Source: an uncultured Cycloclasticus sp. (lineage in GTDB: Bacteria > Pseudomonadota > Gammaproteobacteria > Methylococcales > Cycloclasticaceae). Taken from it: a stretch of 64,000 nucleotides of DNA. The stretch covers positions 124,001 to 188,000 of the forward strand of contig CAJXOJ010000001.1 of the NCBI GenBank assembly GCA_913057515.1, given 5' to 3'. Positions 1 to 64,000 of this stretch are shown in pieces. Each line of letters begins with the position of its first letter. The stretch's first letter is position 1. Under the pieces are notes generated by a model. That model was not told the DNA's origin, ran no database searches, and saw only the letters and a list, made by a program, of their open reading frames with translations. A program made the position numbers and the translations under genes.

Positions 1-541
1 GATAATAGGCCCGTAATACGTCTTTACGTTCATTAGTTGAAATATGCTGACTAAAGCGCTTCCATGCTTTGGGAAATAGTCGATTAGCCCCATCTTTAAA
101 GAACCAGTCTGCATCTATAGAGCGCGCTAAAAATGCTCCTCGGAGAATTAAGCCCAACACCTTTGAAGTATGCGCCTGAGCATACAAAAGCGCTAATGTA
201 GCCCCCCAAGAACCACCAAACAACAACCATTTTTCAATCGACAATTGTTTACGAATCATCTCCATATCTGCTATCAAATGCTGCGTTGTATTGCGCACTA
301 ATCTACCCAATGGGCGTGAGCGACCCGCTCCACGCTGGTCCATTAAAATTATATGGTATTTTTGTGGGTTAAAAAAACACCGGTGATGCTCTTTGCAACT
401 AGAACCTGGCCCACCATGCAAAAAAATGACCGGAATTCCATCAGGGTTACCCGATTGCTCGAAATACACCTCATGGCCATCACCTGTCTCAAGCCAATCG
501 CTCGCAAATGGTTTAATTTCTGGGTACAAGGTACTTAACAT
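1..541 (-). CDS. pip: Prolyl aminopeptidase, partial (C-terminus beyond window)
   Basis: About 180 N-terminal residues of a cytosolic alpha/beta-hydrolase peptidase that removes N-terminal proline. The start ATG is at 541, and the protein opens MLSTLYPEIKPFASDWL, typical of the family. The oxyanion-hole signature HGGPGSSC is near residue 43. DQRGAGRS follows, and the nucleophile elbow GGSWGATLALLYAQ carries the catalytic Ser. The catalytic Asp and His lie in the part cut off at base 1. The gene is divergent from thiO with about 95 bp between them. Prolyl iminopeptidase is by far the best fit from the GGPG and GGSWGS-type motifs. Confidence 0.93.
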   Translation of the reverse strand, partial: MLSTLYPEIKPFASDWLETGDGHEVYFEQSGNPDGIPVIFLHGGPGSSCKEHHRCFFNPQKYHIILMDQRGAGRSRPLGRLVRNTTQHLIADMEMIRKQLSIEKWLLFGGSWGATLALLYAQAHTSKVLGLILRGAFLARSIDADWFFKDGANRLFPKAWKRFSQHISTNERKDVLRAYY

Positions 542-637
542 TAACAATCCCTTAAATTTATAATTCAAAGCTGATTCGCATCAGCAATCCTCAACCTAGA
601 TTACGCTATACTGAACGTTTTTAACACCTTACTTCAC

Positions 638-1720
638 ATGTTCGATTTTCTCATTATTGGCGGCGGCATTATTGGTTTATTAACCGCTAAAGAACTTCAA
701 AAAACGGGCGCAACGGTTGCCATTATTGAAAAAAACAGTCCTGGCCAACAAGCCACTTGGGCAGCCGGTGGAATATTATCACCTATGCGGCCTTGGCTAT
801 ACTCCAGCCCTGTCAATGCCATCAGCTCACTCAGCCAACGTGTTTATCAACAACTGTCTTCAGAACTCTATGAGGAAACTGGCACTGACCCAGAATGGCT
901 GCTCTCTGGCATGTTAGTGCTGTACGATAATGAAATGACTCAAGCACTTAGATGGTGTGAACAAAACGATTCACCCGTTGAAGTACTGCCCGTAGGTACC
1001 TTAAATAGCCAATTTCGCCATTTAAAACCACTGGCACAACCTGCTCTTTATCGCAGCGATGTGGCAACCATTAAGCCACATAAATTATCGGCCGCTTTAA
1101 CACAATATTTAATCGCTAAAGGAGTTAGCTTTTATAACGCGCAGGAAGCTAAGCAACTGGTTTCAACAGGTCAGTCAATTACCGGCGTACAACTCGAACA
1201 CTCAATCGTTAGCGCGAGTGAGTATATTATATGTGGCGGCGCCTGGAGCCCACTGTTAATACCCGATGCTTGCCCCAAGCCCATCATTACCCCCGTTAAA
1301 GGACAAATGATTTGCTTTCCTCCGACAGACATTGCCAACCAATGCATGGTGATGGACGGCAACCGTTATATTATTCCTAGAAAAGATGGCCGAATGGTGG
1401 TTGGTAGTACCCGCGAAAATACTCACTTTGATGCCAGCACTACTCAAGAAGCCTTTAATGACCTTAAAGGTTTTGCTCAGCAGCTTTATCCTGCGCTCAA
1501 TACTATTGAGCCTGATGCACACTGGGCGGGGTTAAGACCCAGCTCACCGCAGAGCATCCCCTATATTTGCCGAGTTGAGCCCTTCAACAATTTAAGCCTT
1601 AATGCTGGGCATTATCGTAACGGAATTGTTACCGCGCCAGCCAGCGCCGAGCTGATGGCGGATATACTATTAAATAGAACCAGCAAAATAGATCCCGCCC
1701 CCTACAAAATCACACGCTAA
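638..1720 (+). CDS. thiO: Glycine oxidase ThiO (FAD-dependent)
   Basis: FAD-dependent amine oxidase of 360 aa, the usual length for ThiO. It oxidises glycine to iminoglyoxylate (dehydroglycine) for the thiazole moiety of thiamine. The dinucleotide-binding motif GGGIIGLLTAKEL lies at residues 8-20. The AAGGILSPMRPW block and the C-terminal GHYRNGIVTAPASAELMADILL are characteristic of ThiO rather than other DAO-family oxidases. No other thiamine gene is in the window, so the gene stands apart from a thi operon. The next gene, a Fur-family regulator, begins 54 bp downstream. Confidence 0.9.
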   Translation: MFDFLIIGGGIIGLLTAKELQKTGATVAIIEKNSPGQQATWAAGGILSPMRPWLYSSPVNAISSLSQRVYQQLSSELYEETGTDPEWLLSGMLVLYDNEMTQALRWCEQNDSPVEVLPVGTLNSQFRHLKPLAQPALYRSDVATIKPHKLSAALTQYLIAKGVSFYNAQEAKQLVSTGQSITGVQLEHSIVSASEYIICGGAWSPLLIPDACPKPIITPVKGQMICFPPTDIANQCMVMDGNRYIIPRKDGRMVVGSTRENTHFDASTTQEAFNDLKGFAQQLYPALNTIEPDAHWAGLRPSSPQSIPYICRVEPFNNLSLNAGHYRNGIVTAPASAELMADILLNRTSKIDPAPYKITR

Positions 1721-1740
1721 TATCAGTACTAAACACCCTA

Positions 1741-1749
1741 TGCTATACT
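1741..1749 (+). promoter_or_regulatory. Candidate extended -10 for the Irr-like regulator
   Basis: TGCTATACT, an extended -10 form (TG-N-TATACT), sits 26 bp upstream of the regulator's ATG at 1775. No good -35 is visible at 17 bp, as is common for extended -10 promoters. It lies just after the thiO stop. Confidence 0.35.
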
Positions 1750-1774
1750 GCAAAAAGGCGCAACGGTATAGATT

Positions 1775-2188
1775 ATGGTCAAAAAAACAAACGTACAATC
1801 TGTTAAATATTTACTGAGGGCACACGGCATTACGCCCACGCAACAACGCCTACAAATAGCAAACTTCCTGTTTGGTAAACAACAACATGTCAGCGCCGAT
1901 CAAATCTTATCCCATGTTCAACAAAGCAATCAGCCCGTTTCAAAGGCAACCGTTTATAACACCCTTGGGCTATTTGCTAATAAAGGCTTATTAAGAGAAG
2001 TTATTATTGATCCAAACAAAGTTTTTTACGACACCAATACCGAACACCACCATCACTTTTATAACACCGACTCCAACACCTTAACCGATGTTAATAGTAG
2101 TGATATTAATATTAACACTTTACCAGCTCTGCCCAGCGGCACTCATTTCGAATGTGTTGATGTCATTATTAAAGTTCGCAATCAGTAA
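1775..2188 (+). CDS. Fur-superfamily regulator, Irr-like
   Basis: A 137-aa Fur-family transcription factor. The N-terminal winged helix spans about residues 10-80, with TPTQQRLQIANFL and the recognition segment SKATVYNTLGLFANKGLLRE. The dimerisation part is short and carries HHHHF at 91-95. Only one Cys (127) is present, so the paired CxxC structural zinc sites of Fur, Zur and PerR are absent. A histidine run in this place and the lack of CxxC are hallmarks of Irr, the haem-responsive iron regulator, and its gammaproteobacterial relatives. Family membership is clear, but haem sensing is inference. It could also be a peroxide-type regulator. Confidence 0.8.
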   Translation: MVKKTNVQSVKYLLRAHGITPTQQRLQIANFLFGKQQHVSADQILSHVQQSNQPVSKATVYNTLGLFANKGLLREVIIDPNKVFYDTNTEHHHHFYNTDSNTLTDVNSSDININTLPALPSGTHFECVDVIIKVRNQ

Positions 2189-2193
2189 ACAAC

Positions 2194-2222
2194 TTGTCCG
2201 AGCCTCATTAACTCCCTATACT
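2194..2222 (+). promoter_or_regulatory. Sigma-70 promoter of tRNA-Thr
   Basis: TTGTCC (2194-2199) and TATACT (2217-2222) are separated by exactly 17 bp. They lie 14 bp upstream of the mature tRNA 5' end, with a short C-rich stretch in between, the layout expected of a stable-RNA promoter. Confidence 0.65.
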
Positions 2223-2236
2223 TTCATGTTCCCGAA

Positions 2237-2312
2237 GCCGATGTAGCTCAGGTGGTAGAGCGGCTCATTCGTAATGAGTAGGTCAGCGGTTCGAATCCGC
2301 TCATTGGCTCCA
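2237..2312 (+). tRNA. tRNA-Thr (anticodon CGT)
   Basis: A 76-nt cloverleaf. The acceptor GCCGATG pairs with CATTGGC (one G-T pair). The D arm contains AGCTCAGGTGGTAGAGC. The anticodon stem GCTCA/TGAGT holds the loop TTCGTAA, giving anticodon CGT at 2270-2272, which reads ACG. The T arm contains GGTTCGAATCC. CCA is encoded at 2310-2312. Confidence 0.96.
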
Positions 2313-2627
2313 TATTTTTTTGATAATTTACTTTTTGTGAACATAAAGATAATAATAAGAGAAGGTTTTAATGTGAGCTTTCAATAATGGGTATTAGCTA
2401 AGAAGCCTTACCTAAAAGTAGTATTGACGCGCCTTCAAACAATACGTTTAATTGGGTTATGCAGCGAGTAACCCTTCCCGCTACCCCATAGATAATTAGT
2501 TCGGGGACTTGTAGCCCTGCTTTTTTCTAGGACTGTTTTTAGTCAACCCATCCATACCCGTTAGCCTTCTTTCTCAGCCATTGCACGTTAGACTGCTCCC
2601 AAGTCACGTTTATATTGCCCCTCAAGA
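2313..2627. other. Intergenic region downstream of tRNA-Thr
   Basis: About 315 bp between the tRNA and the last gene of the aryl polyene operon. No gene is supported. It holds an inverted repeat GGGTTA/TAACCC (2454-2459 and 2469-2474, 9-nt loop) without a T-tract, so it is not a convincing terminator. Confidence 0.5.
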
Positions 2628-3866
2628 CTAGCCTTGATCTCTTTCCCACTTTTTAAAAATTAACGATGTGTTTATGCCACCAAAAGCAAAGTTATTACTC
2701 ATGATGTATTGTGTATCTATCTCTCGCCCTTCATGCATGATGTAGTCTAGCTGGCCACACATTTCATCAACATCGTTTAGATTAGCCGTTGCATGAAACC
2801 ATTTGTTTTTCATCATTTCAATGGCTGTCCACGCTTCCAAAGCACCACAGGCACCTAACGTGTGGCCCGTAAAACTTTTAAACGAACTAATCGGTGTATC
2901 GCGGCCAAATACTGCGTATGTCGCTTGGCTTTCAGCAATATCACCTCGATCTGTTGCTGTACCATGTGCACTGATATAGCCGATGTCTCGTGGACTGATT
3001 TGGGCAGATTCTATCGATAGCCTCATTGCTTTTTCCATCGTTTCTGCCTTTGGTTGCGTAATATGGCTGCCATCAGAATTAGTCCCAAAACCTACCAGTT
3101 CTGCATGTATTGTCACGCCGCGCTCAAGAGCATGCTCTAACTCCTCAAGAATCAACGTCCCTCCGCCTTCACCGATAACTAAGCCATCTCGGTTTTTATC
3201 AAAAGGCCGTGGTGTTAGGTGCGGCTCATCATTGCGTACACTCGTGGCATAAAGCGTGTCGAAGACAGCAGCTTCTGAGGCACACAAACGCTCGCAACCA
3301 CCCGCTATCATGACTTTTTGCTGCCCATGTTTGATCGCCTCGTATGCTAAACCAATGCCTTGGCTGGCTGAGGTACAGGCGCTAGATGTTGTATAAACTC
3401 GACCTTTGAGACCAAAGTAAATACCTATATTAACTGGCGAGGTATGCGCCATCATTTTAATATAGGAGTTAGCATTCAAACCATCACATGAATAATTTAG
3501 CAGCATATTACCAAAGTCTGCAATGGCTTCTGTATCCCCTGCCGATGAACCATACGCCACACCGGCTTCACCGTTTAGCAACACATCCTTCCCAAGCAAG
3601 TTAGCATCTTTTAGCGCACGCTCTGAGCTTAATACGCCAAATTGCGCTACACGCCCCATACTTCTGAGGTCTTTACGGCTGTAATGCGCAGGCATCTCAA
3701 AATCCACGACTGGTGCGCCTAAACGTGTATTCAGGCCATCGTATTTATCCCAGTCATCCATCCGGACTATGCCCGTTTTTGCATTCTGAAGATGATTATA
3801 AATTGTTTCCCAATCATTCCCTATGGGTGAGAAACCAGCCATTCCTGTTACCACCACTCGTTTCAT
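2628..3866 (-). CDS. Aryl polyene beta-ketoacyl-ACP synthase (ApeO-like)
   Basis: Type II ketosynthase of the FabF class, 412 aa, condensing malonyl-ACP with the growing polyene chain. The triad is complete: Cys164 in SSACTSASQG, His in SAHGTATDRGD, and His in FTGHTLGACGALEAW. The C-terminal NNFAFGGINTSLIF is the usual KS ending. It is the last gene of the minus-strand cluster. Its ATG shares one base with the stop of the ketoreductase upstream (TAATG), implying translational coupling. In characterised APE systems one active KS pairs with a Cys-less chain-length factor (ApeO with ApeC). Which of the two active KSs here takes that role is inference from gene order. Confidence 0.88.
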   Translation of the reverse strand: MKRVVVTGMAGFSPIGNDWETIYNHLQNAKTGIVRMDDWDKYDGLNTRLGAPVVDFEMPAHYSRKDLRSMGRVAQFGVLSSERALKDANLLGKDVLLNGEAGVAYGSSAGDTEAIADFGNMLLNYSCDGLNANSYIKMMAHTSPVNIGIYFGLKGRVYTTSSACTSASQGIGLAYEAIKHGQQKVMIAGGCERLCASEAAVFDTLYATSVRNDEPHLTPRPFDKNRDGLVIGEGGGTLILEELEHALERGVTIHAELVGFGTNSDGSHITQPKAETMEKAMRLSIESAQISPRDIGYISAHGTATDRGDIAESQATYAVFGRDTPISSFKSFTGHTLGACGALEAWTAIEMMKNKWFHATANLNDVDEMCGQLDYIMHEGREIDTQYIMSNNFAFGGINTSLIFKKWERDQG

Positions 3867-4591
3867 TAAACCATTCCCCCATTAACTGAAATTACTTGTC
3901 GAGTTATATAACTTGCCCCTTCAGACATTAAAAAACTAACCGTTGCCGCCACTTCTTCTACCCGCCCGACTCGTTGCATCGGAATCATTTTTACCGCATC
4001 ATCTAAGAAAACAGTGTCTGCCATGTCCGTATCTATCAACCCAGGTGCCACGCAGTTGACGGTTATTTTTCTTTTAGCCAGTTCAACTGCCAACGCTTTC
4101 GTAGCACCAATAATACCTGCTTTCGCTGCACTGTAATTAACCTGCCCGCGGTTCCCAACTTCACCAGAAACAGATGACAGAGTAACAATTCGGCTTGATT
4201 TCCTTCGACGGATCATTGGCATAATAACCGGGTGTAATACATTATAAAAACCATCTAAGTTTGTTCTAATAACGGCATCCCATTCTTCAGCAGGGATGGC
4301 TGGAAAAGCATTATCTTTTGCAATACCTGCGTTGCAGACAACACCATAATATGCTCCAAACTTTTCCATATCGTCTTCAAGAACACGTTTGCACTGCTCT
4401 CGATTAGAAATATCAAATTGCAATACCCGCACTTGCTGACCCATGTCTGTAACTTGGGCAGCAACCTCTTCAGCCTGCTTTTGGTTTGTACGGTTATGAA
4501 CGACAATATCGTACCCATCTGCGGCTAACGCTAACACAATTGCCTTACCAATGCCCCGGCTTGAGCCTGTTACTAGTACCACTTCACTCAT
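3866..4591 (-). CDS. Aryl polyene 3-ketoacyl-ACP reductase (ApeQ/FabG-like)
   Basis: Short-chain dehydrogenase of 241 aa that reduces the beta-keto group after each condensation using NADPH. The Rossmann motif TGSSRGIGKAI is at residues 8-18, NAG appears at strand 4, and the catalytic Ser, Tyr and Lys lie in TLSSVSG and NYSAAKAG. The C-terminus ISVNGGMV resembles FabG. It overlaps the dehydratase gene upstream by 4 nt and the ketosynthase downstream by 1 nt, so it belongs to the same elongation module. Assignment to the pigment pathway rests on this context. Confidence 0.88.
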   Translation of the reverse strand: MSEVVLVTGSSRGIGKAIVLALAADGYDIVVHNRTNQKQAEEVAAQVTDMGQQVRVLQFDISNREQCKRVLEDDMEKFGAYYGVVCNAGIAKDNAFPAIPAEEWDAVIRTNLDGFYNVLHPVIMPMIRRRKSSRIVTLSSVSGEVGNRGQVNYSAAKAGIIGATKALAVELAKRKITVNCVAPGLIDTDMADTVFLDDAVKMIPMQRVGRVEEVAATVSFLMSEGASYITRQVISVNGGMV

Positions 4592-5040
4592 TTTCTATTT
4601 CCCTGTAAAAATTTTTCTGCATTCTCAGGCTGAAATACACTCAACCTCGCTGTTGCTTCACATGCACCACCTTTTAGCTCACAATTAAATGCACCCAAAC
4701 CACTAGCAGCTTGCATTTCAAGCTGTATAAATATGACGAGCGCTTCCCCTATCGGGAAATACTCGGTGGAACTTACGTACTTCCGTGCACCCAGCAAAAA
4801 CCCAAGTTTAGGGTGTGCGCCTTTGCTTTTTTCTTGAAGGCCGGCATAGGCTGCAACTGTTTGCGCAAGGTACTCTAGCCCAATGACAGCTGGAACCCCT
4901 TTTTCCTCAGCAAATAGTGAATCGGGTGAAATATTTACCTTTGCCCGCAACCAATCATCACCATAATCAAGAATCTCGCTTAGCAAGCTCATTGTGCCGG
5001 TATGCGGCACTAGGTCAGATACTTGATATTCATTCTTCAT
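4588..5040 (-). CDS. Aryl polyene hotdog dehydratase (ApeP-like)
   Basis: Hotdog-fold protein of 150 aa related to FabA/FabZ. It is the probable partner of the dehydratase domain fused to the ligase at 13567. LVPHTGTMSLL near the N-terminus and VIGLEYLAQTVAAYAGLQ (hotdog helix) are typical of the 3-hydroxylacyl-ACP dehydratase subunit of APE loci. The start is placed at ATG 5040 rather than GTG 5049. ATG gives a 4-nt ATGA overlap with the upstream ketosynthase stop and has a TAGGG Shine-Dalgarno 8 nt upstream. In studied APE systems two dehydratase subunits (ApeI and ApeP) act as a heteromer; this is known for the family, not shown here. Confidence 0.82.
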   Translation of the reverse strand: MKNEYQVSDLVPHTGTMSLLSEILDYGDDWLRAKVNISPDSLFAEEKGVPAVIGLEYLAQTVAAYAGLQEKSKGAHPKLGFLLGARKYVSSTEYFPIGEALVIFIQLEMQAASGLGAFNCELKGGACEATARLSVFQPENAEKFLQGNRK

Positions 5041-6227
5041 TCGATGCACCCTAATATTAATGAAATGTTATTACCTCCAAAAGCAAATGAATTACTTAAA
5101 GCATAACGCATTGGGTGTTCTATGGTTGTCTGCTTGCTGACTAAGTTTATTTTTTTTAATTCAGGGTCAACCGCCCCATCCCAGCAGTGTTCTGGTAGAA
5201 AGGGTGGCTCTTGAGTTTTGTCTAACATTAGCCAGCATATGCCCGCTTCAACAGCACCAGCTGCCCCCAATGTATGCCCAGTATATGGTTTTGTTGAACC
5301 ACATAAGGTTTTAGACCCAAACACCGTATGCATTGCTAAAGCTTCCATGTGGTCATTTAACTGCGTCGCTGTACCATGCAAATTCACATATGATATATCG
5401 GCCGGTTTCAATTTAGCATCAGCCAATGCAGCTTCCATACATCTAATGGCCCCCTTTCCTGTCGGGTCTGGAGCCGATATATGGTGAGCATCACTACCTT
5501 CCCCGACACCCAATAACTCCACACCTTTCTTTTCAGCTGTTACTAAAAACAGCGTGGCACCTTCTCCAATATTTATACCCTTTCTATTTGCACTAAATGG
5601 ATTACACACCGTATCACTGACCGCCTGTAATGATGAGAACCCTTGCACTGTTAAGTGACACAAGGTATCTACGCCACCGGCGATAACGGCGTCACAAACA
5701 CCTATTTGAATTAAACGCCTTGCTGCTGCTAATGCTTTCGCACCCGATGAACAAGCTGTTGATATACCGTATGCAGGTCCATTCACGCCTACTATTTCAG
5801 CAATAAATTTTGCTGTCGCACCCATTTCTTGTAAGCCGTAATCATAAACACCGGGCACTTGCTTTGTGTTCACCCATTCTCTAATCGCCGGTTCGCTTTC
5901 GGCTATGCCCGATGTGCTTGTACCGATAATCACTCCAACTTTATTTGCACCATATTTACTAATAGCTGCAGAGACGTCGGGCTGCATTTGCTGAAGTGCA
6001 GCGAGTGCAAACTGATTATTTCGACTTTTCCATTTTTTTTCTGGCAGTGAAATATCTGGCAATCTACCATTATACAGGCCTAGAGGCAGCGGCATGCCTC
6101 TACTAAACTTGTCTGTGGTGGTTAAATCAATTTTCTGCTCAAATAGGTTTTTTTTTAACTTTGTGGGTGAATCGCCCGCCGCACATAGTATGCCCATTGT
6201 ATTGAGGTAACACCGTTCTGTCGTCAT
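5037..6227 (-). CDS. Aryl polyene beta-ketoacyl-ACP synthase (ApeR-like)
   Basis: Second ketosynthase of the locus, 396 aa. Its full triad comprises Cys159 in STACSSGAKAL, His in NLHGTATQLND, and His in YTGHTLGAAGAVEAG. The C-terminus SNSFAFGGNNISLIL is standard. Because the catalytic residues are present it is an active condensing enzyme, not a chain-length factor. It overlaps the neighbouring genes by 4 nt on both sides. APE clusters commonly carry an additional KS (ApeR) for which a priming or primer-supply role has been proposed. The exact division of labour with the KS at 2628 cannot be read from the sequence. Confidence 0.88.
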   Translation of the reverse strand: MTTERCYLNTMGILCAAGDSPTKLKKNLFEQKIDLTTTDKFSRGMPLPLGLYNGRLPDISLPEKKWKSRNNQFALAALQQMQPDVSAAISKYGANKVGVIIGTSTSGIAESEPAIREWVNTKQVPGVYDYGLQEMGATAKFIAEIVGVNGPAYGISTACSSGAKALAAARRLIQIGVCDAVIAGGVDTLCHLTVQGFSSLQAVSDTVCNPFSANRKGINIGEGATLFLVTAEKKGVELLGVGEGSDAHHISAPDPTGKGAIRCMEAALADAKLKPADISYVNLHGTATQLNDHMEALAMHTVFGSKTLCGSTKPYTGHTLGAAGAVEAGICWLMLDKTQEPPFLPEHCWDGAVDPELKKINLVSKQTTIEHPMRYALSNSFAFGGNNISLILGCIE

Positions 6228-6772
6228 AGTTTCTTTTGCTCTATTAAGTCGATGTTTATTCGGTAGTTGCTTCGTTTATTAACAACCAATAGTTTTTCTG
6301 CAGACGGGTAAGTAATCGTCATTATATTTTTTGTTTTTGTGTTCAGTTTTCTTTGTTTATTGCCGATGACTAACTGCCAGCCCTCACTGAGGAGGTAGTG
6401 CTTTTTTAAAGAATCCACTGGCCATAGCGCAAATTGTAAAATAGCTAAAATTTCTTCCGAAGGTAATAGGAATGAGGAGTAATTATGCTGTACCAACGTC
6501 TTCCCATCATAATCAATTGAGAGCACGATTTGCCCGGTTGGAAGCAAGGCTCGCAATTTCAACTGATCTTTTTCCACCTGAGTGAGCGCTATGATTTGAT
6601 GCTTGCCCTCTGCTGATATCAGGGTTAATGTCTGCTTGAGCAACATCACATTCGGCCCCTCACTGGGGGGCAATAGCAATAAAGTATGCGGCTCTACATC
6701 TGCCACTGATAGCCAAGAACAGCCCGACATAATAAACATGATAGCTGCAAGGCTTATTATTCTTTTCGACAT
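6224..6772 (-). CDS. DUF3261-type lipoprotein of the aryl polyene locus
   Basis: A 182-aa predicted lipoprotein: N-terminal MSKRII, hydrophobic core AAIMFIM, and lipobox SGC with the modified Cys at 18. The rest is polar beta-rich sequence including TLTLISAEGKHQIIALTQVE and DYDGKTLVQHNYSS. Size and position between the FAD enzyme and the ketosynthase match the DUF3261 protein recurrent in APE loci, thought to help move the pigment lipid to the outer membrane together with the LolA-like and MMPL proteins. Molecular function is unknown. It overlaps the FAD oxidoreductase gene by 16 nt. Confidence 0.75.
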   Translation of the reverse strand: MSKRIISLAAIMFIMSGCSWLSVADVEPHTLLLLPPSEGPNVMLLKQTLTLISAEGKHQIIALTQVEKDQLKLRALLPTGQIVLSIDYDGKTLVQHNYSSFLLPSEEILAILQFALWPVDSLKKHYLLSEGWQLVIGNKQRKLNTKTKNIMTITYPSAEKLLVVNKRSNYRINIDLIEQKKL

Positions 6773-7992
6773 AACGCTGCCAACGTCGTTAATCTTGATG
6801 GGTTCTTAACGTAGGGGTTTTTAACATCCCATGCATACCCCGCTAACACAGAGCATATCATTCGCTCTACCTGGTCATTTTTCAGTGTCGAGAAAATGAT
6901 ATCTTGGAATCGCTCGTCATACCAACCTTCAACAAATTCTCTAAATGTATTAACACCTTGTTTGAGCGGAATAGAAAATTCCTTTTCCCAATCAGGCGTC
7001 TGACCTGATAACTGCCTATCAACAACTGCTGCCGCTAAACTGGCTGATTTAAGTGCAATGGTCACCCCCGATGAGAACACGGGGTCGAGAAACTCTCCGG
7101 CATTACCCAGTAAGGCAAATTGGTCGCCATACAAGCTTTCTACATCACACGAATAGCCACTGATTGAATTGATAGGCGTATCAAAGCTTGAATCAGCCAA
7201 GAAGTCGGCCAACATGCCACCTTCAGAGATTAATTGTTTCAAAGCTTCCTCTTTCCCCCCTTCCATAGCCTGTAAATACTCCTGCGGCACAACAACGCCC
7301 ACTGATGCTCTGCCATTGCTAAACGGGATTAGCCAATACCATATATCATGGTGTTTAGGGTGCGTAGTAATCAGAATTTTATGTCGGTCGTAGCGACTAT
7401 CCGTTATGTTGTCTTCAATATGCGTAAACAACGAGGTCCGTGACAATAAATTAGACGCTTTTTCTAATTTTAATAGTCGAGGTAATACTCGGCCAAAACC
7501 ACTAGCATCTAACACAAATTTTGCATCTAACTGGTAACTCTCAGCGTTGGCATTACTGACTGTTAAGGTAACGCCAGTAGACTCTGAGGCGTAGGCAATG
7601 ACTGTCTCACCATAACGAATGCCAACCCCTTGCCGCTCAGCTTCATCGGCTAAAACTTTATCAAAGGTACCTCGTTGAACTTGAAAAGTAGTTCCCCACC
7701 CTTCTGTGAATTTTTCTCTAAAATCATAGCTTTCATAAGCATCGCCTCTTGTGAAAGCAGCGCCGTTCTTTGGTTGAAATTTGGCCTTTTCAACGGCCGG
7801 TATCATCCCCGCTTCTTCTAAATACGACATGCTCTGAGGCAACAAACTTTCACCAATGGAAAAGCGAGGGAAAAACTCTTTTTCAAGAATCATCACCCGG
7901 TACCCCGCTTTATTAAGTAACGCGGCGGCCACAGAGCCCGAAGGCCCCGCACCAATAACAATCACGTCTAAATTTTTTGCATCAACTGTCAT
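6757..7992 (-). CDS. FAD-dependent oxidoreductase (halogenase/geranylgeranyl reductase-like)
   Basis: A 411-aa flavoprotein. The N-terminal GAGPSGSVAAALL (residues 15-27) binds FAD, and PRFSIGESLLPQSM is the block typical of the flavin-dependent halogenase/geranylgeranyl-reductase group. DASGFGRVLPR lies mid-protein, and GNAGEFLDPVFSSGV forms the second FAD contact. No WxWxIP halogenase signature is seen, so redox or hydroxylation chemistry on the aryl head or polyene is more likely than halogenation. Such an enzyme is common in APE clusters, but its substrate is not settled. It overlaps the MMPL transporter gene by 4 nt. Confidence 0.8.
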   Translation of the reverse strand: MTVDAKNLDVIVIGAGPSGSVAAALLNKAGYRVMILEKEFFPRFSIGESLLPQSMSYLEEAGMIPAVEKAKFQPKNGAAFTRGDAYESYDFREKFTEGWGTTFQVQRGTFDKVLADEAERQGVGIRYGETVIAYASESTGVTLTVSNANAESYQLDAKFVLDASGFGRVLPRLLKLEKASNLLSRTSLFTHIEDNITDSRYDRHKILITTHPKHHDIWYWLIPFSNGRASVGVVVPQEYLQAMEGGKEEALKQLISEGGMLADFLADSSFDTPINSISGYSCDVESLYGDQFALLGNAGEFLDPVFSSGVTIALKSASLAAAVVDRQLSGQTPDWEKEFSIPLKQGVNTFREFVEGWYDERFQDIIFSTLKNDQVERMICSVLAGYAWDVKNPYVKNPSRLTTLAALCRKE

Positions 7993-10310
7993 AAATCAAT
8001 TTCCTTTGCTGGCTGTTTACACATGCCAAGGGTTAAAAGCCATACGCACACCAAACCTATTAATACCGTCACACCGTAATGGTGTAAAACGGGTGTATCA
8101 CTAAAGGCTAACAAACCGAATGCGAGTAAACTAGTATAGGTAGACAATGAAACGGCTAGCCATGTGTACGCCGACCCATTCGTTTCAATCAAGAAGACCC
8201 CCATATCAAGCCCGATACCCAACACCAAGATCAGTGCCATGATATGAAATAAGTTAAGCCCCTGCTCCAACCAGACCAACAATGCCAACGTGATGACAGA
8301 GGCCAGTAAAGAAGGCAAAACAACTCGCCATACCTGCCGTTTATAACGCCCTGTTAATACTAAAAAAACGCCTAGGTAAGCCAGCATCAATAAAACAGTC
8401 ACTTCCTCCCGATACGACACCAGTACGTTTGAAATATTTTGAACTTGATCTACAAAATCAACACCTACCTCATTTTCAGACAGCTTTTGCAAACTCAATT
8501 TTGATGCCTCGCTTAAGCTTCCTGTTAAGCGAATGATCGTAGCCGCTGAATGGTTATCCTCTCCAACAATAAGGCCTGACCATACCCCGCTGCCTTTCAA
8601 CTTAAGCCAGGCATCTGCAGTTAGCAACGTTGCTTGTGAAGCCGTTAATACCTCATTTGCTTCATTCATTTTTTCTTCAGGGATTTTCAGGATTTTAAAG
8701 AAGGGTGCTATTTGCCTTGCATATAGCTGCTTGACTAGCTCAACATTCTCCCGTTGACGGTTCAGTGATGGAAGCTGCCCAGACAAGGCTTGATAACCCT
8801 CCAATAAACCTTCCTTTATCAGCCCATTAAGTAAAGGGGCAAGGCGCTCCTCTTTTTGCAAGCACTGCTCTATCGTAGCGCCTTTAATAAGTAAAAACTG
8901 TGCACTGCTCGTGCCACCTAACAGCCGTTGAACATCCCTGTCTTGATCCAGCAGAGTTTTTGGCGAGGTTTGCAATAACCTAACATCATCAATACTGACA
9001 CTCTCAATAACCGTTTTTATCGACAAGCCACAAATAATGATTAATACAATAATCACCAAAGGGGACGCATTTAATCTAAAGGCGTTATACCGTATGCTCT
9101 CAAGTTTACCGATCACCTCCACAGCTTTTGGTGAAACCTTAGACGTTAACAACGGGAACCAAAGAATGACCGTTAAACAAGATGCACTTAAGCCGACAAC
9201 AGAAAATACAGCCATTTGCTGTAAGCCTGGAAATGGCGCATAGGACTGAGCAGCATAAGCCATTACGCTTGAAAACAGGCCCAACAATAGCCCAGGCAAT
9301 ATCCGCCCTAAAACCTTATCAGCGGCCAATCCCTGCCGCACACATATAAAATGCAGAGCATAATCTATAGAAACACCTACTAGACCCACACCGAATGCAA
9401 GCGTAATTAAATGAACTTGACCAAACACGAGCAGCGTCACCGAAGTGGCCACAACCGTCCCCAACAAAACAGGCACAATCATGAGCAGCAATGATGTTAG
9501 CTGACGAAAAACCCACAACATAACAACGGCGATCCCTAAAAAAGAACCTAAACCAATGGTCATGATTTCATTGTTAGCTTGTTTAGCACCCGCTTCGGCA
9601 TGCAATAGCATGCCCGACATACGAAGCGTGACCCCTAATTCATGAAGCACCTTAGAACGCTCCTTAACCTGCCCTAACACCTTCTGCTGTATGGCAGGCC
9701 GAAAAGGGTCTCCAGCAAGCGTAACCGCTATCATATAAGTAGGGAGTGTGGCATCTGTTACCTGAAGAAAACCATTGGACACTTGAATACCGCTTGTGCG
9801 TTGATGGTTTAAATTTAACGTTCCAAAAAGACCAAAAGGGTCATCAATCAAGCTCACGCGCGCGCCTAATGGGCTATATAAGCTTGAGAGAGCTTTAGCT
9901 TGGATGTTATCAAAACGGTTGTTGATAAGGTGCTCTCTAGTGGCTTCATCCAAAATAAAAAATCTATACGGGTATAGTTCATCTTGTATTTCACCCATTT
10001 CACTCTCGCTCAGCGTCCAATAAACGTGGGATACCTCTGGTAACGCCTCTAGACCTTGAGCCAACGAATGAATAGCCTCCTGAGCCTTCTTTTTATTGTC
10101 CGCGCTTGCCAATATAACCAAGCGTTTAGAAAAGCTTGCTGATACTTGCTCTATAGCCTCTTGAGCTAAAGGCCGATATTCAGAGATCGGCAGCAAGGAC
10201 ATAATGCTTGAATCAACTATAGGCTCGGACTTAATCGCAAGCGCTAGCACTACCCCAATGGCCAACAACCAAACCCATGCGGCCAGTTTTAACCTTCTTT
10301 TTTGTATCAC
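7989..10310 (-). CDS. MMPL/RND-family exporter of the aryl polyene locus
   Basis: Inner-membrane protein of 773 aa with the two-repeat RND layout. TM1 is at about residues 9-26, followed by a large periplasmic loop, a bundle of five to six TM segments around 245-400, a second periplasmic loop, and a final TM bundle from about 625. Conserved-type stretches include GVGLVGVSIDYALHFICVR and GIGLDMGVFLIE, which carry the mid-membrane acidic positions. It overlaps LolA-like and FAD genes by 4 nt each. Context implies transport of the APE lipid or its precursor from inner membrane to periplasm, but the substrate is inferred. Confidence 0.88.
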   Translation of the reverse strand: MIQKRRLKLAAWVWLLAIGVVLALAIKSEPIVDSSIMSLLPISEYRPLAQEAIEQVSASFSKRLVILASADNKKKAQEAIHSLAQGLEALPEVSHVYWTLSESEMGEIQDELYPYRFFILDEATREHLINNRFDNIQAKALSSLYSPLGARVSLIDDPFGLFGTLNLNHQRTSGIQVSNGFLQVTDATLPTYMIAVTLAGDPFRPAIQQKVLGQVKERSKVLHELGVTLRMSGMLLHAEAGAKQANNEIMTIGLGSFLGIAVVMLWVFRQLTSLLLMIVPVLLGTVVATSVTLLVFGQVHLITLAFGVGLVGVSIDYALHFICVRQGLAADKVLGRILPGLLLGLFSSVMAYAAQSYAPFPGLQQMAVFSVVGLSASCLTVILWFPLLTSKVSPKAVEVIGKLESIRYNAFRLNASPLVIIVLIIICGLSIKTVIESVSIDDVRLLQTSPKTLLDQDRDVQRLLGGTSSAQFLLIKGATIEQCLQKEERLAPLLNGLIKEGLLEGYQALSGQLPSLNRQRENVELVKQLYARQIAPFFKILKIPEEKMNEANEVLTASQATLLTADAWLKLKGSGVWSGLIVGEDNHSAATIIRLTGSLSEASKLSLQKLSENEVGVDFVDQVQNISNVLVSYREEVTVLLMLAYLGVFLVLTGRYKRQVWRVVLPSLLASVITLALLVWLEQGLNLFHIMALILVLGIGLDMGVFLIETNGSAYTWLAVSLSTYTSLLAFGLLAFSDTPVLHHYGVTVLIGLVCVWLLTLGMCKQPAKEIDL

Positions 10311-10864
10311 TGAATCAGGTTTTCAAAGTATATAGTGGTCGTGTCACCATTTTTTTCATACACGGTAAGTTCTCGAATTAAACCATCGCCTTTCAAGATC
10401 ACTTTTTCCATCAATTGCATAACAGTCGTATCTATAGGCATCAGCTCTACCGCCCAACCATTCTCAGATACCCCTGACAAGGAAAAGTAAGCCGATAAAT
10501 TGCCCCACTTTGCTGTTAAAACCGAGAAGAAAACATCGCTTAACACCCCAATAACTGGATTACTTTTAGCATCTAGCCGTAATACCTCATGCTCACCTTG
10601 TGAGCCAATGATACTGTTTGGGGTCAGGGTTAGTACGTTTTGGATCGGTGTTAACGTTTCCCAGCGAATAGACTCATTACGCCGATAACTGAACACGCCA
10701 GATGAGTCTAATGTTGCACCAAGCTCACTTAAATACTTTTGTTGCCGAAACTGCCCCGTTAGCGTCTCAGGGGTGGCTGCTATAGCATTTAATTGTTCAA
10801 AACTAATATCTGCAGCTGACAGTGTTGACCAGAGCATCATCGTTAAAAAAACGCCCCTAAACAC
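10307..10864 (-). CDS. LolA-like outer-membrane lipoprotein carrier
   Basis: A 185-aa periplasmic protein resembling LolA. An N-terminal export signal ends near LSAAD. SFEQLNAIAATPETLTGQFRQQKYL is the usual opening of the fold, followed by SSGVFSYRRNESIRWET, where the Arg/Trp-containing hairpin matches LolA. Start GTG 10864 is preferred because the internal ATG (residue 9) would leave a truncated signal peptide; it overlaps the thioesterase by 8 nt. LolA paralogues inside APE loci are presumed to ferry the pigment lipid, not lipoproteins, across the periplasm. Confidence 0.82.
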   Translation of the reverse strand: MFRGVFLTMMLWSTLSAADISFEQLNAIAATPETLTGQFRQQKYLSELGATLDSSGVFSYRRNESIRWETLTPIQNVLTLTPNSIIGSQGEHEVLRLDAKSNPVIGVLSDVFFSVLTAKWGNLSAYFSLSGVSENGWAVELMPIDTTVMQLMEKVILKGDGLIRELTVYEKNGDTTTIYFENLIQ

Positions 10865-11297
10865 CGTTAAGTCCCAGCTTGGTAAACATTATTTTAGGTG
10901 ACTCGAATAACATTTCACCACTTTTTATCTCAACAGCTACTTGAGTTGTAGAGCCTTTCGTTAACCGACGACCCGATTCAAAATCGCTGATGACATAGTT
11001 TATTTTTAAGCGGTTTTCCCATTCAGCCACTGTTGCTGTTACCAACACTTTTTGTTGAAACTTTAAGGGTTGAGCATAGCGAATACGCAAATCAATAACG
11101 GGCCATGCATACCCCGACTCCTCCATTTGAGGATAGTTGTATTCAATTTGATCTAGTAATGCACAGCGTGCGACTTCTAAATACTTCACATAGTGTCCAT
11201 GCCACGCAACTCGCATAACATCCACATCATGAAATGGGACCTCTATAACAACTGTCGCTTCATGCATTATCGTATCCGCAGGTATTGTCTTGGTCAT
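10857..11297 (-). CDS. Hotdog thioesterase (4-hydroxybenzoyl-CoA type)
   Basis: A 146-aa acyl-CoA/ACP thioesterase with HDVDVMRVAWHGHYVKYLEVAR, the 4HBT signature with the catalytic Asp in HDVD. The start chosen is ATG 11297 rather than the upstream frame to 11339. A GGAG ribosome site lies about 8 nt upstream, the choice removes a 35-nt overlap with the preceding lipoprotein gene, and it gives the usual family length. Thioesterases are regular members of APE loci, where they may release the finished aryl-polyene acid or edit the ACPs. It is followed by LolA in an 8-nt overlap. Confidence 0.83.
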   Translation of the reverse strand: MTKTIPADTIMHEATVVIEVPFHDVDVMRVAWHGHYVKYLEVARCALLDQIEYNYPQMEESGYAWPVIDLRIRYAQPLKFQQKVLVTATVAEWENRLKINYVISDFESGRRLTKGSTTQVAVEIKSGEMLFESPKIMFTKLGLNGV

Positions 11298-11304
11298 CTC
11301 GCGC

Positions 11305-11760
11305 TTAGCTCCGATTATAAAAGGCACCCAATAAAGCACTTGATTTATATTGCAGTAATTCGTTCATCAACTCCCTTATTTTTGTTTCTGCATCAATAAA
11401 TTTACCCATATTTGCACCCCCCTTCGTTGAGTCATACGTTGCTTTTCCATCCAATCTGCCATTATTGAACACTTTTATTTCGGCATATGACATATAAAGC
11501 GCCAAGTCCCATGTCCACCTTGCATCATAGGTTGCGGTCCATTGACACTCCGAGGGAACTGAGTACGCATTAATCATTTTATGTGCAATGGATTTATGAC
11601 TGAGAACCCGTTTAAATTCTTTTAAAAATCCAGCTCGAACATCTTTATTTTCAACAATACAAAGTAATTCTTCTTTAGGCATTTCAGCCTTCTCAACAAC
11701 CTGTTTAATAGAACACCCAGATAGAACGATAGCCGCAACTAATACAAATACTTTTTTCAT
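11305..11760 (-). CDS. Sbal_3080-type lipoprotein
   Basis: A 151-aa predicted lipoprotein with MKKVFVLVAAIVL followed by SGCS (modified Cys16). The body contains ENKDVRAGFLKEFKRVL, ARWTWDLALYMSYAEI and TKGGANMGKFIDAETKIRELMNELL, which I recognise as the Sbal_3080 lipoprotein family of unknown function. It has a perfect AAGGAGG Shine-Dalgarno just before the ATG. It is not a standard APE gene and sits behind a 114-bp gap that breaks the otherwise overlapping operon, so it may be a separately transcribed insertion into the cluster. Confidence 0.7.
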   Translation of the reverse strand: MKKVFVLVAAIVLSGCSIKQVVEKAEMPKEELLCIVENKDVRAGFLKEFKRVLSHKSIAHKMINAYSVPSECQWTATYDARWTWDLALYMSYAEIKVFNNGRLDGKATYDSTKGGANMGKFIDAETKIRELMNELLQYKSSALLGAFYNRS

Positions 11761-11790
11761 TTTTCCTCCTTAAACTAAAACAATAATATA

Positions 11791-11807
11791 GGTAGCATCC
11801 AGCTACC
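11791..11807 (-). promoter_or_regulatory. Inverted repeat upstream of the Sbal_3080-type lipoprotein
   Basis: GGTAGC and GCTACC form a 6-bp stem with a 5-nt loop. On the minus strand it is followed directly by TATATT, a possible -10, then the AAGGAGG and ATG of the lipoprotein gene. It may be an operator overlapping a promoter or a weak terminator for the upstream acyltransferase. There is no clear T-run, so the two cannot be told apart. Confidence 0.4.
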
Positions 11808-11874
11808 AAGACAGGGTTGCGCGTACTAATAAGCACTTCCCCAGCGATATTCAAACAAGCCTAAAGGCCCATTT

Positions 11875-12825
11875 TTATTTTTCTAACGCCTCTTCTTTGT
11901 TAACAGTCTGATCCCAAAATGGGTAAAAATTGAACCATTGGAGCGGTTCTTTTAAACAGTAATACTGCAACCTATTTGCATATCGTTGAACAATGTCAGT
12001 CAGTGCCGTATCACGCTGCTGTCTAATAATTTTCAATTGATCTGCAAATAATTCAACATAAATATGGTAACGGCCTTTTTCTTTTAAACAAAACATCAGG
12101 AATACCGGGCATTTCAAGATATTGCCTAAAATAAAGGCTCCTTGTGGCATTAACGCTGCCTTCCCTAAGAAATTCACGCTGGAGACCCGCCCCTGACCTG
12201 TGGCAGGCGTTCTGTCACTGGCAATAACAACATATTCGCCCTGCTCTATTCTTTCAGATAAAACCATCGCTGTGGCAGGCGAAATATCCTTCACTTGTAG
12301 CACCTTAATATTTGGGCTACCGCCAGCTTTATCCATCAATGAATTAAACTTCGCAGCATGTTCAGTATTAACCAATAAAGTCAGCCGTATATTTTTTAAT
12401 TGTTGACCGAGCGCATTACACACCTCCACATTACCCAAATGCGAAACAACAATTATCCCGCCTTGTTCACTGGCATCTAAACGATCCAATATTGCCGGTG
12501 TTTCAAACACCACATCTTCTCTGCCTATCTTCCCCATCCATACTAGAAATTTATCTAAAATAATGTCGCCAAATGTTAAGAAGTGCTTAAAAGAAGACAA
12601 CGACTCATGCTCAGGGTTAGGCGTACAAAGCCCTATCTGCACTAGGTATTGTTTAGAGGCTTGCCTAGCAACACTGTTTTTTACATAGTAGTAACTCATC
12701 ACAGGGAACAAAATAACGCGAAAACTAAACCTCCCAAAAATGTGGTATGCCGCTAATAATAGCTTCATGCCCATCACTGTTCCCGACTCACTTAACTTAG
12801 ACCAATGCCGATTAGCTTCTTTCAT
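11875..12825 (-). CDS. LpxL/HtrB-like lysophospholipid acyltransferase
   Basis: A 316-aa membrane-associated acyltransferase of the lipid A biosynthesis (LpxL/HtrB) superfamily. The catalytic HxxxxE-type motif is in VVSHLGNVEVCNALG, and IASDRTPATGQGRVSSVNFLGKAALMPQGAF matches the second conserved block. An N-terminal hydrophobic helix covers about residues 17-48. In APE loci such enzymes are thought to attach the polyene or a fatty acyl group to the lipid anchor. It overlaps the glycosyltransferase gene by 4 nt (ATGA) and ends the upstream half of the cluster; a 114-bp gap follows. Confidence 0.85.
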   Translation of the reverse strand: MKEANRHWSKLSESGTVMGMKLLLAAYHIFGRFSFRVILFPVMSYYYVKNSVARQASKQYLVQIGLCTPNPEHESLSSFKHFLTFGDIILDKFLVWMGKIGREDVVFETPAILDRLDASEQGGIIVVSHLGNVEVCNALGQQLKNIRLTLLVNTEHAAKFNSLMDKAGGSPNIKVLQVKDISPATAMVLSERIEQGEYVVIASDRTPATGQGRVSSVNFLGKAALMPQGAFILGNILKCPVFLMFCLKEKGRYHIYVELFADQLKIIRQQRDTALTDIVQRYANRLQYYCLKEPLQWFNFYPFWDQTVNKEEALEK

Positions 12826-13589
12826 TTGAACTTCCTACCTAAAATAAGTGGCAGCCTTACCAGCATTCCAAAAAATAAGCGTGTATGCATCCATGAAATG
12901 AGTACATTGTCGCGTATCGCCTTGAAGTGCGAAATGCCACCTACGGGGTAATGAACATGAGTCATTAGGCTTTTTACTCCACCTCCACGCCACAGCCAAC
13001 GAACGATTATTTCAACATCGAAATCCATTCGATCGCCACAATGGTCTCTATCAATTAATGCGATAGTGTCCACCAATGGGTATAAGCGAAAACCACACAT
13101 ACTGTCTTTTATTTCAAGCGAAAGTGTATTTATCCAAACCCATACATGCGTCAAATACCGGCTGTAATACCTGCCTTTTGGCATTGATGCATCATATTTT
13201 GGATAACCTGAGATTAGAGCGTCCAGATCCTCTTCACCCGCTTTAATAAATCGAGATAAATCAGACAAATCATGCTGCCCATCGGCATCAACTTGCAAGG
13301 CATGGCTATAGCCCATGTCATAAAGCTTTCTGAAACCTGCTTTAACAGCGGCTCCTTTACCTCCATTTGTTTTTAAGCGAATTAAGTTGACCTGATGCGG
13401 ATGTTGATTCGCCAATAAAACTAAAACATTGCGGCAGGCGCTATCACTACCGTCGTCAACTAATAGAATGGGGTATTCGTAGCTAAGCACACCCAGCAAT
13501 GTCTGCTTAATCGCTTCTTCATGATTATAGACAGGAATTAATATTGCGGGCCTAAACGCTCTCGTTTCATTCAAAACAGATACGCCCAC
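12822..13589 (-). CDS. Family 2 glycosyltransferase
   Basis: A 255-aa GT2 enzyme. The N-terminal ILIPVYNHEEAIKQTL, LLVDDGSD, GGKGAAVKAGFRKL and QVDADGQHDLSDL supply the nucleotide-sugar fold with the DXD-like DAD. It resembles dolichyl-phosphate-glycosyltransferase-type GT2s but lacks an extended membrane domain. It begins at GTG 13589, overlapping the ligase-dehydratase gene by 23 nt, and ends in a 4-nt overlap with the acyltransferase. A glycosyltransferase is part of most APE loci and is presumed to build the sugar linker of the APE lipid. Confidence 0.87.
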   Translation of the reverse strand: MGVSVLNETRAFRPAILIPVYNHEEAIKQTLLGVLSYEYPILLVDDGSDSACRNVLVLLANQHPHQVNLIRLKTNGGKGAAVKAGFRKLYDMGYSHALQVDADGQHDLSDLSRFIKAGEEDLDALISGYPKYDASMPKGRYYSRYLTHVWVWINTLSLEIKDSMCGFRLYPLVDTIALIDRDHCGDRMDFDVEIIVRWLWRGGGVKSLMTHVHYPVGGISHFKAIRDNVLISWMHTRLFFGMLVRLPLILGRKFK

Positions 13590-15282
13590 TTGAAGAGAGC
13601 TCGCTCTCTGATTCGTACTTGAAAAGGAGTACTTTTTTCACCTTGTTATATTCTAAAGTGAGGCTGAAGCGACTATCTGGGTGAATAATAGAAACAAACT
13701 TAACGGCCTCCAAGCGCTTAAAGCAACCATCAACCGACAACATGTCTCTGCCAAATTTTTCTGCCCAATACGTTTGCACAACCCCCGGCAGTATTGGGAA
13801 ATCGTCAAAGTGGCCGTCAAAGTACATCAAGTCTGTGGGTACGTAACACTTGAGCACAACAGACGATGGAGCAATCTCACTATTTTCTATAGTAGGCCAT
13901 TTGACAAGCTGCTTATCAAACAACTTCTCCAGCACACCCATAGGTAACTTCCCCTGAGGGTTATAAGGCATCTGTTCAACAAAACGCCAGCGTCTCGGTA
14001 TAACAACTAATTCAAAGTGGTCCAACAGTTGCTCTCTAAGGCTATTTATAAATACTTTTTTTCCTATTGTTTGAAAGTGCCGCTCTCCCAATTCAGTTAA
14101 CAAAACAACCACTGCCGTTTCAATACGTTTACGATTTAATACCAGTGCTTTGACGGCTTTGATCCAATCACTTTTTTGCAGCAAACGCTCTATAGCGACT
14201 AAAGAAACTCTTTTTCCTTCGACCTTAACAATTTTATCAATTCGGCCATTTAACTTGAATTTTTTGTTTGGAGAAAGCTCTACCAAATCAGAAAGCGTCA
14301 TCGCTGCACTACTAGCGAGGTAAGGTGCCGACACTACTAACGCCCCTTCGGGACTTGCAGAAACCCTTACCTTAGGCAATGCCTGCCATAAGGCATCCAC
14401 CCCAAGCTCATTCTGAGCCCTCCATGCAATAGCACCTGTTTCAGAGCTGCCGTATATTTCTCTCACACAAGTCTTTAGGCTAACAGCTGTATTGATACTA
14501 TCTTCTAACGATAAGGGCGCTGCCGACGAAATAACGTAACAGCATTCGCCTTTCAGCTTGTGCCAATCTACCACTGTTTTAATTCGCGCTAAATGGGATG
14601 GGCTGGAAATCAAGGCGTATGAGGCGTGACTCTGTGCCGCATAAAAAACATCTTCAATATACTCGCAACTAAATCGTAAAAAGGGCTGGCCAACACTCAA
14701 TGGCCATAAGAGGCGAAAAATCATCCCATAGAAATGCTGGTGAGACACCGTCGACAATATCAAACAGTTTTGCCTGCTTGGCCATTGAGCTTCGAGTGTT
14801 TCTATCTCTAACTCCAATTGCGCAAGCGTTTTTATGATTGGTTTTGGCTCCCCCGTTGAGCCTGATGTGTATATTTCTAGCGCTGGATAGTCTCGTTCTA
14901 CAACCGCCCAACTTACTCCAGCAACACTCTTCTGTTCAACATAAGGTGTGTCCTCCAACACTAAGCCTGCTGGAAAGTGACCAATATAACCCGCTACACA
15001 GTTCTTTAAGCGCTCCACCGTGCTCGGGAGGTTATCACCTGGTACGCACGCTGTTTTACCCAATTGCCACAAAGCAAACACAATCGCAAGGAACTCAACA
15101 CTGTCGTCATGATATACCGCCCAACGGCTGCCTTCTTGTGTAGATAAAAAATCAACCCATTCTTTCACACGGTGCTTAAAATCTAAGGCCGTGACAGTCT
15201 CGGCCACCTGACATGCAACAGGGTGCTCTGCTGGCACTGTCATCCAATTAGATAATGCAGTTAATCTTCCTGTATCACCCAT
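13567..15282 (-). CDS. Acyl-ACP ligase fused to FabA/FabZ-like dehydratase (ApeH-ApeI fusion)
   Basis: A 571-aa two-domain protein. Residues 1 to about 450 are an ANL adenylating ligase: P-loop YTSGSTGEPKP at 138-148, YGSSETGAIAWR, GRIDKIVKVEGKRV, and the C-terminal Lys in MPYNPQGKLP. Residues about 470-571 are a hotdog dehydratase with FDGHFDDFPILPGVV, whose catalytic His is at 491. The ligase should activate 4-hydroxybenzoate (or a relative) and load an ACP, and the dehydratase acts in chain elongation. In the E. coli locus these are separate proteins (ApeH and ApeI). The fusion would physically tie priming to dehydration. There is no frame break between the domains. Confidence 0.87.
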   Translation of the reverse strand: MGDTGRLTALSNWMTVPAEHPVACQVAETVTALDFKHRVKEWVDFLSTQEGSRWAVYHDDSVEFLAIVFALWQLGKTACVPGDNLPSTVERLKNCVAGYIGHFPAGLVLEDTPYVEQKSVAGVSWAVVERDYPALEIYTSGSTGEPKPIIKTLAQLELEIETLEAQWPSRQNCLILSTVSHQHFYGMIFRLLWPLSVGQPFLRFSCEYIEDVFYAAQSHASYALISSPSHLARIKTVVDWHKLKGECCYVISSAAPLSLEDSINTAVSLKTCVREIYGSSETGAIAWRAQNELGVDALWQALPKVRVSASPEGALVVSAPYLASSAAMTLSDLVELSPNKKFKLNGRIDKIVKVEGKRVSLVAIERLLQKSDWIKAVKALVLNRKRIETAVVVLLTELGERHFQTIGKKVFINSLREQLLDHFELVVIPRRWRFVEQMPYNPQGKLPMGVLEKLFDKQLVKWPTIENSEIAPSSVVLKCYVPTDLMYFDGHFDDFPILPGVVQTYWAEKFGRDMLSVDGCFKRLEAVKFVSIIHPDSRFSLTLEYNKVKKVLLFKYESESELSSSGRICFE

Positions 15283-15808
15283 TTTTTACCCTCTGACGCA
15301 CCAACCACTCACCGCCCGCCAAGCCCCCCATTAGCAGATAAGAAATTAACCCGTTATAGAGCACCCATACTTCTTCTGACCCCCATAAAGCGGTGTATGT
15401 GGCAACCGTTCCGTTTACCACAAAAAACACACTCCACGCTATGGTCACCTGACGCATATAGGCCATTGCTTTTTCAGATACAGTAGACTCTCGAAGGCGA
15501 GCTAATCGCTCAACAAAACTCATTGAGGTAAACAAACTACTGGTAAATAAAATAAAAAAACCTGCGTTCACCATGACCGGGTAAAACCGTAACCCTACTT
15601 TTTCACCCCAGAAAAAAACGATCCCGCTGATACACACCAGTGTTACAACCACCACATAACGCTCTCCTTGAGCATCAATTACAAGCCACCTCATTGCCAA
15701 CAGCACAAACAGGATAAGCAATAACCATTTAACATCGTAGTAATGTAATCCCCAATACACCATAAATGGGTAACAAACTGAAAGAACGATAACGACAAGC
15801 TTTAACAC
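15275..15808 (-). CDS. Polytopic membrane protein of the aryl polyene locus (COG4648-like)
   Basis: A 177-aa integral membrane protein with five or six hydrophobic segments (about residues 3-20, 24-43, 50-68, 75-95, 122-143 and 147-165). It starts at GTG 15808 and overlaps the ligase-dehydratase by 8 nt. Its place between the ACPs and the ligase matches the small membrane protein recurrently found in APE clusters. The molecular role is unknown; it may anchor the synthase or take part in lipid transfer. Confidence 0.7.
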   Translation of the reverse strand: MLKLVVIVLSVCYPFMVYWGLHYYDVKWLLLILFVLLAMRWLVIDAQGERYVVVVTLVCISGIVFFWGEKVGLRFYPVMVNAGFFILFTSSLFTSMSFVERLARLRESTVSEKAMAYMRQVTIAWSVFFVVNGTVATYTALWGSEEVWVLYNGLISYLLMGGLAGGEWLVRQRVKNG

Positions 15809-15816
15809 GTTTAAAT

Positions 15817-16068
15817 TTATTTATCGTTAAGCAAGCCATGAACTTGGTCAACAATATCTTGAACTGTTCGGACTGCCTTAAAATCTTCAGGCTGAATTTT
15901 TTTGCCTGTCATTTTTCTAAGTTCTATTACCAAGTCAACCGCATCAATACTGTCTATATCTAAATCTTCATACAGATTAGAGTCTAGAGTAATTAGCTCT
16001 TTATCCGTGTCAAATAGTTCCTCAAAAAGTTGTATTATTTTTTTTAAAATATCATCTTTACTCTTCAT
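15817..16068 (-). CDS. Acyl carrier protein (aryl polyene, first of pair)
   Basis: An 83-aa acidic ACP with the 4'-phosphopantetheine site DIDSIDAVDL (Ser40). ATG 16068 is preferred over GTG 16077, since AGAG lies 8 nt upstream of the ATG while the GTG has no properly spaced ribosome site. It lies 13 bp after the other ACP gene. APE systems use two ACPs (ApeE and ApeF), with one thought to receive the aryl starter and the other the growing chain. Which is which cannot be told here. The cognate phosphopantetheinyl transferase is at 18450. Confidence 0.92.
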   Translation of the reverse strand: MKSKDDILKKIIQLFEELFDTDKELITLDSNLYEDLDIDSIDAVDLVIELRKMTGKKIQPEDFKAVRTVQDIVDQVHGLLNDK

Positions 16069-16081
16069 CGTAGACACTCTC

Positions 16082-16342
16082 TTAGTTCACTCTGTTGGAT
16101 GAAACCAATGCAACCAAACTATTAACACTCGCAAAATACTGCCGGGTAGCCTCTGAATCTGACTCAAGCTTAATACCATATTTCTTTTGTAGCATGAGGC
16201 CAATTTCTAGTGCATCAATAGAATCTAGCCCCAGCCCTTCCACAAACAATGGCGAATCATCATTAATATCTTCAACATCAATATCTTCTAAATCCAAACA
16301 ATCAATAATCATTTTTTTTATTTCTTTATGTAGCTCACTCAT
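16082..16342 (-). CDS. Acyl carrier protein (aryl polyene, second of pair)
   Basis: An 86-aa ACP with pantetheine site GLGLDSIDALEIG (Ser41) and an acidic helix II. It overlaps the PlsC-like acyltransferase gene by 8 nt and is 13 bp ahead of the other ACP, so both are co-translated. The helix-I sequence (HKEIKKMIIDCLDLEDIDVEDI) differs clearly from its neighbour, so the pair is not a recent tandem duplication. Confidence 0.92.
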   Translation of the reverse strand: MSELHKEIKKMIIDCLDLEDIDVEDINDDSPLFVEGLGLDSIDALEIGLMLQKKYGIKLESDSEATRQYFASVNSLVALVSSNRVN

Positions 16343-17108
16343 TTACTGCAACCTCGTTATTAAAATACTCTGTTAAGTCTTTAGTTAGTAACCTTGAACC
16401 CTTAATTCGGTGCGCTTCATGCAAATAAGGAGCAATTTTTATTGCTTCTTTTATGGTAATTTTATAATGCATGGCTTTGGCTGGAATTTGGTACCAGCGG
16501 TCACTTTTTGTCAATGAAGCAGGCACACAACTAATGGTGACGGGGGTAATATCAACACTCGACCGAATCGCTATATTCGCAGCTCCTCTTTTTAGTTTTA
16601 TCGCTTGCATCGGCTCTGTTCTCGTTCCCTCCGGGAAGATTATCAGTGCATGTCCCTTATTGAAGGCCGCTGCTGCTGCAACAAGCACCCCTCCTTCATT
16701 ACCATCATTAACTATATACCCTGCTGCCTTAATCGGCCCTCTCATAAAAGGGTTATTCAATAAACCTGACTTGATAATACAATTAGCATTTGGAACCAAG
16801 GAAATCAAAAAGACAACATCCAGTAAGGAAGGGTGGTTAGCTAAAATAAGCTTGGCTTCTCTTAACCTCTCAAGGTCTCTAACAGAATACGTTAAAACAC
16901 CTAATGTTTTCATCATTCGGATAAACACACGAAAAGAGTAGTGAATAAACTTCTGTCCTCTCTTTGCGCGCATCTCCTCATTACCCGGTAATACATAAAT
17001 AATAGGCACAACGACAAGGGGTATTAAAATCCCACCAACACCAAAAATAAAAAAACTAAACGCTGTCGCTAACCAACGAAGCCCATATGACATTTTAGCT
17101 AAAAGCAT
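16335..17108 (-). CDS. PlsC-like 1-acylglycerol-3-phosphate-type acyltransferase
   Basis: A 257-aa membrane acyltransferase. An N-terminal hydrophobic segment covers about residues 10-40, the HX4D motif is in NHPSLLDVVFL, and the substrate-binding block is FPEGTRTEPMQAIKLKRGA. The start is ATG 17108 rather than the frame to 17135. It shares one base with the stop of the upstream gene (TAATG), and an AGAAGG ribosome site precedes it. APE loci normally encode two acyltransferases; the other here is the LpxL-like protein at 11875. The likely role is building the lipid anchor of the pigment. Confidence 0.86.
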   Translation of the reverse strand: MLLAKMSYGLRWLATAFSFFIFGVGGILIPLVVVPIIYVLPGNEEMRAKRGQKFIHYSFRVFIRMMKTLGVLTYSVRDLERLREAKLILANHPSLLDVVFLISLVPNANCIIKSGLLNNPFMRGPIKAAGYIVNDGNEGGVLVAAAAAFNKGHALIIFPEGTRTEPMQAIKLKRGAANIAIRSSVDITPVTISCVPASLTKSDRWYQIPAKAMHYKITIKEAIKIAPYLHEAHRIKGSRLLTKDLTEYFNNEVAVNE

Positions 17109-17836
17109 TAATGAGCAACCTTCTTTATCGCCCAAGCTCCCCCATTTGACTTAGAGACCATTTCTGATGTTAGACCTGTCAGTAAGCTAAGAAAAGCCAA
17201 TGAATCAACCTCATCATTACTCTCCGTTCCAATTGCTTTGTTATGAACTTGTTCAAGTAAATAAGGCTCCCCCTGTGAACGGCTTAAAACCACAGCAACC
17301 GCATAAGGAAAAGGGAGGCTAGAACAAAAAGGCCGATATAACTCTGGCAAGGGCATATCATAAATAACACACAGCACCTTCTCCGCTGTTTGTAATTGAC
17401 CGACCGACTCAAGTATAGAATTTACAACCAAACCATCCATTGCTGAGATAGCCGTTACATTAGATGTGTTTTTACAAAAGATGGTATAAAGCCCAGCCAC
17501 TGCATTATGAACAGCTAAGGTAAAGCCCTTTGGCGACATAGGCTCATCTTTTCCCATTTCCTCAAGTAAGGATAATGTTAAACCAGTATCCCCATGTCTT
17601 GAAGAAAAAACACTAGGAACACACTCACCTTCCACCCCTAATGCTAAGACCACCTCTAACGCTGGTTTACCTAGTGTAGTTAGTCGCCTACGTAACAAAG
17701 GAGGTATTTGTTTTAGTGAATCTTTCCCAAATAAAGGGGCAATCGGATGGCGATTTAACAACCAGCTTTTCCAGTCTTCTTCCTTTATAAGATCAGGGGC
17801 TATGGCCGCCCATGATTGGATTTTAAACGTAAGCAC
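17108..17836 (-). CDS. Chain-length-factor-like ketosynthase partner (ApeC-like)
   Basis: A 242-aa protein matching the short 'beta-ketoacyl synthase chain length factor' family (Ketoacyl-synt_2). LTFKIQSWAAIAP opens the protein. SSRHGDTGLTLSLLEEM and HNAVAGLYTIF follow, and TAISAMDGLVVNSILE occupies the position of the KS nucleophile elbow with no Cys. The C-terminal KS half is absent, as is normal for this family. It should pair with the active KS (ApeO-like, 2628) and set chain length. It is the first gene of the minus-strand cluster, with start GTG 17836 and AAGGG upstream, and it faces a shared divergent control region. Confidence 0.82.
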   Translation of the reverse strand: MLTFKIQSWAAIAPDLIKEEDWKSWLLNRHPIAPLFGKDSLKQIPPLLRRRLTTLGKPALEVVLALGVEGECVPSVFSSRHGDTGLTLSLLEEMGKDEPMSPKGFTLAVHNAVAGLYTIFCKNTSNVTAISAMDGLVVNSILESVGQLQTAEKVLCVIYDMPLPELYRPFCSSLPFPYAVAVVLSRSQGEPYLLEQVHNKAIGTESNDEVDSLAFLSLLTGLTSEMVSKSNGGAWAIKKVAH

Positions 17837-17911
17837 TAACAGTTACCCTTATTTACAAACTCTAAAAATACTAGCACATACTTCCTTTACAAAGTGTCCA
17901 GTACAAACTTT

Positions 17912-17928
17912 ATTGGCAACTTGCCAAT
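17912..17928. promoter_or_regulatory. Perfect 17-bp palindrome, candidate operator of the pigment locus
   Basis: ATTGGCAA-C-TTGCCAAT is an uninterrupted 8-bp inverted repeat around one central base. It lies in the 183-bp gap between the divergent aryl polyene operon and the secreted-protein/PPTase pair. It is followed by no T-run, so it is more like a protein-binding site than a terminator. On the minus strand, TTGTAC-17-AAGTAT begins just downstream of it, placing the palindrome next to a possible -35. Confidence 0.55.
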
Positions 17929-17948
17929 TTATGACAAATCATAACACT

Positions 17949-17977
17949 TTCCACCCATACAAGACTCGACGTACAAT
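17949..17977 (+). promoter_or_regulatory. Candidate promoter for the secreted-protein/PPTase pair
   Basis: TTCCAC (17949-17954), a 17-bp spacer, and TACAAT (17972-17977) lie 43 bp upstream of the ATG at 18020, which has GGAG as ribosome site. The -35 is weak. Confidence 0.4.
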
Positions 17978-18019
17978 GACACCGTAAAACGATCTTTAAT
18001 AATCACGGAGTTATACAAC

Positions 18020-18460
18020 ATGAAGTTTATAAGCATTTTATTCTCACTCTCATTAATCCTAATCACAATGCCCGCTCATAGTCGCGACACAACATTAATG
18101 CTACCCATACAAGATGCATTAGAAACGTCTACATTCAAAAACGCATTAGACCCATCAATAAAACTATATTTTGGCAAACAATCACACCCTAGAATCCTTA
18201 AGTCATTAGGTACATTCCCAACAAATAATAAAACAAATGCATTCAATAAAACGGATGAAGCTGCTTGCCAATGGGTATTCCTATCCGGCTTATTATCTCT
18301 TCAAAACCGTGCTAAAAGAGAAGGTGGGAATGCTGTCGTTAACATTTCAAGTTATTATAAAAAGAAAACTGTTAGCAGCAAAACGAAGTTCGAGTGCCAT
18401 GCGGGGGCGTTTATAGCCGGTGCCGCTCTGATCGGTAAAGTCGTAAAAGTTGCCAAATAA
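18020..18460 (+). CDS. Secreted small protein linked to aryl polyene loci
   Basis: A 146-aa exported protein with signal peptide MKFISILFSLSLILITMPAHS, cleaved near residue 21. The mature part contains LPIQDALETSTFKNALDPSIKLYFGKQ, two Cys (AACQWVF, FECHAG) and a Gly-rich tail GAFIAGAALIGKVVKVAK. Related proteins next to phosphopantetheinyl transferases in APE clusters are often carried in databases under the misleading name 'excinuclease ATPase subunit'. Nothing in this sequence supports a DNA-repair function. The role is unknown. It is divergent from the main operon and overlaps the PPTase frame by 11 nt. Confidence 0.72.
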   Translation: MKFISILFSLSLILITMPAHSRDTTLMLPIQDALETSTFKNALDPSIKLYFGKQSHPRILKSLGTFPTNNKTNAFNKTDEAACQWVFLSGLLSLQNRAKREGGNAVVNISSYYKKKTVSSKTKFECHAGAFIAGAALIGKVVKVAK

Positions 18461-19133
18461 GGCTTATCATAAGGCAGAATTAATTTTATGGCTGGCGCAC
18501 GTTGAGGATAATACATACCTCTTAGAACAGGAAACAATAAAGCTTCTCAGTTTTTCTGAGAAGCAACAGCTAAACGCAATAAAAAGCATTAAAAGAAAGC
18601 GCGAGTTTTTGCTCAGTCGTGCCTTAATGCGCCACGCACTCACTCAGCAATACGGTTTAGCAACGAGCGAGTGGACGTTCGTTTATAAAAAAGGCGCTGC
18701 TCCGTGCATTAGCAATATACCCTCTGGCACATATTGCAGTCTCGCTCATAGTGAAGGGGCTATTTGCTTTGTTACCTCGCTTTTCCCAATTGGAATAGAC
18801 ATAGAGAACAGCACTAAAAAAAGGAACTTCATTGAGTTAGCCAACGGATTTATGAATGATAAAGAAATTGAACACCTTCATAACTGCAAAACTGATGATG
18901 ACATAGCTACTGTTTTTTATAGAACATGGTGCGCTAAAGAAGCGTTTTATAAAGCAACTGGAAAAAGCCTAGCTGCTCAGGATAAAAACTCATCAATATT
19001 CGACTATCCAAACAACCATTCTAACTGGCATCTAATGGAGATCAACTTGGAGCCATTTTTGCTAGCCATTGCAATTCATGAAGAATCACCACTGGTTACT
19101 AAAAAGTACCTTACAATAAAGAGCGGCATTTAA
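18450..19133 (+). CDS. Sfp-type 4'-phosphopantetheinyl transferase
   Basis: A 227-aa enzyme that transfers phosphopantetheine from CoA to Ser of carrier proteins. The Mg-binding motif FPIGIDIE is at 112-119, with WCAKEAFYKATGKSL further on, plus the CoA-contact RKREFLLSRALMRHAL and SLAHSEGAI. The start is TTG 18450, overlapping the preceding gene by 11 nt. No in-frame ATG exists before the conserved region, so the rare start codon is probably real. It is presumed to activate the two ACPs at 15817 and 16082. Confidence 0.88.
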   Translation: MPNKAYHKAELILWLAHVEDNTYLLEQETIKLLSFSEKQQLNAIKSIKRKREFLLSRALMRHALTQQYGLATSEWTFVYKKGAAPCISNIPSGTYCSLAHSEGAICFVTSLFPIGIDIENSTKKRNFIELANGFMNDKEIEHLHNCKTDDDIATVFYRTWCAKEAFYKATGKSLAAQDKNSSIFDYPNNHSNWHLMEINLEPFLLAIAIHEESPLVTKKYLTIKSGI

Positions 19134-19224
19134 AAAATCCGCTAGCCTTTATTCATTTATAGCAAATAACTAAAATGGTAATGATTATTTACTGTGATTC
19201 GCCGAGCTTGGCGATAGAGTTACT

Positions 19225-19241
19225 CAGTACCAAAGGTACTG
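19225..19241. terminator. Hairpin between convergent PPTase and msrQ
   Basis: CAGTACC and GGTACTG form a 7-bp stem with AAA loop in the 182-bp gap between converging genes. No T-tract follows on either strand, so it is at most a weak or factor-assisted terminator. It could also be a REP-like element. Confidence 0.3.
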
Positions 19242-19315
19242 TCATCAAATCTTAAGAACATGCGCCAAGCCCTTTGACTGGAATATAACGACCTTAACCC
19301 TAAGCCTTGTTGTTA

Positions 19316-19924
19316 TTAGCCAGAAGTATTTTTTTTCAATATATGCCAGCGAAACATCAATAAGATAACCAGAAAAGCCGTGTAAATAAGTGGCTCTGTA
19401 TAATCAAGTTTTGTTAGCCAAAAAAAGTGTACGACGCCCATTATAGCTATTAGATAAATAGTTCTATGCAATGACACCCATGACGTTCCTAGTCGGCGCA
19501 TCATGCCCGCTGTGGATGTTATCGCAAGTGGTATCAGCATTAAGTACGCGACTAAACCGAGCATAATATATGGGCTCTCTGGTACATCTTGCAGCATATT
19601 ATCAAGGCTCATTGACTGATCTAAAACAAGCCAAACCAACAGATGGAAGCTGGCATAAAAGAACGCGAACAAACCCAACATTCGCCGCAAGCGTATCGGC
19701 CAGGGTGTTTTAAGTAACCGCTGTAAGGGCGACATAGCCAGCGTGATTAACAGGAAACGTAAGGCCCAGTCACCTGTTCTAAAATGCAGGGTTTGAATCG
19801 GTTCTGCACCCAATGAGTCATTAAATCCGTCCCATATAATCAACAAAAATGGCATTAAACAAAGGCTAAAAACGGTCATTTTTAAGCCCTTTAGCTGATA
19901 TCTATTAAAGCCCCTCTTCACCAT
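19316..19924 (-). CDS. msrQ: MsrQ, haem-b membrane subunit of methionine sulfoxide reductase
   Basis: A 202-aa integral membrane protein with about six helices. Conserved features include LHFRTGDWALRFLLITLAMSPLQRLLK, RLRRMLGLFAFFYASFHLLVWL (haem His) and SLHRTIYLIAIMGVVHFFWLTK (second His ligand pair). It passes quinol electrons to periplasmic MsrP, which repairs oxidised methionines in envelope proteins. It lies 15 bp after msrP, its normal partner. Confidence 0.92.
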   Translation of the reverse strand: MVKRGFNRYQLKGLKMTVFSLCLMPFLLIIWDGFNDSLGAEPIQTLHFRTGDWALRFLLITLAMSPLQRLLKTPWPIRLRRMLGLFAFFYASFHLLVWLVLDQSMSLDNMLQDVPESPYIMLGLVAYLMLIPLAITSTAGMMRRLGTSWVSLHRTIYLIAIMGVVHFFWLTKLDYTEPLIYTAFLVILLMFRWHILKKNTSG

Positions 19925-19939
19925 TTGAATAGTACTGTA

Positions 19940-20908
19940 TTAAAAGTAGTGCTGAAGGTTCATACCCTTATATAAATGCGCCACCTGCTCACCGTATCCA
20001 TTAAATAGTTCCGTGTCACGTTTCGGTGTAAATAGCCGTGCGCCAATCACCCTTTCTCGTCGTTGACTCCACCTTGGGTGCGAAACGGCTGGGTTTACAT
20101 TGGCATAAAAGCCGTATTCATGTTTTGCCGATTCATTCCATGAAGTTTTTGGCATCTGCTCCGTAAACCTTATTTTAACGATGGACTTAATACTTTTAAA
20201 ACCATATTTCCAGGGCACAATTAAGCGTAATGGCGCACCATTTTGATTTGGCATCTCTTCGCCATATAAGCCTGTTGCCATAAGTGTTAACGGATTCATG
20301 GCCTCGTCCATTCTCAAGCCTTCTACATAGGGCCATTTTAGCGTACGGCTTTTTTGCCCCGGCATTTGTTCAGGATCATATAGCGTTGTAAATTCAACAT
20401 ACTTAGCTTTTGAAGTAGGCTGCATTTGCTTAATCAACTCGGCTAATGAAAACCCAATCCATGGCACCACCATCGACCATGCTTCGACACAGCGCAAACG
20501 GTAAATTCGCTCTTCAAGTTGTTGCCGCTTTAAAATATCCTCCAAATCATAAATGCCTGGCTTAGCCACTTCGCCTTCAACCGTTACGCTCCATGGCTTT
20601 GTTTTAAGCAAATGCGCTCGCCTAGCGGGATCACCTTTGCCCGTGCCAAATTCATAAAAATTATTGTAAGTTGTTACATGCTCATAGGGCGTTGGCTTCT
20701 CTTTAATTGAGAAGCGGCTCGTCCCGTAATCTTCAATCTTATGACCCGCCCATAAAGTACTCGGCGCTAAGCCCGCCGCTAACATCGCTGTAGAACTTTG
20801 CGCTAAAAATTGTCGACGTGATGCCGATATTATTGCTCGACTGTTATCAAACGCTTGTTTAGGCGTTACATCATTATCTGTTAATAATAGCGATTTTTTA
20901 ATCAACAT
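19940..20908 (-). CDS. msrP: MsrP, periplasmic molybdopterin methionine sulfoxide reductase
   Basis: A 322-aa molybdoenzyme exported by Tat: [21 protein letters not shown] is the twin-arginine signal. The molybdenum-ligating Cys is in [16 protein letters not shown], and [20 protein letters not shown] is another family block. ATG 20908 is taken as start because AAAGGA lies directly upstream at proper spacing; an ATG 18 bp earlier (20926) has none. With MsrQ it reduces both diastereomers of methionine sulfoxide in the periplasm. Confidence 0.93.
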
Positions 20909-21052
20909 GAGCTGTCCTTTTTTCATTGCTTAAAGAGATAGAGCTTACCGCACTACAAAACCTTTTATACATAAAAAACGGTACCTATACAGCTGCCTTT
21001 TATGTTGATGTTAGCCACTCACTATTTCCACTAAATTACTGACTGCTTAGCG

Positions 21053-22378
21053 TTATTTACTAGTACGTTTCTCATGATTTTTTATGAAGAAAACGGCCAG
21101 TGCTGTAAAAAAGCACAGCGCACCAAACACAATAAAGTTAACATTCAAGCCAAAGGATGCAGCCACGAGGGCACCTGCCACCAGTGGCCCAACAATTGAA
21201 CCTAATCGACCTATCCCTAACGCCCAACCAACACCGGTGGAGCGAATATGAGTTGGGTACATATAACTGCTGAGCGCATTCAAGCTCACTTGACCGCCTA
21301 CAATAAAGAGACCAGCAAAAAAGGACAGTATCATCACCATACTAAGTGATGAACCAAATTGACCGACCGCCATCATGCTGATTCCAGCCAATATAAAGCA
21401 AATTGTTAATACTTTCTTTGAACCCCAGTGAGGAATGATTTTAGCTAATATAAAGGGAGAAATTGCCCCACCGATATTCAAAATAACAACCGTTTTAGTT
21501 GCCTCGCTTAACTGATAACCAGCCTCTACTAACAATGTTGGAATCCAGCTATATAGGAAATAAGCCACCATTAAGTTGCAGAAAAATACCGCCCATATCA
21601 ACAAGGTATCCATATACCGCCCTTCCATAAACAAGGCTTTTACGGGAAAGTGTTTCTCAACAGGGTGATGATGAAATACGCTGTCTTCCTTAATATCGTG
21701 CCGACGTTCTATCTTTTTTGCAATGCTACACAGCAACTTGTCATTATCATTGTCATGTTCTACTAAAAACCGAGGTGATTCGGGTAAGAAAAGTATTAAT
21801 ATTGGAACCAATAATAAGGGCATGATTCCACCCACGTAAAATAAAGAAGGCCAACCATACGCTGGAATAATCTCTGCGGCCACTAAGCCCCCCGTTATAC
21901 CACCAATTGGCATACCAAGAAAAATCACGGCAATGGCAATATTCCTCTGGCGAGTTGATACATATTCGGTCATCAGTGCCATAGCATTTGGCATTGCCCC
22001 ACCTAAGCCAAGACCAGTAAGAAATCGCAGCAGAACAAGGTCATTATAGTTATCGATGAAGCCCGTCAGTAAGGTACATAAACCAAATACAAATACACTG
22101 AAAATAACGGCATAACGTCGACCAAACTTATCACCAACCGGCCCTAATATTAGCGCGCCTAACATCATTCCGAACAAGCCCGCTGAGAAAACATAACCGA
22201 GCTCGCTTTTAGGTATCCCAAGCGCCTCACTAAGGTTGGGCGCAGCGAAGGCAATCGCCAATATATCAAAGCCATCAAAAATAATAATAAGTGCGCAAAA
22301 AAACATCACCAGTCGTTGAAAAGAACCCAGTGGGTTTTCTTCGATAATGGCGGCCATATCTAATGCTTTATCACTCAT
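21053..22378 (-). CDS. MFS transporter, aromatic acid:H+ symporter (AAHS) type
   Basis: A 441-aa 12-TM permease. The conserved MFS loop is GPVGDKFGRRYAVIFSV between TM2 and TM3, and RFLTGLGLGGAMPNAMALMTEY follows, as in PcaK/BenK-type carriers. DGFDILAIAFAAPNL in TM1 carries the DGxD motif typical of the AAHS group. The probable substrate is an aromatic or related organic acid; which one is not determined. Its ATG overlaps the stop of the DUF5519-like gene by 4 nt, so the two are co-translated. Confidence 0.85.
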   Translation of the reverse strand: MSDKALDMAAIIEENPLGSFQRLVMFFCALIIIFDGFDILAIAFAAPNLSEALGIPKSELGYVFSAGLFGMMLGALILGPVGDKFGRRYAVIFSVFVFGLCTLLTGFIDNYNDLVLLRFLTGLGLGGAMPNAMALMTEYVSTRQRNIAIAVIFLGMPIGGITGGLVAAEIIPAYGWPSLFYVGGIMPLLLVPILILFLPESPRFLVEHDNDNDKLLCSIAKKIERRHDIKEDSVFHHHPVEKHFPVKALFMEGRYMDTLLIWAVFFCNLMVAYFLYSWIPTLLVEAGYQLSEATKTVVILNIGGAISPFILAKIIPHWGSKKVLTICFILAGISMMAVGQFGSSLSMVMILSFFAGLFIVGGQVSLNALSSYMYPTHIRSTGVGWALGIGRLGSIVGPLVAGALVAASFGLNVNFIVFGALCFFTALAVFFIKNHEKRTSK

Positions 22379-22851
22379 GACGCAACTCCCGAAGCAGCTT
22401 TAGCATTCATCAATGAGGCATCAACTATCTTCAGCACCGTATCCATTTCTTCAATATTTCTTGGCGCATAAACTAGCGCAATCGTGTCAGGAATAGGGCC
22501 TTTTCCCGCAAGTGGGTGTTGTTCGCCCCATTGACTATCAACGACTGTCTTAAAATCGCCTTCAGATAAGGCCACATGTAAACTTCCATCATAAGCTGGA
22601 TGAATATGCGCAAACTCACGACCGATCATAAAACCGCTAGCACAATTACATGCCTGATCTTCGTTTAACCAAAGCGCTTCTGCACCTGGCACAGAAATAA
22701 TGCTGGGGCGGCGGCTCACCTCATCAAAATGGAATAACTTATCTTTAAATAACTGATGACACTCAGCACTTGGAGTTTGCGTTAATTGTTCATGTGGGTT
22801 GGTATTCGTCGTTTCTGGACGTTCGCCTTCTCGGGTAGGTATATTCAACAT
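22375..22851 (-). CDS. DUF5519 ('luciferase'-domain) family protein
   Basis: A 158-aa soluble protein. SVPGAEALWLNE, EFAHIHPAYDGSLHVALSEGDFKTVVDSQWGEQHPLAG and LVYAPRNIEEMDTVLKIVDAS match the small family annotated as DUF5519 or 'luciferase/phospholipase'. HIHP with the following DGSLH is its hallmark. Function is not known; the luciferase label comes from a distant fungal similarity. It is coupled to the downstream AAHS-type carrier, which suggests a joint role in handling a small organic acid. Confidence 0.7.
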   Translation of the reverse strand: MLNIPTREGERPETTNTNPHEQLTQTPSAECHQLFKDKLFHFDEVSRRPSIISVPGAEALWLNEDQACNCASGFMIGREFAHIHPAYDGSLHVALSEGDFKTVVDSQWGEQHPLAGKGPIPDTIALVYAPRNIEEMDTVLKIVDASLMNAKAASGVAS

Positions 22852-22905
22852 GTTCTGCCTTATATTATAATTTTAATCCAACAATAACTTAGCTTACACT
22901 AACTC

Positions 22906-23079
22906 ATGAGTCGTTATCGACCCCCAGCAGCACCAAAATCCCCTTATATTACTAAAAACGGCTTTCAGCAATTACAAGCCGAAGAAAAAACCTTATGGTT
23001 AAAACGTCGAAAGGTCGTCACAGCATTATCCGCTGCCGCTGCCGCTGAGGGTAATCGGTCAGAAAATGCAGAGCAGTAG
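22906..23079 (+). pseudogene. greB: greB 5' fragment (resident copy, truncated)
   Basis: 57 codons opening MSRYRPPAAPKSPYITKNGF, the unmistakable N-terminus of a GreB transcript-cleavage factor. It runs through the basic/acidic coiled-coil start to GNRSENAEQ and then stops (TAG 23077). Normal GreB is about 160 aa and continues ENAEYIYGKK. The missing C-terminal half reappears in the same orientation at 36983-37294, so this looks like the left stub of a gene split by inserted DNA. A 6-bp inverted repeat GCAGAG/CTCTGC straddles the break. Confidence 0.85.
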
Positions 23080-23389
23080 CAAGAACTCTGCCCTTCAGAT
23101 TAACCTACTAATAATTGTGTACAATCAATAAAATAGAAATAGCACCAGACTACTAGCCTACATACTATTTGCAGAAAATAGCGTGAAGTCCCAATTCCAC
23201 TGCTAACCTATATAAATACAACATATATTTGGTCCCAGTTAGGTCCTTATGAATACACTCTCTCGACAAATGCATCAACCACCTCGCTAAATTGATAGCA
23301 CCTAAAGCATTGCTAACAGGAATAAGCACAGTATCGACTCAGCTCATTCCCCAGACATGAGTAACTATAAAACGAGTTAGCAAACACCA
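23080..23389. other. Intergenic, left edge of the greB-interrupting segment
   Basis: About 310 bp between the greB stub and the stop of the OmpA-domain gene. I see no gene, tRNA-like sequence or recognisable transposon end. No T-rich hairpin follows the OmpA-domain gene. Confidence 0.5.
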
Positions 23390-26300
23390 CTACCACTTCC
23401 CAATCACATTAAAGAACACTCCATTATTGTCATAATCTAGGTCAGTTAAATTGTCAGAGAAATCCGTGAAATTGTAGCCCACACCCGCTTTAACGTTCTC
23501 TCCAAAGTGGCGATAAATAGCGGCAAGAAAACCCACCCTTCTATCCTCTGCTTCATCAACATCAAGGATACGTCCCTCAATAAGGGCATCCCAATGTCTC
23601 ACAACATGCCAATCCAAGCGCAAAACCCCTAACTGGGCCGTACTTTTAAACCAATCACCATCCCCGCGCCCTGCACGAAGTTCTCCTACACGAACAGCGT
23701 ATTTACCACCCAGCGACCAACGAGGTGTTAAGTCATAGGTTGCATCAACCGCAAATACATGGCTACGCTGTTCAAATTCATTTTGTAACCCACCGGCCGT
23801 AAACTGATCTGATGGTGCTTGGTCAGCTAAATACTTGTACTCTAACAACGCATTAAACCGATCATTATCTACTGGGCGATAAGCATACCCCGCGATAGCT
23901 TCAATAAAGTCTGCATCAAAAGTACTCCCATCGCTACTATCACTAATTGCAAAGTCCAGTTGTAAACGCATCCTCCAATCCGGATCCAACATATAAGCTA
24001 AGTGGTTCTGAGAGAGCCAGTTATGACGAACGCTTCCATCATTATTGTCCCGTCGAAACTCAAAGTTACCCCCATACTTCACATCATTACGCACATAGTC
24101 TGCTGAAATACTCGCCGCACGACGCTGAATTTCACTGCTATCTGTATTGATATGCCCATTTTCAATCGCAAGGCCAAATTTCCACTCCTCATTGGGTGTT
24201 AAATCCACACCATATGAATGTGTTAACCCTTCACCATTATCACCGTGCAGCAACTGCTCCTCACCGTAAACACTCACCCAATCAGAGTAGCGGGTACGCA
24301 TTCCTGATACCAGTTTACCCTGTCTATTTCCAATGCCACTATTGGCATTGTCAGGATCCAGCGCATAATTCAGATACGTAGTCGTACGGTCTGACAAACG
24401 ATAATCTGCACCCATTAGTACGCCAAAACCTCCACTGCCTGAAGAGCCCTCGGCTTTAAGCCCTAGGCGGTCATTAAGTTGGTAGTGCCCACCAACACCT
24501 GCGCGATTATTTTTATTTCGGTCACCACTACGGTGGATGGTTCCTTGGCCAAAACCGTAGACGCCCCAGTCATGATCAATCCCATAATCAGCCTGAATAA
24601 CTAGGTCTGCACGATTTCCATCATTATTATTGCTACTACTCACGATACCACCGTTATCTTCACGACTATCTGCTCGTAGACCAGCACTGACTGACCAATT
24701 ATCACTAATCGTATGACGCACATTTGCTTCAGCAACCTCTTTATCGATACCATCATTCTGGTTTGTTAAATCAAGCTTAATATCGAGTTTGTCTTTTTCT
24801 GTTAAAGGTAAACTAATGCTTCCACCAAACTGTTTTGTATCGTAATTCGTTAGCTGTCCGGGAGCCGAAAAGCCCTCACCACGGCTACGTAAATAAACAT
24901 GGCCTTTGCCATCTATTTCAAAGCCTAAGTCAGTAAACTTGAAACCACTTTCCAGTTGGTAGGCATCAGCTGATTGCTTATTAGTGGGCGTGATAGCTGT
25001 TGGACTAAAACTTAAACCACCATCTAGGGAGTTAGTGGACCCTACACCTGGGCCTTCTGTTTTTGCTGCTTCTAACCGAAGGTATGTATCTGCCGTTTTG
25101 CGGTATAGAAAGTCAATTCCAGAGAGGTTCTGATCCTGCTCTAATCGTTGCTGGTGTGAACCAGTAATACCCAGCCTGACTGAATCATTCAACCAATGTG
25201 TTACTCTGCCGCCTACAGCCAAATCACTAAAATCAGATAGATCACCAACATACTCATAATCAACAACTAAATAGACCGGATGTCCTGAATAGCTTCCTGC
25301 CCGAACCAACTGGCTGTCATCTGCTGTTGAGGGAAGTGGGCGTGTTAATAAAATCCGCCCTTGAGTAGCACTCTCTTGATAGTCTTGCCCAGCAACCAAC
25401 ATGTTCACACTAAGGACAATACCAGAATCTTTATCACGTACCTCTACCTGAACACGCTCTGAGCCTGTGACGATATCTTGATGTTCAAGATAGTAGAGGG
25501 AACCACCTGTGCCACGAAAATCATCTCGTGCCGCCTGAGTTCCAGGTTCAGCTGCGAATAGGTTTATATGCGTATTGCTTTCACTACGTGATGTAAATGA
25601 TTCACTCTTCCAGTCGATAACTGCCCCATACAAGGCTCGATTAATCTGTGCCAAATCGGTTTCTTGTTGAACAATCTTAAAGTTCCCCCACATTGCGTGC
25701 GAGCGCTCATCTTCAATCTTCGCGTAAAACTTGCCTTGTGTTGGCGCATCTTCAACTAACGTACTGTCATCGCCATACGTTGGGTAATAGGCCGTATCAT
25801 CAAGACGGCGTAACAAACTTCGTGGGTCTTTATCCATGAATGTCGAGAACAGGTCTTCTAATGGCTGCTCTCGTGTATCAGCACTCGCCGTCACGGTATA
25901 TTTATCGCGCCACTTTCCTTTCGTATAAAAAGCAAGACGACCATCAACGAAACTATGGTCACTTAGGTGCTGTTTATCCTTTGTTACCTCTATAGCTGCA
26001 CCATCTGTTTTGTAACGTCCTGCTGTCAAATCAACAAGGCCGACATAAAACCAGTCTTGCGTTTTAAATTCAATATCCCGCCAATATAAAACACCATTAT
26101 TTTTATCATCAAGAGCCGCTACTTCAATAGTATGACGACCATTAGGCACAATTTGTTGGGCTACAAACTTCCTATTGCTCCCAATAGGGACAGGTTTACC
26201 CATAAAGTAAATATTTTGCTCCACTGGTATTGAGCTACCGCTAATCGTCACCGTACCCCCTTGCACCGGAATACTTTGCTTCTCTAAGCGTGTTTTTCCG

Positions 26301-27517
26301 TAACCCACTAAATGAGCTTGTTCAGCTGGTAGTTGCTCATCATCTTTTACTGTTTTATGTTTGCCAATCTGCCATAGAGGTAAACTGGTTGTTTCATCAA
26401 AACGGCCATCTTTATCGTAAACACGCAGACGGTACAGTAACTTCTGTGGCTGCTTTGATGGCGAAACCCATTGAGCGCTCAATGCATCATTCAGTTTAAT
26501 AATCGCTAGCGGCTCACTTCTCGTAGACTGTTTTTCTGAAAACAGGCGTACTTCAGCCCGTTCTATCCAGGCAAGGTAGTTACTAAAGCCACTAAATTTA
26601 ACAGACTCTCCAGCCACAAAGGTTGCAGGCCATACGCTAACATCCAACATTGGCTTTGCCGACAAATTATCATACTGCATTCGAATATTATCTTTTGACA
26701 GCACAACATCTGTACAACGCTGAATATTCTCACTATCTTTTGCAGAGGTACCTTGTCGCTCACCATCAACACTGATTGAAAAGCCATCAGGTGAGCTGGC
26801 CGCTTGCATCACAACTCCCTTACAAATTAGCTGTTGGCTCAGCGTCATTCCCTTACTGGCTAATACTCCCTTTGGTTTCGCCTTCGTGTAGCTAAGCACA
26901 ATTTCAACACGGCGATTTTTGGTCATCCCCTGCGGTGTTGCATTACTCGCAATGGGCTCTTCACTTCCTTTCCCAATAGCGGTAATCGCATCATCAGGTA
27001 AATTTAAAGTTTGCTGAAAAAATTGTGCAACTGCTTGCGCACGCGCTAAAGATAATTGCTGGTTATTTTTATACCAACGCTGTGCTTTTAGGGACAACGA
27101 CTGGTTATCTGTATGCCCGTTAACTTGCATTGAAAGGTTTTGCTTATCTTTTAAATAACTAATCAGCTTTTCAATACCATCCGCTTTACTGGGATCAAAA
27201 ACCGCACTCCCAGAAGGAAAACCGACCTTAATCTCCTTTAAATCGTCATTTACGTAACCACCGGCGGTTATCGGTGGAATAAGAGGTAATGACCATAGTG
27301 TCACATTCTCAGTCACTAACAAGCGTTCATTATTTTCAGCAACAGCCACAACTCGTACGCCGCTATCATCCTTATGAGTCGCCTCCTCTCTCCATTGTGG
27401 GTGTTCGCATTCTTTACTCTCGTTATTCAATGTCGGACACGATTCATTTGCATACACCAATGATGGTGCCAAAAAAAATGAACTGGTTATTAGTAAACCT
27501 CTCCAAAAGCGACTCAT
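23390..27517 (-). CDS. OmpA-domain/beta-barrel outer-membrane protein, partner of the DUF11 giant
   Basis: A 1,375-aa protein with signal peptide MSRFWRGLLITSSFFLAPSLVYA. An OmpA-like peptidoglycan-binding domain lies at about 95-215, with GFPSGSAVFDPSKADGIEKL, NGHTDNQ, LSLARAQAVAQFF and KNRRVEIVLSY. A beta-rich middle region follows at about 220-540. The C-terminal part (about 560-1375) is rich in alternating, aromatic-ended strands and finishes VFFNVIGKW, as an outer-membrane barrel does. The domain order is the reverse of classical OmpA, whose barrel is N-terminal. Its ATG shares one base with the stop of the DUF11 protein (TAATG) and has GGAGAG upstream, so the pair is co-translated. Function unknown; surface display or anchoring of its giant partner is inference. 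Confidence 0.8.
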   Translation of the reverse strand: MSRFWRGLLITSSFFLAPSLVYANESCPTLNNESKECEHPQWREEATHKDDSGVRVVAVAENNERLLVTENVTLWSLPLIPPITAGGYVNDDLKEIKVGFPSGSAVFDPSKADGIEKLISYLKDKQNLSMQVNGHTDNQSLSLKAQRWYKNNQQLSLARAQAVAQFFQQTLNLPDDAITAIGKGSEEPIASNATPQGMTKNRRVEIVLSYTKAKPKGVLASKGMTLSQQLICKGVVMQAASSPDGFSISVDGERQGTSAKDSENIQRCTDVVLSKDNIRMQYDNLSAKPMLDVSVWPATFVAGESVKFSGFSNYLAWIERAEVRLFSEKQSTRSEPLAIIKLNDALSAQWVSPSKQPQKLLYRLRVYDKDGRFDETTSLPLWQIGKHKTVKDDEQLPAEQAHLVGYGKTRLEKQSIPVQGGTVTISGSSIPVEQNIYFMGKPVPIGSNRKFVAQQIVPNGRHTIEVAALDDKNNGVLYWRDIEFKTQDWFYVGLVDLTAGRYKTDGAAIEVTKDKQHLSDHSFVDGRLAFYTKGKWRDKYTVTASADTREQPLEDLFSTFMDKDPRSLLRRLDDTAYYPTYGDDSTLVEDAPTQGKFYAKIEDERSHAMWGNFKIVQQETDLAQINRALYGAVIDWKSESFTSRSESNTHINLFAAEPGTQAARDDFRGTGGSLYYLEHQDIVTGSERVQVEVRDKDSGIVLSVNMLVAGQDYQESATQGRILLTRPLPSTADDSQLVRAGSYSGHPVYLVVDYEYVGDLSDFSDLAVGGRVTHWLNDSVRLGITGSHQQRLEQDQNLSGIDFLYRKTADTYLRLEAAKTEGPGVGSTNSLDGGLSFSPTAITPTNKQSADAYQLESGFKFTDLGFEIDGKGHVYLRSRGEGFSAPGQLTNYDTKQFGGSISLPLTEKDKLDIKLDLTNQNDGIDKEVAEANVRHTISDNWSVSAGLRADSREDNGGIVSSSNNNDGNRADLVIQADYGIDHDWGVYGFGQGTIHRSGDRNKNNRAGVGGHYQLNDRLGLKAEGSSGSGGFGVLMGADYRLSDRTTTYLNYALDPDNANSGIGNRQGKLVSGMRTRYSDWVSVYGEEQLLHGDNGEGLTHSYGVDLTPNEEWKFGLAIENGHINTDSSEIQRRAASISADYVRNDVKYGGNFEFRRDNNDGSVRHNWLSQNHLAYMLDPDWRMRLQLDFAISDSSDGSTFDADFIEAIAGYAYRPVDNDRFNALLEYKYLADQAPSDQFTAGGLQNEFEQRSHVFAVDATYDLTPRWSLGGKYAVRVGELRAGRGDGDWFKSTAQLGVLRLDWHVVRHWDALIEGRILDVDEAEDRRVGFLAAIYRHFGENVKAGVGYNFTDFSDNLTDLDYDNNGVFFNVIGKW

Positions 27518-30500
27518 TATTTCTCTCCTTTTAGAGGTTGCTGAAGGGTTCGACTAAGTTGGCTCGCTAATAACTCCTCTTCAATGGTTAATTCATAATT
27601 ATTACAGTCACATTGTTGCCATGCATCAGTCGTTTTGCTTACAAATAACTTCATCCGCTGACGCGCTTCTGATTTATCTTCTGCCTGTGACATCACATAC
27701 GTTAAGCGCAATAAAGATGGCTGATCCTTCAGAACCTGAATCAAATTAGTCAATTGCTTCTTAGACACAGACGTTAGCTCATCACCTTTTTCATTAAAGC
27801 TCGATGTGTTTAAATCAACTCGAATAACTCGATGTAAAGCGGCACCAAAGTTTAATTTGCCTAACTTACCCCGTGTCATTCGTACCACACGAGGGTTTTC
27901 AGTCGTTACCCGATAACCCGATGGCAACGTGCGTTCATCCAGCTTCATAATAAAGTTAGAACCATGCAGCTCATTTGGTACATCGGCACAAGCGATATGA
28001 AAGCGCCCATGGTCGTCAGTCGTTACTAATAAACCTCGAACCGTTGCAACACGTATGCCGGCTAACCCTGATTCGCCTTTATCTTGATAGCCATTAATAT
28101 TTTGATCATCAAATACTTTACCAATCAGATCCGAGCAATCAAATAAAGGGTCGGGGACAACTCTTACCATTGCAGAACCAATATTTGAAACCCTTGCGTT
28201 AGCTACCGTGTTATTTGCCCATGCCTGGTTTACATACTCGCCTTCACCCACACCTGAACCAATAATTAGAATCAGCTGAATCGTTTTCACCTCTGCCGAG
28301 ATAAACGTTAGGCCACCCCAACTGAGATTGCGGCCTGCCACTGTTGGCTCTAGCTTAGCGCCATTGATCGTCGCTGACCCTTTTACATACTTAAAGCCAG
28401 CCGGTATTTGGTCTTGCAAAGCAATATTAACCAGTGTCGCAGACAAAGTGTTTGTCGCGGTAATGTTATAAGGCACCAGCTCGCCTCGAACAACATCTTT
28501 CTTAGGCGTTGTTTTACTAACGATAATTGCCCCTTCAAGAATCGGGTCAATCGGCAAATGGTTATTAACAACCCCTACTCCTCCGAGCGTTAAGTTAAAA
28601 CCAAAGTAATACGTGGTTAGCTCTGCACCTGTTGGCGGTGTAGGTTGCAATTGAATAGCATCTACATTTGGCGCAACATCAGCAATAGGCGTATAAGGGC
28701 TACCTATTGCCTCAGGGATAATTGAAGAAGGCGCGGGTAAATATCCAGCTGGCTCAGTTACTTGCAACGTATAAACACCATTGCCTAGGCAACCGACTGG
28801 TGCGGGGTTAATTAATAAAAATTGATAGAAACCCAAAGCACCCGTCACTTGGTTGTTATTTGCACCCACTAAACAATTATTGGGAACAGGCGCGCCTCCA
28901 TCCAACAAGGTAACCGTAGCTCCTGTTATTGGTGCACGCGTAACTGAGTCGTATACAACACCCGATGGGTCAAGGGGCAAACTCTGCTCTAGTGTCGTTG
29001 TACCTGCTAACAACGTAAGATTATTAAGCGAGCCATCGATATGTTCCGCACCTGCAGGGTTATGCACAGGATGAATAACCCCACTTGTTGAGGCACCGCC
29101 TTGTTCATTCGGGATCGGCTGCCCAAGTATTGCACCACTAGAAGGCTCTAGAAACCGTACCCGATACCCAGAACCCGGTGCTAAACCGCTAAAGGAGTAA
29201 TGCCCGTTCAGATCCGTTGTTGTTGATAGCATGAGCTGATCATTTAGTAATAATTGAACAGACCACCCCTCCACAAGGGTTTCACCCACATCTTTCACAC
29301 GATCATGGTCGGTATCACGCCACACATTTCCTTCAACAGCTGCAGCTGCAGCAACTGTTGTTGGATCATCATCATCATTATTTCCTTCGAAACCAGGCGG
29401 CTCATTACCACCTGATATCACCACATTATTGACCAGAATCTGTCCTTCCAGACCACCCGTTACTGCCACTCTAAGAATAATATCACTGCCTACTCCGCCA
29501 TTTGCAGTAATAACCTGACTACTTGTACAAGTGACAATTTGCCCTACAACGCTGCATACCCAAGCGCCTGAGGTTGGCCAAGCAAAAGCGGTCATCCCCG
29601 CTGGCAAGGTATCGACAATTGTAATTACACCCGATGTATCTAATGTGCCTATATTACTGGGTGTTATTGTGTAGAAACCGGTATTAGAGCCTGCACCAAA
29701 GCTTGCAGGGCTATGTGTCTTAGTAATCGCTAAATCTACGGAGGCATCCGGTATTTCAGCAAAATTATTTTCCGCCGAAACAGTATTGGTTCCCGTCAAA
29801 GGAATTGTCGCAATGACACTTGGCGTAACAGCAGGAATGGTTACGACACCACCCACATTGCCTGCTGTCGTAATGCCACTGCTCGTACCTGTCGGTTGGC
29901 TCGGCTGGGTAACGGTATATGTTCCTTCTGGCAAGGCACTAAAACTGTAAGAGCCATCACTCGCTGTACTTGTCGTTAAACTCACAGCATTACTGTTTAT
30001 ATCGGCACCTGTTAGATTAATTGTTTGCCCACCAATTCCATGATCCGGCCCATTAACAGCACCACTGTTGTCAAAATCGAGAAACACAACCCCAGAAATA
30101 CGCCGGCCTTGAGGGATTTCAGCAAAGTTGTTAGCCTCCGCGGATGTGTTCGGTGGCAAAATAATGCTGGCAATCAGGCTTGGTAATGTTGAAATACCGC
30201 TCGCTGTTCCCGCGGTACCACCATTTCCAACCGTGCCCGCTATTGTTTGTCCATTAGATGTATTCGCTGGCTGAGAAGGCTCTCGAACTGAGTACGTTCC
30301 AGGGACCAATCCAGTAAAGCTATATACACCATTTGCATCTGTTATTGTTGTACCAATAAGCGTATTTGTATTATCCAATAACTCAATGGTGACACCTGCA
30401 ATCGCAGTATCTGCACCGTTTAGAACACCATTATTATTATCATCAAGGAAAGCCATCCCCGAAATTGTTGATGGTGCGACTTCTGAGAAATTATTCCCGC

Positions 30501-33500
30501 CACTACCACTTATTTCACCTGCCAAACCATCATCATTAATGTTGATATTGATGACCTGACTCGTCGTGCTGGTTGGATTTGAGGCTGTGCCCACAGTGCC
30601 TGTACTACTATTTGTTGACGTAATTAACCCCGCTGTCGTTGCGCCGTTATCGGTGCCCGAAGGCTGGATCGGCTCACACACCGAGTAAGCCCCTGCGGGT
30701 AATGTTGCAAAAAGGTAATTCCCCTGACTATCCGTTGTGGCCGGGTTTATAACGCCAGATACAACTGCCAACGGTGCAGAACAATTTGCCCCTGCATGAA
30801 GTTCGATAGAAACGCCTGCAATCGGCGTGTCTGTACCGCTATCAAAGCTACCATTAGGGGTTACATTATTATCTTGAAAAACCTTGCCAGAAATAAAACC
30901 CAGCGGACTAATTAACAGACTGGCATTGGCTGGTTGCTGATTAACACCCGCTGTTGTTTGTAAATCGCCTGCCGGAATATTATTAATGTGTTCTCCAGTC
31001 GTAACACCCGTTACATCAACGTTAATGGTGCAACCGCCAGCAGGAACAACCGAACCATTGGCATAACTAACCGTTCCTGCCCCAGCTGCTGCGGTGACGA
31101 CGCCCGGACAAGTTTTAGTAATATTGGACGGCGTCGCAACAACTATATTTCCGGGTGCTGTCGGCAAGGAGTCTACAAATGCGTTGGTTAATGTAATATC
31201 GCCACTATTACTGTTCTCAATAATAATCGTCAGTGTTGATGTCCCACCTCCCGGTATAACCGATGGTGAAAATTGCTTGTCGATAACTGGAGGCGTCGCA
31301 ACAACTAACTCTGCGCTCGTCGGCTCTTCATTGCTGACCCCTTCATTGGTTGTAACCGCTGTAGAGGGAACCGTATTGGTATAACTGCCAGAAATATTAC
31401 TCAATAGATCAACCGTTACCGTACAAAAACCACTGGCAGGAATCGTTGCCCCTGCCAGCTGAACGGTTGTAGCTGAGGCCAGCACATTAACAAAACCGCC
31501 TACACAGGTCGTGCTGGCATTAGGTGTTTGAGCCACCACCAAATTAGCCGGCAAGCTATCAACAAAAGTAGCCCCCGTTAATGCCAATCCATTGGGGTTA
31601 TCTAGGCGTACCGTCATCGTCACCGCAACGCCGGGGGTTGTAGAGTCCGACCCTGTTGTAAAACCAACAGGGTTACCACTATCGAGTGTTTTGTTCGTAA
31701 ATGCTTTATGGATAAGCAATGGTGCTTTTGCGCTCAGCGTATCACTGGTTGGCTGGGAGTTACTCACGGGGTTTCCGCCAGCAATTGCTGTCACCCCACC
31801 GCTAGGAATGGTATTAACATAATCGCCCTGAATCGCAACAATCACATCAATTTCCGCATAGCAAGACTCGGCGGTTGTACCTGATGATGCAATAATATTG
31901 CCGCCCGAAACATGTACTTGATTGGCAGCAGGAGAGGTGACTGTTGCGCCCGTACAGGTCGTTACTGGATTAGCACCACTGGGTACCGTAACTCCCACAG
32001 GTAAGGTGTCAGTCACTGACACATTTGCCATCGGCTGGGTAGTTGGGTTAAAGAAGCTAATTCGCAATCGCGAACGCTCTCCAGGCTTAACCACATTTGG
32101 GGTAAACTTCTTAACAACGCCAATATTGCTTTGAGTCGTTAAACTGGTTGTTGCTTGCCCACTATTGCTTAAACCCTGATCAGTTGAAATAGCACCCATT
32201 GGGATAAAGTTTGTAATACCCCCAACAGCGGTTGAAGTGACATCAGCCGTTACCGTACATGAGGCACTCGCCGCCAATGAAACTCCGCTCAGTGACACTT
32301 GCGCAGCACCTGCGACAGCTGATACCACACCCCCAACACAGGTCGTGCTCGCATTTGGAGTTGAAGAAATAGCCATTCCATTCACTGCTGTACCAGAGGT
32401 TCCATCTAGCGTAAAAAAGTCAGTGAACGACAAACTTGTTACCGCTAAATTACCATTAGTGATGGTAATTGTTAGCTGGCTGGTCTGACCGGGAAAGGTC
32501 AATGTACTTGGATTTGTTGCCTTAGCGACACTGATTGAAGTTGGCGACTGGTAATTTAAAACCGCACTAACAGCCGTAACATTTCTAACCCCTCCGTCAG
32601 CGGTGATATTGCCGCTGGGGATCGTGTTGGTCCAGTTAGCTGCACCTGTGACAACAACATCAAACAGCATGTCACATGAACCATTACCAGCAATGCTTGC
32701 GCCCTGCATGGTAATAGTGTCGGCCCCAACAGTCGCAGCAGTAAAGACAGGCGAACCTGCACAACTTGTGCTCGCATTAACTGGGTTAGCCAACACCATT
32801 CCTGTTGGTAATGGATCAGTCACGGAGACATTTGTGAGCGCCACCGCACCAGCGTTTGATAAGCGCACCGTCACACGAGACTGGCCACCTGAAGAAACAC
32901 TCGCCGGTGTAAAACTTTTGCTAGCCGCTAGTGATGACAAATAAACTAGCCGAGCGGTATTGGTACCAAACTGCGAAATTGCACCGGTGGAGCCATTGGC
33001 AAAGGTTTGCGTTCCCGCAAGTTGTGCAATATTGTCATAGGTACCCGCTGGTCCGATGACATCAACATTAAGCACGCAACTACCATTTGCACCAGTGCCA
33101 TTATTGGCACGTGCTGGCACCGTTGCGCCATTTAATGCCAGCGAACTAGTCCCTGCTACAGCGGTAATTGTCCCGCCACAGGTTGTCGAACCGTTTGCTG
33201 GGTTTGCAATTTGCAACTGCCCAGAACCATCGATAGGAAATGTGTCTGATAACGTTACATTGGTTAAAGGATTCGCTGATATATTCGTTAATGTCACACT
33301 CAGCGTGGCAATTGTCCCCTCTGACAAGGTGACGGGGCTTGTACTACCGTTAAAGCGTTTGGTCGCGGAAAATACCGTCGCCTCGGTTCGTGTTGTGCTC
33401 GGTGTTGAGTTAGCCCCTGAGCCATTACAGGTCACCCCCGCGTTATAACAGACCTCATTAGCATTAATCGTGTTAACCGTTGAAACATTATCCGCCGCAT

Positions 33501-35238
33501 TTGGGTCAACCATCACCCAAAAGTTGACCGTACAAGAGCTCGGCGAGTTAATCCCGCTTCGAGCAGGTAATGTTGCGACCGTAAATTGAGCCGAAGAATC
33601 TCCTAAACTGCTTGCCTCTGTTAACGGCCCACAAGCAGCAGATAAACTAGGATCAAAATCATTACCATTAATAACGCCCGTTAAATAGGTGAAGTTTGCC
33701 GGCAAGGAGTCATCAATGGTGACATTATTAATAACGGTTGTTGAAAAATTCTGCACCGTTACTGAATAGCGAACAGGGTTACCCGGCGCTGCTTGCGCGG
33801 GTGTTGCTGTTTTAAGCACACGCAACTCATCGGCCACCAAAACAGACGCCGAACGAGCCTGACTAATAATACCCGGGGTTGATACACCAACAGTCCCTTC
33901 TGCAATCGTGTTTGTATAGGTAACCGGAATCTGTGTTGATTGCGCTGCCGCAGTAAAATTTATAGTCACTGTACATGAGCCGTTAGCCGGAATGGTGCCA
34001 CCCGTTAAGGTCATGCCGTCACCGCTGCTTGTTACAATATCCACAGCACCACCAGCACATGTTGTCGAGCCAGCTGTCGCCACCAGACCTGAACCTAAAA
34101 CACCTGTGCCCCCCCCTATACCAACCAACCCATCAATTGGACTGTCTGTAAAGGTCGTTATCGTTAAAGGGGAATTAGCCGCATTATTGAGCGTAATGGT
34201 AAAACTATCCGCCTCCCCGCTAGATAAAACAGTGCTGGCAAATGACTTTGAAACCGTTAGTGGAGACTGGACCGTAATATTCCTTGTTGCATCACTGGCA
34301 GCAGGGATCCCTATATCATTTGTAAAGTCAGTACTTCTATCAATTCGGTTTGTTTGTGCACCTGTTGAGTAGCTTCCATCTGTACTAGCTGCTTCGATAT
34401 CAACACTGAACGTACAGCGACCATTGCTATTCCCCAATTTGGCAGGCACTGTTCCTGTTCCCATAACGCTAAAAGCCCCGGCTACAGGGTTAAATGTTGG
34501 TGCCGCTCCGCCGTTGTTACAGTTCGCAGACGCATTAGGTATTGCCGCTACTTTGATAATGGCATTAACACCTAATACTGGGAATGTATCGGTAATGCTG
34601 AAGTTTGGAATGACAACGCTATTGTTATTGGAAACGACAATCGTCAATGTAGATGAGCTATCGCCCAAACGAACAGTAGATGAAGAAAAACTTTTACTGA
34701 TCGTCGGCTGAGTTAGTGCAAGGACACCAACACTCTGACTAACTGTCCCAGAGTTAGACACTGGGGCACCATCAGTTCCCGTTACCGCAGCATCAGCAAT
34801 TGCATATGTATAAGTTGCGGCACCGCCCGTCGATGTTCCCGCTGTAACAGGAATGATAATCGTACATGTACCATCAGTATTATTCGCACGGGCCGGAATA
34901 GTCCCACCCACGAGTTTAATGGCTTGCGTATTGATTGTTGCTGTTAGAGTACCTGCGCCCCCGCCCGTAGAAGGACCTGAAGGATCTGTACACTGGTAAG
35001 TCGGCACCCCTGATATTTCTAATCCATCAGGAGACCCTGCTGGTAGCGCTGTATTAAAGGCAACTCCCGTGATATCCGACCCTGTATTACTATTACCAAG
35101 CGTAATCTCTAACTGTGTCTGTTCGCCAGGAAATATAGCGGTTGGCTGACCTGTAACAAGCGTTACAGAAGTTGTTAGTGCTGCCAATGCCTGATAAGGC
35201 ATTAAAAATAAAATACATACGCGCAGTAAAACTTTCAC
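27517..35238 (-). CDS. Giant DUF11/SdrD-type repeat surface protein
   Basis: A 2,573-aa exported protein, start GTG 35238 with AAAGGGA upstream and an N-terminal signal MKVLLRVCILFLMPYQALA. About ten DUF11 repeats of 130-150 aa span about 20-1440. Most hold a Cys pair (NASTTCVGG then GSCTV) and a DTLP-like turn. Then come three SdrD-B/Cna-B-like domains (ISGKVFQDNN, ISGMAFLDDNNNG, ISGVVFLDFDNSG), another DUF11, two further prealbumin-like domains, a DUF11 and a last SdrD domain (IGKVFDDQNINGYQDKGE). A 180-aa charged C-terminal tail ends the protein. There is no LPXTG or autotransporter domain. Composition (Ser/Thr/Gly/Ala-rich) suggests a long extracellular stalk or adhesin. Confidence 0.82.
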   Translation of the reverse strand: MKVLLRVCILFLMPYQALAALTTSVTLVTGQPTAIFPGEQTQLEITLGNSNTGSDITGVAFNTALPAGSPDGLEISGVPTYQCTDPSGPSTGGGAGTLTATINTQAIKLVGGTIPARANNTDGTCTIIIPVTAGTSTGGAATYTYAIADAAVTGTDGAPVSNSGTVSQSVGVLALTQPTISKSFSSSTVRLGDSSSTLTIVVSNNNSVVIPNFSITDTFPVLGVNAIIKVAAIPNASANCNNGGAAPTFNPVAGAFSVMGTGTVPAKLGNSNGRCTFSVDIEAASTDGSYSTGAQTNRIDRSTDFTNDIGIPAASDATRNITVQSPLTVSKSFASTVLSSGEADSFTITLNNAANSPLTITTFTDSPIDGLVGIGGGTGVLGSGLVATAGSTTCAGGAVDIVTSSGDGMTLTGGTIPANGSCTVTINFTAAAQSTQIPVTYTNTIAEGTVGVSTPGIISQARSASVLVADELRVLKTATPAQAAPGNPVRYSVTVQNFSTTVINNVTIDDSLPANFTYLTGVINGNDFDPSLSAACGPLTEASSLGDSSAQFTVATLPARSGINSPSSCTVNFWVMVDPNAADNVSTVNTINANEVCYNAGVTCNGSGANSTPSTTRTEATVFSATKRFNGSTSPVTLSEGTIATLSVTLTNISANPLTNVTLSDTFPIDGSGQLQIANPANGSTTCGGTITAVAGTSSLALNGATVPARANNGTGANGSCVLNVDVIGPAGTYDNIAQLAGTQTFANGSTGAISQFGTNTARLVYLSSLAASKSFTPASVSSGGQSRVTVRLSNAGAVALTNVSVTDPLPTGMVLANPVNASTSCAGSPVFTAATVGADTITMQGASIAGNGSCDMLFDVVVTGAANWTNTIPSGNITADGGVRNVTAVSAVLNYQSPTSISVAKATNPSTLTFPGQTSQLTITITNGNLAVTSLSFTDFFTLDGTSGTAVNGMAISSTPNASTTCVGGVVSAVAGAAQVSLSGVSLAASASCTVTADVTSTAVGGITNFIPMGAISTDQGLSNSGQATTSLTTQSNIGVVKKFTPNVVKPGERSRLRISFFNPTTQPMANVSVTDTLPVGVTVPSGANPVTTCTGATVTSPAANQVHVSGGNIIASSGTTAESCYAEIDVIVAIQGDYVNTIPSGGVTAIAGGNPVSNSQPTSDTLSAKAPLLIHKAFTNKTLDSGNPVGFTTGSDSTTPGVAVTMTVRLDNPNGLALTGATFVDSLPANLVVAQTPNASTTCVGGFVNVLASATTVQLAGATIPASGFCTVTVDLLSNISGSYTNTVPSTAVTTNEGVSNEEPTSAELVVATPPVIDKQFSPSVIPGGGTSTLTIIIENSNSGDITLTNAFVDSLPTAPGNIVVATPSNITKTCPGVVTAAAGAGTVSYANGSVVPAGGCTINVDVTGVTTGEHINNIPAGDLQTTAGVNQQPANASLLISPLGFISGKVFQDNNVTPNGSFDSGTDTPIAGVSIELHAGANCSAPLAVVSGVINPATTDSQGNYLFATLPAGAYSVCEPIQPSGTDNGATTAGLITSTNSSTGTVGTASNPTSTTSQVINININDDGLAGEISGSGGNNFSEVAPSTISGMAFLDDNNNGVLNGADTAIAGVTIELLDNTNTLIGTTITDANGVYSFTGLVPGTYSVREPSQPANTSNGQTIAGTVGNGGTAGTASGISTLPSLIASIILPPNTSAEANNFAEIPQGRRISGVVFLDFDNSGAVNGPDHGIGGQTINLTGADINSNAVSLTTSTASDGSYSFSALPEGTYTVTQPSQPTGTSSGITTAGNVGGVVTIPAVTPSVIATIPLTGTNTVSAENNFAEIPDASVDLAITKTHSPASFGAGSNTGFYTITPSNIGTLDTSGVITIVDTLPAGMTAFAWPTSGAWVCSVVGQIVTCTSSQVITANGGVGSDIILRVAVTGGLEGQILVNNVVISGGNEPPGFEGNNDDDDPTTVAAAAAVEGNVWRDTDHDRVKDVGETLVEGWSVQLLLNDQLMLSTTTDLNGHYSFSGLAPGSGYRVRFLEPSSGAILGQPIPNEQGGASTSGVIHPVHNPAGAEHIDGSLNNLTLLAGTTTLEQSLPLDPSGVVYDSVTRAPITGATVTLLDGGAPVPNNCLVGANNNQVTGALGFYQFLLINPAPVGCLGNGVYTLQVTEPAGYLPAPSSIIPEAIGSPYTPIADVAPNVDAIQLQPTPPTGAELTTYYFGFNLTLGGVGVVNNHLPIDPILEGAIIVSKTTPKKDVVRGELVPYNITATNTLSATLVNIALQDQIPAGFKYVKGSATINGAKLEPTVAGRNLSWGGLTFISAEVKTIQLILIIGSGVGEGEYVNQAWANNTVANARVSNIGSAMVRVVPDPLFDCSDLIGKVFDDQNINGYQDKGESGLAGIRVATVRGLLVTTDDHGRFHIACADVPNELHGSNFIMKLDERTLPSGYRVTTENPRVVRMTRGKLGKLNFGAALHRVIRVDLNTSSFNEKGDELTSVSKKQLTNLIQVLKDQPSLLRLTYVMSQAEDKSEARQRMKLFVSKTTDAWQQCDCNNYELTIEEELLASQLSRTLQQPLKGEK

Positions 35239-35899
35239 AAAAAATCCCTTTAATTACAGTAAAATCAGTCCCTTAGTTGGAATAAGGGGAAGTATCTTCA
35301 TTATTCTTGGACCTAAGTATAGTCAGTGTTTTTATTTTATGTCCGTGGTGAAGGTAATTACCTTTAGGGGATCGCTTTTTATTGACCAATTTCAGCACAC
35401 AAAATAAGCCCATCCCCGCGAAAAGCTAATTGGGGTAAAACATGTTCAGCGTCAAGACGAAAGGTAAAGAGAGCAACTTGAATTTAGACGCTCACAAAAA
35501 ATCTCATTCAAATAGGCAATCTATTTGTTGAGCTAAATAAACTAAATAATTTGGAAAAACTTCGTCACGAGCTAAATCAAATTCATAAAAAACCCCATAA
35601 AGACAAGAGCAAGAACTATTGATGTCACGCTGATGTTTAAGCTTCTGACTATACAACTACAGCATTTATCTGCTGAGCGGATTTAATAGGCTTTTTTCTG
35701 GTACCATCAGCACAGAGAGCATGCACATCTACTCATCAATTTAGTGTATTTTTGCTAGGTAAGTTAGCGCACAGAAGTTCGATCTATTGGTCTTCACCAA
35801 AACCATTTATACTTTTCAACTTGCTGATACCTAATAAAACAACCCTAAGCCAGTCGCTGACGACATTTCTTATTTACACCATCTAAGAAAGATACTTTT
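35239..35899. other. 660-bp intergenic region between greB-2 and the DUF11 gene
   Basis: No supported gene. It should hold the promoter of the DUF11/OmpA operon; a TATACT lies about 80 bp upstream of GTG 35238 on the minus strand, but no good -35 goes with it. An ATG-less 44-codon frame (35488-35622, plus strand) is Lys/Asn/Leu-rich and may be debris of an older gene. Confidence 0.4.
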
Positions 35900-36376
35900 T
35901 TATTCCTCTCTATATGTAATCCCTCTCACACTCCAGCGTTTAATTCCTGCTGGTATTTTTACTTCCACCTCATCATTTACTACTTTTTTTAAACATGCTC
36001 TCGCCATCGGTGAATCAACGGAGATGTAATCATTCCTGCCATATATCTCTTCTGGGCCAACAATTCTAAACTTAATGATCATCCCTTCATCATCTTCAAG
36101 CTCAACCCAGGCTCCAAAAAACACCCTTCCTTCCTGCTGGGCATGGTATTCAACAACTTTAATATCTTCCAGAGTTTTACGTAAAAACCTTATCCGCCGA
36201 TCAATTTCTCTTAATTTTTGTTTATTATACTTATAGTCTGCATTCTCACTGCGATCCCCTAAGCTTGCCGCCCAAGATACTTTTTCAGTAATTATTGGCC
36301 GTTCTTTTAACCATAATTGTTCTAGCTCTTTTTCGAGTTTCTTAAACCCTTTTTTAGTAATTAGTTTCGTCTTCAT
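35900..36376 (-). CDS. greB: Transcript cleavage factor GreB (second, intact copy)
   Basis: A 158-aa GreB that rescues backtracked RNA polymerase by stimulating transcript cleavage. An N-terminal coiled coil (about 1-75) carries the acidic tip SLGDRSENADYKYNKQKLREIDRRIRFL. The C-terminal FKBP-like domain has EGRVFFGAWVELEDD and DYISVDSPMARACLKK. It is close to E. coli GreB in length and sequence. It differs clearly from the split resident copy (MSRYRPPAAP..., SAAAAAEGNRSENAE), so it is not a simple duplicate. It lies on the opposite strand inside the DNA that separates the two resident greB halves. Confidence 0.92.
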   Translation of the reverse strand: MKTKLITKKGFKKLEKELEQLWLKERPIITEKVSWAASLGDRSENADYKYNKQKLREIDRRIRFLRKTLEDIKVVEYHAQQEGRVFFGAWVELEDDEGMIIKFRIVGPEEIYGRNDYISVDSPMARACLKKVVNDEVEVKIPAGIKRWSVRGITYREE

Positions 36377-36401
36377 ATTCTCTTAATAAATACGCGGGTG
36401 C

Positions 36402-36626
36402 TTATTTGAATGAGTATGCCCTAACCAATTTGAAAGACACTTTGTTGCTTTCAAATACCCCCCTTAAAGGCTGCTTAGCTGCAATTACACTGATTTTTGA
36501 ATGAGCTTGGAAACAGGCTCTCAAGCGCTTTTTTTCTAGTGATGTTAAGCAATTTCCAGCATCAATACTGATATTTTTATAATCGACATCCTCTATAACC
36601 ACACTAAGAGGGGCAACCTCCCTCAA
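36402..36626 (-). CDS. Small hypothetical protein next to greB-2
   Basis: A 74-aa frame starting TTG 36626, ending 25 bp before greB-2. The sequence VVIEDVDYKNISIDAGNC and VFESNKVSFKLVRAYSFK gives no family recognition, signal peptide or TM segment. The TTG overlaps the TGA of the preceding small ORF (TTGA). It could be the C-terminal part of a gene broken by a frameshift. Confidence 0.35.
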   Translation of the reverse strand: MREVAPLSVVIEDVDYKNISIDAGNCLTSLEKKRLRACFQAHSKISVIAAKQPLRGVFESNKVSFKLVRAYSFK

Positions 36627-36802
36627 TTTTTGCTGAGTCGTTTTTCATTCAAATGCCTGAATTCTTGCCAGCAAATGGTGCTTAAGGCAACTAATTTCAT
36701 CAAGCCCGCCTTCATCCTTTTGTCGGATTCTCCTAATATTTTTCTTGGTCTCGATTCCGCAAATAACTCAAATTTATAGCCCGCTCTCTTTTTATTTCTC
36801 AT
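36623..36802 (-). CDS. Small basic hypothetical ORF
   Basis: 59 codons from ATG 36802 to TGA 36623. It is strongly basic at the start (MRNKKRAGYKFELFAESRPR), followed by KILGESDKRMKAGLMKLVAL. No recognised family and no clear ribosome-binding site. It overlaps the next ORF by 3 nt. The pair may be a coupled unit or two pieces of one decayed gene. Confidence 0.3.
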   Translation of the reverse strand: MRNKKRAGYKFELFAESRPRKILGESDKRMKAGLMKLVALSTICWQEFRHLNEKRLSKN

Positions 36803-36982
36803 GCTTTACACTTATAGAACCACGCAAAAGCGCCTAAGTGTAGCAATTATCATTAAAAACATCTCTCCTCTCACAATCTAACTGATCTGCATACGCCTTT
36901 CTTGGCGGCTATTAAACACCTTTTTAAAAGACTTAATATTCACCTTTTGCGGCAATTGAAAAGCTTTCATCGTCATTTTCCA

Positions 36983-37294
36983 TATAGTGGTGAACAAATC
37001 GAGCGCCAGATTCGCTATCTTCAAAAGCGCCTCCTTAATCTCAATATCATTTTTAACAACCCAAGCTCACTTAATCAGGTGTTTTTCCAGCATTATTACC
37101 TTAGAATATGATCTTGGTGAAAAACCACCTTGCCGCATTCTCACCCTGACGAAATAAACTACCAACCTCATTACACCAGCATGGATTCGCCAGTCGCTAA
37201 GGCGTTATTTAAGAAGTATTTGGATGATGAAGTCATCGTTAATACACCTGCCGGTCAAATATCCTACATCATCATTGATATCGACTATGAATAA
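36983..37294 (+). pseudogene. greB: greB 3' fragment (resident copy, decayed)
   Basis: Three overlapping frames together rebuild the C-terminal half of a GreB. First, GEQIERQIRYLQKRLLNLNI...NQVFF (compare LREIDRRVRYL and KVFFGAW). Second, after a frame change, LEYDLGEKPPCRIL. Third, DEINYQPHYTSMDSPVAKALFKK, VNTPAGQISYIIIDIDYE and stop at 37292. Two frameshifts and loss of the upstream half show it is non-functional. Orientation matches the 5' stub at 22906. Its stop overlaps the start of ychJ, suggesting an ancestral greB-ychJ operon. Confidence 0.8.
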
Positions 37295-37769
37295 TTCCTT
37301 ATGCCCTTGTGGCTCAAATAAAGCTTACGCGCACTGCTGTGAGCTATTTATTAATTATTCACTGTTGCCAGAAACAGCGGAACAACTGATGCGTTCGCGG
37401 TTTACTGCTTTTTATTTAAATAAGCCTCAATACTTACTTAATACCCATCACCCTAGCCAACGTGAAACAGATGAATTAAATGCCATAGCAAAAGAACAAG
37501 CATCAACTCAATGGGTTAAATTAGTCATTCATCAGACAAAACTGGGGCAGATAAACGACTTAACGGGCATTGTAGAGTTTTCTGCTTTTTTTAATCAAGA
37601 AGGTCAAATGTTTGAGCTACGTGAGTCTTCAAATTTTATTCAAAAAAACGCACAATGGTTCTACCTCGATGGCGACTCGGATATTCAACACAACGAACTT
37701 AAGTTCAAACGAAATGAACCATGCTGGTGTAACAATGGGAAGAAATTTAAGCATTGCCATGGAGCATAA
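37287..37769 (+). CDS. ychJ: YchJ family protein (SEC-C motif)
   Basis: A 160-aa cytosolic protein of the UPF0225 family. Zinc-binding SEC-C motifs sit at both ends: SLCPCGSNKAYAHCCE at the N-terminus and EPCWCNNGKKFKHCHG at the C-terminus. The core includes EQLMRSRFTAFYLNKPQYLLNTHHPSQR. The start is ATG 37287, not the upstream in-frame codon at 37224, because the zinc motif begins at residue 5 from there. It overlaps the stop of the decayed greB. The biochemical role of the family is unknown. Confidence 0.9.
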   Translation: MNNSLCPCGSNKAYAHCCELFINYSLLPETAEQLMRSRFTAFYLNKPQYLLNTHHPSQRETDELNAIAKEQASTQWVKLVIHQTKLGQINDLTGIVEFSAFFNQEGQMFELRESSNFIQKNAQWFYLDGDSDIQHNELKFKRNEPCWCNNGKKFKHCHGA

Positions 37770-37839
37770 AACCCACATTGTGACTTGATTACTTAACGCA
37801 TCAGCGCATAATTAATGAATATAGTAAAGACAATAAACA

Positions 37840-38823
37840 ATGCATAAACAACCCAATACTCCACGTCCAGCTGCAAGCGAAGACTTACTGGCACAACATA
37901 TTTTGGATAGCATTGCTATTCCAACTTTTGCAATCAACACCCAACATGAAATAACCCATTGGAATAGAGCTATTGAGAAAGTTACCGGTCATCTAGCTGC
38001 CGACATGATTGGTAGCAAAAACCAATGGAAACCATTCTATAGCAACCTTCGACCCACCTTGGCCGATCTTATTATTGAGGGCTCTGAAGACCACTCTATT
38101 CGAGAGCGTTACACTAAAAAATATCAGCAATTTAACGTGGTAGATGATAAGTACGAGGCCGAAGGGTTTTTCCCTAACATGGGCATGGGCGAGTGGCTCT
38201 CTTTTACGGCGGCCCTTATTCTTGACGAAAATAACAATATTATCGGCGCAGTTGAGACCCTAAAGGTTATCAGTGACCGCAAGCACGCAGAGCAAAAACT
38301 ATTAGATAGTCAGCATAAATATCGCGAACTCAGCACGCTTGACGATTTAACTCAGTTATTTAATGCGCGACACTTTTTTGTAAAAATAGACGAAGAGATC
38401 AGCCGTAGTAATCGATATAATCAATCATTGTCCATTTGCATGCTCGATTTAGACAATTTTAAAAAGGTCAATGACACATACGGACATCAGTTTGGAAATA
38501 CTGTCCTAACCGAGTTTGCAAACATCATTAAAAGAAATATCCGCCATGTGGATATGGCCTTTCGCTATGGCGGCGAAGAATTCGTTATCCTATTCCCTTT
38601 TGTGATAGCGCAAAATGCATTGACCGTTGTTGAAAAGATTCTCACTCAGCTGGAGCACATTGATTTTAAAGCAGACAATGGCGATATTGTTAATGTTACC
38701 ACCAGTGCTGGGCTTGCTACCTATCGTGCTAAAGAAGGCCAAGATAGTTTTATTAAACGGGCTGATAAAGCAATGTACCAATCAAAATCTAATGGCAAAA
38801 ACCAAATAAGCATTGATGGCTAA
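37840..38823 (+). CDS. PAS-GGDEF diguanylate cyclase
   Basis: A 327-aa cytosolic c-di-GMP synthase. The N-terminal PAS domain (about 20-150) contains IPTFAINTQHEITHWNRAIEKVTGH. A short coiled linker follows, then the GGDEF domain (about 165-325) with DDLTQLFNARHF, DLDNFKKVNDTYGHQFGN and the active site RYGGEEFVILFP. The inhibitory I-site RHVD lies five residues before GGEEF, so product feedback is expected. No transmembrane segment, so it senses a cytoplasmic ligand or redox signal through PAS. Confidence 0.93.
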   Translation: MHKQPNTPRPAASEDLLAQHILDSIAIPTFAINTQHEITHWNRAIEKVTGHLAADMIGSKNQWKPFYSNLRPTLADLIIEGSEDHSIRERYTKKYQQFNVVDDKYEAEGFFPNMGMGEWLSFTAALILDENNNIIGAVETLKVISDRKHAEQKLLDSQHKYRELSTLDDLTQLFNARHFFVKIDEEISRSNRYNQSLSICMLDLDNFKKVNDTYGHQFGNTVLTEFANIIKRNIRHVDMAFRYGGEEFVILFPFVIAQNALTVVEKILTQLEHIDFKADNGDIVNVTTSAGLATYRAKEGQDSFIKRADKAMYQSKSNGKNQISIDG

Positions 38824-38895
38824 GCAACAAAAACTATCCTTCAACAATGCTATGACTGGCACTCAGCAAGCCATTAGCTACCGACCCTTATCAAC

Positions 38896-39102
38896 ATGAG
38901 TTCTAGCGATTTTGGTTTATGGACAATGCTAGCCTTTTGGGCCAGTGCCATTGGCGGCATTGTTTTAGCAGTGCAATGGGCTAATAGGCAAAGTAAAAAA
39001 AGCCCTGCCCCGCGTGATGTAATGATTAAATCGCTTAATAAAAGGTTAGCCGATGGTGAAATATCACCAGAAGAACACCAGCGGCGATTAAAAAACTTAT
39101 AA
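38896..39102 (+). CDS. Small membrane protein with SHOCT-like tail
   Basis: 68 aa. One N-terminal TM helix (WTMLAFWASAIGGIVLAVQWA) is followed by a basic linker and the SHOCT-type motif KSLNKRLADGEISPEEHQRRLKNL. Such short proteins are common and of unknown role. It ends 6 bp from the convergent purL stop. Confidence 0.75.
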   Translation: MSSSDFGLWTMLAFWASAIGGIVLAVQWANRQSKKSPAPRDVMIKSLNKRLADGEISPEEHQRRLKNL

Positions 39103-39108
39103 GCCTTT

Positions 39109-42100
39109 CTAGCCCACCCACTTTCTCGCATTTCGGAACATCCTTAACCAAGCACCCTCTTCACCCCATTGGTCAGGGTACCAGCTATTTTGCACCGTTC
39201 TAAAACAACGTTCTGGGTGCGGCATCATAATCGTAAAACGACCATCATCCGTTGTTAACCCCGTAATACCCTGCTCAGAACCATTTGGATTAAATGGGAA
39301 CTGTTCTGTCACCTCACCCTCATGGTCAATATATCGCAAGGCCACATGGCCTTTTTCATTCGCATTCACATATTCTGCTCGGCCTTCACCATGCGCCACC
39401 GCAACAGGCATTTGTGAACCGGCCATACCCGTTAACAAAATAGACGCTGATTGTTGAATTTCAACCATCGCAACACGTGCTTCAAACTGTTCCGATTCAT
39501 TTCTAACGAAATGTGGCCATGCTTGCGCCCCAGGAATCAACTCACGTAAGTTAGATAACATTTGGCAACCGTTACACACGCCCAACCCAAAGGTATCGGC
39601 ACGGTTAAAGAAATCGCTAAACGTTTGCCGCGCTTGCTCGTTAAATAAAATAGATTTAGCCCAGCCTTCACCAGCTCCTAAAACATCACCGTAAGAAAAC
39701 CCACCACACGCTGCCAAACCAACAAATTCAGACAGATCTTTCTGGCCTGAAATTAACTCACTCATGTGAATATCAATTGACTCAAAACCTGCCTTATCAA
39801 AAGCCGCAGCCATTTCAACATGACCATTCACACCTTGTTCTCGTAAAATAGCTACTTTTGGACGCACATTCGATTCTATTAAGCTATTGACTATATTTTC
39901 TTTGGGATCAAAACTTAACGCAGCAAATAGACCGGTGTCATCATTATTCTTAATCCGATCAAACTCTTGCTGTGCACAATCGGGGTTATCTCGCAGCGAT
40001 TGAATTTTATAGCTCGTTTCTGACCATGCTTGTTGTAAATCTGCACGTGACTCATCTAACAAAACACCCTCATCGCTTTTAACAACAATGCGTTGTGATT
40101 GATTGGCCGCACCGATGACTGACACACACGAGTCTAAGCCGACAACATTAAAGGCCGCCAAAACAGCTGCTTCATCTGTTTTCTTAACTTGAATAACTGC
40201 ACCAAGCTCTTCATTAAACAACTGACTTAAGACATCACCTTGCAGAGTAATATCTACACCACAGCGGCCAGCAAAAGCCATTTCCGTCAAGGTGGCCCAT
40301 AAACCGCCATCGGAACGGTCATGATAGGCCAGCAGTTTATCCTCTTCATTTAATTGCTGAAGTGTTTCAAAAAAAGCTTTAAATAATGGTGCGTCATCCA
40401 AATCAGGAGCTTGCTCACCTAGCATACTGTGAGTTTGCGCTAATACTGAGCCACCCATGCGATTTTTGCCCGCACCCAAGTCAATTAAAATTAAACTGGC
40501 TTCAACATCTGTTGTTAACACTGGCGTTAAGGTTTTGCGCACCTCTTTTACCGGTGAGAACGCTGTAATAATAAGAGACAATGGTGAGCTGACTGTTTTT
40601 TCATCGCCACCCTCTTTCCACGCCATTTTCATGGACATGGAGTCTTTACCCACAGGAATCGCCAGCCCTAAAGCGGGGCACAGCTCCATACCGACACTTT
40701 GCACAGTATCAAATAAGCTTGCATCTTCTCCAGCCTCACCACATGCTGCCATCCAATTTGCTGACAAACACACTTCATCTAAACTTTTAATATTTGCCGC
40801 CGCTAGATTGGTTAATGCCTCGCCAATAGCCATTCTGCCTGACGTTGGGCCATCGACAAGTGCTAACGGCGTCCGCTCGCCTAACGACATAGCCTCGCCC
40901 GTATAATGGTTAAAACCACTTGTGGTAACAGCCACATCTGCCACTGGAATCTGCCAAGGACCGACCATTTGATCACGTGCAACCAAGCCGGTTACCGAAC
41001 GGTCACCAATATGGATAAGGAATGATTTATCAGCCACCGCAGGGAATCTTAATACTTGATACGCTGCTTCTTTAAGGTTAAATGAGCTAGCATCGAAAGC
41101 CGGCACATTACATTTAACGTGCTCAACCGAACGTTCCATTTTAGGTGGTTTGCCAAATAATAATGACATCGGCAAATCAATCGGTTGATTATCAAACAAG
41201 CGATCATTCAGAATCAAGTGCTCTTCTTCGGTTGCTTCACCAATGTGAGCGTATAAACAACGTTCACGTGCACATAAGGCTTTAAATTCTTCTAAGCGGT
41301 CTGCTTTTAGAGCAATAACATAACGTTCTTGTGACTCATTACACCAAATTTGCATCGGCGATAAACTGCTATCGGCGCATAAAATATCACGTAGCTCAAA
41401 GCGCCCACCCAAGTCACAATCATGAATAATTTCTGGCACCGCGTTAGATAAACCACCTGCACCCACATCATGAATAGAGATAACTGGCGTGTTATCTCCC
41501 ATTGCATTACAAGCTTCGATCACTTCCTGACACCGGCGTTGCATTTCTGGGTTTTCACGTTGGACAGAAGCAAAATCTAACTCTTCTGAGCCTTCACTTG
41601 ATGTTTGTGAAGACGCCGCACCACCGCCTAAACCAATTAACATAGCCGGACCACCCAGTACGATAATAGGTGAACCCGGTTCAATTTTTTGTTTTAACGC
41701 ATGCATCGGTCGAACTGAGCCAACACCACCAGCAAGCATAATCGGCTTGTGATAACCGCGCGCTTTAACCCCACTACTTTCCGGCACATTTTGTTCAAAC
41801 GTACGGAAATAGCCAGTTAAATTTGGACGACCAAATTCATTATTAAATGCCGCGCCACCGAGTGGCCCATCGAGCATAATATCAAGCGCTGAAGCAATAC
41901 GATCTGGCTTGCCAATACTTTGTTCCCAAGGTTGGGAGAACCCTGGGATATTAAGGTGGGATACAGTAAATCCAGTTAAACCTGCTTTAGTACGCGAACC
42001 ACGGCCTGTTGCTCCTTCATCACGAATTTCGCCACCTGAACCTGTTGCTGCGCCGGGATAAGGCGAAATAGCCGTCGGGTGGTTATGTGTTTCTACTTTC

Positions 42101-42966
42101 ATTAAATACGGTACATGTTCTTCTATATAATGATACACACGACTATCCGCATCCCGTATCATCACATCGGCATCACTGCCCTCAGCGACTGCTGCATTAT
42201 CACTGTATTTTGAAATAATGCCTTTCGGGCTCTGCTTGGCAGTATTTTTAATCATGCCAAACAAACTGTTTTCTTTTTGCTCTCCGTCTATTTGCCAGTC
42301 GGCATTAAAAATCTTATGTCTACAATGTTCTGAATTAGCCTGCGCAAACATCATCAGTTCGATGTCATTCGGGTTTCTAGCTAAGGCGGTAAAATTATCA
42401 ACCAAGTAATCAATTTCATCGGCCGATAAAGCCAAGCCCATTGTCTGATTAGCCTCTACCAAGGCTTGTCTGCCCTGCGTTAAAATATCAACACTCGCCA
42501 ATACACCTGGCGCGGCGTGAACAAACATATCATCAGCTTGCTCGCCTTCACGCAATACACGTTCTGTCATTCGGTCATATAGCAATTTGCTCACCTCTAA
42601 CAGCTGCTGCTCACTAAGCTGACCTTGTACATAATAAGCAATACCACGTTCTAGCCTATTAATTTGGCTCAACCCACAGTGTTGCGCAATATCTGTTGCT
42701 TTACTTGACCAAGGCGATAAGGTGCTAGCACGTGGCACCACCAATAAGCGTGTTCCTAAGTGCTCAATACCATCGCTTTTAGGCCCGTAAGTCAAAACAC
42801 GTTTTAGCGTGTCTAAATCATTTTCCGATAAACTCCCCTCTACATCAGCGAAGTGAATATATTCTGCGCTGATATCGCTAACCTGTTGGACTGTTTGAGT
42901 AATTTTAGTTAATAAGCGTTGCTTACGAAAAGCCGATAGCGCTTTGCTGCCAATGAGTTCAAGCAT
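39109..42966 (-). CDS. purL: Phosphoribosylformylglycinamidine synthase PurL
   Basis: A 1,285-aa single-chain FGAM synthase (step four of de novo purine synthesis: FGAR + Gln + ATP), the large proteobacterial form (E. coli about 1,295 aa). The N-terminal domain and two AIR-synthase-like halves are present, with [26 protein letters not shown] and [17 protein letters not shown]. The C-terminal glutaminase has [12 protein letters not shown] (catalytic Cys) and [10 protein letters not shown] (His, Glu). No frameshift is visible. It is preceded by a short hairpin-bearing gap and is not in an operon with other pur genes here. Confidence 0.97.
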
Positions 42967-42999
42967 GTAGAGTCTCTTTACTTTTTAATGTTTGTTGTT

Positions 43000-43014
43000 A
43001 TGCCCAAAGGGCAT
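43000..43014. promoter_or_regulatory. Short inverted repeat upstream of purL
   Basis: ATGCCC-AAA-GGGCAT, a 6-bp stem with a 3-nt loop, in the 82-bp gap between the MBL hydrolase stop and the purL start. It does not look like a PurR box. It could be a weak hairpin in the leader or a protein site. Confidence 0.3.
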
Positions 43015-43048
43015 TAGTTTTATGTTGCTATTTAATTCAATGTTAAGC

Positions 43049-43846
43049 TTAGCGCGCATGCATCTCACCTTTTTGCAGGCCTGACACATTCTCAGCTAAG
43101 GTACGCCAAGGTAAGCCTTCGTCTTGGTCAATAACATCTAGCCACGCACGATCACATTCAATAGCACGGCTTACACTGTCCAGTACCAGCTCATGGCTGT
43201 TATTCTTTTCACTAACATGCGCTAATACCAAATACTGTAGCTCATCGGTATTAAGGCGCTGCAATAAATCAATCGCCTGCTGATTATCTAAATGCCCCCA
43301 GTCACCCATAACGCGTCGTTTTAGGGATTCTGGGTAAGCGCCATTAAGCAACATCTCTCGGTCATAATTACACTCAAGTAGCAAGGCATTACAATCCATC
43401 AATACATCAACCATATGTTGTGTGATAGAACCGGTATCCGTCATCACCCCTAGTTTTAAATCATTTGAGCGAAAGACAAATTGTGTCGGCTCACGAGCAT
43501 CATGCGGCACTAAAACGGGCTCTATTGAAATATCGCCTAGCTCAAAACTTTTATGGCTATTAAAGCACTCCAAAGCATCAATATTACTGATCATGGCCGC
43601 TGTACCATGACTTGCCCAAACAGGAATATTATAACGACGTGCGTAACGAGCAACACCACCTACATGGTCACCATGTTCGTGGGTCACTAAAATTGCGCTA
43701 ACATTTTCTCCAGCAACACCCAAACGTTGCATGCGTTTATCGGTTTCTTTTATCGAAAACCCATTGTCAATCATCAATAGGGTCTCACCGAATTGAACCA
43801 GTGTTGAGTTGCCCCGGCTACCGCTACCTAGCGATGCAAATCTCAA
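43049..43846 (-). CDS. MBL-fold metallohydrolase (YycJ/WalJ-like)
   Basis: A 265-aa cytosolic beta-lactamase-fold hydrolase. FASLGSGSRGNSTLV at the N-terminus and LVTHEHGDHVGGVARYARRYNIPVWAS give the HxHxDH metal site. TDTGSITQHMVDVL, LECNYDREMLL and WGHLDNQQAIDLL complete the active site. This is the WalJ/YycJ/VicX subgroup of exonuclease-like proteins. It overlaps the upstream bamC-like gene by 4 nt. A nucleic-acid substrate is likely for the family but not shown. Confidence 0.87.
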   Translation of the reverse strand: MRFASLGSGSRGNSTLVQFGETLLMIDNGFSIKETDKRMQRLGVAGENVSAILVTHEHGDHVGGVARYARRYNIPVWASHGTAAMISNIDALECFNSHKSFELGDISIEPVLVPHDAREPTQFVFRSNDLKLGVMTDTGSITQHMVDVLMDCNALLLECNYDREMLLNGAYPESLKRRVMGDWGHLDNQQAIDLLQRLNTDELQYLVLAHVSEKNNSHELVLDSVSRAIECDRAWLDVIDQDEGLPWRTLAENVSGLQKGEMHAR

Positions 43847-44463
43847 AGCGCAAACTGAGCCAATAGATCTGTTAACAAGGTTTGAGATACCGTGTTATCG
43901 ATAGGGGTTTCTTCCTCACCTAAAACACGAATTTTCACACCCATCTCATCACTGCTCAGTTGAAGAACATACACATCGGTATCAGCCTTTTTCCAAAAAG
44001 ATAAACTTGAAAGCATACTGCTTGAGCCATCATCTTTAGCAATATTTAAATACACCTGATTTGATTGGCGATTTTTATCTTCAATATCATAGCCTTTCTT
44101 ATCAAGCGCGCTGATTGTTTTACGCCATGTATTACGCAAACTATCACGGACGAGTAGGTGACTATCCACTCCATTCTCTATTAGCTCCGCACTCGGTTGA
44201 AAGTCACTCAAAGGTACTGTTTCAGCAGCAACAATCTCTTTTGAAATATTAGGCCTGTTTTTCACACCACCATCATATTCATCTTTAATCGCCCCCCCTG
44301 ATAAGTCCGGCGGCACTTCTAAAGAAGGCAATTCATGTGCTTTTTTATACTCATCTCTTTGATCGATAAAAACACCATCCACTGAAGGCATCAGCCCGCA
44401 GGCACTCAACAGGCCCGTTAGCATGACCATTGACATTAATCTAACTATTACTTTAATTTTCAT
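43843..44463 (-). CDS. bamC: BamC-like outer-membrane assembly lipoprotein
   Basis: A 206-aa lipoprotein: signal MKIKVIVRLMSMVMLTGLL then SAC with the lipidated Cys at 22. The stretch DQRDEYKKAHELPSLEVPPDLSGG matches the BamC lasso that contacts BamD. A C-terminal globular domain follows (LLVRDSLRNTWRKTISALDKKGYDIEDKNRQSNQVYL). It is much shorter than E. coli BamC (344 aa), so one of the two helix-grip domains is missing. The dapA-bamC order downstream of dapA is the usual gammaproteobacterial arrangement (bamC is also called nlpB or dapX). Confidence 0.83.
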   Translation of the reverse strand: MKIKVIVRLMSMVMLTGLLSACGLMPSVDGVFIDQRDEYKKAHELPSLEVPPDLSGGAIKDEYDGGVKNRPNISKEIVAAETVPLSDFQPSAELIENGVDSHLLVRDSLRNTWRKTISALDKKGYDIEDKNRQSNQVYLNIAKDDGSSSMLSSLSFWKKADTDVYVLQLSSDEMGVKIRVLGEEETPIDNTVSQTLLTDLLAQFAL

Positions 44464-44481
44464 TCTGTTAACTCTTTGGGT

Positions 44482-45363
44482 TTATTCGGCAGCCAGCATG
44501 GCTTTTTTAACAACCTCTTCACACTCAGGGCTCAACCAAGTCATCGGCAAACGTATTCCTTTTTCGATTAAGCCTAGCTCATTAACTGCCCACTTCACCG
44601 GAATAGGGCTGGATTGAACAAATAAATCATGGTGCAAGGGCTGAAGAGTTTTATCAATGGCTCTCGCCCCCTTCTCATCCCCAGCTAGCGCTTTAATACA
44701 CATTTGATGATTTTTTGCAGGCGCGACATTGCCCGTTACTGTTATAGAGCCTTTAGCACCCATTAAAATCAACTCACACGATGTCGCATCATCACCTGAA
44801 TAAACAGCAAAGTTATCATCGCTTAAATCAATCAACGCTTGACCGACCGCCAGATCCCCAGTTGCATCCTTAACTCCAATAATGTTGGGTATATTTTTTA
44901 GCTGGGCAACTGTTTCAGGCAGCATATTACACGCTGTTCTACCAGGCACGTTGTATAAAATTTGTGGAATATCCACCGCTTCTGCAATAGCTTTGTGATG
45001 CAGCACCAAGCCTTCCTGCGTTGGCTTGTTGTAATACGGCGTTACCAGCAAACAAGCATCGGCACCTGCTTGCGCTGCACAGCGTGTTAAATCAATAGCT
45101 TCCGTTGTCGAGTTTGCGCCCGTTCCAGCAATAACAGGTATACGCCCAGCGACGATAGTGACCACCTGTCGAATGACGTGGCAATGTTCTTTTTCATTTA
45201 ACGTTGCAGACTCACCTGTTGTCCCCATCGCGACAATGGCATCAGTGCCTTGTGCAATGTGGAACTCAACTAACTTGCGTAAGCTCGCCTCGTCTAGCGA
45301 GCCGTCTTCATGCATAGGGGTTACGAGTGCAACAATACTGCCTTGAAACATAGTTAAATCCAA
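44482..45363 (-). CDS. dapA: 4-hydroxy-tetrahydrodipicolinate synthase DapA
   Basis: A 293-aa class I aldolase that condenses pyruvate with aspartate semialdehyde in lysine/diaminopimelate synthesis. GSIVALVTPMHEDGSLD opens the protein. GTTGESATL, PYYNKPTQEGL, YNVPGRTACNM and IIGVKDATGDL (Schiff-base Lys) are in the expected order. It lies 18 bp upstream of the BamC-like gene and is divergent from bcp across 145 bp. Confidence 0.97.
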   Translation of the reverse strand: MDLTMFQGSIVALVTPMHEDGSLDEASLRKLVEFHIAQGTDAIVAMGTTGESATLNEKEHCHVIRQVVTIVAGRIPVIAGTGANSTTEAIDLTRCAAQAGADACLLVTPYYNKPTQEGLVLHHKAIAEAVDIPQILYNVPGRTACNMLPETVAQLKNIPNIIGVKDATGDLAVGQALIDLSDDNFAVYSGDDATSCELILMGAKGSITVTGNVAPAKNHQMCIKALAGDEKGARAIDKTLQPLHHDLFVQSSPIPVKWAVNELGLIEKGIRLPMTWLSPECEEVVKKAMLAAE

Positions 45364-45508
45364 TTTTAACGAAAATTTAATGGCTAGATTTTAAACAACT
45401 CTTTAAATAGCCGCGATCAGTAGATCATTATACATACATCAATGCTGCAACTAAAAACCAGTCTGCTAAAATAGCGTCAAAATCAGCCACTTTATAAGGT
45501 CATTACAT

Positions 45509-45982
45509 ATGAATACTGTAGAACTCAATCAAACCGTGCCAGAATTTTCTTGCGCCACAACCTCCGACGAGGCTTTAACGCTAAGCAGCTTAAAAGGCAA
45601 AAACATCGTTATCTATTTTTATCCTAAGGACAATACCCCCGGTTGCACGCAAGAAGGGCAGGATTTTCGCGATACCTACAGCGAGTTTCAAGCGGCTAAC
45701 ACAGAAATTTTTGGTGTCTCTCGTGACTCTGTCCGCGTGCATACTGGCTTTAAAACAAAACACAGCTTTCCATTTGAATTAATCAGTGATCCCGACGAAG
45801 CTTTATGTAAATTATTCGATGTTATAAAGCTTAAAAAACTTTACGGCAAAGAGCATATGGGTATTGAGCGCAGCACCTTCCTGATTAATGCCGATGGTGT
45901 GCTCGTTCAACAGTGGCGTAAAGTTAAGGTAAAAGAACACGTCGCTGAAGTGCTTGCTGCAGCAAAGGCGCTAAACTCTTAA
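45509..45982 (+). CDS. bcp: Peroxiredoxin Bcp (BCP/PrxQ type)
   Basis: A 157-aa thiol peroxidase. The peroxidatic Cys46 is in YPKDNTPGCTQEGQDF. The second Cys found five residues later in E. coli Bcp is absent, so this enzyme is likely of the 1-Cys or alternatively resolved type; Cys15 and a Cys near 101 are other options. Its last 4 nt overlap the convergent BON-domain gene. Confidence 0.93.
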   Translation: MNTVELNQTVPEFSCATTSDEALTLSSLKGKNIVIYFYPKDNTPGCTQEGQDFRDTYSEFQAANTEIFGVSRDSVRVHTGFKTKHSFPFELISDPDEALCKLFDVIKLKKLYGKEHMGIERSTFLINADGVLVQQWRKVKVKEHVAEVLAAAKALNS

Positions 45983-46677
45983 AACCTGAATAAGGGGACG
46001 ACCTTATCTACCCCATTCATTGATTCAACAAACTGCGTTACTTGCTGCGCAGTTTGTTGGCTTAATTGATCGCCCAACAAATAAACATATTTATCCGATA
46101 CTACTATCTTAACGGTGTCCGCCCTATCGATAACCGCTGCGTGTAATAACTGATTAACGATCGTTGCGCGCAGCACATCATCATCGCTTTGTTTTATTTC
46201 ACTCATCGGTGTTGAAACACGAACTTCGTTATAAAACCGGTTCACGGTACTACACTCTTCAGCGGTTTTTAAATTGAAGCGTCGCCTATCATTGGCCGCT
46301 TTTTTAGCGGCTTTTTCTCCGCATATTTGAGCGTTCGACGGCTCCACATGATTAATATCGCCTTGCGTCCACTGTAAGTGCGCTGCATCAAGAACCAAAC
46401 GCTGAACCTGATCTTTTAATTCCTGAGTTGTTGCTTGCCCGGCAATTAATACAGAATTACGATTTCTAGAAACAACAATGTGTGTATTTTTTCGTAGCTT
46501 CTCATTACGTGACAGAGCGGACTCAACATTAAATTCAAATGCTGCATCTTTTAACTGCCGCTCTATGCCGGTAGCCTTATCTTCAAAAAATCTATCGGTA
46601 ATCGCTGATAATTCAAATGCATGGGTGCTAGTGGCAGTCAATATTAACCCGCAACAAATCGTGTAAAACAGTTTCAT
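45979..46677 (-). CDS. Exported protein with two BON-like domains
   Basis: A 232-aa protein with signal peptide MKLFYTICCGLILTATSTHA. Two BON-type segments can be seen: VVSRNRNSVLIAGQATTQELKDQVQRLV (about 70-97) and VKIVVSDKYVYLLGDQLSQQTAQQVTQFVESMNGVDKV (about 185-228). The middle resembles the FYNEVRV region of YraP/DolP. Unlike DolP it has no lipobox, so it should be soluble in the periplasm. It likely has an outer-membrane-associated role by family analogy. It is co-oriented with the permease gene 22 bp upstream. Confidence 0.72.
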   Translation of the reverse strand: MKLFYTICCGLILTATSTHAFELSAITDRFFEDKATGIERQLKDAAFEFNVESALSRNEKLRKNTHIVVSRNRNSVLIAGQATTQELKDQVQRLVLDAAHLQWTQGDINHVEPSNAQICGEKAAKKAANDRRRFNLKTAEECSTVNRFYNEVRVSTPMSEIKQSDDDVLRATIVNQLLHAAVIDRADTVKIVVSDKYVYLLGDQLSQQTAQQVTQFVESMNGVDKVVPLFRF

Positions 46678-46699
46678 GAATGTCCTTTATAAATGTAAA

Positions 46700-47770
46700 T
46701 TATTCAACTTGGTTTTCAATGGCATTATAACGAGTTGGCCACGCCACTAGAACAGCTTGCACCAATGTAGCAAGAGGGATAGCAAAAAACACGCCCCAAA
46801 ACCCCCATATTCCACCAAAAAATAAAATGGCAACAATAATCGCAACCGGGTGAATATTCACCACTTCTGAAAATAACAATGGTACCAATACGTAGCCATC
46901 TAGTGCTTGGATAATAAAAAACAGGCTCATCAAATACATAAACTCACTGCTCCAAGCCCACTGTACATAAGCCACCAGTAGCACAGGAATCGTCACCACG
47001 GTTGCTCCAACGTATGGCACCAGAACCGACAAGCCCACCAGAAAACTAAGTAGCACCGCATAGTTCAAACCAAACAAGCTAAAGGCAATAAAGCACACCG
47101 CCCAAATAATTAAAATTTCCCAAATTTTACCTCTAACATAATTGGCAACCTGCTCATTCACAGTGGACCAAACTTCCGTCGTCAACCGCCTATTACTGGG
47201 TAGAAAACTGGCAAACCATCGCGTGATGTCCTGCTTATCCATTAGGAAAAAGAACACCATCATCGGCACCAAGAGTAGATAAACAATTAAGGCAACAACA
47301 TTTAAGACGGATGCAGCCGAAAAGGACAATAAACTTTGACCATATTTAACCGCTTCGCCACTCACTTGGTCAAAAATCAACTTAACTTGATCTTCGGTAA
47401 TGTAGTTGGGGTATTTTTCTGGCAACGCCGTAAACAAATGAACACCCTCGTTTAGCATTGTTGGTAACTGCTGAGCCAGTTGAACTGTCTGTATCGATAG
47501 CAAGGGAATAAGCCCAAAAACCATATACGACAACAATGCCATAAATAAACTAAACGACGAGATAACCGCCAATTTTCTAGACAAGCCTAGCACTTGAAAT
47601 TTAGCAACCATCCCTTCTAACAAGTAGGCAATAACAATACTTGCTATCACAGGAGACAACAGATCACCAACCCACAAAATAACTAAAAGCCCCACCAGCA
47701 GCGTACCGATTAAGGCTAAGGCTTCGGGATTCCCCGTTACTCGATTAAACCATTGCTTTATATTTTCCAT
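46700..47770 (-). CDS. AI-2E/PerM family transporter
   Basis: A 356-aa polytopic membrane protein of the PF01594 group. TM segments lie at about 17-50 and 65-88, with a cluster from about 145 to 340. GLSVLVPYVGATVVTIPVLLVAY and YVLVPLLFSEVVNIHPVAIIVAILFFGGIWGFWGVFFAIPLAT are the conserved C-terminal blocks. Family members range from AI-2 exporters to Na/H antiporters, so the substrate is undetermined. Confidence 0.87.
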   Translation of the reverse strand: MENIKQWFNRVTGNPEALALIGTLLVGLLVILWVGDLLSPVIASIVIAYLLEGMVAKFQVLGLSRKLAVISSFSLFMALLSYMVFGLIPLLSIQTVQLAQQLPTMLNEGVHLFTALPEKYPNYITEDQVKLIFDQVSGEAVKYGQSLLSFSAASVLNVVALIVYLLLVPMMVFFFLMDKQDITRWFASFLPSNRRLTTEVWSTVNEQVANYVRGKIWEILIIWAVCFIAFSLFGLNYAVLLSFLVGLSVLVPYVGATVVTIPVLLVAYVQWAWSSEFMYLMSLFFIIQALDGYVLVPLLFSEVVNIHPVAIIVAILFFGGIWGFWGVFFAIPLATLVQAVLVAWPTRYNAIENQVE

Positions 47771-48234
47771 AGAACGCTTATTTATCCTAGACCATTCATT
47801 TTTTATTAACTAAAGGTAACCAGCCAGCAGCATCTACTTCGTTTACCAATGAAACATTTAGAGCCTACGATGCGAGCCAAGCCAATGTCAACATCGCAGT
47901 TTGTATATCATAACCTGATTTTCTTGACCTCATCGGTCACAATGTTTTCAGCAAAATAGCTAAAACGCACTCAACAATTTAATCAGAAACAAACATCTCG
48001 GGGCGATATAAGACGTCTACTTTTATCTGCAACTCAATTCCTGACAAGCCCTTGCCCAACATAAAATAACAAAACCATTAACGGTTTTATTCAAATTCCC
48101 TTATAAGCAATAGGTTATATAAAGCAGACTTATTTTTTAATAACTGTTACTCGCATATCAACCGGGCCTTTAGCTTTTTAATATTATGCGTTATTGTTTT
48201 ATAAGCTTAATAACTCTTTACAGCCAGCCAAAAG
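47771..48234. other. 464-bp intergenic region
   Basis: Between divergent permease and CDF genes. It contains AAAACCATTAACGGTTTT (48071-48088), a near-perfect inverted repeat centred on TTAA. No gene or RNA is recognised. The latter half is AT-rich and probably holds the CDF promoter. Confidence 0.45.
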
Positions 48235-49212
48235 ATGGCGACACTAAGCCTTTCAAAAGCTACCCCAAGCACCTTAATGTCCTCATCTTCCAAAAAAGTT
48301 ATTTATGCGGCACTGGCAGGCAACGGCCTTATTTCTATCACTAAATTCATAGCTGCCTTCTACTCTGGAAGCTCCGCTATGCTATCAGAAGGCATTCATT
48401 CTTTGGTCGATACCGGCAACCAAACCCTTCTTTTACATGGCTTAAAAAAAGCACAACAACCTGCTGATGAACAATTTCCTTTTGGTCATGGTAAGGAAAT
48501 TTACTTTTGGAGCTTTGTAGTTGCCATCTTAATTTTTGCGGTTGGTTCAGGCGTGTCAATTTACGAGGGTATTCACCACATTCTGTCACCCACGGCGATG
48601 GGCGACCCGAGCTTAAGCTTCTATGTTCTTGGCTTGGCCATGCTATTTGAAGGTGCTGCCTGGTTTTTCGCGTTGCGAGAATTTACTCGCAGTAAAGGAA
48701 AGTGGGGCTTTATAGACGCAGTGAAACGTGGCAAAGATCCATCCATGTTTGTTGTGTTATTCGAAGACTCAGCTGCGATGCTAGGGCTAATCGTCGCTTT
48801 TACCGGCATTGCTGTTGCCCACTATACCGGCAACCCTCTGTACGATGGCATCGCCTCGGTTATTATTGGCTTAATTTTAGGTGGCACTGCTATTTGGCTC
48901 GCTTATGAAACAAAAAGCCTACTGATTGGCGAAAGCGCGAACCCCGAACTGGTTAACGAAATTCGACAAATTGTAAACAACTATGAAGCCGTTGAGTCCA
49001 TTAATGAATTACTCACGATGCATATGGGGCCAGACTTTGTGTTAGCCACAATGAATGTTGATTTTAACAATGACATCAGCACGGGCCAGCTAGAACAAAC
49101 CATTGCCGATATGGACCGACAAATCAAGCAAAACTGCCCCCGCGTTAAACGCGTATTTATTGAAGCAGAAGCCTGGAGCGCCCATGCAGCAAAACAGCAG
49201 CGCAACGATTAA
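48235..49212 (+). CDS. Cation diffusion facilitator (CDF) transporter
   Basis: A 325-aa inner-membrane metal/proton antiporter. SEGIHSLVDTGNQTLLL in TM2 gives the HxxxD metal site. FPFGHGKEIYFWSFVVAILIFAVGSGVSIYEGIHHI covers TM3, and FEDSAAMLGLIVAFTGI in TM5 the second DxxxD-like site. A cytoplasmic C-terminal domain of about 90 aa ends the protein. The start could instead be ATG 48277 (residue 15); neither has a strong ribosome site. Metal is unknown. Confidence 0.88.
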   Translation: MATLSLSKATPSTLMSSSSKKVIYAALAGNGLISITKFIAAFYSGSSAMLSEGIHSLVDTGNQTLLLHGLKKAQQPADEQFPFGHGKEIYFWSFVVAILIFAVGSGVSIYEGIHHILSPTAMGDPSLSFYVLGLAMLFEGAAWFFALREFTRSKGKWGFIDAVKRGKDPSMFVVLFEDSAAMLGLIVAFTGIAVAHYTGNPLYDGIASVIIGLILGGTAIWLAYETKSLLIGESANPELVNEIRQIVNNYEAVESINELLTMHMGPDFVLATMNVDFNNDISTGQLEQTIADMDRQIKQNCPRVKRVFIEAEAWSAHAAKQQRND

Positions 49213-49381
49213 GTGGCTCTTTGTAAGCGAGTTCACGGCAAAAGAAGCTGAAGGTTATCAATCTGCTAACGGCGAACAACCTAAGCACTTTACTGATGAC
49301 AAACTTATAACCGGGCACGACTAACCCCTCAGCAAACTGCCTTTCACTGTTTCTGCTGAGCGCTTATCCTAGACAGAAAGA

Positions 49382-50272
49382 CTAGTGACTCGACCCTTTT
49401 CTTAAGTTTATTTGTAACAACAAGCCTCCAACAATTAACACGGCCCCAATACCTAGCGTTAGCGTAAACGGCTCGTGCAACCATAAGGTGGACGAAAGAA
49501 TGCCCATTAATGGCACCATTAAAAAACCTAACGAAACGGTCACCGCTGGTAAAATTTGCGTCACACGCATTGCAGCCCACTGCCCCAATGCTGTCGCCAT
49601 GACCCCGTTATAGAGTAAAATCATGATTAGCTCTGTACTCCAAATAACAGGCCGCGTTGTTGAAAACCACGCATAGGGCACCACAATCATCAACGCCACT
49701 ATGATTTGCCAAGGCGTTAGCTCTAATACACTGCCTTTCCATTGGTGTTGCCTAATATGCAAAATGGACAATGCCCATACTAGCGCAGCCACTAATAAGA
49801 TCACATTCCCCTTCACCACCGAAGCGTCACTCCAATCAAACCCTAATGGGTTAAATAACACTAACAAGCCACACAGCCCAATGCCTGCCCCCACTAGTTT
49901 TATTTTAGACACCGGTTCTTTTAAAAAAAAATACGCGCCCGGCGTGACCCACAACGGTGTGGTATAGGACAATAGCGCTGCTCTACCTGCATTCACTTCG
50001 GTTAGCCCTACGTTTATTAAGGTCACAAAAATAGCAAACTGCATCACACCCACACCGAAGACAATAGGTATATCTTGCCGATGAGGCCGTTTCAAACGCC
50101 CCATAAATAATAGCAACAGCGAGATAGCGATCAGTGCAATGCCCAGCCTAGCCGCTGCAAACCACAGTGGATCTATTGACCTCAAGCCAATTTTCATAAT
50201 GGGCCAATTTGCCCCCCAGATAATCACTACCAACACCAGTAAAAACCAAGCAGAAGAGAATATTTTTTTCAC
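49382..50272 (-). CDS. EamA/DMT-family transporter
   Basis: A 296-aa, ten-TM drug/metabolite transporter with two EamA repeats (about 8-135 and 150-288). VIIWGANWPIMKIGLRSIDPLWFAAARLGIA opens repeat one, and GVMATALGQWAAMRVTQILPAVTVSLGFLMVPLMGIL lies in repeat two. Substrate unknown. It is divergent from the thioesterase at 50359 with about 85 bp between. Confidence 0.88.
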   Translation of the reverse strand: MKKIFSSAWFLLVLVVIIWGANWPIMKIGLRSIDPLWFAAARLGIALIAISLLLLFMGRLKRPHRQDIPIVFGVGVMQFAIFVTLINVGLTEVNAGRAALLSYTTPLWVTPGAYFFLKEPVSKIKLVGAGIGLCGLLVLFNPLGFDWSDASVVKGNVILLVAALVWALSILHIRQHQWKGSVLELTPWQIIVALMIVVPYAWFSTTRPVIWSTELIMILLYNGVMATALGQWAAMRVTQILPAVTVSLGFLMVPLMGILSSTLWLHEPFTLTLGIGAVLIVGGLLLQINLRKGSSH

Positions 50273-50358
50273 AAAGCGCTCATCCTTTTATAAAACAGCC
50301 TACAGCATTACACATGGCTCACCTATAATGTTAAATCATCAACCATTTAGTGATAAAT

Positions 50359-50781
50359 ATGGCTAGATTATCAATAACATACCCAGAACAGACACTATTC
50401 ACTTGCACTTTGCCCGTACGCATTACCGATATTAACTATGGGCAACACCTCGCACATGACAAGCTTATTTCAATGTTACATGAAGCGCGCGCTCAATTCT
50501 TTCTTCATTTTGATATGCAAGAATCAAATATTTCCGGTTTAGGTATTATCATGGCTGACCTGTCTATTTGCTACCAGGCTGAAGCCTTTCACCCTGATCT
50601 ACTGAAGATTGAAATCGCACTGACTGAGCCTAGCCGCTGTGGCTGCAACATGGTCTATCGTATTAGTAAAGATAATGGGAAAACGATCGTCGCTACTGCA
50701 CAAACGGGCTTGGTTTTTCTTGATTATAAAACAAAAAAAGTGGCCTCTATGCCGGCAAAATTTAAACAACTCTTATCGTAA
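50359..50781 (+). CDS. Hotdog thioesterase (4HBT superfamily)
   Basis: A 140-aa acyl-CoA thioesterase-like protein. PVRITDINYGQHLAHDKLISMLHEARAQFF carries the 4HBT-type Asp/His, and LGIIMADLSICYQAEAFHPDLLKIEIAL the following strand. ATG 50359 is preferred over GTG 50350 three codons earlier, though neither has an obvious ribosome site. It differs from the aryl polyene thioesterase at 10857. Confidence 0.8.
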   Translation: MARLSITYPEQTLFTCTLPVRITDINYGQHLAHDKLISMLHEARAQFFLHFDMQESNISGLGIIMADLSICYQAEAFHPDLLKIEIALTEPSRCGCNMVYRISKDNGKTIVATAQTGLVFLDYKTKKVASMPAKFKQLLS

Positions 50782-51024
50782 ATCAGCATGGAAGATTGCA
50801 CGATTACCCAACAGAGCTCCCTTGCAACAAGCCTAAATTAATAAACACCTAGCTGCTCGCTAATAAAAACCGCTTAAACAAAGCGCCAATAAGAACGGAC
50901 TAACTTTTCCAACCCCGTATAAAAACAGTTCGTCAGCACGATATTTGAAGCAAAATAACCCTCTCGCCAATATGCGTTACAATAGCCCGTATTTTTTTAT
51001 ATTCATTACACTTAATAAACTGAT

Positions 51025-52326
51025 TTGTCGACCCAACATAAGCCCACCACATATACATTAAACGAACTAGGCTTATCTGCCGATAAGCTAGATCGACACG
51101 CCGTTTCAATTACCGATCGCTTGGTTAAAGCCGGCTTTCAAGCGTACCTTGTTGGCGGCTGCGTTCGAGACTTATTATTGGGCATGCACCCCAAAGACTT
51201 CGACGTGTCGACTAATGCTGAACCTGAAGAAATTCAAGCTCTGTTCAAAAATTGCCGATTGATAGGCCGGCGTTTTCGATTAGCACACATTCATTTTGGT
51301 CGACACGTTATTGAAGTAGCCACATTTCGTGGCCCTCATATCAAACACGATAAAAATGACAGCCACGCTCATAAAGACGGGCGCTTATTGCGCGACAACG
51401 TCTATGGCACATTAGAAGAAGACGCATGGCGCCGTGACTTTACCGTTAACGCCTTATACCTAGACCCAAAAAAGAAAACGGTTATCGATTATGTTGGCGG
51501 CATTGAAGACCATCAAAATCGAGTTCTTCGCCTTATGGGCGATCCCACTACTCGTTTTAAAGAGGACCCGGTCAGGCTAATTCGTGCGGTGCGATTTAAA
51601 GCTAAATTAAACTTCCAAATCGATGCCCATACAGCCGAGCCCATGCAACGCATGGCGCCCTTATTAAAGGATATTCCTGCTGCACGTTTATATGATGAAA
51701 TTCTGAAGCTTTTTTTAAACACCCAAGCCAGTCAAGTTTTCGAGATGCTCCGCCAATATGATTTGTTCAAGGCTCTGTTTCCTCAAACTGAACTTTGCCT
51801 TCAAAAAGCTGAGTCTGATTCACCTTTGCTGTTGATCAAACAGGCCATGGAAAACACCGAAGCCCGTTTAAAAAATCAGCAACACGTCACACCGTATTTT
51901 TTGCTGGCCACCTTGTTATGGGAACCTGTTCGCCGACTCAGCGAACAAAATAGATCGTCCTTTAGCAGTGACACGCAAGCTATTCATGCCGCCGCTAATG
52001 AAGTCGTTGCGCATCAGGTTAGCCGTATCGCCATTCCAAAACGCATGACCACACCAATGCGCGAAGTGTGGGCATTACAGCCTCGTTTTCACAAGCAAGT
52101 TGGCGTGCGTTGTTTACGCTTTTTAGAACATCCACGGTTTAGAGCTGCATACGACTTTATGCTTCTCAGGTCACAATACGGTGAGGTCGACCCGGCTATT
52201 GCTGATTGGTGGACACACCTACAAACTTTAGCGCCTGCTGAGCAGAAACTAATGACTCGCCCAAGCCAATTCAAACACAAAAAATCGCGTAAAAAAAAGC
52301 CAAAGCCTTCGGCGTCAGATCGTTAA
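51025..52326 (+). CDS. pcnB: Poly(A) polymerase PcnB
   Basis: A 433-aa class II CCA-adding/poly(A) polymerase that tags RNA 3' ends for decay. AYLVGGCVRDLLLGMHPKDFDVSTNA carries the nucleotidyltransferase GG and DxD. RRDFTVNALYLDP, VIDYVGGIEDHQNRVLRLMGDP and FKEDPVRLIRAVRFKAKLNFQID are the class blocks. The Lys/Arg-rich tail KHKKSRKKKPKP is typical of PcnB, not of tRNA CCA transferase. The start is TTG 51025; the next in-frame ATG falls within the catalytic core. It heads the pcnB-folK-dNK-panBC run. Confidence 0.95.
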   Translation: MSTQHKPTTYTLNELGLSADKLDRHAVSITDRLVKAGFQAYLVGGCVRDLLLGMHPKDFDVSTNAEPEEIQALFKNCRLIGRRFRLAHIHFGRHVIEVATFRGPHIKHDKNDSHAHKDGRLLRDNVYGTLEEDAWRRDFTVNALYLDPKKKTVIDYVGGIEDHQNRVLRLMGDPTTRFKEDPVRLIRAVRFKAKLNFQIDAHTAEPMQRMAPLLKDIPAARLYDEILKLFLNTQASQVFEMLRQYDLFKALFPQTELCLQKAESDSPLLLIKQAMENTEARLKNQQHVTPYFLLATLLWEPVRRLSEQNRSSFSSDTQAIHAAANEVVAHQVSRIAIPKRMTTPMREVWALQPRFHKQVGVRCLRFLEHPRFRAAYDFMLLRSQYGEVDPAIADWWTHLQTLAPAEQKLMTRPSQFKHKKSRKKKPKPSASDR

Positions 52327-52327
52327 C

Positions 52328-52840
52328 ATGGCCGCTACCGCTTATATTGGGCTAGGTAGCAACTTAGCTGAGCCAACCCAGCATATTCTTAGCGCCATAG
52401 AAGATATTCACAACATACAAAATAGTTCACTCGCGCGTACCTCACGCCTTTATGAAACTGCGCCGATAGGGCCGCAAGATCAACCCAATTATATTAACGC
52501 AGCCGTTAGCCTTGAGACCTCTTTAGACCCATACGAGCTCTTAGCCGCCTTACAACAGATAGAGAACCAACATGGCCGCACCCGAGATACCGGCCACTGG
52601 GGAGCAAGAACGTTAGACTTAGATGTTTTATTATATAACGGTCTTGTTTCTAATGACCCGATATTAACCCTCCCTCACCCAGAACTGCACAATAGAGCCT
52701 TTGTTCTCTATCCCTTATTAGATTTAGATAAAGACCTTGAAGTCCCTAAGTTGGGTAAACTTCAGACCTTGATTAAAACACTTAATGAAGCAGCACCGCG
52801 TGCTATTCAGTCCCCGTCATTTAACCCGATGAGTACTTGA
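52328..52840 (+). CDS. folK: HPPK, 6-hydroxymethyl-7,8-dihydropterin pyrophosphokinase FolK
   Basis: A 170-aa folate-pathway kinase. AYIGLGSNLAEP at the N-terminus, HGRTRDTGHWGARTLDLDVLLYN (Mg and pterin site) and LPHPELHNRAFVLYPLLDL are diagnostic. It begins 1 nt after the pcnB stop and overlaps the nucleoside kinase start by 4 nt. Confidence 0.96.
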   Translation: MAATAYIGLGSNLAEPTQHILSAIEDIHNIQNSSLARTSRLYETAPIGPQDQPNYINAAVSLETSLDPYELLAALQQIENQHGRTRDTGHWGARTLDLDVLLYNGLVSNDPILTLPHPELHNRAFVLYPLLDLDKDLEVPKLGKLQTLIKTLNEAAPRAIQSPSFNPMST

Positions 52841-53562
52841 AACCTATACTTGTATCGTGCAAAGTTCACTCCTCACTAAATATAAAGAAGCAACCCTTGG
52901 AAAAACACAGTTTAGAAATATCCCAGCCGCCAAAATTTATTGTTGTTGAAGGCCCAATAGGCGTTGGCAAAAGCAGCTTGGCCCAACGACTGGGAGAAAG
53001 TTTTGCTTGCGATGTGGTTAAAGAAAAAGCCGATGAAAATCCTTTTCTTGAGCACTTTTATACTCACAGTAAGCAGTCAGCACTCCCGGTTCAGCTACAT
53101 TTTTTGACTGAACGAGCAAAACAATGGAATGAACTCAGTCAAAATGACCTTTTTTCATCCGGCGTGATATCAGACTTTATGCTTGAAAAAGATCGATTAT
53201 TTGCCAAACTCACTTTAACCGACGAAGAGTTTAAACTTTACGACCAAATGTACCAGTCTCTAGCTATACAAACGACCAAAGCGGATTTAGTAGTCTACTT
53301 GCAAGCGCCGGTTGATGCGTTACAATCTCGAATTAAGCGGCGAGGTATCAAGCATGAAAAAAACATCAGCGGAGAATATCTACAAAAACTATCAGATGCC
53401 TACACTACGTTTTTTCATCACTATGATGCAGGCCCCTTACTCATTGTTAATGCAAGCGACATTAACCCGGTTGACAACGATGATGACTATGAGCAACTCC
53501 TTAAACATATCTGTGCCACACGCGCTGGTCGCCACTATTTAAACCCTTTACCTATTTTATAA
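52837..53562 (+). CDS. Deoxynucleoside kinase (deoxyadenosine/deoxyguanosine type)
   Basis: A 241-aa P-loop kinase of the dNK family with FIVVEGPIGVGKSSLAQRLGE. DVVKEKADENPFLEHFY, a lid with SRIKRRGIKHEKNISGEYLQKLSDAY and the DRY-like KDRLFAKLTL support this. It starts at TTG 52837 if coupled to folK (TTGA overlap). A second TTG at 52897, preceded by AAGAAG, would remove 20 poorly conserved residues. It is the common companion of panB in gammaproteobacteria. Confidence 0.87.
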   Translation: MKPILVSCKVHSSLNIKKQPLEKHSLEISQPPKFIVVEGPIGVGKSSLAQRLGESFACDVVKEKADENPFLEHFYTHSKQSALPVQLHFLTERAKQWNELSQNDLFSSGVISDFMLEKDRLFAKLTLTDEEFKLYDQMYQSLAIQTTKADLVVYLQAPVDALQSRIKRRGIKHEKNISGEYLQKLSDAYTTFFHHYDAGPLLIVNASDINPVDNDDDYEQLLKHICATRAGRHYLNPLPIL

Positions 53563-53579
53563 ACGCTTCAAAAATCGAC

Positions 53580-54392
53580 ATGAGCCAACATACAACCAGT
53601 AAACAAATTACTAACACCGAGTTATCTGCCATGAAAACACGTGGCGAAAAGATCGTAAGCCTTACCGCGTACGATGCCAGTTTTGCTCATATTCTTGATA
53701 CCGCAGGTGTTGAAATGGTATTGGTTGGCGACTCCTTAGGTATGGTTATTCAAGGGCAAACTAGTACAGTCCCGGTGACGGTAGAAGAAATGGCCTACCA
53801 TAGTAAAATAGTCTCGCGTGGTTTACAGCGAGCCTTACTGGTCACAGACCTGCCTTTTATGAGCTACCCCGACCCACAGACAGCCGTTAATAACGCGGCT
53901 ATTATTATGCAACAAGGTTATGCCAATATGGTAAAACTTGAGGGTGGTCAAAAAATTCTCGATAGCGTTCAGCACATCGTCGACCAAGGCATTCCCGTCT
54001 GCGGACATTTAGGCTTGCTACCTCAGTCCGTTAACCAAATTGGTGGTTATCGTGTGCAAGGTAAGGACGAAGCCCAAGCAAATATTATTCTTGAAGACGC
54101 AAAATGCCTAGAACAAGCCGGTGCCAGCGCGATCGTCGTAGAATGTATTCCCGCTTCTTTAGCCAAGCAATTAACGGCCAGTGTTAACATCCCCATTATC
54201 GGTATTGGCGCCGGTGTGCATTGCGATGGCCAAGTACTTGTTAATTACGATATGCTCGATATTACCGCTGGCAAACGGCCAAAATTCAGCAAAAACTTTA
54301 TGCTTGAAGCCGGCAATGTTAACGATGCGGTGAAAGCATACGTAGAAGCCGTGAAAAATAGTGAATTCCCTGCGGAAGTACATTCTTTCTAG
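53580..54392 (+). CDS. panB: Ketopantoate hydroxymethyltransferase PanB
   Basis: A 270-aa TIM-barrel enzyme that adds a hydroxymethyl group from 5,10-methylene-THF to alpha-ketoisovalerate, the first committed step to pantothenate. Motifs: SLTAYDASFAHILDTAGVEMVLVGDSLGMV, TDLPFMSYPDP, VKLEGGQKILD, HLGLLPQSVNQIGGYRVQGK, and IGIGAGVHCDGQVLVNYDML. It lies 17 bp after the kinase and 2 bp before panC. Confidence 0.97.
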   Translation: MSQHTTSKQITNTELSAMKTRGEKIVSLTAYDASFAHILDTAGVEMVLVGDSLGMVIQGQTSTVPVTVEEMAYHSKIVSRGLQRALLVTDLPFMSYPDPQTAVNNAAIIMQQGYANMVKLEGGQKILDSVQHIVDQGIPVCGHLGLLPQSVNQIGGYRVQGKDEAQANIILEDAKCLEQAGASAIVVECIPASLAKQLTASVNIPIIGIGAGVHCDGQVLVNYDMLDITAGKRPKFSKNFMLEAGNVNDAVKAYVEAVKNSEFPAEVHSF

Positions 54393-54394
54393 TC

Positions 54395-55246
54395 ATGCTT
54401 ATTATCCATACCATTAGCGAGCTGCAAAGCGAGCTGAAGCAACGCAGACAAGCGGGTCGATCTCTCGCACTGGTTCCAACGATGGGCAATTTACATCCAG
54501 GGCACCTTCAGTTAGTCAGCACGGCGCAGCAACATGCCGAGACAGTCATTGTGACGATATTTGTTAACCCGACACAATTTTCCGCGCATGAAGACCTAGA
54601 TAGTTACCCGCGAACATTCAAAGACGATTGCCAAAAACTTGAGTCACTTAATACCGATATTCTTTTTGCACCCAGCATTGATGAAATATACCCACACGGT
54701 GGTAAAAATACCTCTCATGTACATGTTCCCCATATCACAGAGGTTCTCTGCGGCGCTTCAAGGCCAGGACACTTTGATGGCGTGACTACTATTGTTTGTA
54801 AGCTGTTTAATATATGCCAAGCTGATATTGCTGTTTTTGGCGAAAAAGACTTTCAACAGTTAGCCGTTATTCGCCGCATGGTTGATGATTTAAATATCCC
54901 CATTCGCATTATCGGCGAACCCATCGTCAGAGAAGCCGATGGTTTAGCAATGAGCTCTCGCAATGGTTACTTATCTGAGGAAGAACGGGCCATCGCCCCT
55001 CGCTTTCATCAAATATTACAACACACCAAGCAAGCTATTTTAACAACTGGCACAAACTTAAACAGCATCGTAAGCCGCGCCAAAAAAGACCTCATCGAAG
55101 CTGGTTTTAAACCTGATTACCTACATATTTATCAGCGTCACGAACTTAAGCCTGCCACTCAACAAAACAAGGAACTCATTATTGTCGCGGCGGCCTTTTT
55201 AGGCTCTACAAGGCTGATCGACAATGTATACGTTAATCGCACCTAA
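54395..55246 (+). CDS. panC: Pantothenate synthetase PanC
   Basis: A 283-aa ATP-dependent ligase joining pantoate to beta-alanine. ALVPTMGNLHPGHLQLV is the HxGH nucleotide site, with TIFVNPTQFSAHEDLDSYPR, RPGHFDGVTTIVCKLFNI, FGEKDFQQLAVIRRMV and the KMSKS-like AMSSRNGYLSEEER. Full length. It stands directly downstream of panB; its beta-alanine supplier panD follows after the mscS gene. Confidence 0.97.
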   Translation: MLIIHTISELQSELKQRRQAGRSLALVPTMGNLHPGHLQLVSTAQQHAETVIVTIFVNPTQFSAHEDLDSYPRTFKDDCQKLESLNTDILFAPSIDEIYPHGGKNTSHVHVPHITEVLCGASRPGHFDGVTTIVCKLFNICQADIAVFGEKDFQQLAVIRRMVDDLNIPIRIIGEPIVREADGLAMSSRNGYLSEEERAIAPRFHQILQHTKQAILTTGTNLNSIVSRAKKDLIEAGFKPDYLHIYQRHELKPATQQNKELIIVAAAFLGSTRLIDNVYVNRT

Positions 55247-55260
55247 GCTCTTTATTAATC

Positions 55261-56997
55261 ATGAAAAAAGTACTACTGGCCCTTACCCTCCTACTGAGCA
55301 CTTGCTTTTGTTTCGCTGAAGATTCAAACACCACCGAAACAGCCGATACCGTACACACCGTTACCCCGGAAGAACTTGGCCTTAGCTCTCCAAGGGAAAC
55401 ATTTACAACATTCTTGCATAGTATGAATGATATCAAACGCGGCAAACCAGACCGAATTGATAAAGCAACCAGCACGCTAGATTTATCCGCTATCAACCCG
55501 CTTATTCGAGAGGAAAAGGGCCGAGATCTTGCTTGGATGTTACTAGAGGCCATTGATAAAACTAAAATTGTTAAGCTCACTGCCATTCCAGCAGAAAAGT
55601 CAGGCAACTCCTACCTCTTTGCTCAATACCAAAATGACAGTATCCGAATCGTTAAATCAACTAATGGTCGCTGGTTATTTAGCCAACAAACAATGTCATC
55701 ATTACCTGCCATTATTGATGAATTGGCCTCTAAAAAGACACTAAAAATTGATGATGAAAACGCACAGTTCACACCTTGGCATATTCAATTTCGCCAGCAA
55801 TTACCTGATTCGCTGAGGGCTCGATCTTTCCTACTTGAGAACTGGAAATGGTTAGGTATTTTGCTCTCCATTGCCCTCGGTGTTATTGCCGACAAAGTCA
55901 CTGCATTCATCTTACAAATACTCGTAAAGAATTTCCGTCATAAAACTAAAACCCAAGCCTTTAAAGATACCCCTGAAGACATGCTTAGGCCTTTAGCGAT
56001 GCTGCTAATGGCCGGTATTTGGTGGGCGGGCTTAAACTTGCTCGCGCTACCTGACCAAGCGATGATTATTTTGCTAGTTGCCGTTAAAATACTGGCCGGT
56101 ATTGCTGGCGTTTGGGGTGCCTACAGACTGGTTGATTTAATCACTCTTTACTTACGTTACCAAGCCGATAAAACTGACAATAAAGTAGATGATGTGCTCG
56201 TTCCGCTCATCCGAAAAACATTAAAAGTTTTCGTCACCGTTGTTGGTATCACGTTTATTGCCTCTAATTTAAATTTAAATGTATCAAGCTTGCTGGCAAG
56301 CCTTGGACTCGGTGGCTTGGCTTTTGCTTTGGCGGCAAAGGATGTGGTACAAAACGTATTTGGCTCCATCACCGTTATTTTGGACCAAACTTTTCATACC
56401 GGTGATTGGATAGTCGTTAATGATATAGAAGGCAGTGTTGAAGAAGTCGGCTTAAGAAGCACTAAGATTCGGACCTTTTATGACTCGCTTATTACGATCC
56501 CAAATGCTCTATTCATTACCGCAAAAGTGGATAACATGGGCCAACGTCGCTATCGCCGCCTTAAGTGTAATGTCTCGTTAACTTACGATACTCCACCAGA
56601 CAAAATTGAAGCGTTTTGCGAAGGCGTGAGAGAGATCATTAGGTTACACCCTTACATGCGAAAAGATTACTTTCACGTTTACCTTAACTCACTTGGCGCA
56701 TCATCCTTAGATGTTCTTGTTTATGTGTTTTGGGAAACACCCGACTGGAGTACCGAATTACGTGAGCGCCAACGGTTTTTATTGGATATTTTACGCCTCG
56801 CTAAAGCTCAACAGATCAACATAGCGTTTCCAACTCAAACCCTACATTTGTTAACACCAAGTGACGCGCAAAGCCCAACCGATGATACTAACTCAGCGAC
56901 TATAGATAACCTCACAGAGCAGTCTAGAAGCGCCGCCAAACATATTGTCTCGCAGTCCACCGGTCTTGATGATAAACCGCCTCCGGTAAAATTCTAA
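55261..56997 (+). CDS. MscS-family mechanosensitive channel
   Basis: A 578-aa inner-membrane channel. It has a signal-like N-terminus MKKVLLALTLLLSTCFCFA and a periplasmic domain to about 195. TM segments lie at about 198-220, 248-265, 270-295 and 318-340. The pore helix LLASLGLGGLAFALAAKDVVQNVFGSITVILDQTFHTGDWI and the cytoplasmic beta domain VEEVGLRSTKIRTFYDSLITIPNA follow. It is longer than E. coli MscS (286 aa), closer to YnaI/YbdG-like members. It is inserted between panC (14 bp) and panD (123 bp). Confidence 0.9.
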   Translation: MKKVLLALTLLLSTCFCFAEDSNTTETADTVHTVTPEELGLSSPRETFTTFLHSMNDIKRGKPDRIDKATSTLDLSAINPLIREEKGRDLAWMLLEAIDKTKIVKLTAIPAEKSGNSYLFAQYQNDSIRIVKSTNGRWLFSQQTMSSLPAIIDELASKKTLKIDDENAQFTPWHIQFRQQLPDSLRARSFLLENWKWLGILLSIALGVIADKVTAFILQILVKNFRHKTKTQAFKDTPEDMLRPLAMLLMAGIWWAGLNLLALPDQAMIILLVAVKILAGIAGVWGAYRLVDLITLYLRYQADKTDNKVDDVLVPLIRKTLKVFVTVVGITFIASNLNLNVSSLLASLGLGGLAFALAAKDVVQNVFGSITVILDQTFHTGDWIVVNDIEGSVEEVGLRSTKIRTFYDSLITIPNALFITAKVDNMGQRRYRRLKCNVSLTYDTPPDKIEAFCEGVREIIRLHPYMRKDYFHVYLNSLGASSLDVLVYVFWETPDWSTELRERQRFLLDILRLAKAQQINIAFPTQTLHLLTPSDAQSPTDDTNSATIDNLTEQSRSAAKHIVSQSTGLDDKPPPVKF

Positions 56998-57120
56998 TGA
57001 ACGGTCAATTTTTATAGTCAGATGATTTTTAACACTTTATTGCAATCGCACATTTTTGTTGATGAAAAACTACATATCAGGCATAATTCCCACCCTTTTA
57101 GTTAAAACCGCTTACAATTT

Positions 57121-57501
57121 ATGCGCTCAACAATGTTACAAACAAAGTTACATAGAGCCACTGTGACCCACAGTGAACTGCACTATGAAGGCTCTTGCGC
57201 CATTGATGGAAGCCTACTTGATCTTTCAGGTATCCGCGAATATCAACAAATTGATATCTACAATGTTAATAATGGCGAACGTTTCACCACGTATGCTATT
57301 AGAGCTGAAGAAAATACTGGCATTATTTCTGTTAACGGTGCGGCTGCACGTCGAGCAACCGCTGGTGATATTCTAATTATTTGCGCTTACTCAGAATACA
57401 ATGAAACAGAATTAGCGACATTTAAACCTCGTTTAATTTATCTCGATGATAATAACGGCGTTAAAGAAACAAAAAATGCTATTCCTGTTCAAGCCGCTTA
57501 A
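57121..57501 (+). CDS. panD: Aspartate 1-decarboxylase PanD
   Basis: A 126-aa pyruvoyl enzyme that makes beta-alanine from aspartate for PanC. The self-cleavage site YEGSCAID places Gly24-Ser25 exactly where E. coli PanD is cut, which confirms ATG 57121 as start. [34 protein letters not shown] is the conserved core. It is followed 17 bp later by a strong terminator, closing the operon. Confidence 0.97.
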
Positions 57502-57518
57502 GCATGAACCCTTTCTTA

Positions 57519-57544
57519 AAACCCGGTTTTCATCGGGTTTTTTT
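57519..57544 (+). terminator. Rho-independent terminator after panD
   Basis: AAACCCG (57519-57525) pairs with CGGGTTT (57534-57540) around an 8-nt loop, and the T-run continues to 57544. It ends the pcnB-to-panD transcript. Confidence 0.9.
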
Positions 57545-57584
57545 ATGCCTAAAATAAACATCTAAGCACTGGCCCTAACAACGC

Positions 57585-58139
57585 GTGTTTCAAGCCAACA
57601 CCTTTCTCGCTCTTCTCATCTTATGCTTTTCACCTTTTGCTGCAACTGCGAATCAACCTGTAGTGGTAGACGTTAGCTACGATGACGGCATCTACCGGGC
57701 TAGCCTTTCAACACACCTAAATGCTAAACAGAACGCCGTATACCCATTATTAACCGCTTACGATAACTTAAACACGTTTAGTCGACTGATTTACAAAAGC
57801 CAGTTACTAAAAAATGGGGATTTATTAATCAACCTTCGTTATTGTTTTTTCATTATCTGCTTTGACAAACAGCTGACCCTTTCGCTGAACGTATCTGATA
57901 ACGCCCTTGCCGCCTACATTGTTCCTGAACACAGTGATTTCAAATCTGGCTTGATAAAATGGCAACTATCCGACAGTCCAGTGGGTTCTTATATTGAGTT
58001 TTCTGGCACACTTGCCCCAGATTTTTGGATACCACCCATCATTGGACCGATTTTGATAAAGAGCAAGCTTAGAAATGAGGCAAGGTACAGCTTTAGAGAA
58101 TTATTACGTTTAACTCAATCTCAATATATTACCTTCTAA
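57585..58139 (+). CDS. Exported START/SRPBCC-like protein
   Basis: A 184-aa protein from GTG 57585. A signal peptide, FLALLILCFSPFAATA, is cleaved near 23. The mature part, VYPLLTAYDNLNTFSRLIYKSQLLKNGDLLINLRYC and GLIKWQLSDSPVGSYIEFSGTLAPDFWIPPIIGP, looks like the SRPBCC lipid-binding fold of polyketide-cyclase-like proteins. Function unknown; hydrophobic ligand binding in the periplasm is inference. Confidence 0.7.
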   Translation: MFQANTFLALLILCFSPFAATANQPVVVDVSYDDGIYRASLSTHLNAKQNAVYPLLTAYDNLNTFSRLIYKSQLLKNGDLLINLRYCFFIICFDKQLTLSLNVSDNALAAYIVPEHSDFKSGLIKWQLSDSPVGSYIEFSGTLAPDFWIPPIIGPILIKSKLRNEARYSFRELLRLTQSQYITF

Positions 58140-58165
58140 GCCACGTTTTATATCTGCAGTCCGAG

Positions 58166-59209
58166 CTAGCGCTCGATCGGAAAACCAGATTTATTCCACT
58201 GCAACATACCACCTTTCATGTTTTTCACATCCTGAAATCCCAAGCCCTTCAAGATAGCTGCAGATGTAGTGCTTCTTGCTCCAGAGCGACACACTAAAAT
58301 AATTTCCTTATCTTTCAATGACTCCAAGTCTTCTATACTATTAGCAATAGACTTCATTGGAACTAGGCAGCTTCCAGCAATATGGCCAAGCTCACCAACA
58401 AACTCGGCCTCTTCTCTTACGTCAATAATAACGCTGTTATTACCAACTTCTTCAAGCCTTGCTTTTACCGATGCAGGGTCCATTTGTAACACTTGATTAA
58501 GCTCAGCGAGCATTGGGAATTGAAGCATCTCATCATCTACTTCACTTTGGTTAATCTGCAACACTTCTTGAATTTTTTCTGGAAGAGGTAAGTTCAAATT
58601 CTCCATCACCTCAATATATTGCTCACGTGTTTTCCCTGAAATACGCGGATTAGTCAATTTTTCTTGCCCAACGGTTGACTCTGTATTACCACGATAATCA
58701 TGCCCAGGAAATAAAAGCGTTTCGTCAGGCAGGCTAAATACTTTGTTGATAATTGAATCAAATTGTTGACCCGCGTCTCCACCGGCAAAATCCGAACGCC
58801 CCGTGCCTTGAATCAAAATCAAATCACCCGTCAAAATACGGTCTTCATTAACATAAAAACTCACGCTATCCGGTGTATGACCTGGTGTATGCAATACTTT
58901 AATTTTGATATCACCCACACTTAACTCATCCCCATCTGTATAGCGCTTATCGACACTCGGTTGAGGTGATAATTCATGCATCATCACATCGCATCTAGTT
59001 AACCGTCTCATCGCCGTGCAAGCTGAGCGGTGATCTGCGTGCGTATGTGTATCGGCCACAAATTTTAGCTTAAGCTGATGATAGGCCAAAACTGCAAGGT
59101 ATCGGTCTATTTTGCTATCGATTGGATCAATAATGGCTGCTTCACCAGCCTCTAGGTCAGCAATTAAATATGATTTACATTCTGTGTTATTCAATTCTTG
59201 GAAAAACAT
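58166..59209 (-). CDS. Persulfide dioxygenase-rhodanese fusion
   Basis: A 347-aa two-domain protein. Residues 1 to about 235 are an ETHE1-type MBL fold with VADTHTHADHRSACTAM, HTPGHTPDSVSFY and LFPGHDY, the His/Asp iron site. Residues about 245-347 are a rhodanese domain with active Cys307 in LVCRSGARSTTSA. Fusions of this order (PRF type) oxidise glutathione persulfide to sulfite and shuttle sulfane sulfur to thiosulfate. It is convergent with the START-like gene, 26 bp apart. Confidence 0.9.
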   Translation of the reverse strand: MFFQELNNTECKSYLIADLEAGEAAIIDPIDSKIDRYLAVLAYHQLKLKFVADTHTHADHRSACTAMRRLTRCDVMMHELSPQPSVDKRYTDGDELSVGDIKIKVLHTPGHTPDSVSFYVNEDRILTGDLILIQGTGRSDFAGGDAGQQFDSIINKVFSLPDETLLFPGHDYRGNTESTVGQEKLTNPRISGKTREQYIEVMENLNLPLPEKIQEVLQINQSEVDDEMLQFPMLAELNQVLQMDPASVKARLEEVGNNSVIIDVREEAEFVGELGHIAGSCLVPMKSIANSIEDLESLKDKEIILVCRSGARSTTSAAILKGLGFQDVKNMKGGMLQWNKSGFPIER

Positions 59210-59269
59210 GTTATAAGCCCCTATTATTCTATTTTAGTATTAGCTTATTCTAACTTAACTTTTTTATAG

Positions 59270-60046
59270 TCATTTACTTATATCAACCCTATCCACTAAC
59301 CAGCCTATCTCATAAGCCGTTTTTTTGCCGATAACACATTGTCTCAATGAATCAGGCATTACCGACTCATTAACGCTTACAGGGATCTTTCCCGCCATTA
59401 TTTCAGCCTTTGATTGATCATAGCTGGCATCAGGGTTTACAAAGCCACTTGGATAAATAGGCTGCCCCGTTGTTAAGTTATATTTATCAGACGCACCAAC
59501 GGTGTGTAACATTTCATGTGCCAGCACAATATTATTCTGTTCTTGATAATTAACCGACGCATAACCATTTACCACACCTATCAGCCCTTTTTGAAGCCCT
59601 AAGGAATGAGCTAAACGCTGATTAGTATCCGGCTGATGATAGCGTACAAAAATACTAACGGTACTTTTATCACTGTCGGCACTGCTCTGATACGACCACC
59701 ACCTTAGCCGCAAACTCCAAAACATAACCTTCAACATATTACTACTCACTGGCGGCAATGGTGGCTGAGACAATACTGGCGGCTTCAAACTAACAACAAC
59801 AGGCATAAAGTCATCTTCACTATAAACACGCCATTGTTTTTTCAAAAAAGCACCCACAGAATTAAAATCACCCTCTGTTAAGGTCTCGATATACTGCGCC
59901 GTGGACACACTATCATCTCCGTTAATGGGGTAAATTGAAACCTGTAACGACTCTGTCCATGCGGTACTTTCTAGTCGTTGCAGCTTGCTATAAAAAGCCA
60001 CAAAAACAAAAATACACAATAGTAAAATAACCCTTAGGGCCTTCAT
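59270..60046 (-). CDS. Membrane-anchored metzincin-like protein
   Basis: A 258-aa protein with an N-terminal TM anchor, LRVILLLCIFVFVAFY, and the rest periplasmic. VLAHEMLHTVGASDKY at about 174-189 fits the zinc motif HExxHxxGxxD of metzincins, and AEIMAGKI downstream could be the Met-turn. The family is not recognised, and these proteins are normally listed as hypothetical. Catalysis as a protease is plausible but unproven. It is divergent from the next gene across about 80 bp. Confidence 0.65.
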   Translation of the reverse strand: MKALRVILLLCIFVFVAFYSKLQRLESTAWTESLQVSIYPINGDDSVSTAQYIETLTEGDFNSVGAFLKKQWRVYSEDDFMPVVVSLKPPVLSQPPLPPVSSNMLKVMFWSLRLRWWSYQSSADSDKSTVSIFVRYHQPDTNQRLAHSLGLQKGLIGVVNGYASVNYQEQNNIVLAHEMLHTVGASDKYNLTTGQPIYPSGFVNPDASYDQSKAEIMAGKIPVSVNESVMPDSLRQCVIGKKTAYEIGWLVDRVDISK

Positions 60047-60127
60047 ATTAAGCGTAGGAAAGACGTGAGTTTGCGATATTTATTAAAAAACATATAATTA
60101 TGATCCTCTGATTTACAAGGCGTTCTT

Positions 60128-60562
60128 ATGTTAGTTGCTTCCATTCTGCTCATAGTAGTGATATCAGTATTTTTTTACTACAAAAATAAAAGCTCACACG
60201 AAGGTTCTTTCGCGCTTAATACACCAATAAAGGTTCAACAACAGAAGCTTCAATCAATGATTGACAGCAAAAAGTACTGGGGTTTTACCATCGACTTCGT
60301 TAATGAGAATCAATGCTGTGATGCAGCGCGGCTGGTGGCAAAAAAACCATTTCCCATCAACAGTGTTCCTGCCCTACCCTTAGATAATTGCACAAAAAGC
60401 ATCTGTCATTGCAAGCATGCTGGCTTAGTTGAAAAAAAACAGCCTCTGCATCAACGACGTAAAACGACCGACCGACGTGACAACATAAGATTTGAAGACA
60501 CATCAGACCGACGATTTCACAAGGACCGACGGTCGGATAACTGGGTTCAGAAAAGGCACTAA
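60128..60562 (+). CDS. Small membrane protein with Cys cluster and Arg-rich tail
   Basis: 144 aa. TM helix at residues 2-17 (LVASILLIVVISVFFYY), a cytoplasmic part with NQCCDAARL, DNCTKSICHCKHAGL (six Cys in total) and a tail with repeated DRR units (TTDRRDNIRFE, SDRRFHKDRRSDNW). The Cys arrangement could bind a metal. RRxxxRF-type tails recall PilZ c-di-GMP motifs but there is no PilZ domain. Function unknown. Confidence 0.6.
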   Translation: MLVASILLIVVISVFFYYKNKSSHEGSFALNTPIKVQQQKLQSMIDSKKYWGFTIDFVNENQCCDAARLVAKKPFPINSVPALPLDNCTKSICHCKHAGLVEKKQPLHQRRKTTDRRDNIRFEDTSDRRFHKDRRSDNWVQKRH

Positions 60563-60759
60563 TTTATTACTTCAGTCTAATTAACTGGGTTAGCTATACA
60601 AAAATATGAAGTTGGCGAGCTTTAGCTCTTGAGCACACAACAAAAAAATAACATAAAAGCCAATCAACTAATGAAACATAAATCACCTTCCTACCTTAGT
60701 TATCGGCTAATGGTAGTATATATGTGTTGCACAATCAGGGCATACTAAAAGAACTCGTT

Positions 60760-60765
60760 TATAAT
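60760..60765 (+). promoter_or_regulatory. Candidate -10 for the cobalamin adenosyltransferase-ispH unit
   Basis: A perfect TATAAT 36 bp upstream of ATG 60802, in a 239-bp gap after the preceding gene. No good -35 is found at 16-18 bp. Confidence 0.4.
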
Positions 60766-60801
60766 AGGAAGAACTTTAATCCAGCAGGTTTTAATTGAAT
60801 T

Positions 60802-61368
60802 ATGGGTCACCGACTTTCTAAAATTTACACTCGAACTGGTGATTCTGGCACCACCGGCTTGGGCGATGGTAGCCGTGTCGACAAGGATTCTTTACGCGTT
60901 GAAGCTTATGGCACTGTAGATGAACTTAACAGCCAAGTTGGCCTTGTTATTGCGTTTGGCCTTAATGAAAAAATAGCCCAGCAACTCCTCGATATACAGC
61001 ATGATTTATTCGACCTAGGAAGTGAGCTGTGTGTTCCAGGCTATAGCGCCATTAGTCAGGCCAACATTGACACTCTAGAAACAATACTCGATGAGTACAA
61101 CGCGGACCTTCCCGCACTAAAAGAATTTATTTTACCCGGCGGCAACCTTCCTGCAGCAACCTGCCACGTTGCAAGAACAGTATGTAGACGAGCAGAGCGC
61201 CTTGTCGTCAGTCTAGGTAGAGAAGAAAACATTAACCCACCCGTTGTAAAATACCTCAACCGCTTATCGGATTTTTTATTTGTTTTAGCTCGTGTCCTTG
61301 CTCGTCAAGATGGACAGACTGAAGTTTTATGGGATAAAAATCGCCAAACCGCAGATGATAAAAATTAA
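60802..61368 (+). CDS. PduO-type cob(I)yrinic acid a,c-diamide adenosyltransferase
   Basis: A 188-aa ATP:cob(I)alamin adenosyltransferase that makes adenosylcobalamin. YTRTGDSGTTGLGDGSRVDKDSLRVEAYGTVDELNSQVGL is the N-terminal ATP loop, and ARTVCRRAERLVV plus KYLNRLSDFLFVLARVLAR the cobalamin-site helices. Stop and the ispH start are directly adjacent (61368/61369), so they are co-translated. Confidence 0.92.
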   Translation: MGHRLSKIYTRTGDSGTTGLGDGSRVDKDSLRVEAYGTVDELNSQVGLVIAFGLNEKIAQQLLDIQHDLFDLGSELCVPGYSAISQANIDTLETILDEYNADLPALKEFILPGGNLPAATCHVARTVCRRAERLVVSLGREENINPPVVKYLNRLSDFLFVLARVLARQDGQTEVLWDKNRQTADDKN

Positions 61369-62307
61369 ATGCAAATACAATTAGCCAACCCAAGAGGGTT
61401 TTGTGCCGGTGTCGACCGTGCGATTGAAATAGTAGAGCGCGCTCTGGAGCTACTAGGTGCGCCTATATATGTTCGCCATGAAGTGGTTCATAACCGCTTT
61501 GTAGTAGAAAATTTAAGAAAAAGAGGGGCTATCTTTGTTGATGAGCTAAACGAGGTTCCCGATGACTCCACTGTTATCTTTAGCGCCCATGGCGTATCAA
61601 AAGCGGTGGAAGATGAAGCCAAACGCAGAAAACTTAACATTTTTGATGCAACCTGCCCGTTAGTGACCAAGGTTCATATGGAGGTTGTTAGTAATGCAAA
61701 AAAAGGACGCTACGTTGTTCTCATTGGCCACAAAGGTCACCCAGAAGTTGAAGGAACGATGGGACGATATGAACAACAAAGTCCCAATGCCAACATCTTG
61801 CTGGTTGAATCACCGCAAGAGGTCGCCTCGTTAAACATTCCTATTGATGTACCAATGTCTTACGTAACCCAAACCACCCTTTCAATGGACGACACAGAGT
61901 CGATCATAGATGCGCTACAGGCAAAATTTCCGCGAATTTCTGGCCCTAAAAAAAGCGATATTTGTTATGCCACACAAAATCGACAAGATGCTGTTAAATC
62001 GCTAGCCGCTAAATCAGACTTAGTTTTAGTTGTCGGTTCGCCCAATAGTTCAAACTCAAACAGGCTTCGAGAAATCGCTGAAAAGCTTGGCAAGCAGGCC
62101 TACTTGATTGATGGTGCAGACGATATTGATAAGAATTGGTTAAACGGGGTAAAGAGTGTCGGTGTCACCGCGGGTGCATCTGCACCAGAAGAGTTAGTTC
62201 AGCGCGTGATTAAACAACTTAAAGCATGGGGCGGTACAACTGTCACCGAGCATAGTGGTACTCAAGAGAAAGTCACCTTCTCTTTACCAAAAGCCTTACA
62301 AAAGTAA
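61369..62307 (+). CDS. ispH: 4-hydroxy-3-methylbut-2-enyl diphosphate reductase IspH
   Basis: A 312-aa Fe-S enzyme, the last step of the MEP isoprenoid pathway. The three cluster Cys are in [12 protein letters not shown] (Cys12), [12 protein letters not shown] and [29 protein letters not shown] and [13 protein letters not shown] are also diagnostic. It shares a transcript with the adenosyltransferase and ends at a strong hairpin. Confidence 0.97.
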
Positions 62308-62320
62308 TTGTCTTAACAGC

Positions 62321-62355
62321 AATAAAAAAGCAGGCATTAAGCCCGCTTTTTTATT
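62321..62355. terminator. Bidirectional terminator between ispH and the thiolase
   Basis: AATAAAAAAGC-A-GGC pairs with GCC-C-GCTTTTTTATT around loop ATTAA (one internal A/C mismatch). The A-run on one side and T-run on the other let it act on both converging genes. Confidence 0.88.
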
Positions 62356-62372
62356 GCTTTTGAACTTAATGA

Positions 62373-63560
62373 CTACATGCGTTCCCAAATAGTAGCAATG
62401 CCTTGGCCACCACCAATACAAAGTGTGGCTAATGCATACCGTCCTTGAACACGTTCAAGTTCATGCAATGCTTTCACAACAATAATATTGGCTGATGCGC
62501 CAATAGGGTGGCCTAGTGAGATACCACTACCATTGACATTCACTTTATCCATCGGCAATTTCAATTCACGACAAACGCTCAGCGCTTGTGCAGCAAACGC
62601 TTCATTTACTTCAAACACATCAATATCGGCAATGCTTAAACCGGTGTCTGCTAAGATCTTTTCAACCGCTGGCACTGGGCCAATACCCATAATTTCTGGC
62701 GCAACACCTGCATGTGAATAAGCGACCAATTTAGCCATTGGTTTTAGACCACGTGCTTCAGCTGCATCTTTAGCCATTAACACCATTGAGGAAGAGGCAT
62801 CGTTAATCCCGGAGGCATTACCCGCGGTAATACTACCGTCCTTTTTAAAGGCTGGGCGCATGCCACTTAATTTCTCAATTGAAATATCTGCACGAACATG
62901 CTCATCTTTATCAAAAACAATAATACCTTTCCGCGTTTTAATTTCAACTGGAACAATTTGGCTATCAAAACGGCCCTCGGCTTGTGCTCGTGCTGCATTT
63001 TGATGACTCGTGACCGCTAATGCATCCTGATCTTCGCGAGAGACGCTGTACTTATCAGCTAAGTTTTCAGCTGTCATTCCCATATGCCCTGTTCCAAATG
63101 GATCTGTTAATCCAGAAAGCATTAAATCGATCATTTGACCATGGCCCATTTTTTGACCCCAACGCGCACCCGGTAATGCATATAAAGCGTTGCTCATTGA
63201 CTCAACGCCCGCACCAATTGCAACGTCATAATCACCGAGCATGATACCTTGTGCAGCATCTACAATAGCTTGCATACCACTACCACACAATCGATTAACA
63301 GATACACAAGAGGTTTCACAAGGAATGCCTGCCTCTATTTGAGCAATACGAGCTGTGTAAGGTGCTCTTTCTTCTTCCGGTATCACAGTGCCCATCACCA
63401 CCATGCCAACTTCTGCGGGTTCAATGCCTGCTCTGGCTACACTCTCTTTCAACGTAATCGCAGCTAAAGCACTAGGAGCTACCGATTTTAAACTGCCACC
63501 AAAATCTCCAATCGCAGTTCTAACAGCACTTAGTACAACTACTTCCTTAACTTCACTCAT
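62373..63560 (-). CDS. Acetyl-CoA acetyltransferase (thiolase)
   Basis: A 395-aa biosynthetic-type thiolase condensing two acetyl-CoA. SCVSVNRLCGSGMQAI carries the acyl-accepting Cys, NEAFAAQALSV and GSGISLGHPIGASANIIV the His, and LCIGGGQGIATIWE the second Cys. The start is ATG 63560 with GGAGAG upstream; a TTG 12 nt earlier lies inside that ribosome site. No partner reductase or PHA gene is adjacent, so PhaA/AtoB role is open. Confidence 0.94.
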   Translation of the reverse strand: MSEVKEVVVLSAVRTAIGDFGGSLKSVAPSALAAITLKESVARAGIEPAEVGMVVMGTVIPEEERAPYTARIAQIEAGIPCETSCVSVNRLCGSGMQAIVDAAQGIMLGDYDVAIGAGVESMSNALYALPGARWGQKMGHGQMIDLMLSGLTDPFGTGHMGMTAENLADKYSVSREDQDALAVTSHQNAARAQAEGRFDSQIVPVEIKTRKGIIVFDKDEHVRADISIEKLSGMRPAFKKDGSITAGNASGINDASSSMVLMAKDAAEARGLKPMAKLVAYSHAGVAPEIMGIGPVPAVEKILADTGLSIADIDVFEVNEAFAAQALSVCRELKLPMDKVNVNGSGISLGHPIGASANIIVVKALHELERVQGRYALATLCIGGGQGIATIWERM

Positions 63561-63644
63561 GCTTCTCTCCAAGTTTTAGGTTATTCTTTAAAAAATCACA
63601 GCTTTCGATTATAGATGCATTGCAACAATAAATCACCAAATAAC

Positions 63645-64000
63645 ATGAAAACTCAATACGTTACTAGCTGCTCTACCAGTGGCTTACATCGCCTAGCTTA
63701 TACAGATTGGGGCGATATTGAAAACCCTGACATCCTCATCTGTTCACATGGGTTAACTCGTAATAAACATGACTTTGATATTCTGGCAAAAAAATTATCA
63801 CTTAAACGAAGGGTGATTTGCTTTGATTTACCCGGACGTGGTGAAAGCAGTTGGCTTAATAACAAACTAGCTTATGACTACAATCAGTATACTATTGACG
63901 CCTTAATGATCATCGCCAGAACAGGTGCCAATAAAGTCAGTTGGCTAGGCACCTCTATGGGTGGCTTATTAGGAATGGCATTAGCCTCGCTAGAAAATTC
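63645..64000 (+). CDS. Alpha/beta hydrolase, partial (C-terminus beyond window)
   Basis: About 118 N-terminal residues. DILICSHGLTRNKHDFD supplies the oxyanion hole, FDLPGRGESSW follows, and SWLGTSMGGLLGMALAS is the nucleophile elbow with Ser. The open frame runs off the window end. It is divergent from the thiolase across 84 bp. Substrate unknown. Confidence 0.85.
   Translation, partial: MKTQYVTSCSTSGLHRLAYTDWGDIENPDILICSHGLTRNKHDFDILAKKLSLKRRVICFDLPGRGESSWLNNKLAYDYNQYTIDALMIIARTGANKVSWLGTSMGGLLGMALASLEN

Follow-up and report, generated by a model that had tools for sequence, protein, structure and literature searches.

Gamma-Mobile-Trio (GMT) islands were reportedly introduced in a founding paper by Mahata et al. 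in Nature Microbiology in 2024. Tn916-type elements are characterized by a tyrosine recombinase, a circular form, and variable coupling segments, and Tn916 is not known to carry a replacement host gene. Tn916 is reported to use many sites (PMC11838328). GMT elements carry defense and weapon genes, and one Vibrio isolate held two identical GMT islands in different syntenic regions (PMC12039261). Islands in tRNA and tmRNA genes reportedly restore a split target by their own sequence at the site (PMC4482086 and PMC4383910).

The locus described here lies in a window of 64,000 nucleotides (the whole stretch of DNA that was analyzed) from an uncultured Cycloclasticus sp. GMT elements as such are known; we propose a lineage of them that both targets and carries greB and that we did not find in the literature searched. 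Within that same scope, which leaves out the founding GMT paper, no link of greB with GMT or with integration was found.

The split greB of the window and its insert

The first-pass annotation had claimed that the resident greB is cut by about 13.9 kb of DNA carrying a different, intact greB. We confirmed the two halves and the intact copy: the source genome (a draft of 97 contigs, about 90% complete) gave four Gre matches, namely GreA, both greB halves, and the intact copy at 35900 to 36376 on the minus strand, hereafter greB'. The features of the locus are given below; G-numbers designate comparison genomes, and the 17 genomes of the window's genus are called congeners.

22906 to 23073, plus strand: resident greB 5' half (N-half), 86% identical to residues 1 to 55 of the GreB of congener G017; stop codon at 23077 to 23079
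23074 to 23080, plus strand: 7-bp variable, coupling-like segment from the N-half to the left end, placed and sized as in G195, G224, and G429
23081 to 23110, plus strand: putative worn left end, AAGAACTCT ... TACTA, with AAC at 11 bp past the N-half
23390 to 27517, minus strand: cargo gene 2, a 1,375-aa OmpA-domain protein (Pfam OmpA, 2.7e-16) with a possible beta-barrel C-terminus
27517 to 35238, minus strand: cargo gene 1, a 2,573-aa repetitive surface protein (Pfam DUF7933, SdrD_B, and DUF11)
35900 to 36376, minus strand: greB', an intact element-borne GreB of 158 aa (227 and 223 bits to NCBIfam GreB equivalogs, both above the cut-off)
36463 to 36847, minus strand: gmtX relic in three different frames, covering model residues 45 to 175 in order
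36995 to 37294, plus strand: resident greB 3' half (C-half), frameshifted, 62% identical to G017 residues 65 to 153 (match at 36995 to 37258)
37296 to 37769, plus strand: ychJ, the resident right flank (Pfam YchJ_M-like and SEC-C in the open reading frame 37224 to 37769)

Aligned with G017 DNA, the window matches up to 23072 on the left side and again from 37010 on the right side, continuing into ychJ. At the protein level, the N-half match stops at residue 55, the first codons of the C-half are lost, and read-through of the C-half meets two TGA codons. The uninterrupted greB-ychJ arrangement that had been anticipated in relatives was found: greB gave a full-length match in 14 of the 17 congeners and stood directly before ychJ in 12, with no GreB match in congeners G005, G009, and G010 (58 to 83% complete). 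Flanking genes of both sides were recognizable in all eight congener loci read. Since greB is whole in congeners, its flanks are recognizable, and the alignment with G017 breaks at the insert, we conclude that the genus had an intact greB and that the interruption arose in the lineage of the window.

Gene content was also compared across the eight congener loci; an MFS/luciferase-domain pair was missing from three of them, and a GGDEF gene from three.

A GreB tree, one of the checks proposed earlier, placed the window halves with resident genes and greB' with element-borne GreBs. It comprised 41 rows (of 44, G024, G059, and G626 were left out as too short). The halves, with half of the columns filled, grouped with the genus's own greB (7 rows, support 100/95). 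The greB' of the window, which is 43 to 50% identical to congener greB, fell in a 12-row clade (96/89) with sequences from G429, G314, an IMG/VR contig, G223, G195, G193, G206, G632, and Halomonas; this clade also holds G370 and G375. A Pseudomonas plasmid GreB fell just outside it (13 rows, 85/73) and the G224 GreB elsewhere, leaving 10 of 12 element GreBs in one clade. Two objections raised in advance found no support: no second greB, old and vertically inherited or otherwise, was seen in the 17 congeners, and the two halves do not belong to different GreB clades. Homologous recombination between the two greB genes was considered and rejected, because they are oppositely oriented and greB' is whole.

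Two other proposed checks gave no signal. GC content does not mark the insert, which stands at 0.448 versus 0.426 to 0.428 in the flanks (greB' plus its surroundings has 0.36 to 0.38), and no direct repeat of at least 14 bases joins the window junctions.

The insert contains three large genes, all on the minus strand. The OMP_b-brl match of cargo gene 2 (0.00046) is below its cut-off. The two cargo genes form a giant surface-protein operon, and its nearest relative is in Gammaproteobacteria bacterium 50_400_T64 (protein identities of 78% and 73%). A search for the donor through relatives of this operon failed: the 42 operon loci read contained no GreB or Gmt match, and therefore the operon does not identify the vehicle. 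Pfam scans of the three insert proteins revealed no recombinase, GmtY and GmtZ had no match in positions 22900 to 37400, and Rfam at gathering scores had none in positions 22000 to 38000.

The first-pass annotation had noted the absence of an integrase. No intact one was seen here either, and in addition the insert holds a relic of gmtX. A profile built from nine GmtX proteins of the greB-carrying lineage matched the minus strand of 36377 to 37000 with 37.8 bits (E 8e-12) for residues 81 to 156; two more colinear pieces lie in other frames, each insignificant alone, and tblastn gave 9e-6 and 2e-5. The relic occupies the expected place and strand, between greB' and the C-half, and greB' starts at 36376 directly after it on the same strand. 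As its projected start falls near the C-half, the state of the window would be accounted for by a single deletion that removed gmtY, gmtZ, and the right end together with the opening codons of the C-half. The greB' frame has no internal stop, and the persistence of a whole greB' beside a broken gmtX and a broken C-half fits a continued need for GreB.

Related elements and their landing site in other genomes

We searched for the intact GreB in seven genomes with relatives of the giant operon. Methylophaga NORP65 (G314) encodes a GreB that is 67% identical and has, 281 bp away on the opposite strand, a greB C-half; its N-half was not found on that contig. A class sample of 369 genomes added more close GreBs. 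Stretches of 13 genomes were read, and 16 genomes were searched with a resident GreB, which revealed both halves far apart on one contig in G429, a C-half in G314, and pieces on a small contig in G632.

Between the greB halves of G429 we detected GmtY (509 bits), GmtZ (765 bits), and GmtX (211 bits) as well as GreB, each exceeding its NCBIfam cut-off. From the C-half, the order in G429 is gmtY, gmtZ, gmtX, greB', a type IIG restriction-modification gene, and other cargo. Reversed, this is the order of the window, in which the bracketed genes have their place: N-half, cargo, greB' (gmtX, gmtZ, gmtY), C-half. Other gammaproteobacteria show this layout as well (gene names follow the NCBIfam families GmtX, GmtZ, and GmtY). 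In G223, too, GmtY, GmtZ, and GmtX exceed their NCBIfam cut-offs and follow one another as Y-Z-X; of these genes the window, with the same layout, has the broken gmtX only. Its cargo is the surface-protein operon, and the variable cargo of its relatives includes defense-like genes, such as those resembling DrmD/DpdE/DruE in G195.

The GmtX family occurred in 3 of 369 genomes of the class sample, in 5 of 311 genomes of the window's taxonomic order, and in one of two genomes of the order of G429, namely G429 itself. In the order of G681 it occurred in 3 of 378 genomes, G681 included, as distant matches of 42 to 68 bits; G681, the one of these three examined, has no greB near its GmtX. In all five GmtX genomes of the window's order (G193, G195, G206, G223, and G224) greB' adjoins gmtX, as it also does in G429 and G632, giving seven sampled genomes in total. 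GreB' is the gene that follows gmtX in the mobility module and no chance passenger.

In five of these seven genomes the host greB is split at one boundary, 55|56 in the long form, which corresponds to codons 47|48 in Escherichia coli numbering. Both halves were seen in G429, G195, and G224; G193 and G223 show the C-half on contigs that end before the N-half. The N-half matches end at residue 55 in the window and G195 and at 55 to 56 in G429, and all five C-halves start at residue 56 (48 in E. coli). An 8-bp repeat, AATATCAG, is present on both sides of the G429 insert, and joining the flanks over one copy of it yields an unbroken GreB frame. In G545, from the same genus as G429, greB is uninterrupted, with both flanks colinear. 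As a control, greB in E. coli had a single place covering at least 80% of the gene in 5,375 of 5,375 genomes with a match; another 51 of the 5,426 genomes, without a greB match, were left out.

Full-length GmtY, GmtZ, and GmtX matches were obtained from four of the five split-greB genomes. The exception is G224, which has partial GmtY and GmtZ matches only and whose C-half lies 6 kb from gmtY, versus 109 to 110 bp in the others. The remaining two genomes differ. In G632 the module is degraded, with a stop in gmtY and no gmtZ left, and a separate contig of this genome carries a resident greB that has suffered an internal deletion at the site. In G206 the module stands beside non-greB sequence, with no greB halves within the 60 kb read.

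The codon-matched elements in five other genomes support the earlier claim that an acquired island targeted greB and brought a replacement, after which the old halves decayed. They also bear on the idea that assembly or binning joined foreign DNA into greB. In its favor, the source genome is a draft in many contigs. Against it, both halves derive from a single resident gene, decay mutations are present in the C-half, and the gene order agrees with that of elements in other genomes, including those in G195 (a single 5.05-Mb contig) and G224 (a 4.39-Mb contig). We regard an artifact as scarcely credible.

Element ends, plasmids, and a circular form

An AACCCC-N-TACTA motif is inverted at the two element ends. 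All three elements with that side (G195, G224, and G429) have the left motif 11 bp away from the N-half, with 8 as the spacer length, and all five with a right side (G193, G195, G223, G224, and G429) have the right motif 5 bp away from the C-half, with 11 as the spacer length. The G314 right junction fits the pattern by eye, the Halomonas left end departs from it in reading AACCTC, and the motif has further matches in the G195, G224, G223, and G314 stretches. The 7 bp between the N-half and the left end vary among elements, as coupling segments do.

The exact motif is absent from the window, and a right end was not found there. The AAC of its candidate left end has the placement seen in G195, G224, and G429, with a spacer of 16 bp versus 8 bp in those three intact left ends. 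A two-part test for such an end was passed by 0.09% of window positions, with a template picked after the other ends had been seen. As the window has no recognizable gmtY, gmtZ, or right end, its membership in the lineage rests on gene order, the gmtX relic, greB', and this worn left end.

An alternative hypothesis is that unrelated DNA carrying a greB, brought in by transformation or illegitimate recombination, hit greB by chance, and that redundancy then let the resident gene decay. In its favor are the lack of a recombinase among the three insert proteins scanned and of GmtY or GmtZ matches, the lack of a direct repeat joining the junctions, and the lack of Gmt matches in the 42 loci of operon relatives. 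Against it are the five other genomes that share the codon junction, gene order, and end motifs, of which four gave full-length GMT matches, and the gmtX relic at the expected place. We consider chance insertion very improbable. The mechanism had been left open by the first-pass annotation; the candidate is now a GMT recombinase system, in a greB-carrying lineage found at the same codon elsewhere.

GmtX matches were also found in 26 plasmid records. The four most similar plasmids (pTHAF12_a and pTHAF12_b of Halomonas THAF12 and two from Pseudomonas) carry gmtY-gmtZ-gmtX-greB in a row. The other 22 were represented by six inspected GMT loci, none of which had greB annotated after gmtX, in gene tables that are incomplete. 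The same four genes occur on an IMG/VR contig, with gmtY in two frames. Phage records contained no GmtX match. Separately, 17 phage records matched greB'.

The record pTHAF12_b comprises 47,894 bp, and its 44 listed features include no replication gene. It is the element integrated in pTHAF12_a, identical at 47,894 of 47,894 bases, and the circle is closed over GGTTCTT-TGGTGTA-AAAGAACC. Circular and integrated forms of this Halomonas relative are thus both seen as sequence. On these comparisons the preferred reading of pTHAF12_b is a GMT-greB element excised as a circle; integration of a small plasmid would give an identical picture. We offer as a warning that a plasmid record can be an excised element.

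Origin of the insert and comparison with known systems

We are highly confident that the insert is a decayed GMT remnant from a lineage that lands in greB and carries greB' after gmtX (gmtY-gmtZ-gmtX-greB'). The element would move as a circle in which a short segment joins the inverted end repeats, as in the sequence of the Halomonas relative. GMT recombinases would then integrate it into greB, between the codons just after a conserved SENAE/D motif, destroying the host gene; GmtY and GmtZ would do the cutting, judging by their family, at a site that is seen directly in five genomes. By supplying GreB function, greB' would replace the host protein and let the host survive the insertion, and the host would from then on depend on the element's copy, a dependence that may help keep the element. 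In the window, such an element would have delivered the two-gene surface-protein operon and then lost gmtY, gmtZ, and the right end, with gmtX broken, greB' kept open, and the resident halves decaying. The end state of this decay is observed, and the order of the losses is our reconstruction.

We think it probable that for this GMT lineage greB, a host transcription factor gene, has become the landing site and a core gene at once. GreB would be destroyed at codons beside its catalytic tip and its supply taken over, such that the host could not lose greB' without losing GreB. A competing hypothesis shares the circle, the insertion into greB, and the delivery of cargo and differs on rescue: greB' would be cargo that benefits the element, for example by tuning the host RNA polymerase for long foreign genes or excision, with greB one of several sites and rescue of the host a by-product. 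That greB is not the sole site follows from G206 and the plasmid copies with the module outside greB, and the retention of greB' outside greB in G206 and in the pTHAF12_a copy of Halomonas favors cargo. Against it stand the splitting of the host greB at one codon in five of the seven genomes with greB' beside gmtX and the open greB' of the window next to a broken gmtX and C-half. We judge the cargo hypothesis unlikely, although it deserves more weight than chance insertion or artifact.

If the takeover of GreB supply is real, spread across hosts would be favored, and an element that decays would leave a swapped greB behind, as in the window. This may also have happened in G370 and G375, whose only greB found is of the element clade; the stretches read from these genomes had no significant Gmt match and no second GreB. 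The locus illustrates how a mobile-element version can take the place of a core transcription factor. In the greB lineage the landing site, the end sequences, and a circular form are defined, and its simple logic of breaking a gene and bringing a spare can be tested in laboratory strains.

The lineage shares site-specific insertion in a conserved gene with dusA and tRNA/tmRNA islands (PMC4482086 and PMC4383910). Unlike the sequence that restores a target in tRNA/tmRNA islands, greB' is full-length, diverged, separate, inverted, and located next to the mobility genes, and the target is left disrupted; in the window both greB halves remain broken, with no restoration in place of the gene that was hit. 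Tn916-type elements may resemble the lineage in their tyrosine recombinase, their circular form, and a short variable segment between element end and target, and Tn916 differs from it in its many sites (PMC11838328). Like GMT islands, the relatives of the window element encode GmtY, GmtZ, and GmtX in the order Y-Z-X with variable cargo. The window copy departs from them in having no recognizable recombinase genes, and the greB lineage as a whole in adding greB' after gmtX and in sitting in greB at one codon.

Copies of the giant surface-protein operon

The giant two-gene operon of the window (23390-35238), which encodes a 2573-aa repetitive surface protein and a 1375-aa OmpA-domain protein, has a second copy, 67-70% identical, on contig C42 of the same genome (locus L092). 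The congener G012 likewise carries a copy that is 67-70% identical (contig C9; L093/L094). The flanks of the operon copies are unrelated, and homology stops at the operon borders. Relatives of the operon occur in a scattered set of Methylophaga, Neptunomonas, 50_400_T64, and Variovorax, and no Gmt match was present in those of their loci that we read.

A probable further landing site and possible remnants of the module

In genome G206 (L228-L230, G206:C1:630001-690000), the right end of a GMT-greB module (gmtY-gmtZ-gmtX-greB') adjoins non-greB sequence, a junction that we interpret as a chromosomal landing site of another kind than greB. Genome G632 encodes a degraded module that has lost gmtZ, as well as a resident greB that is missing an internal piece at the target site, codon boundary 47|48 in E. 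coli numbering (contigs C399 and C350; L206/L156). The sole GreB found in each of genomes G370 (L190) and G375 (L184) belongs to the element clade, although the sequence stretches that we read yielded no Gmt match; these GreBs are possibly domesticated leftovers.

A putative circular form and element cargo

Halomonas THAF12 pTHAF12_b (NZ_CP045401.1; L248), filed as a plasmid, is identical over all 47,894 bases to the element integrated in pTHAF12_a (NZ_CP045400.1; L247/L249/L250) and appears to be that element in excised, circular form. Its gene content includes copper, mercury, and cadmium/lead-type metal genes. In G195 (L232, G195:C1:3100001-3120000), the greB element has among its cargo DrmD/DpdE-like and DruE-like proteins, which could constitute a mixed anti-phage system.
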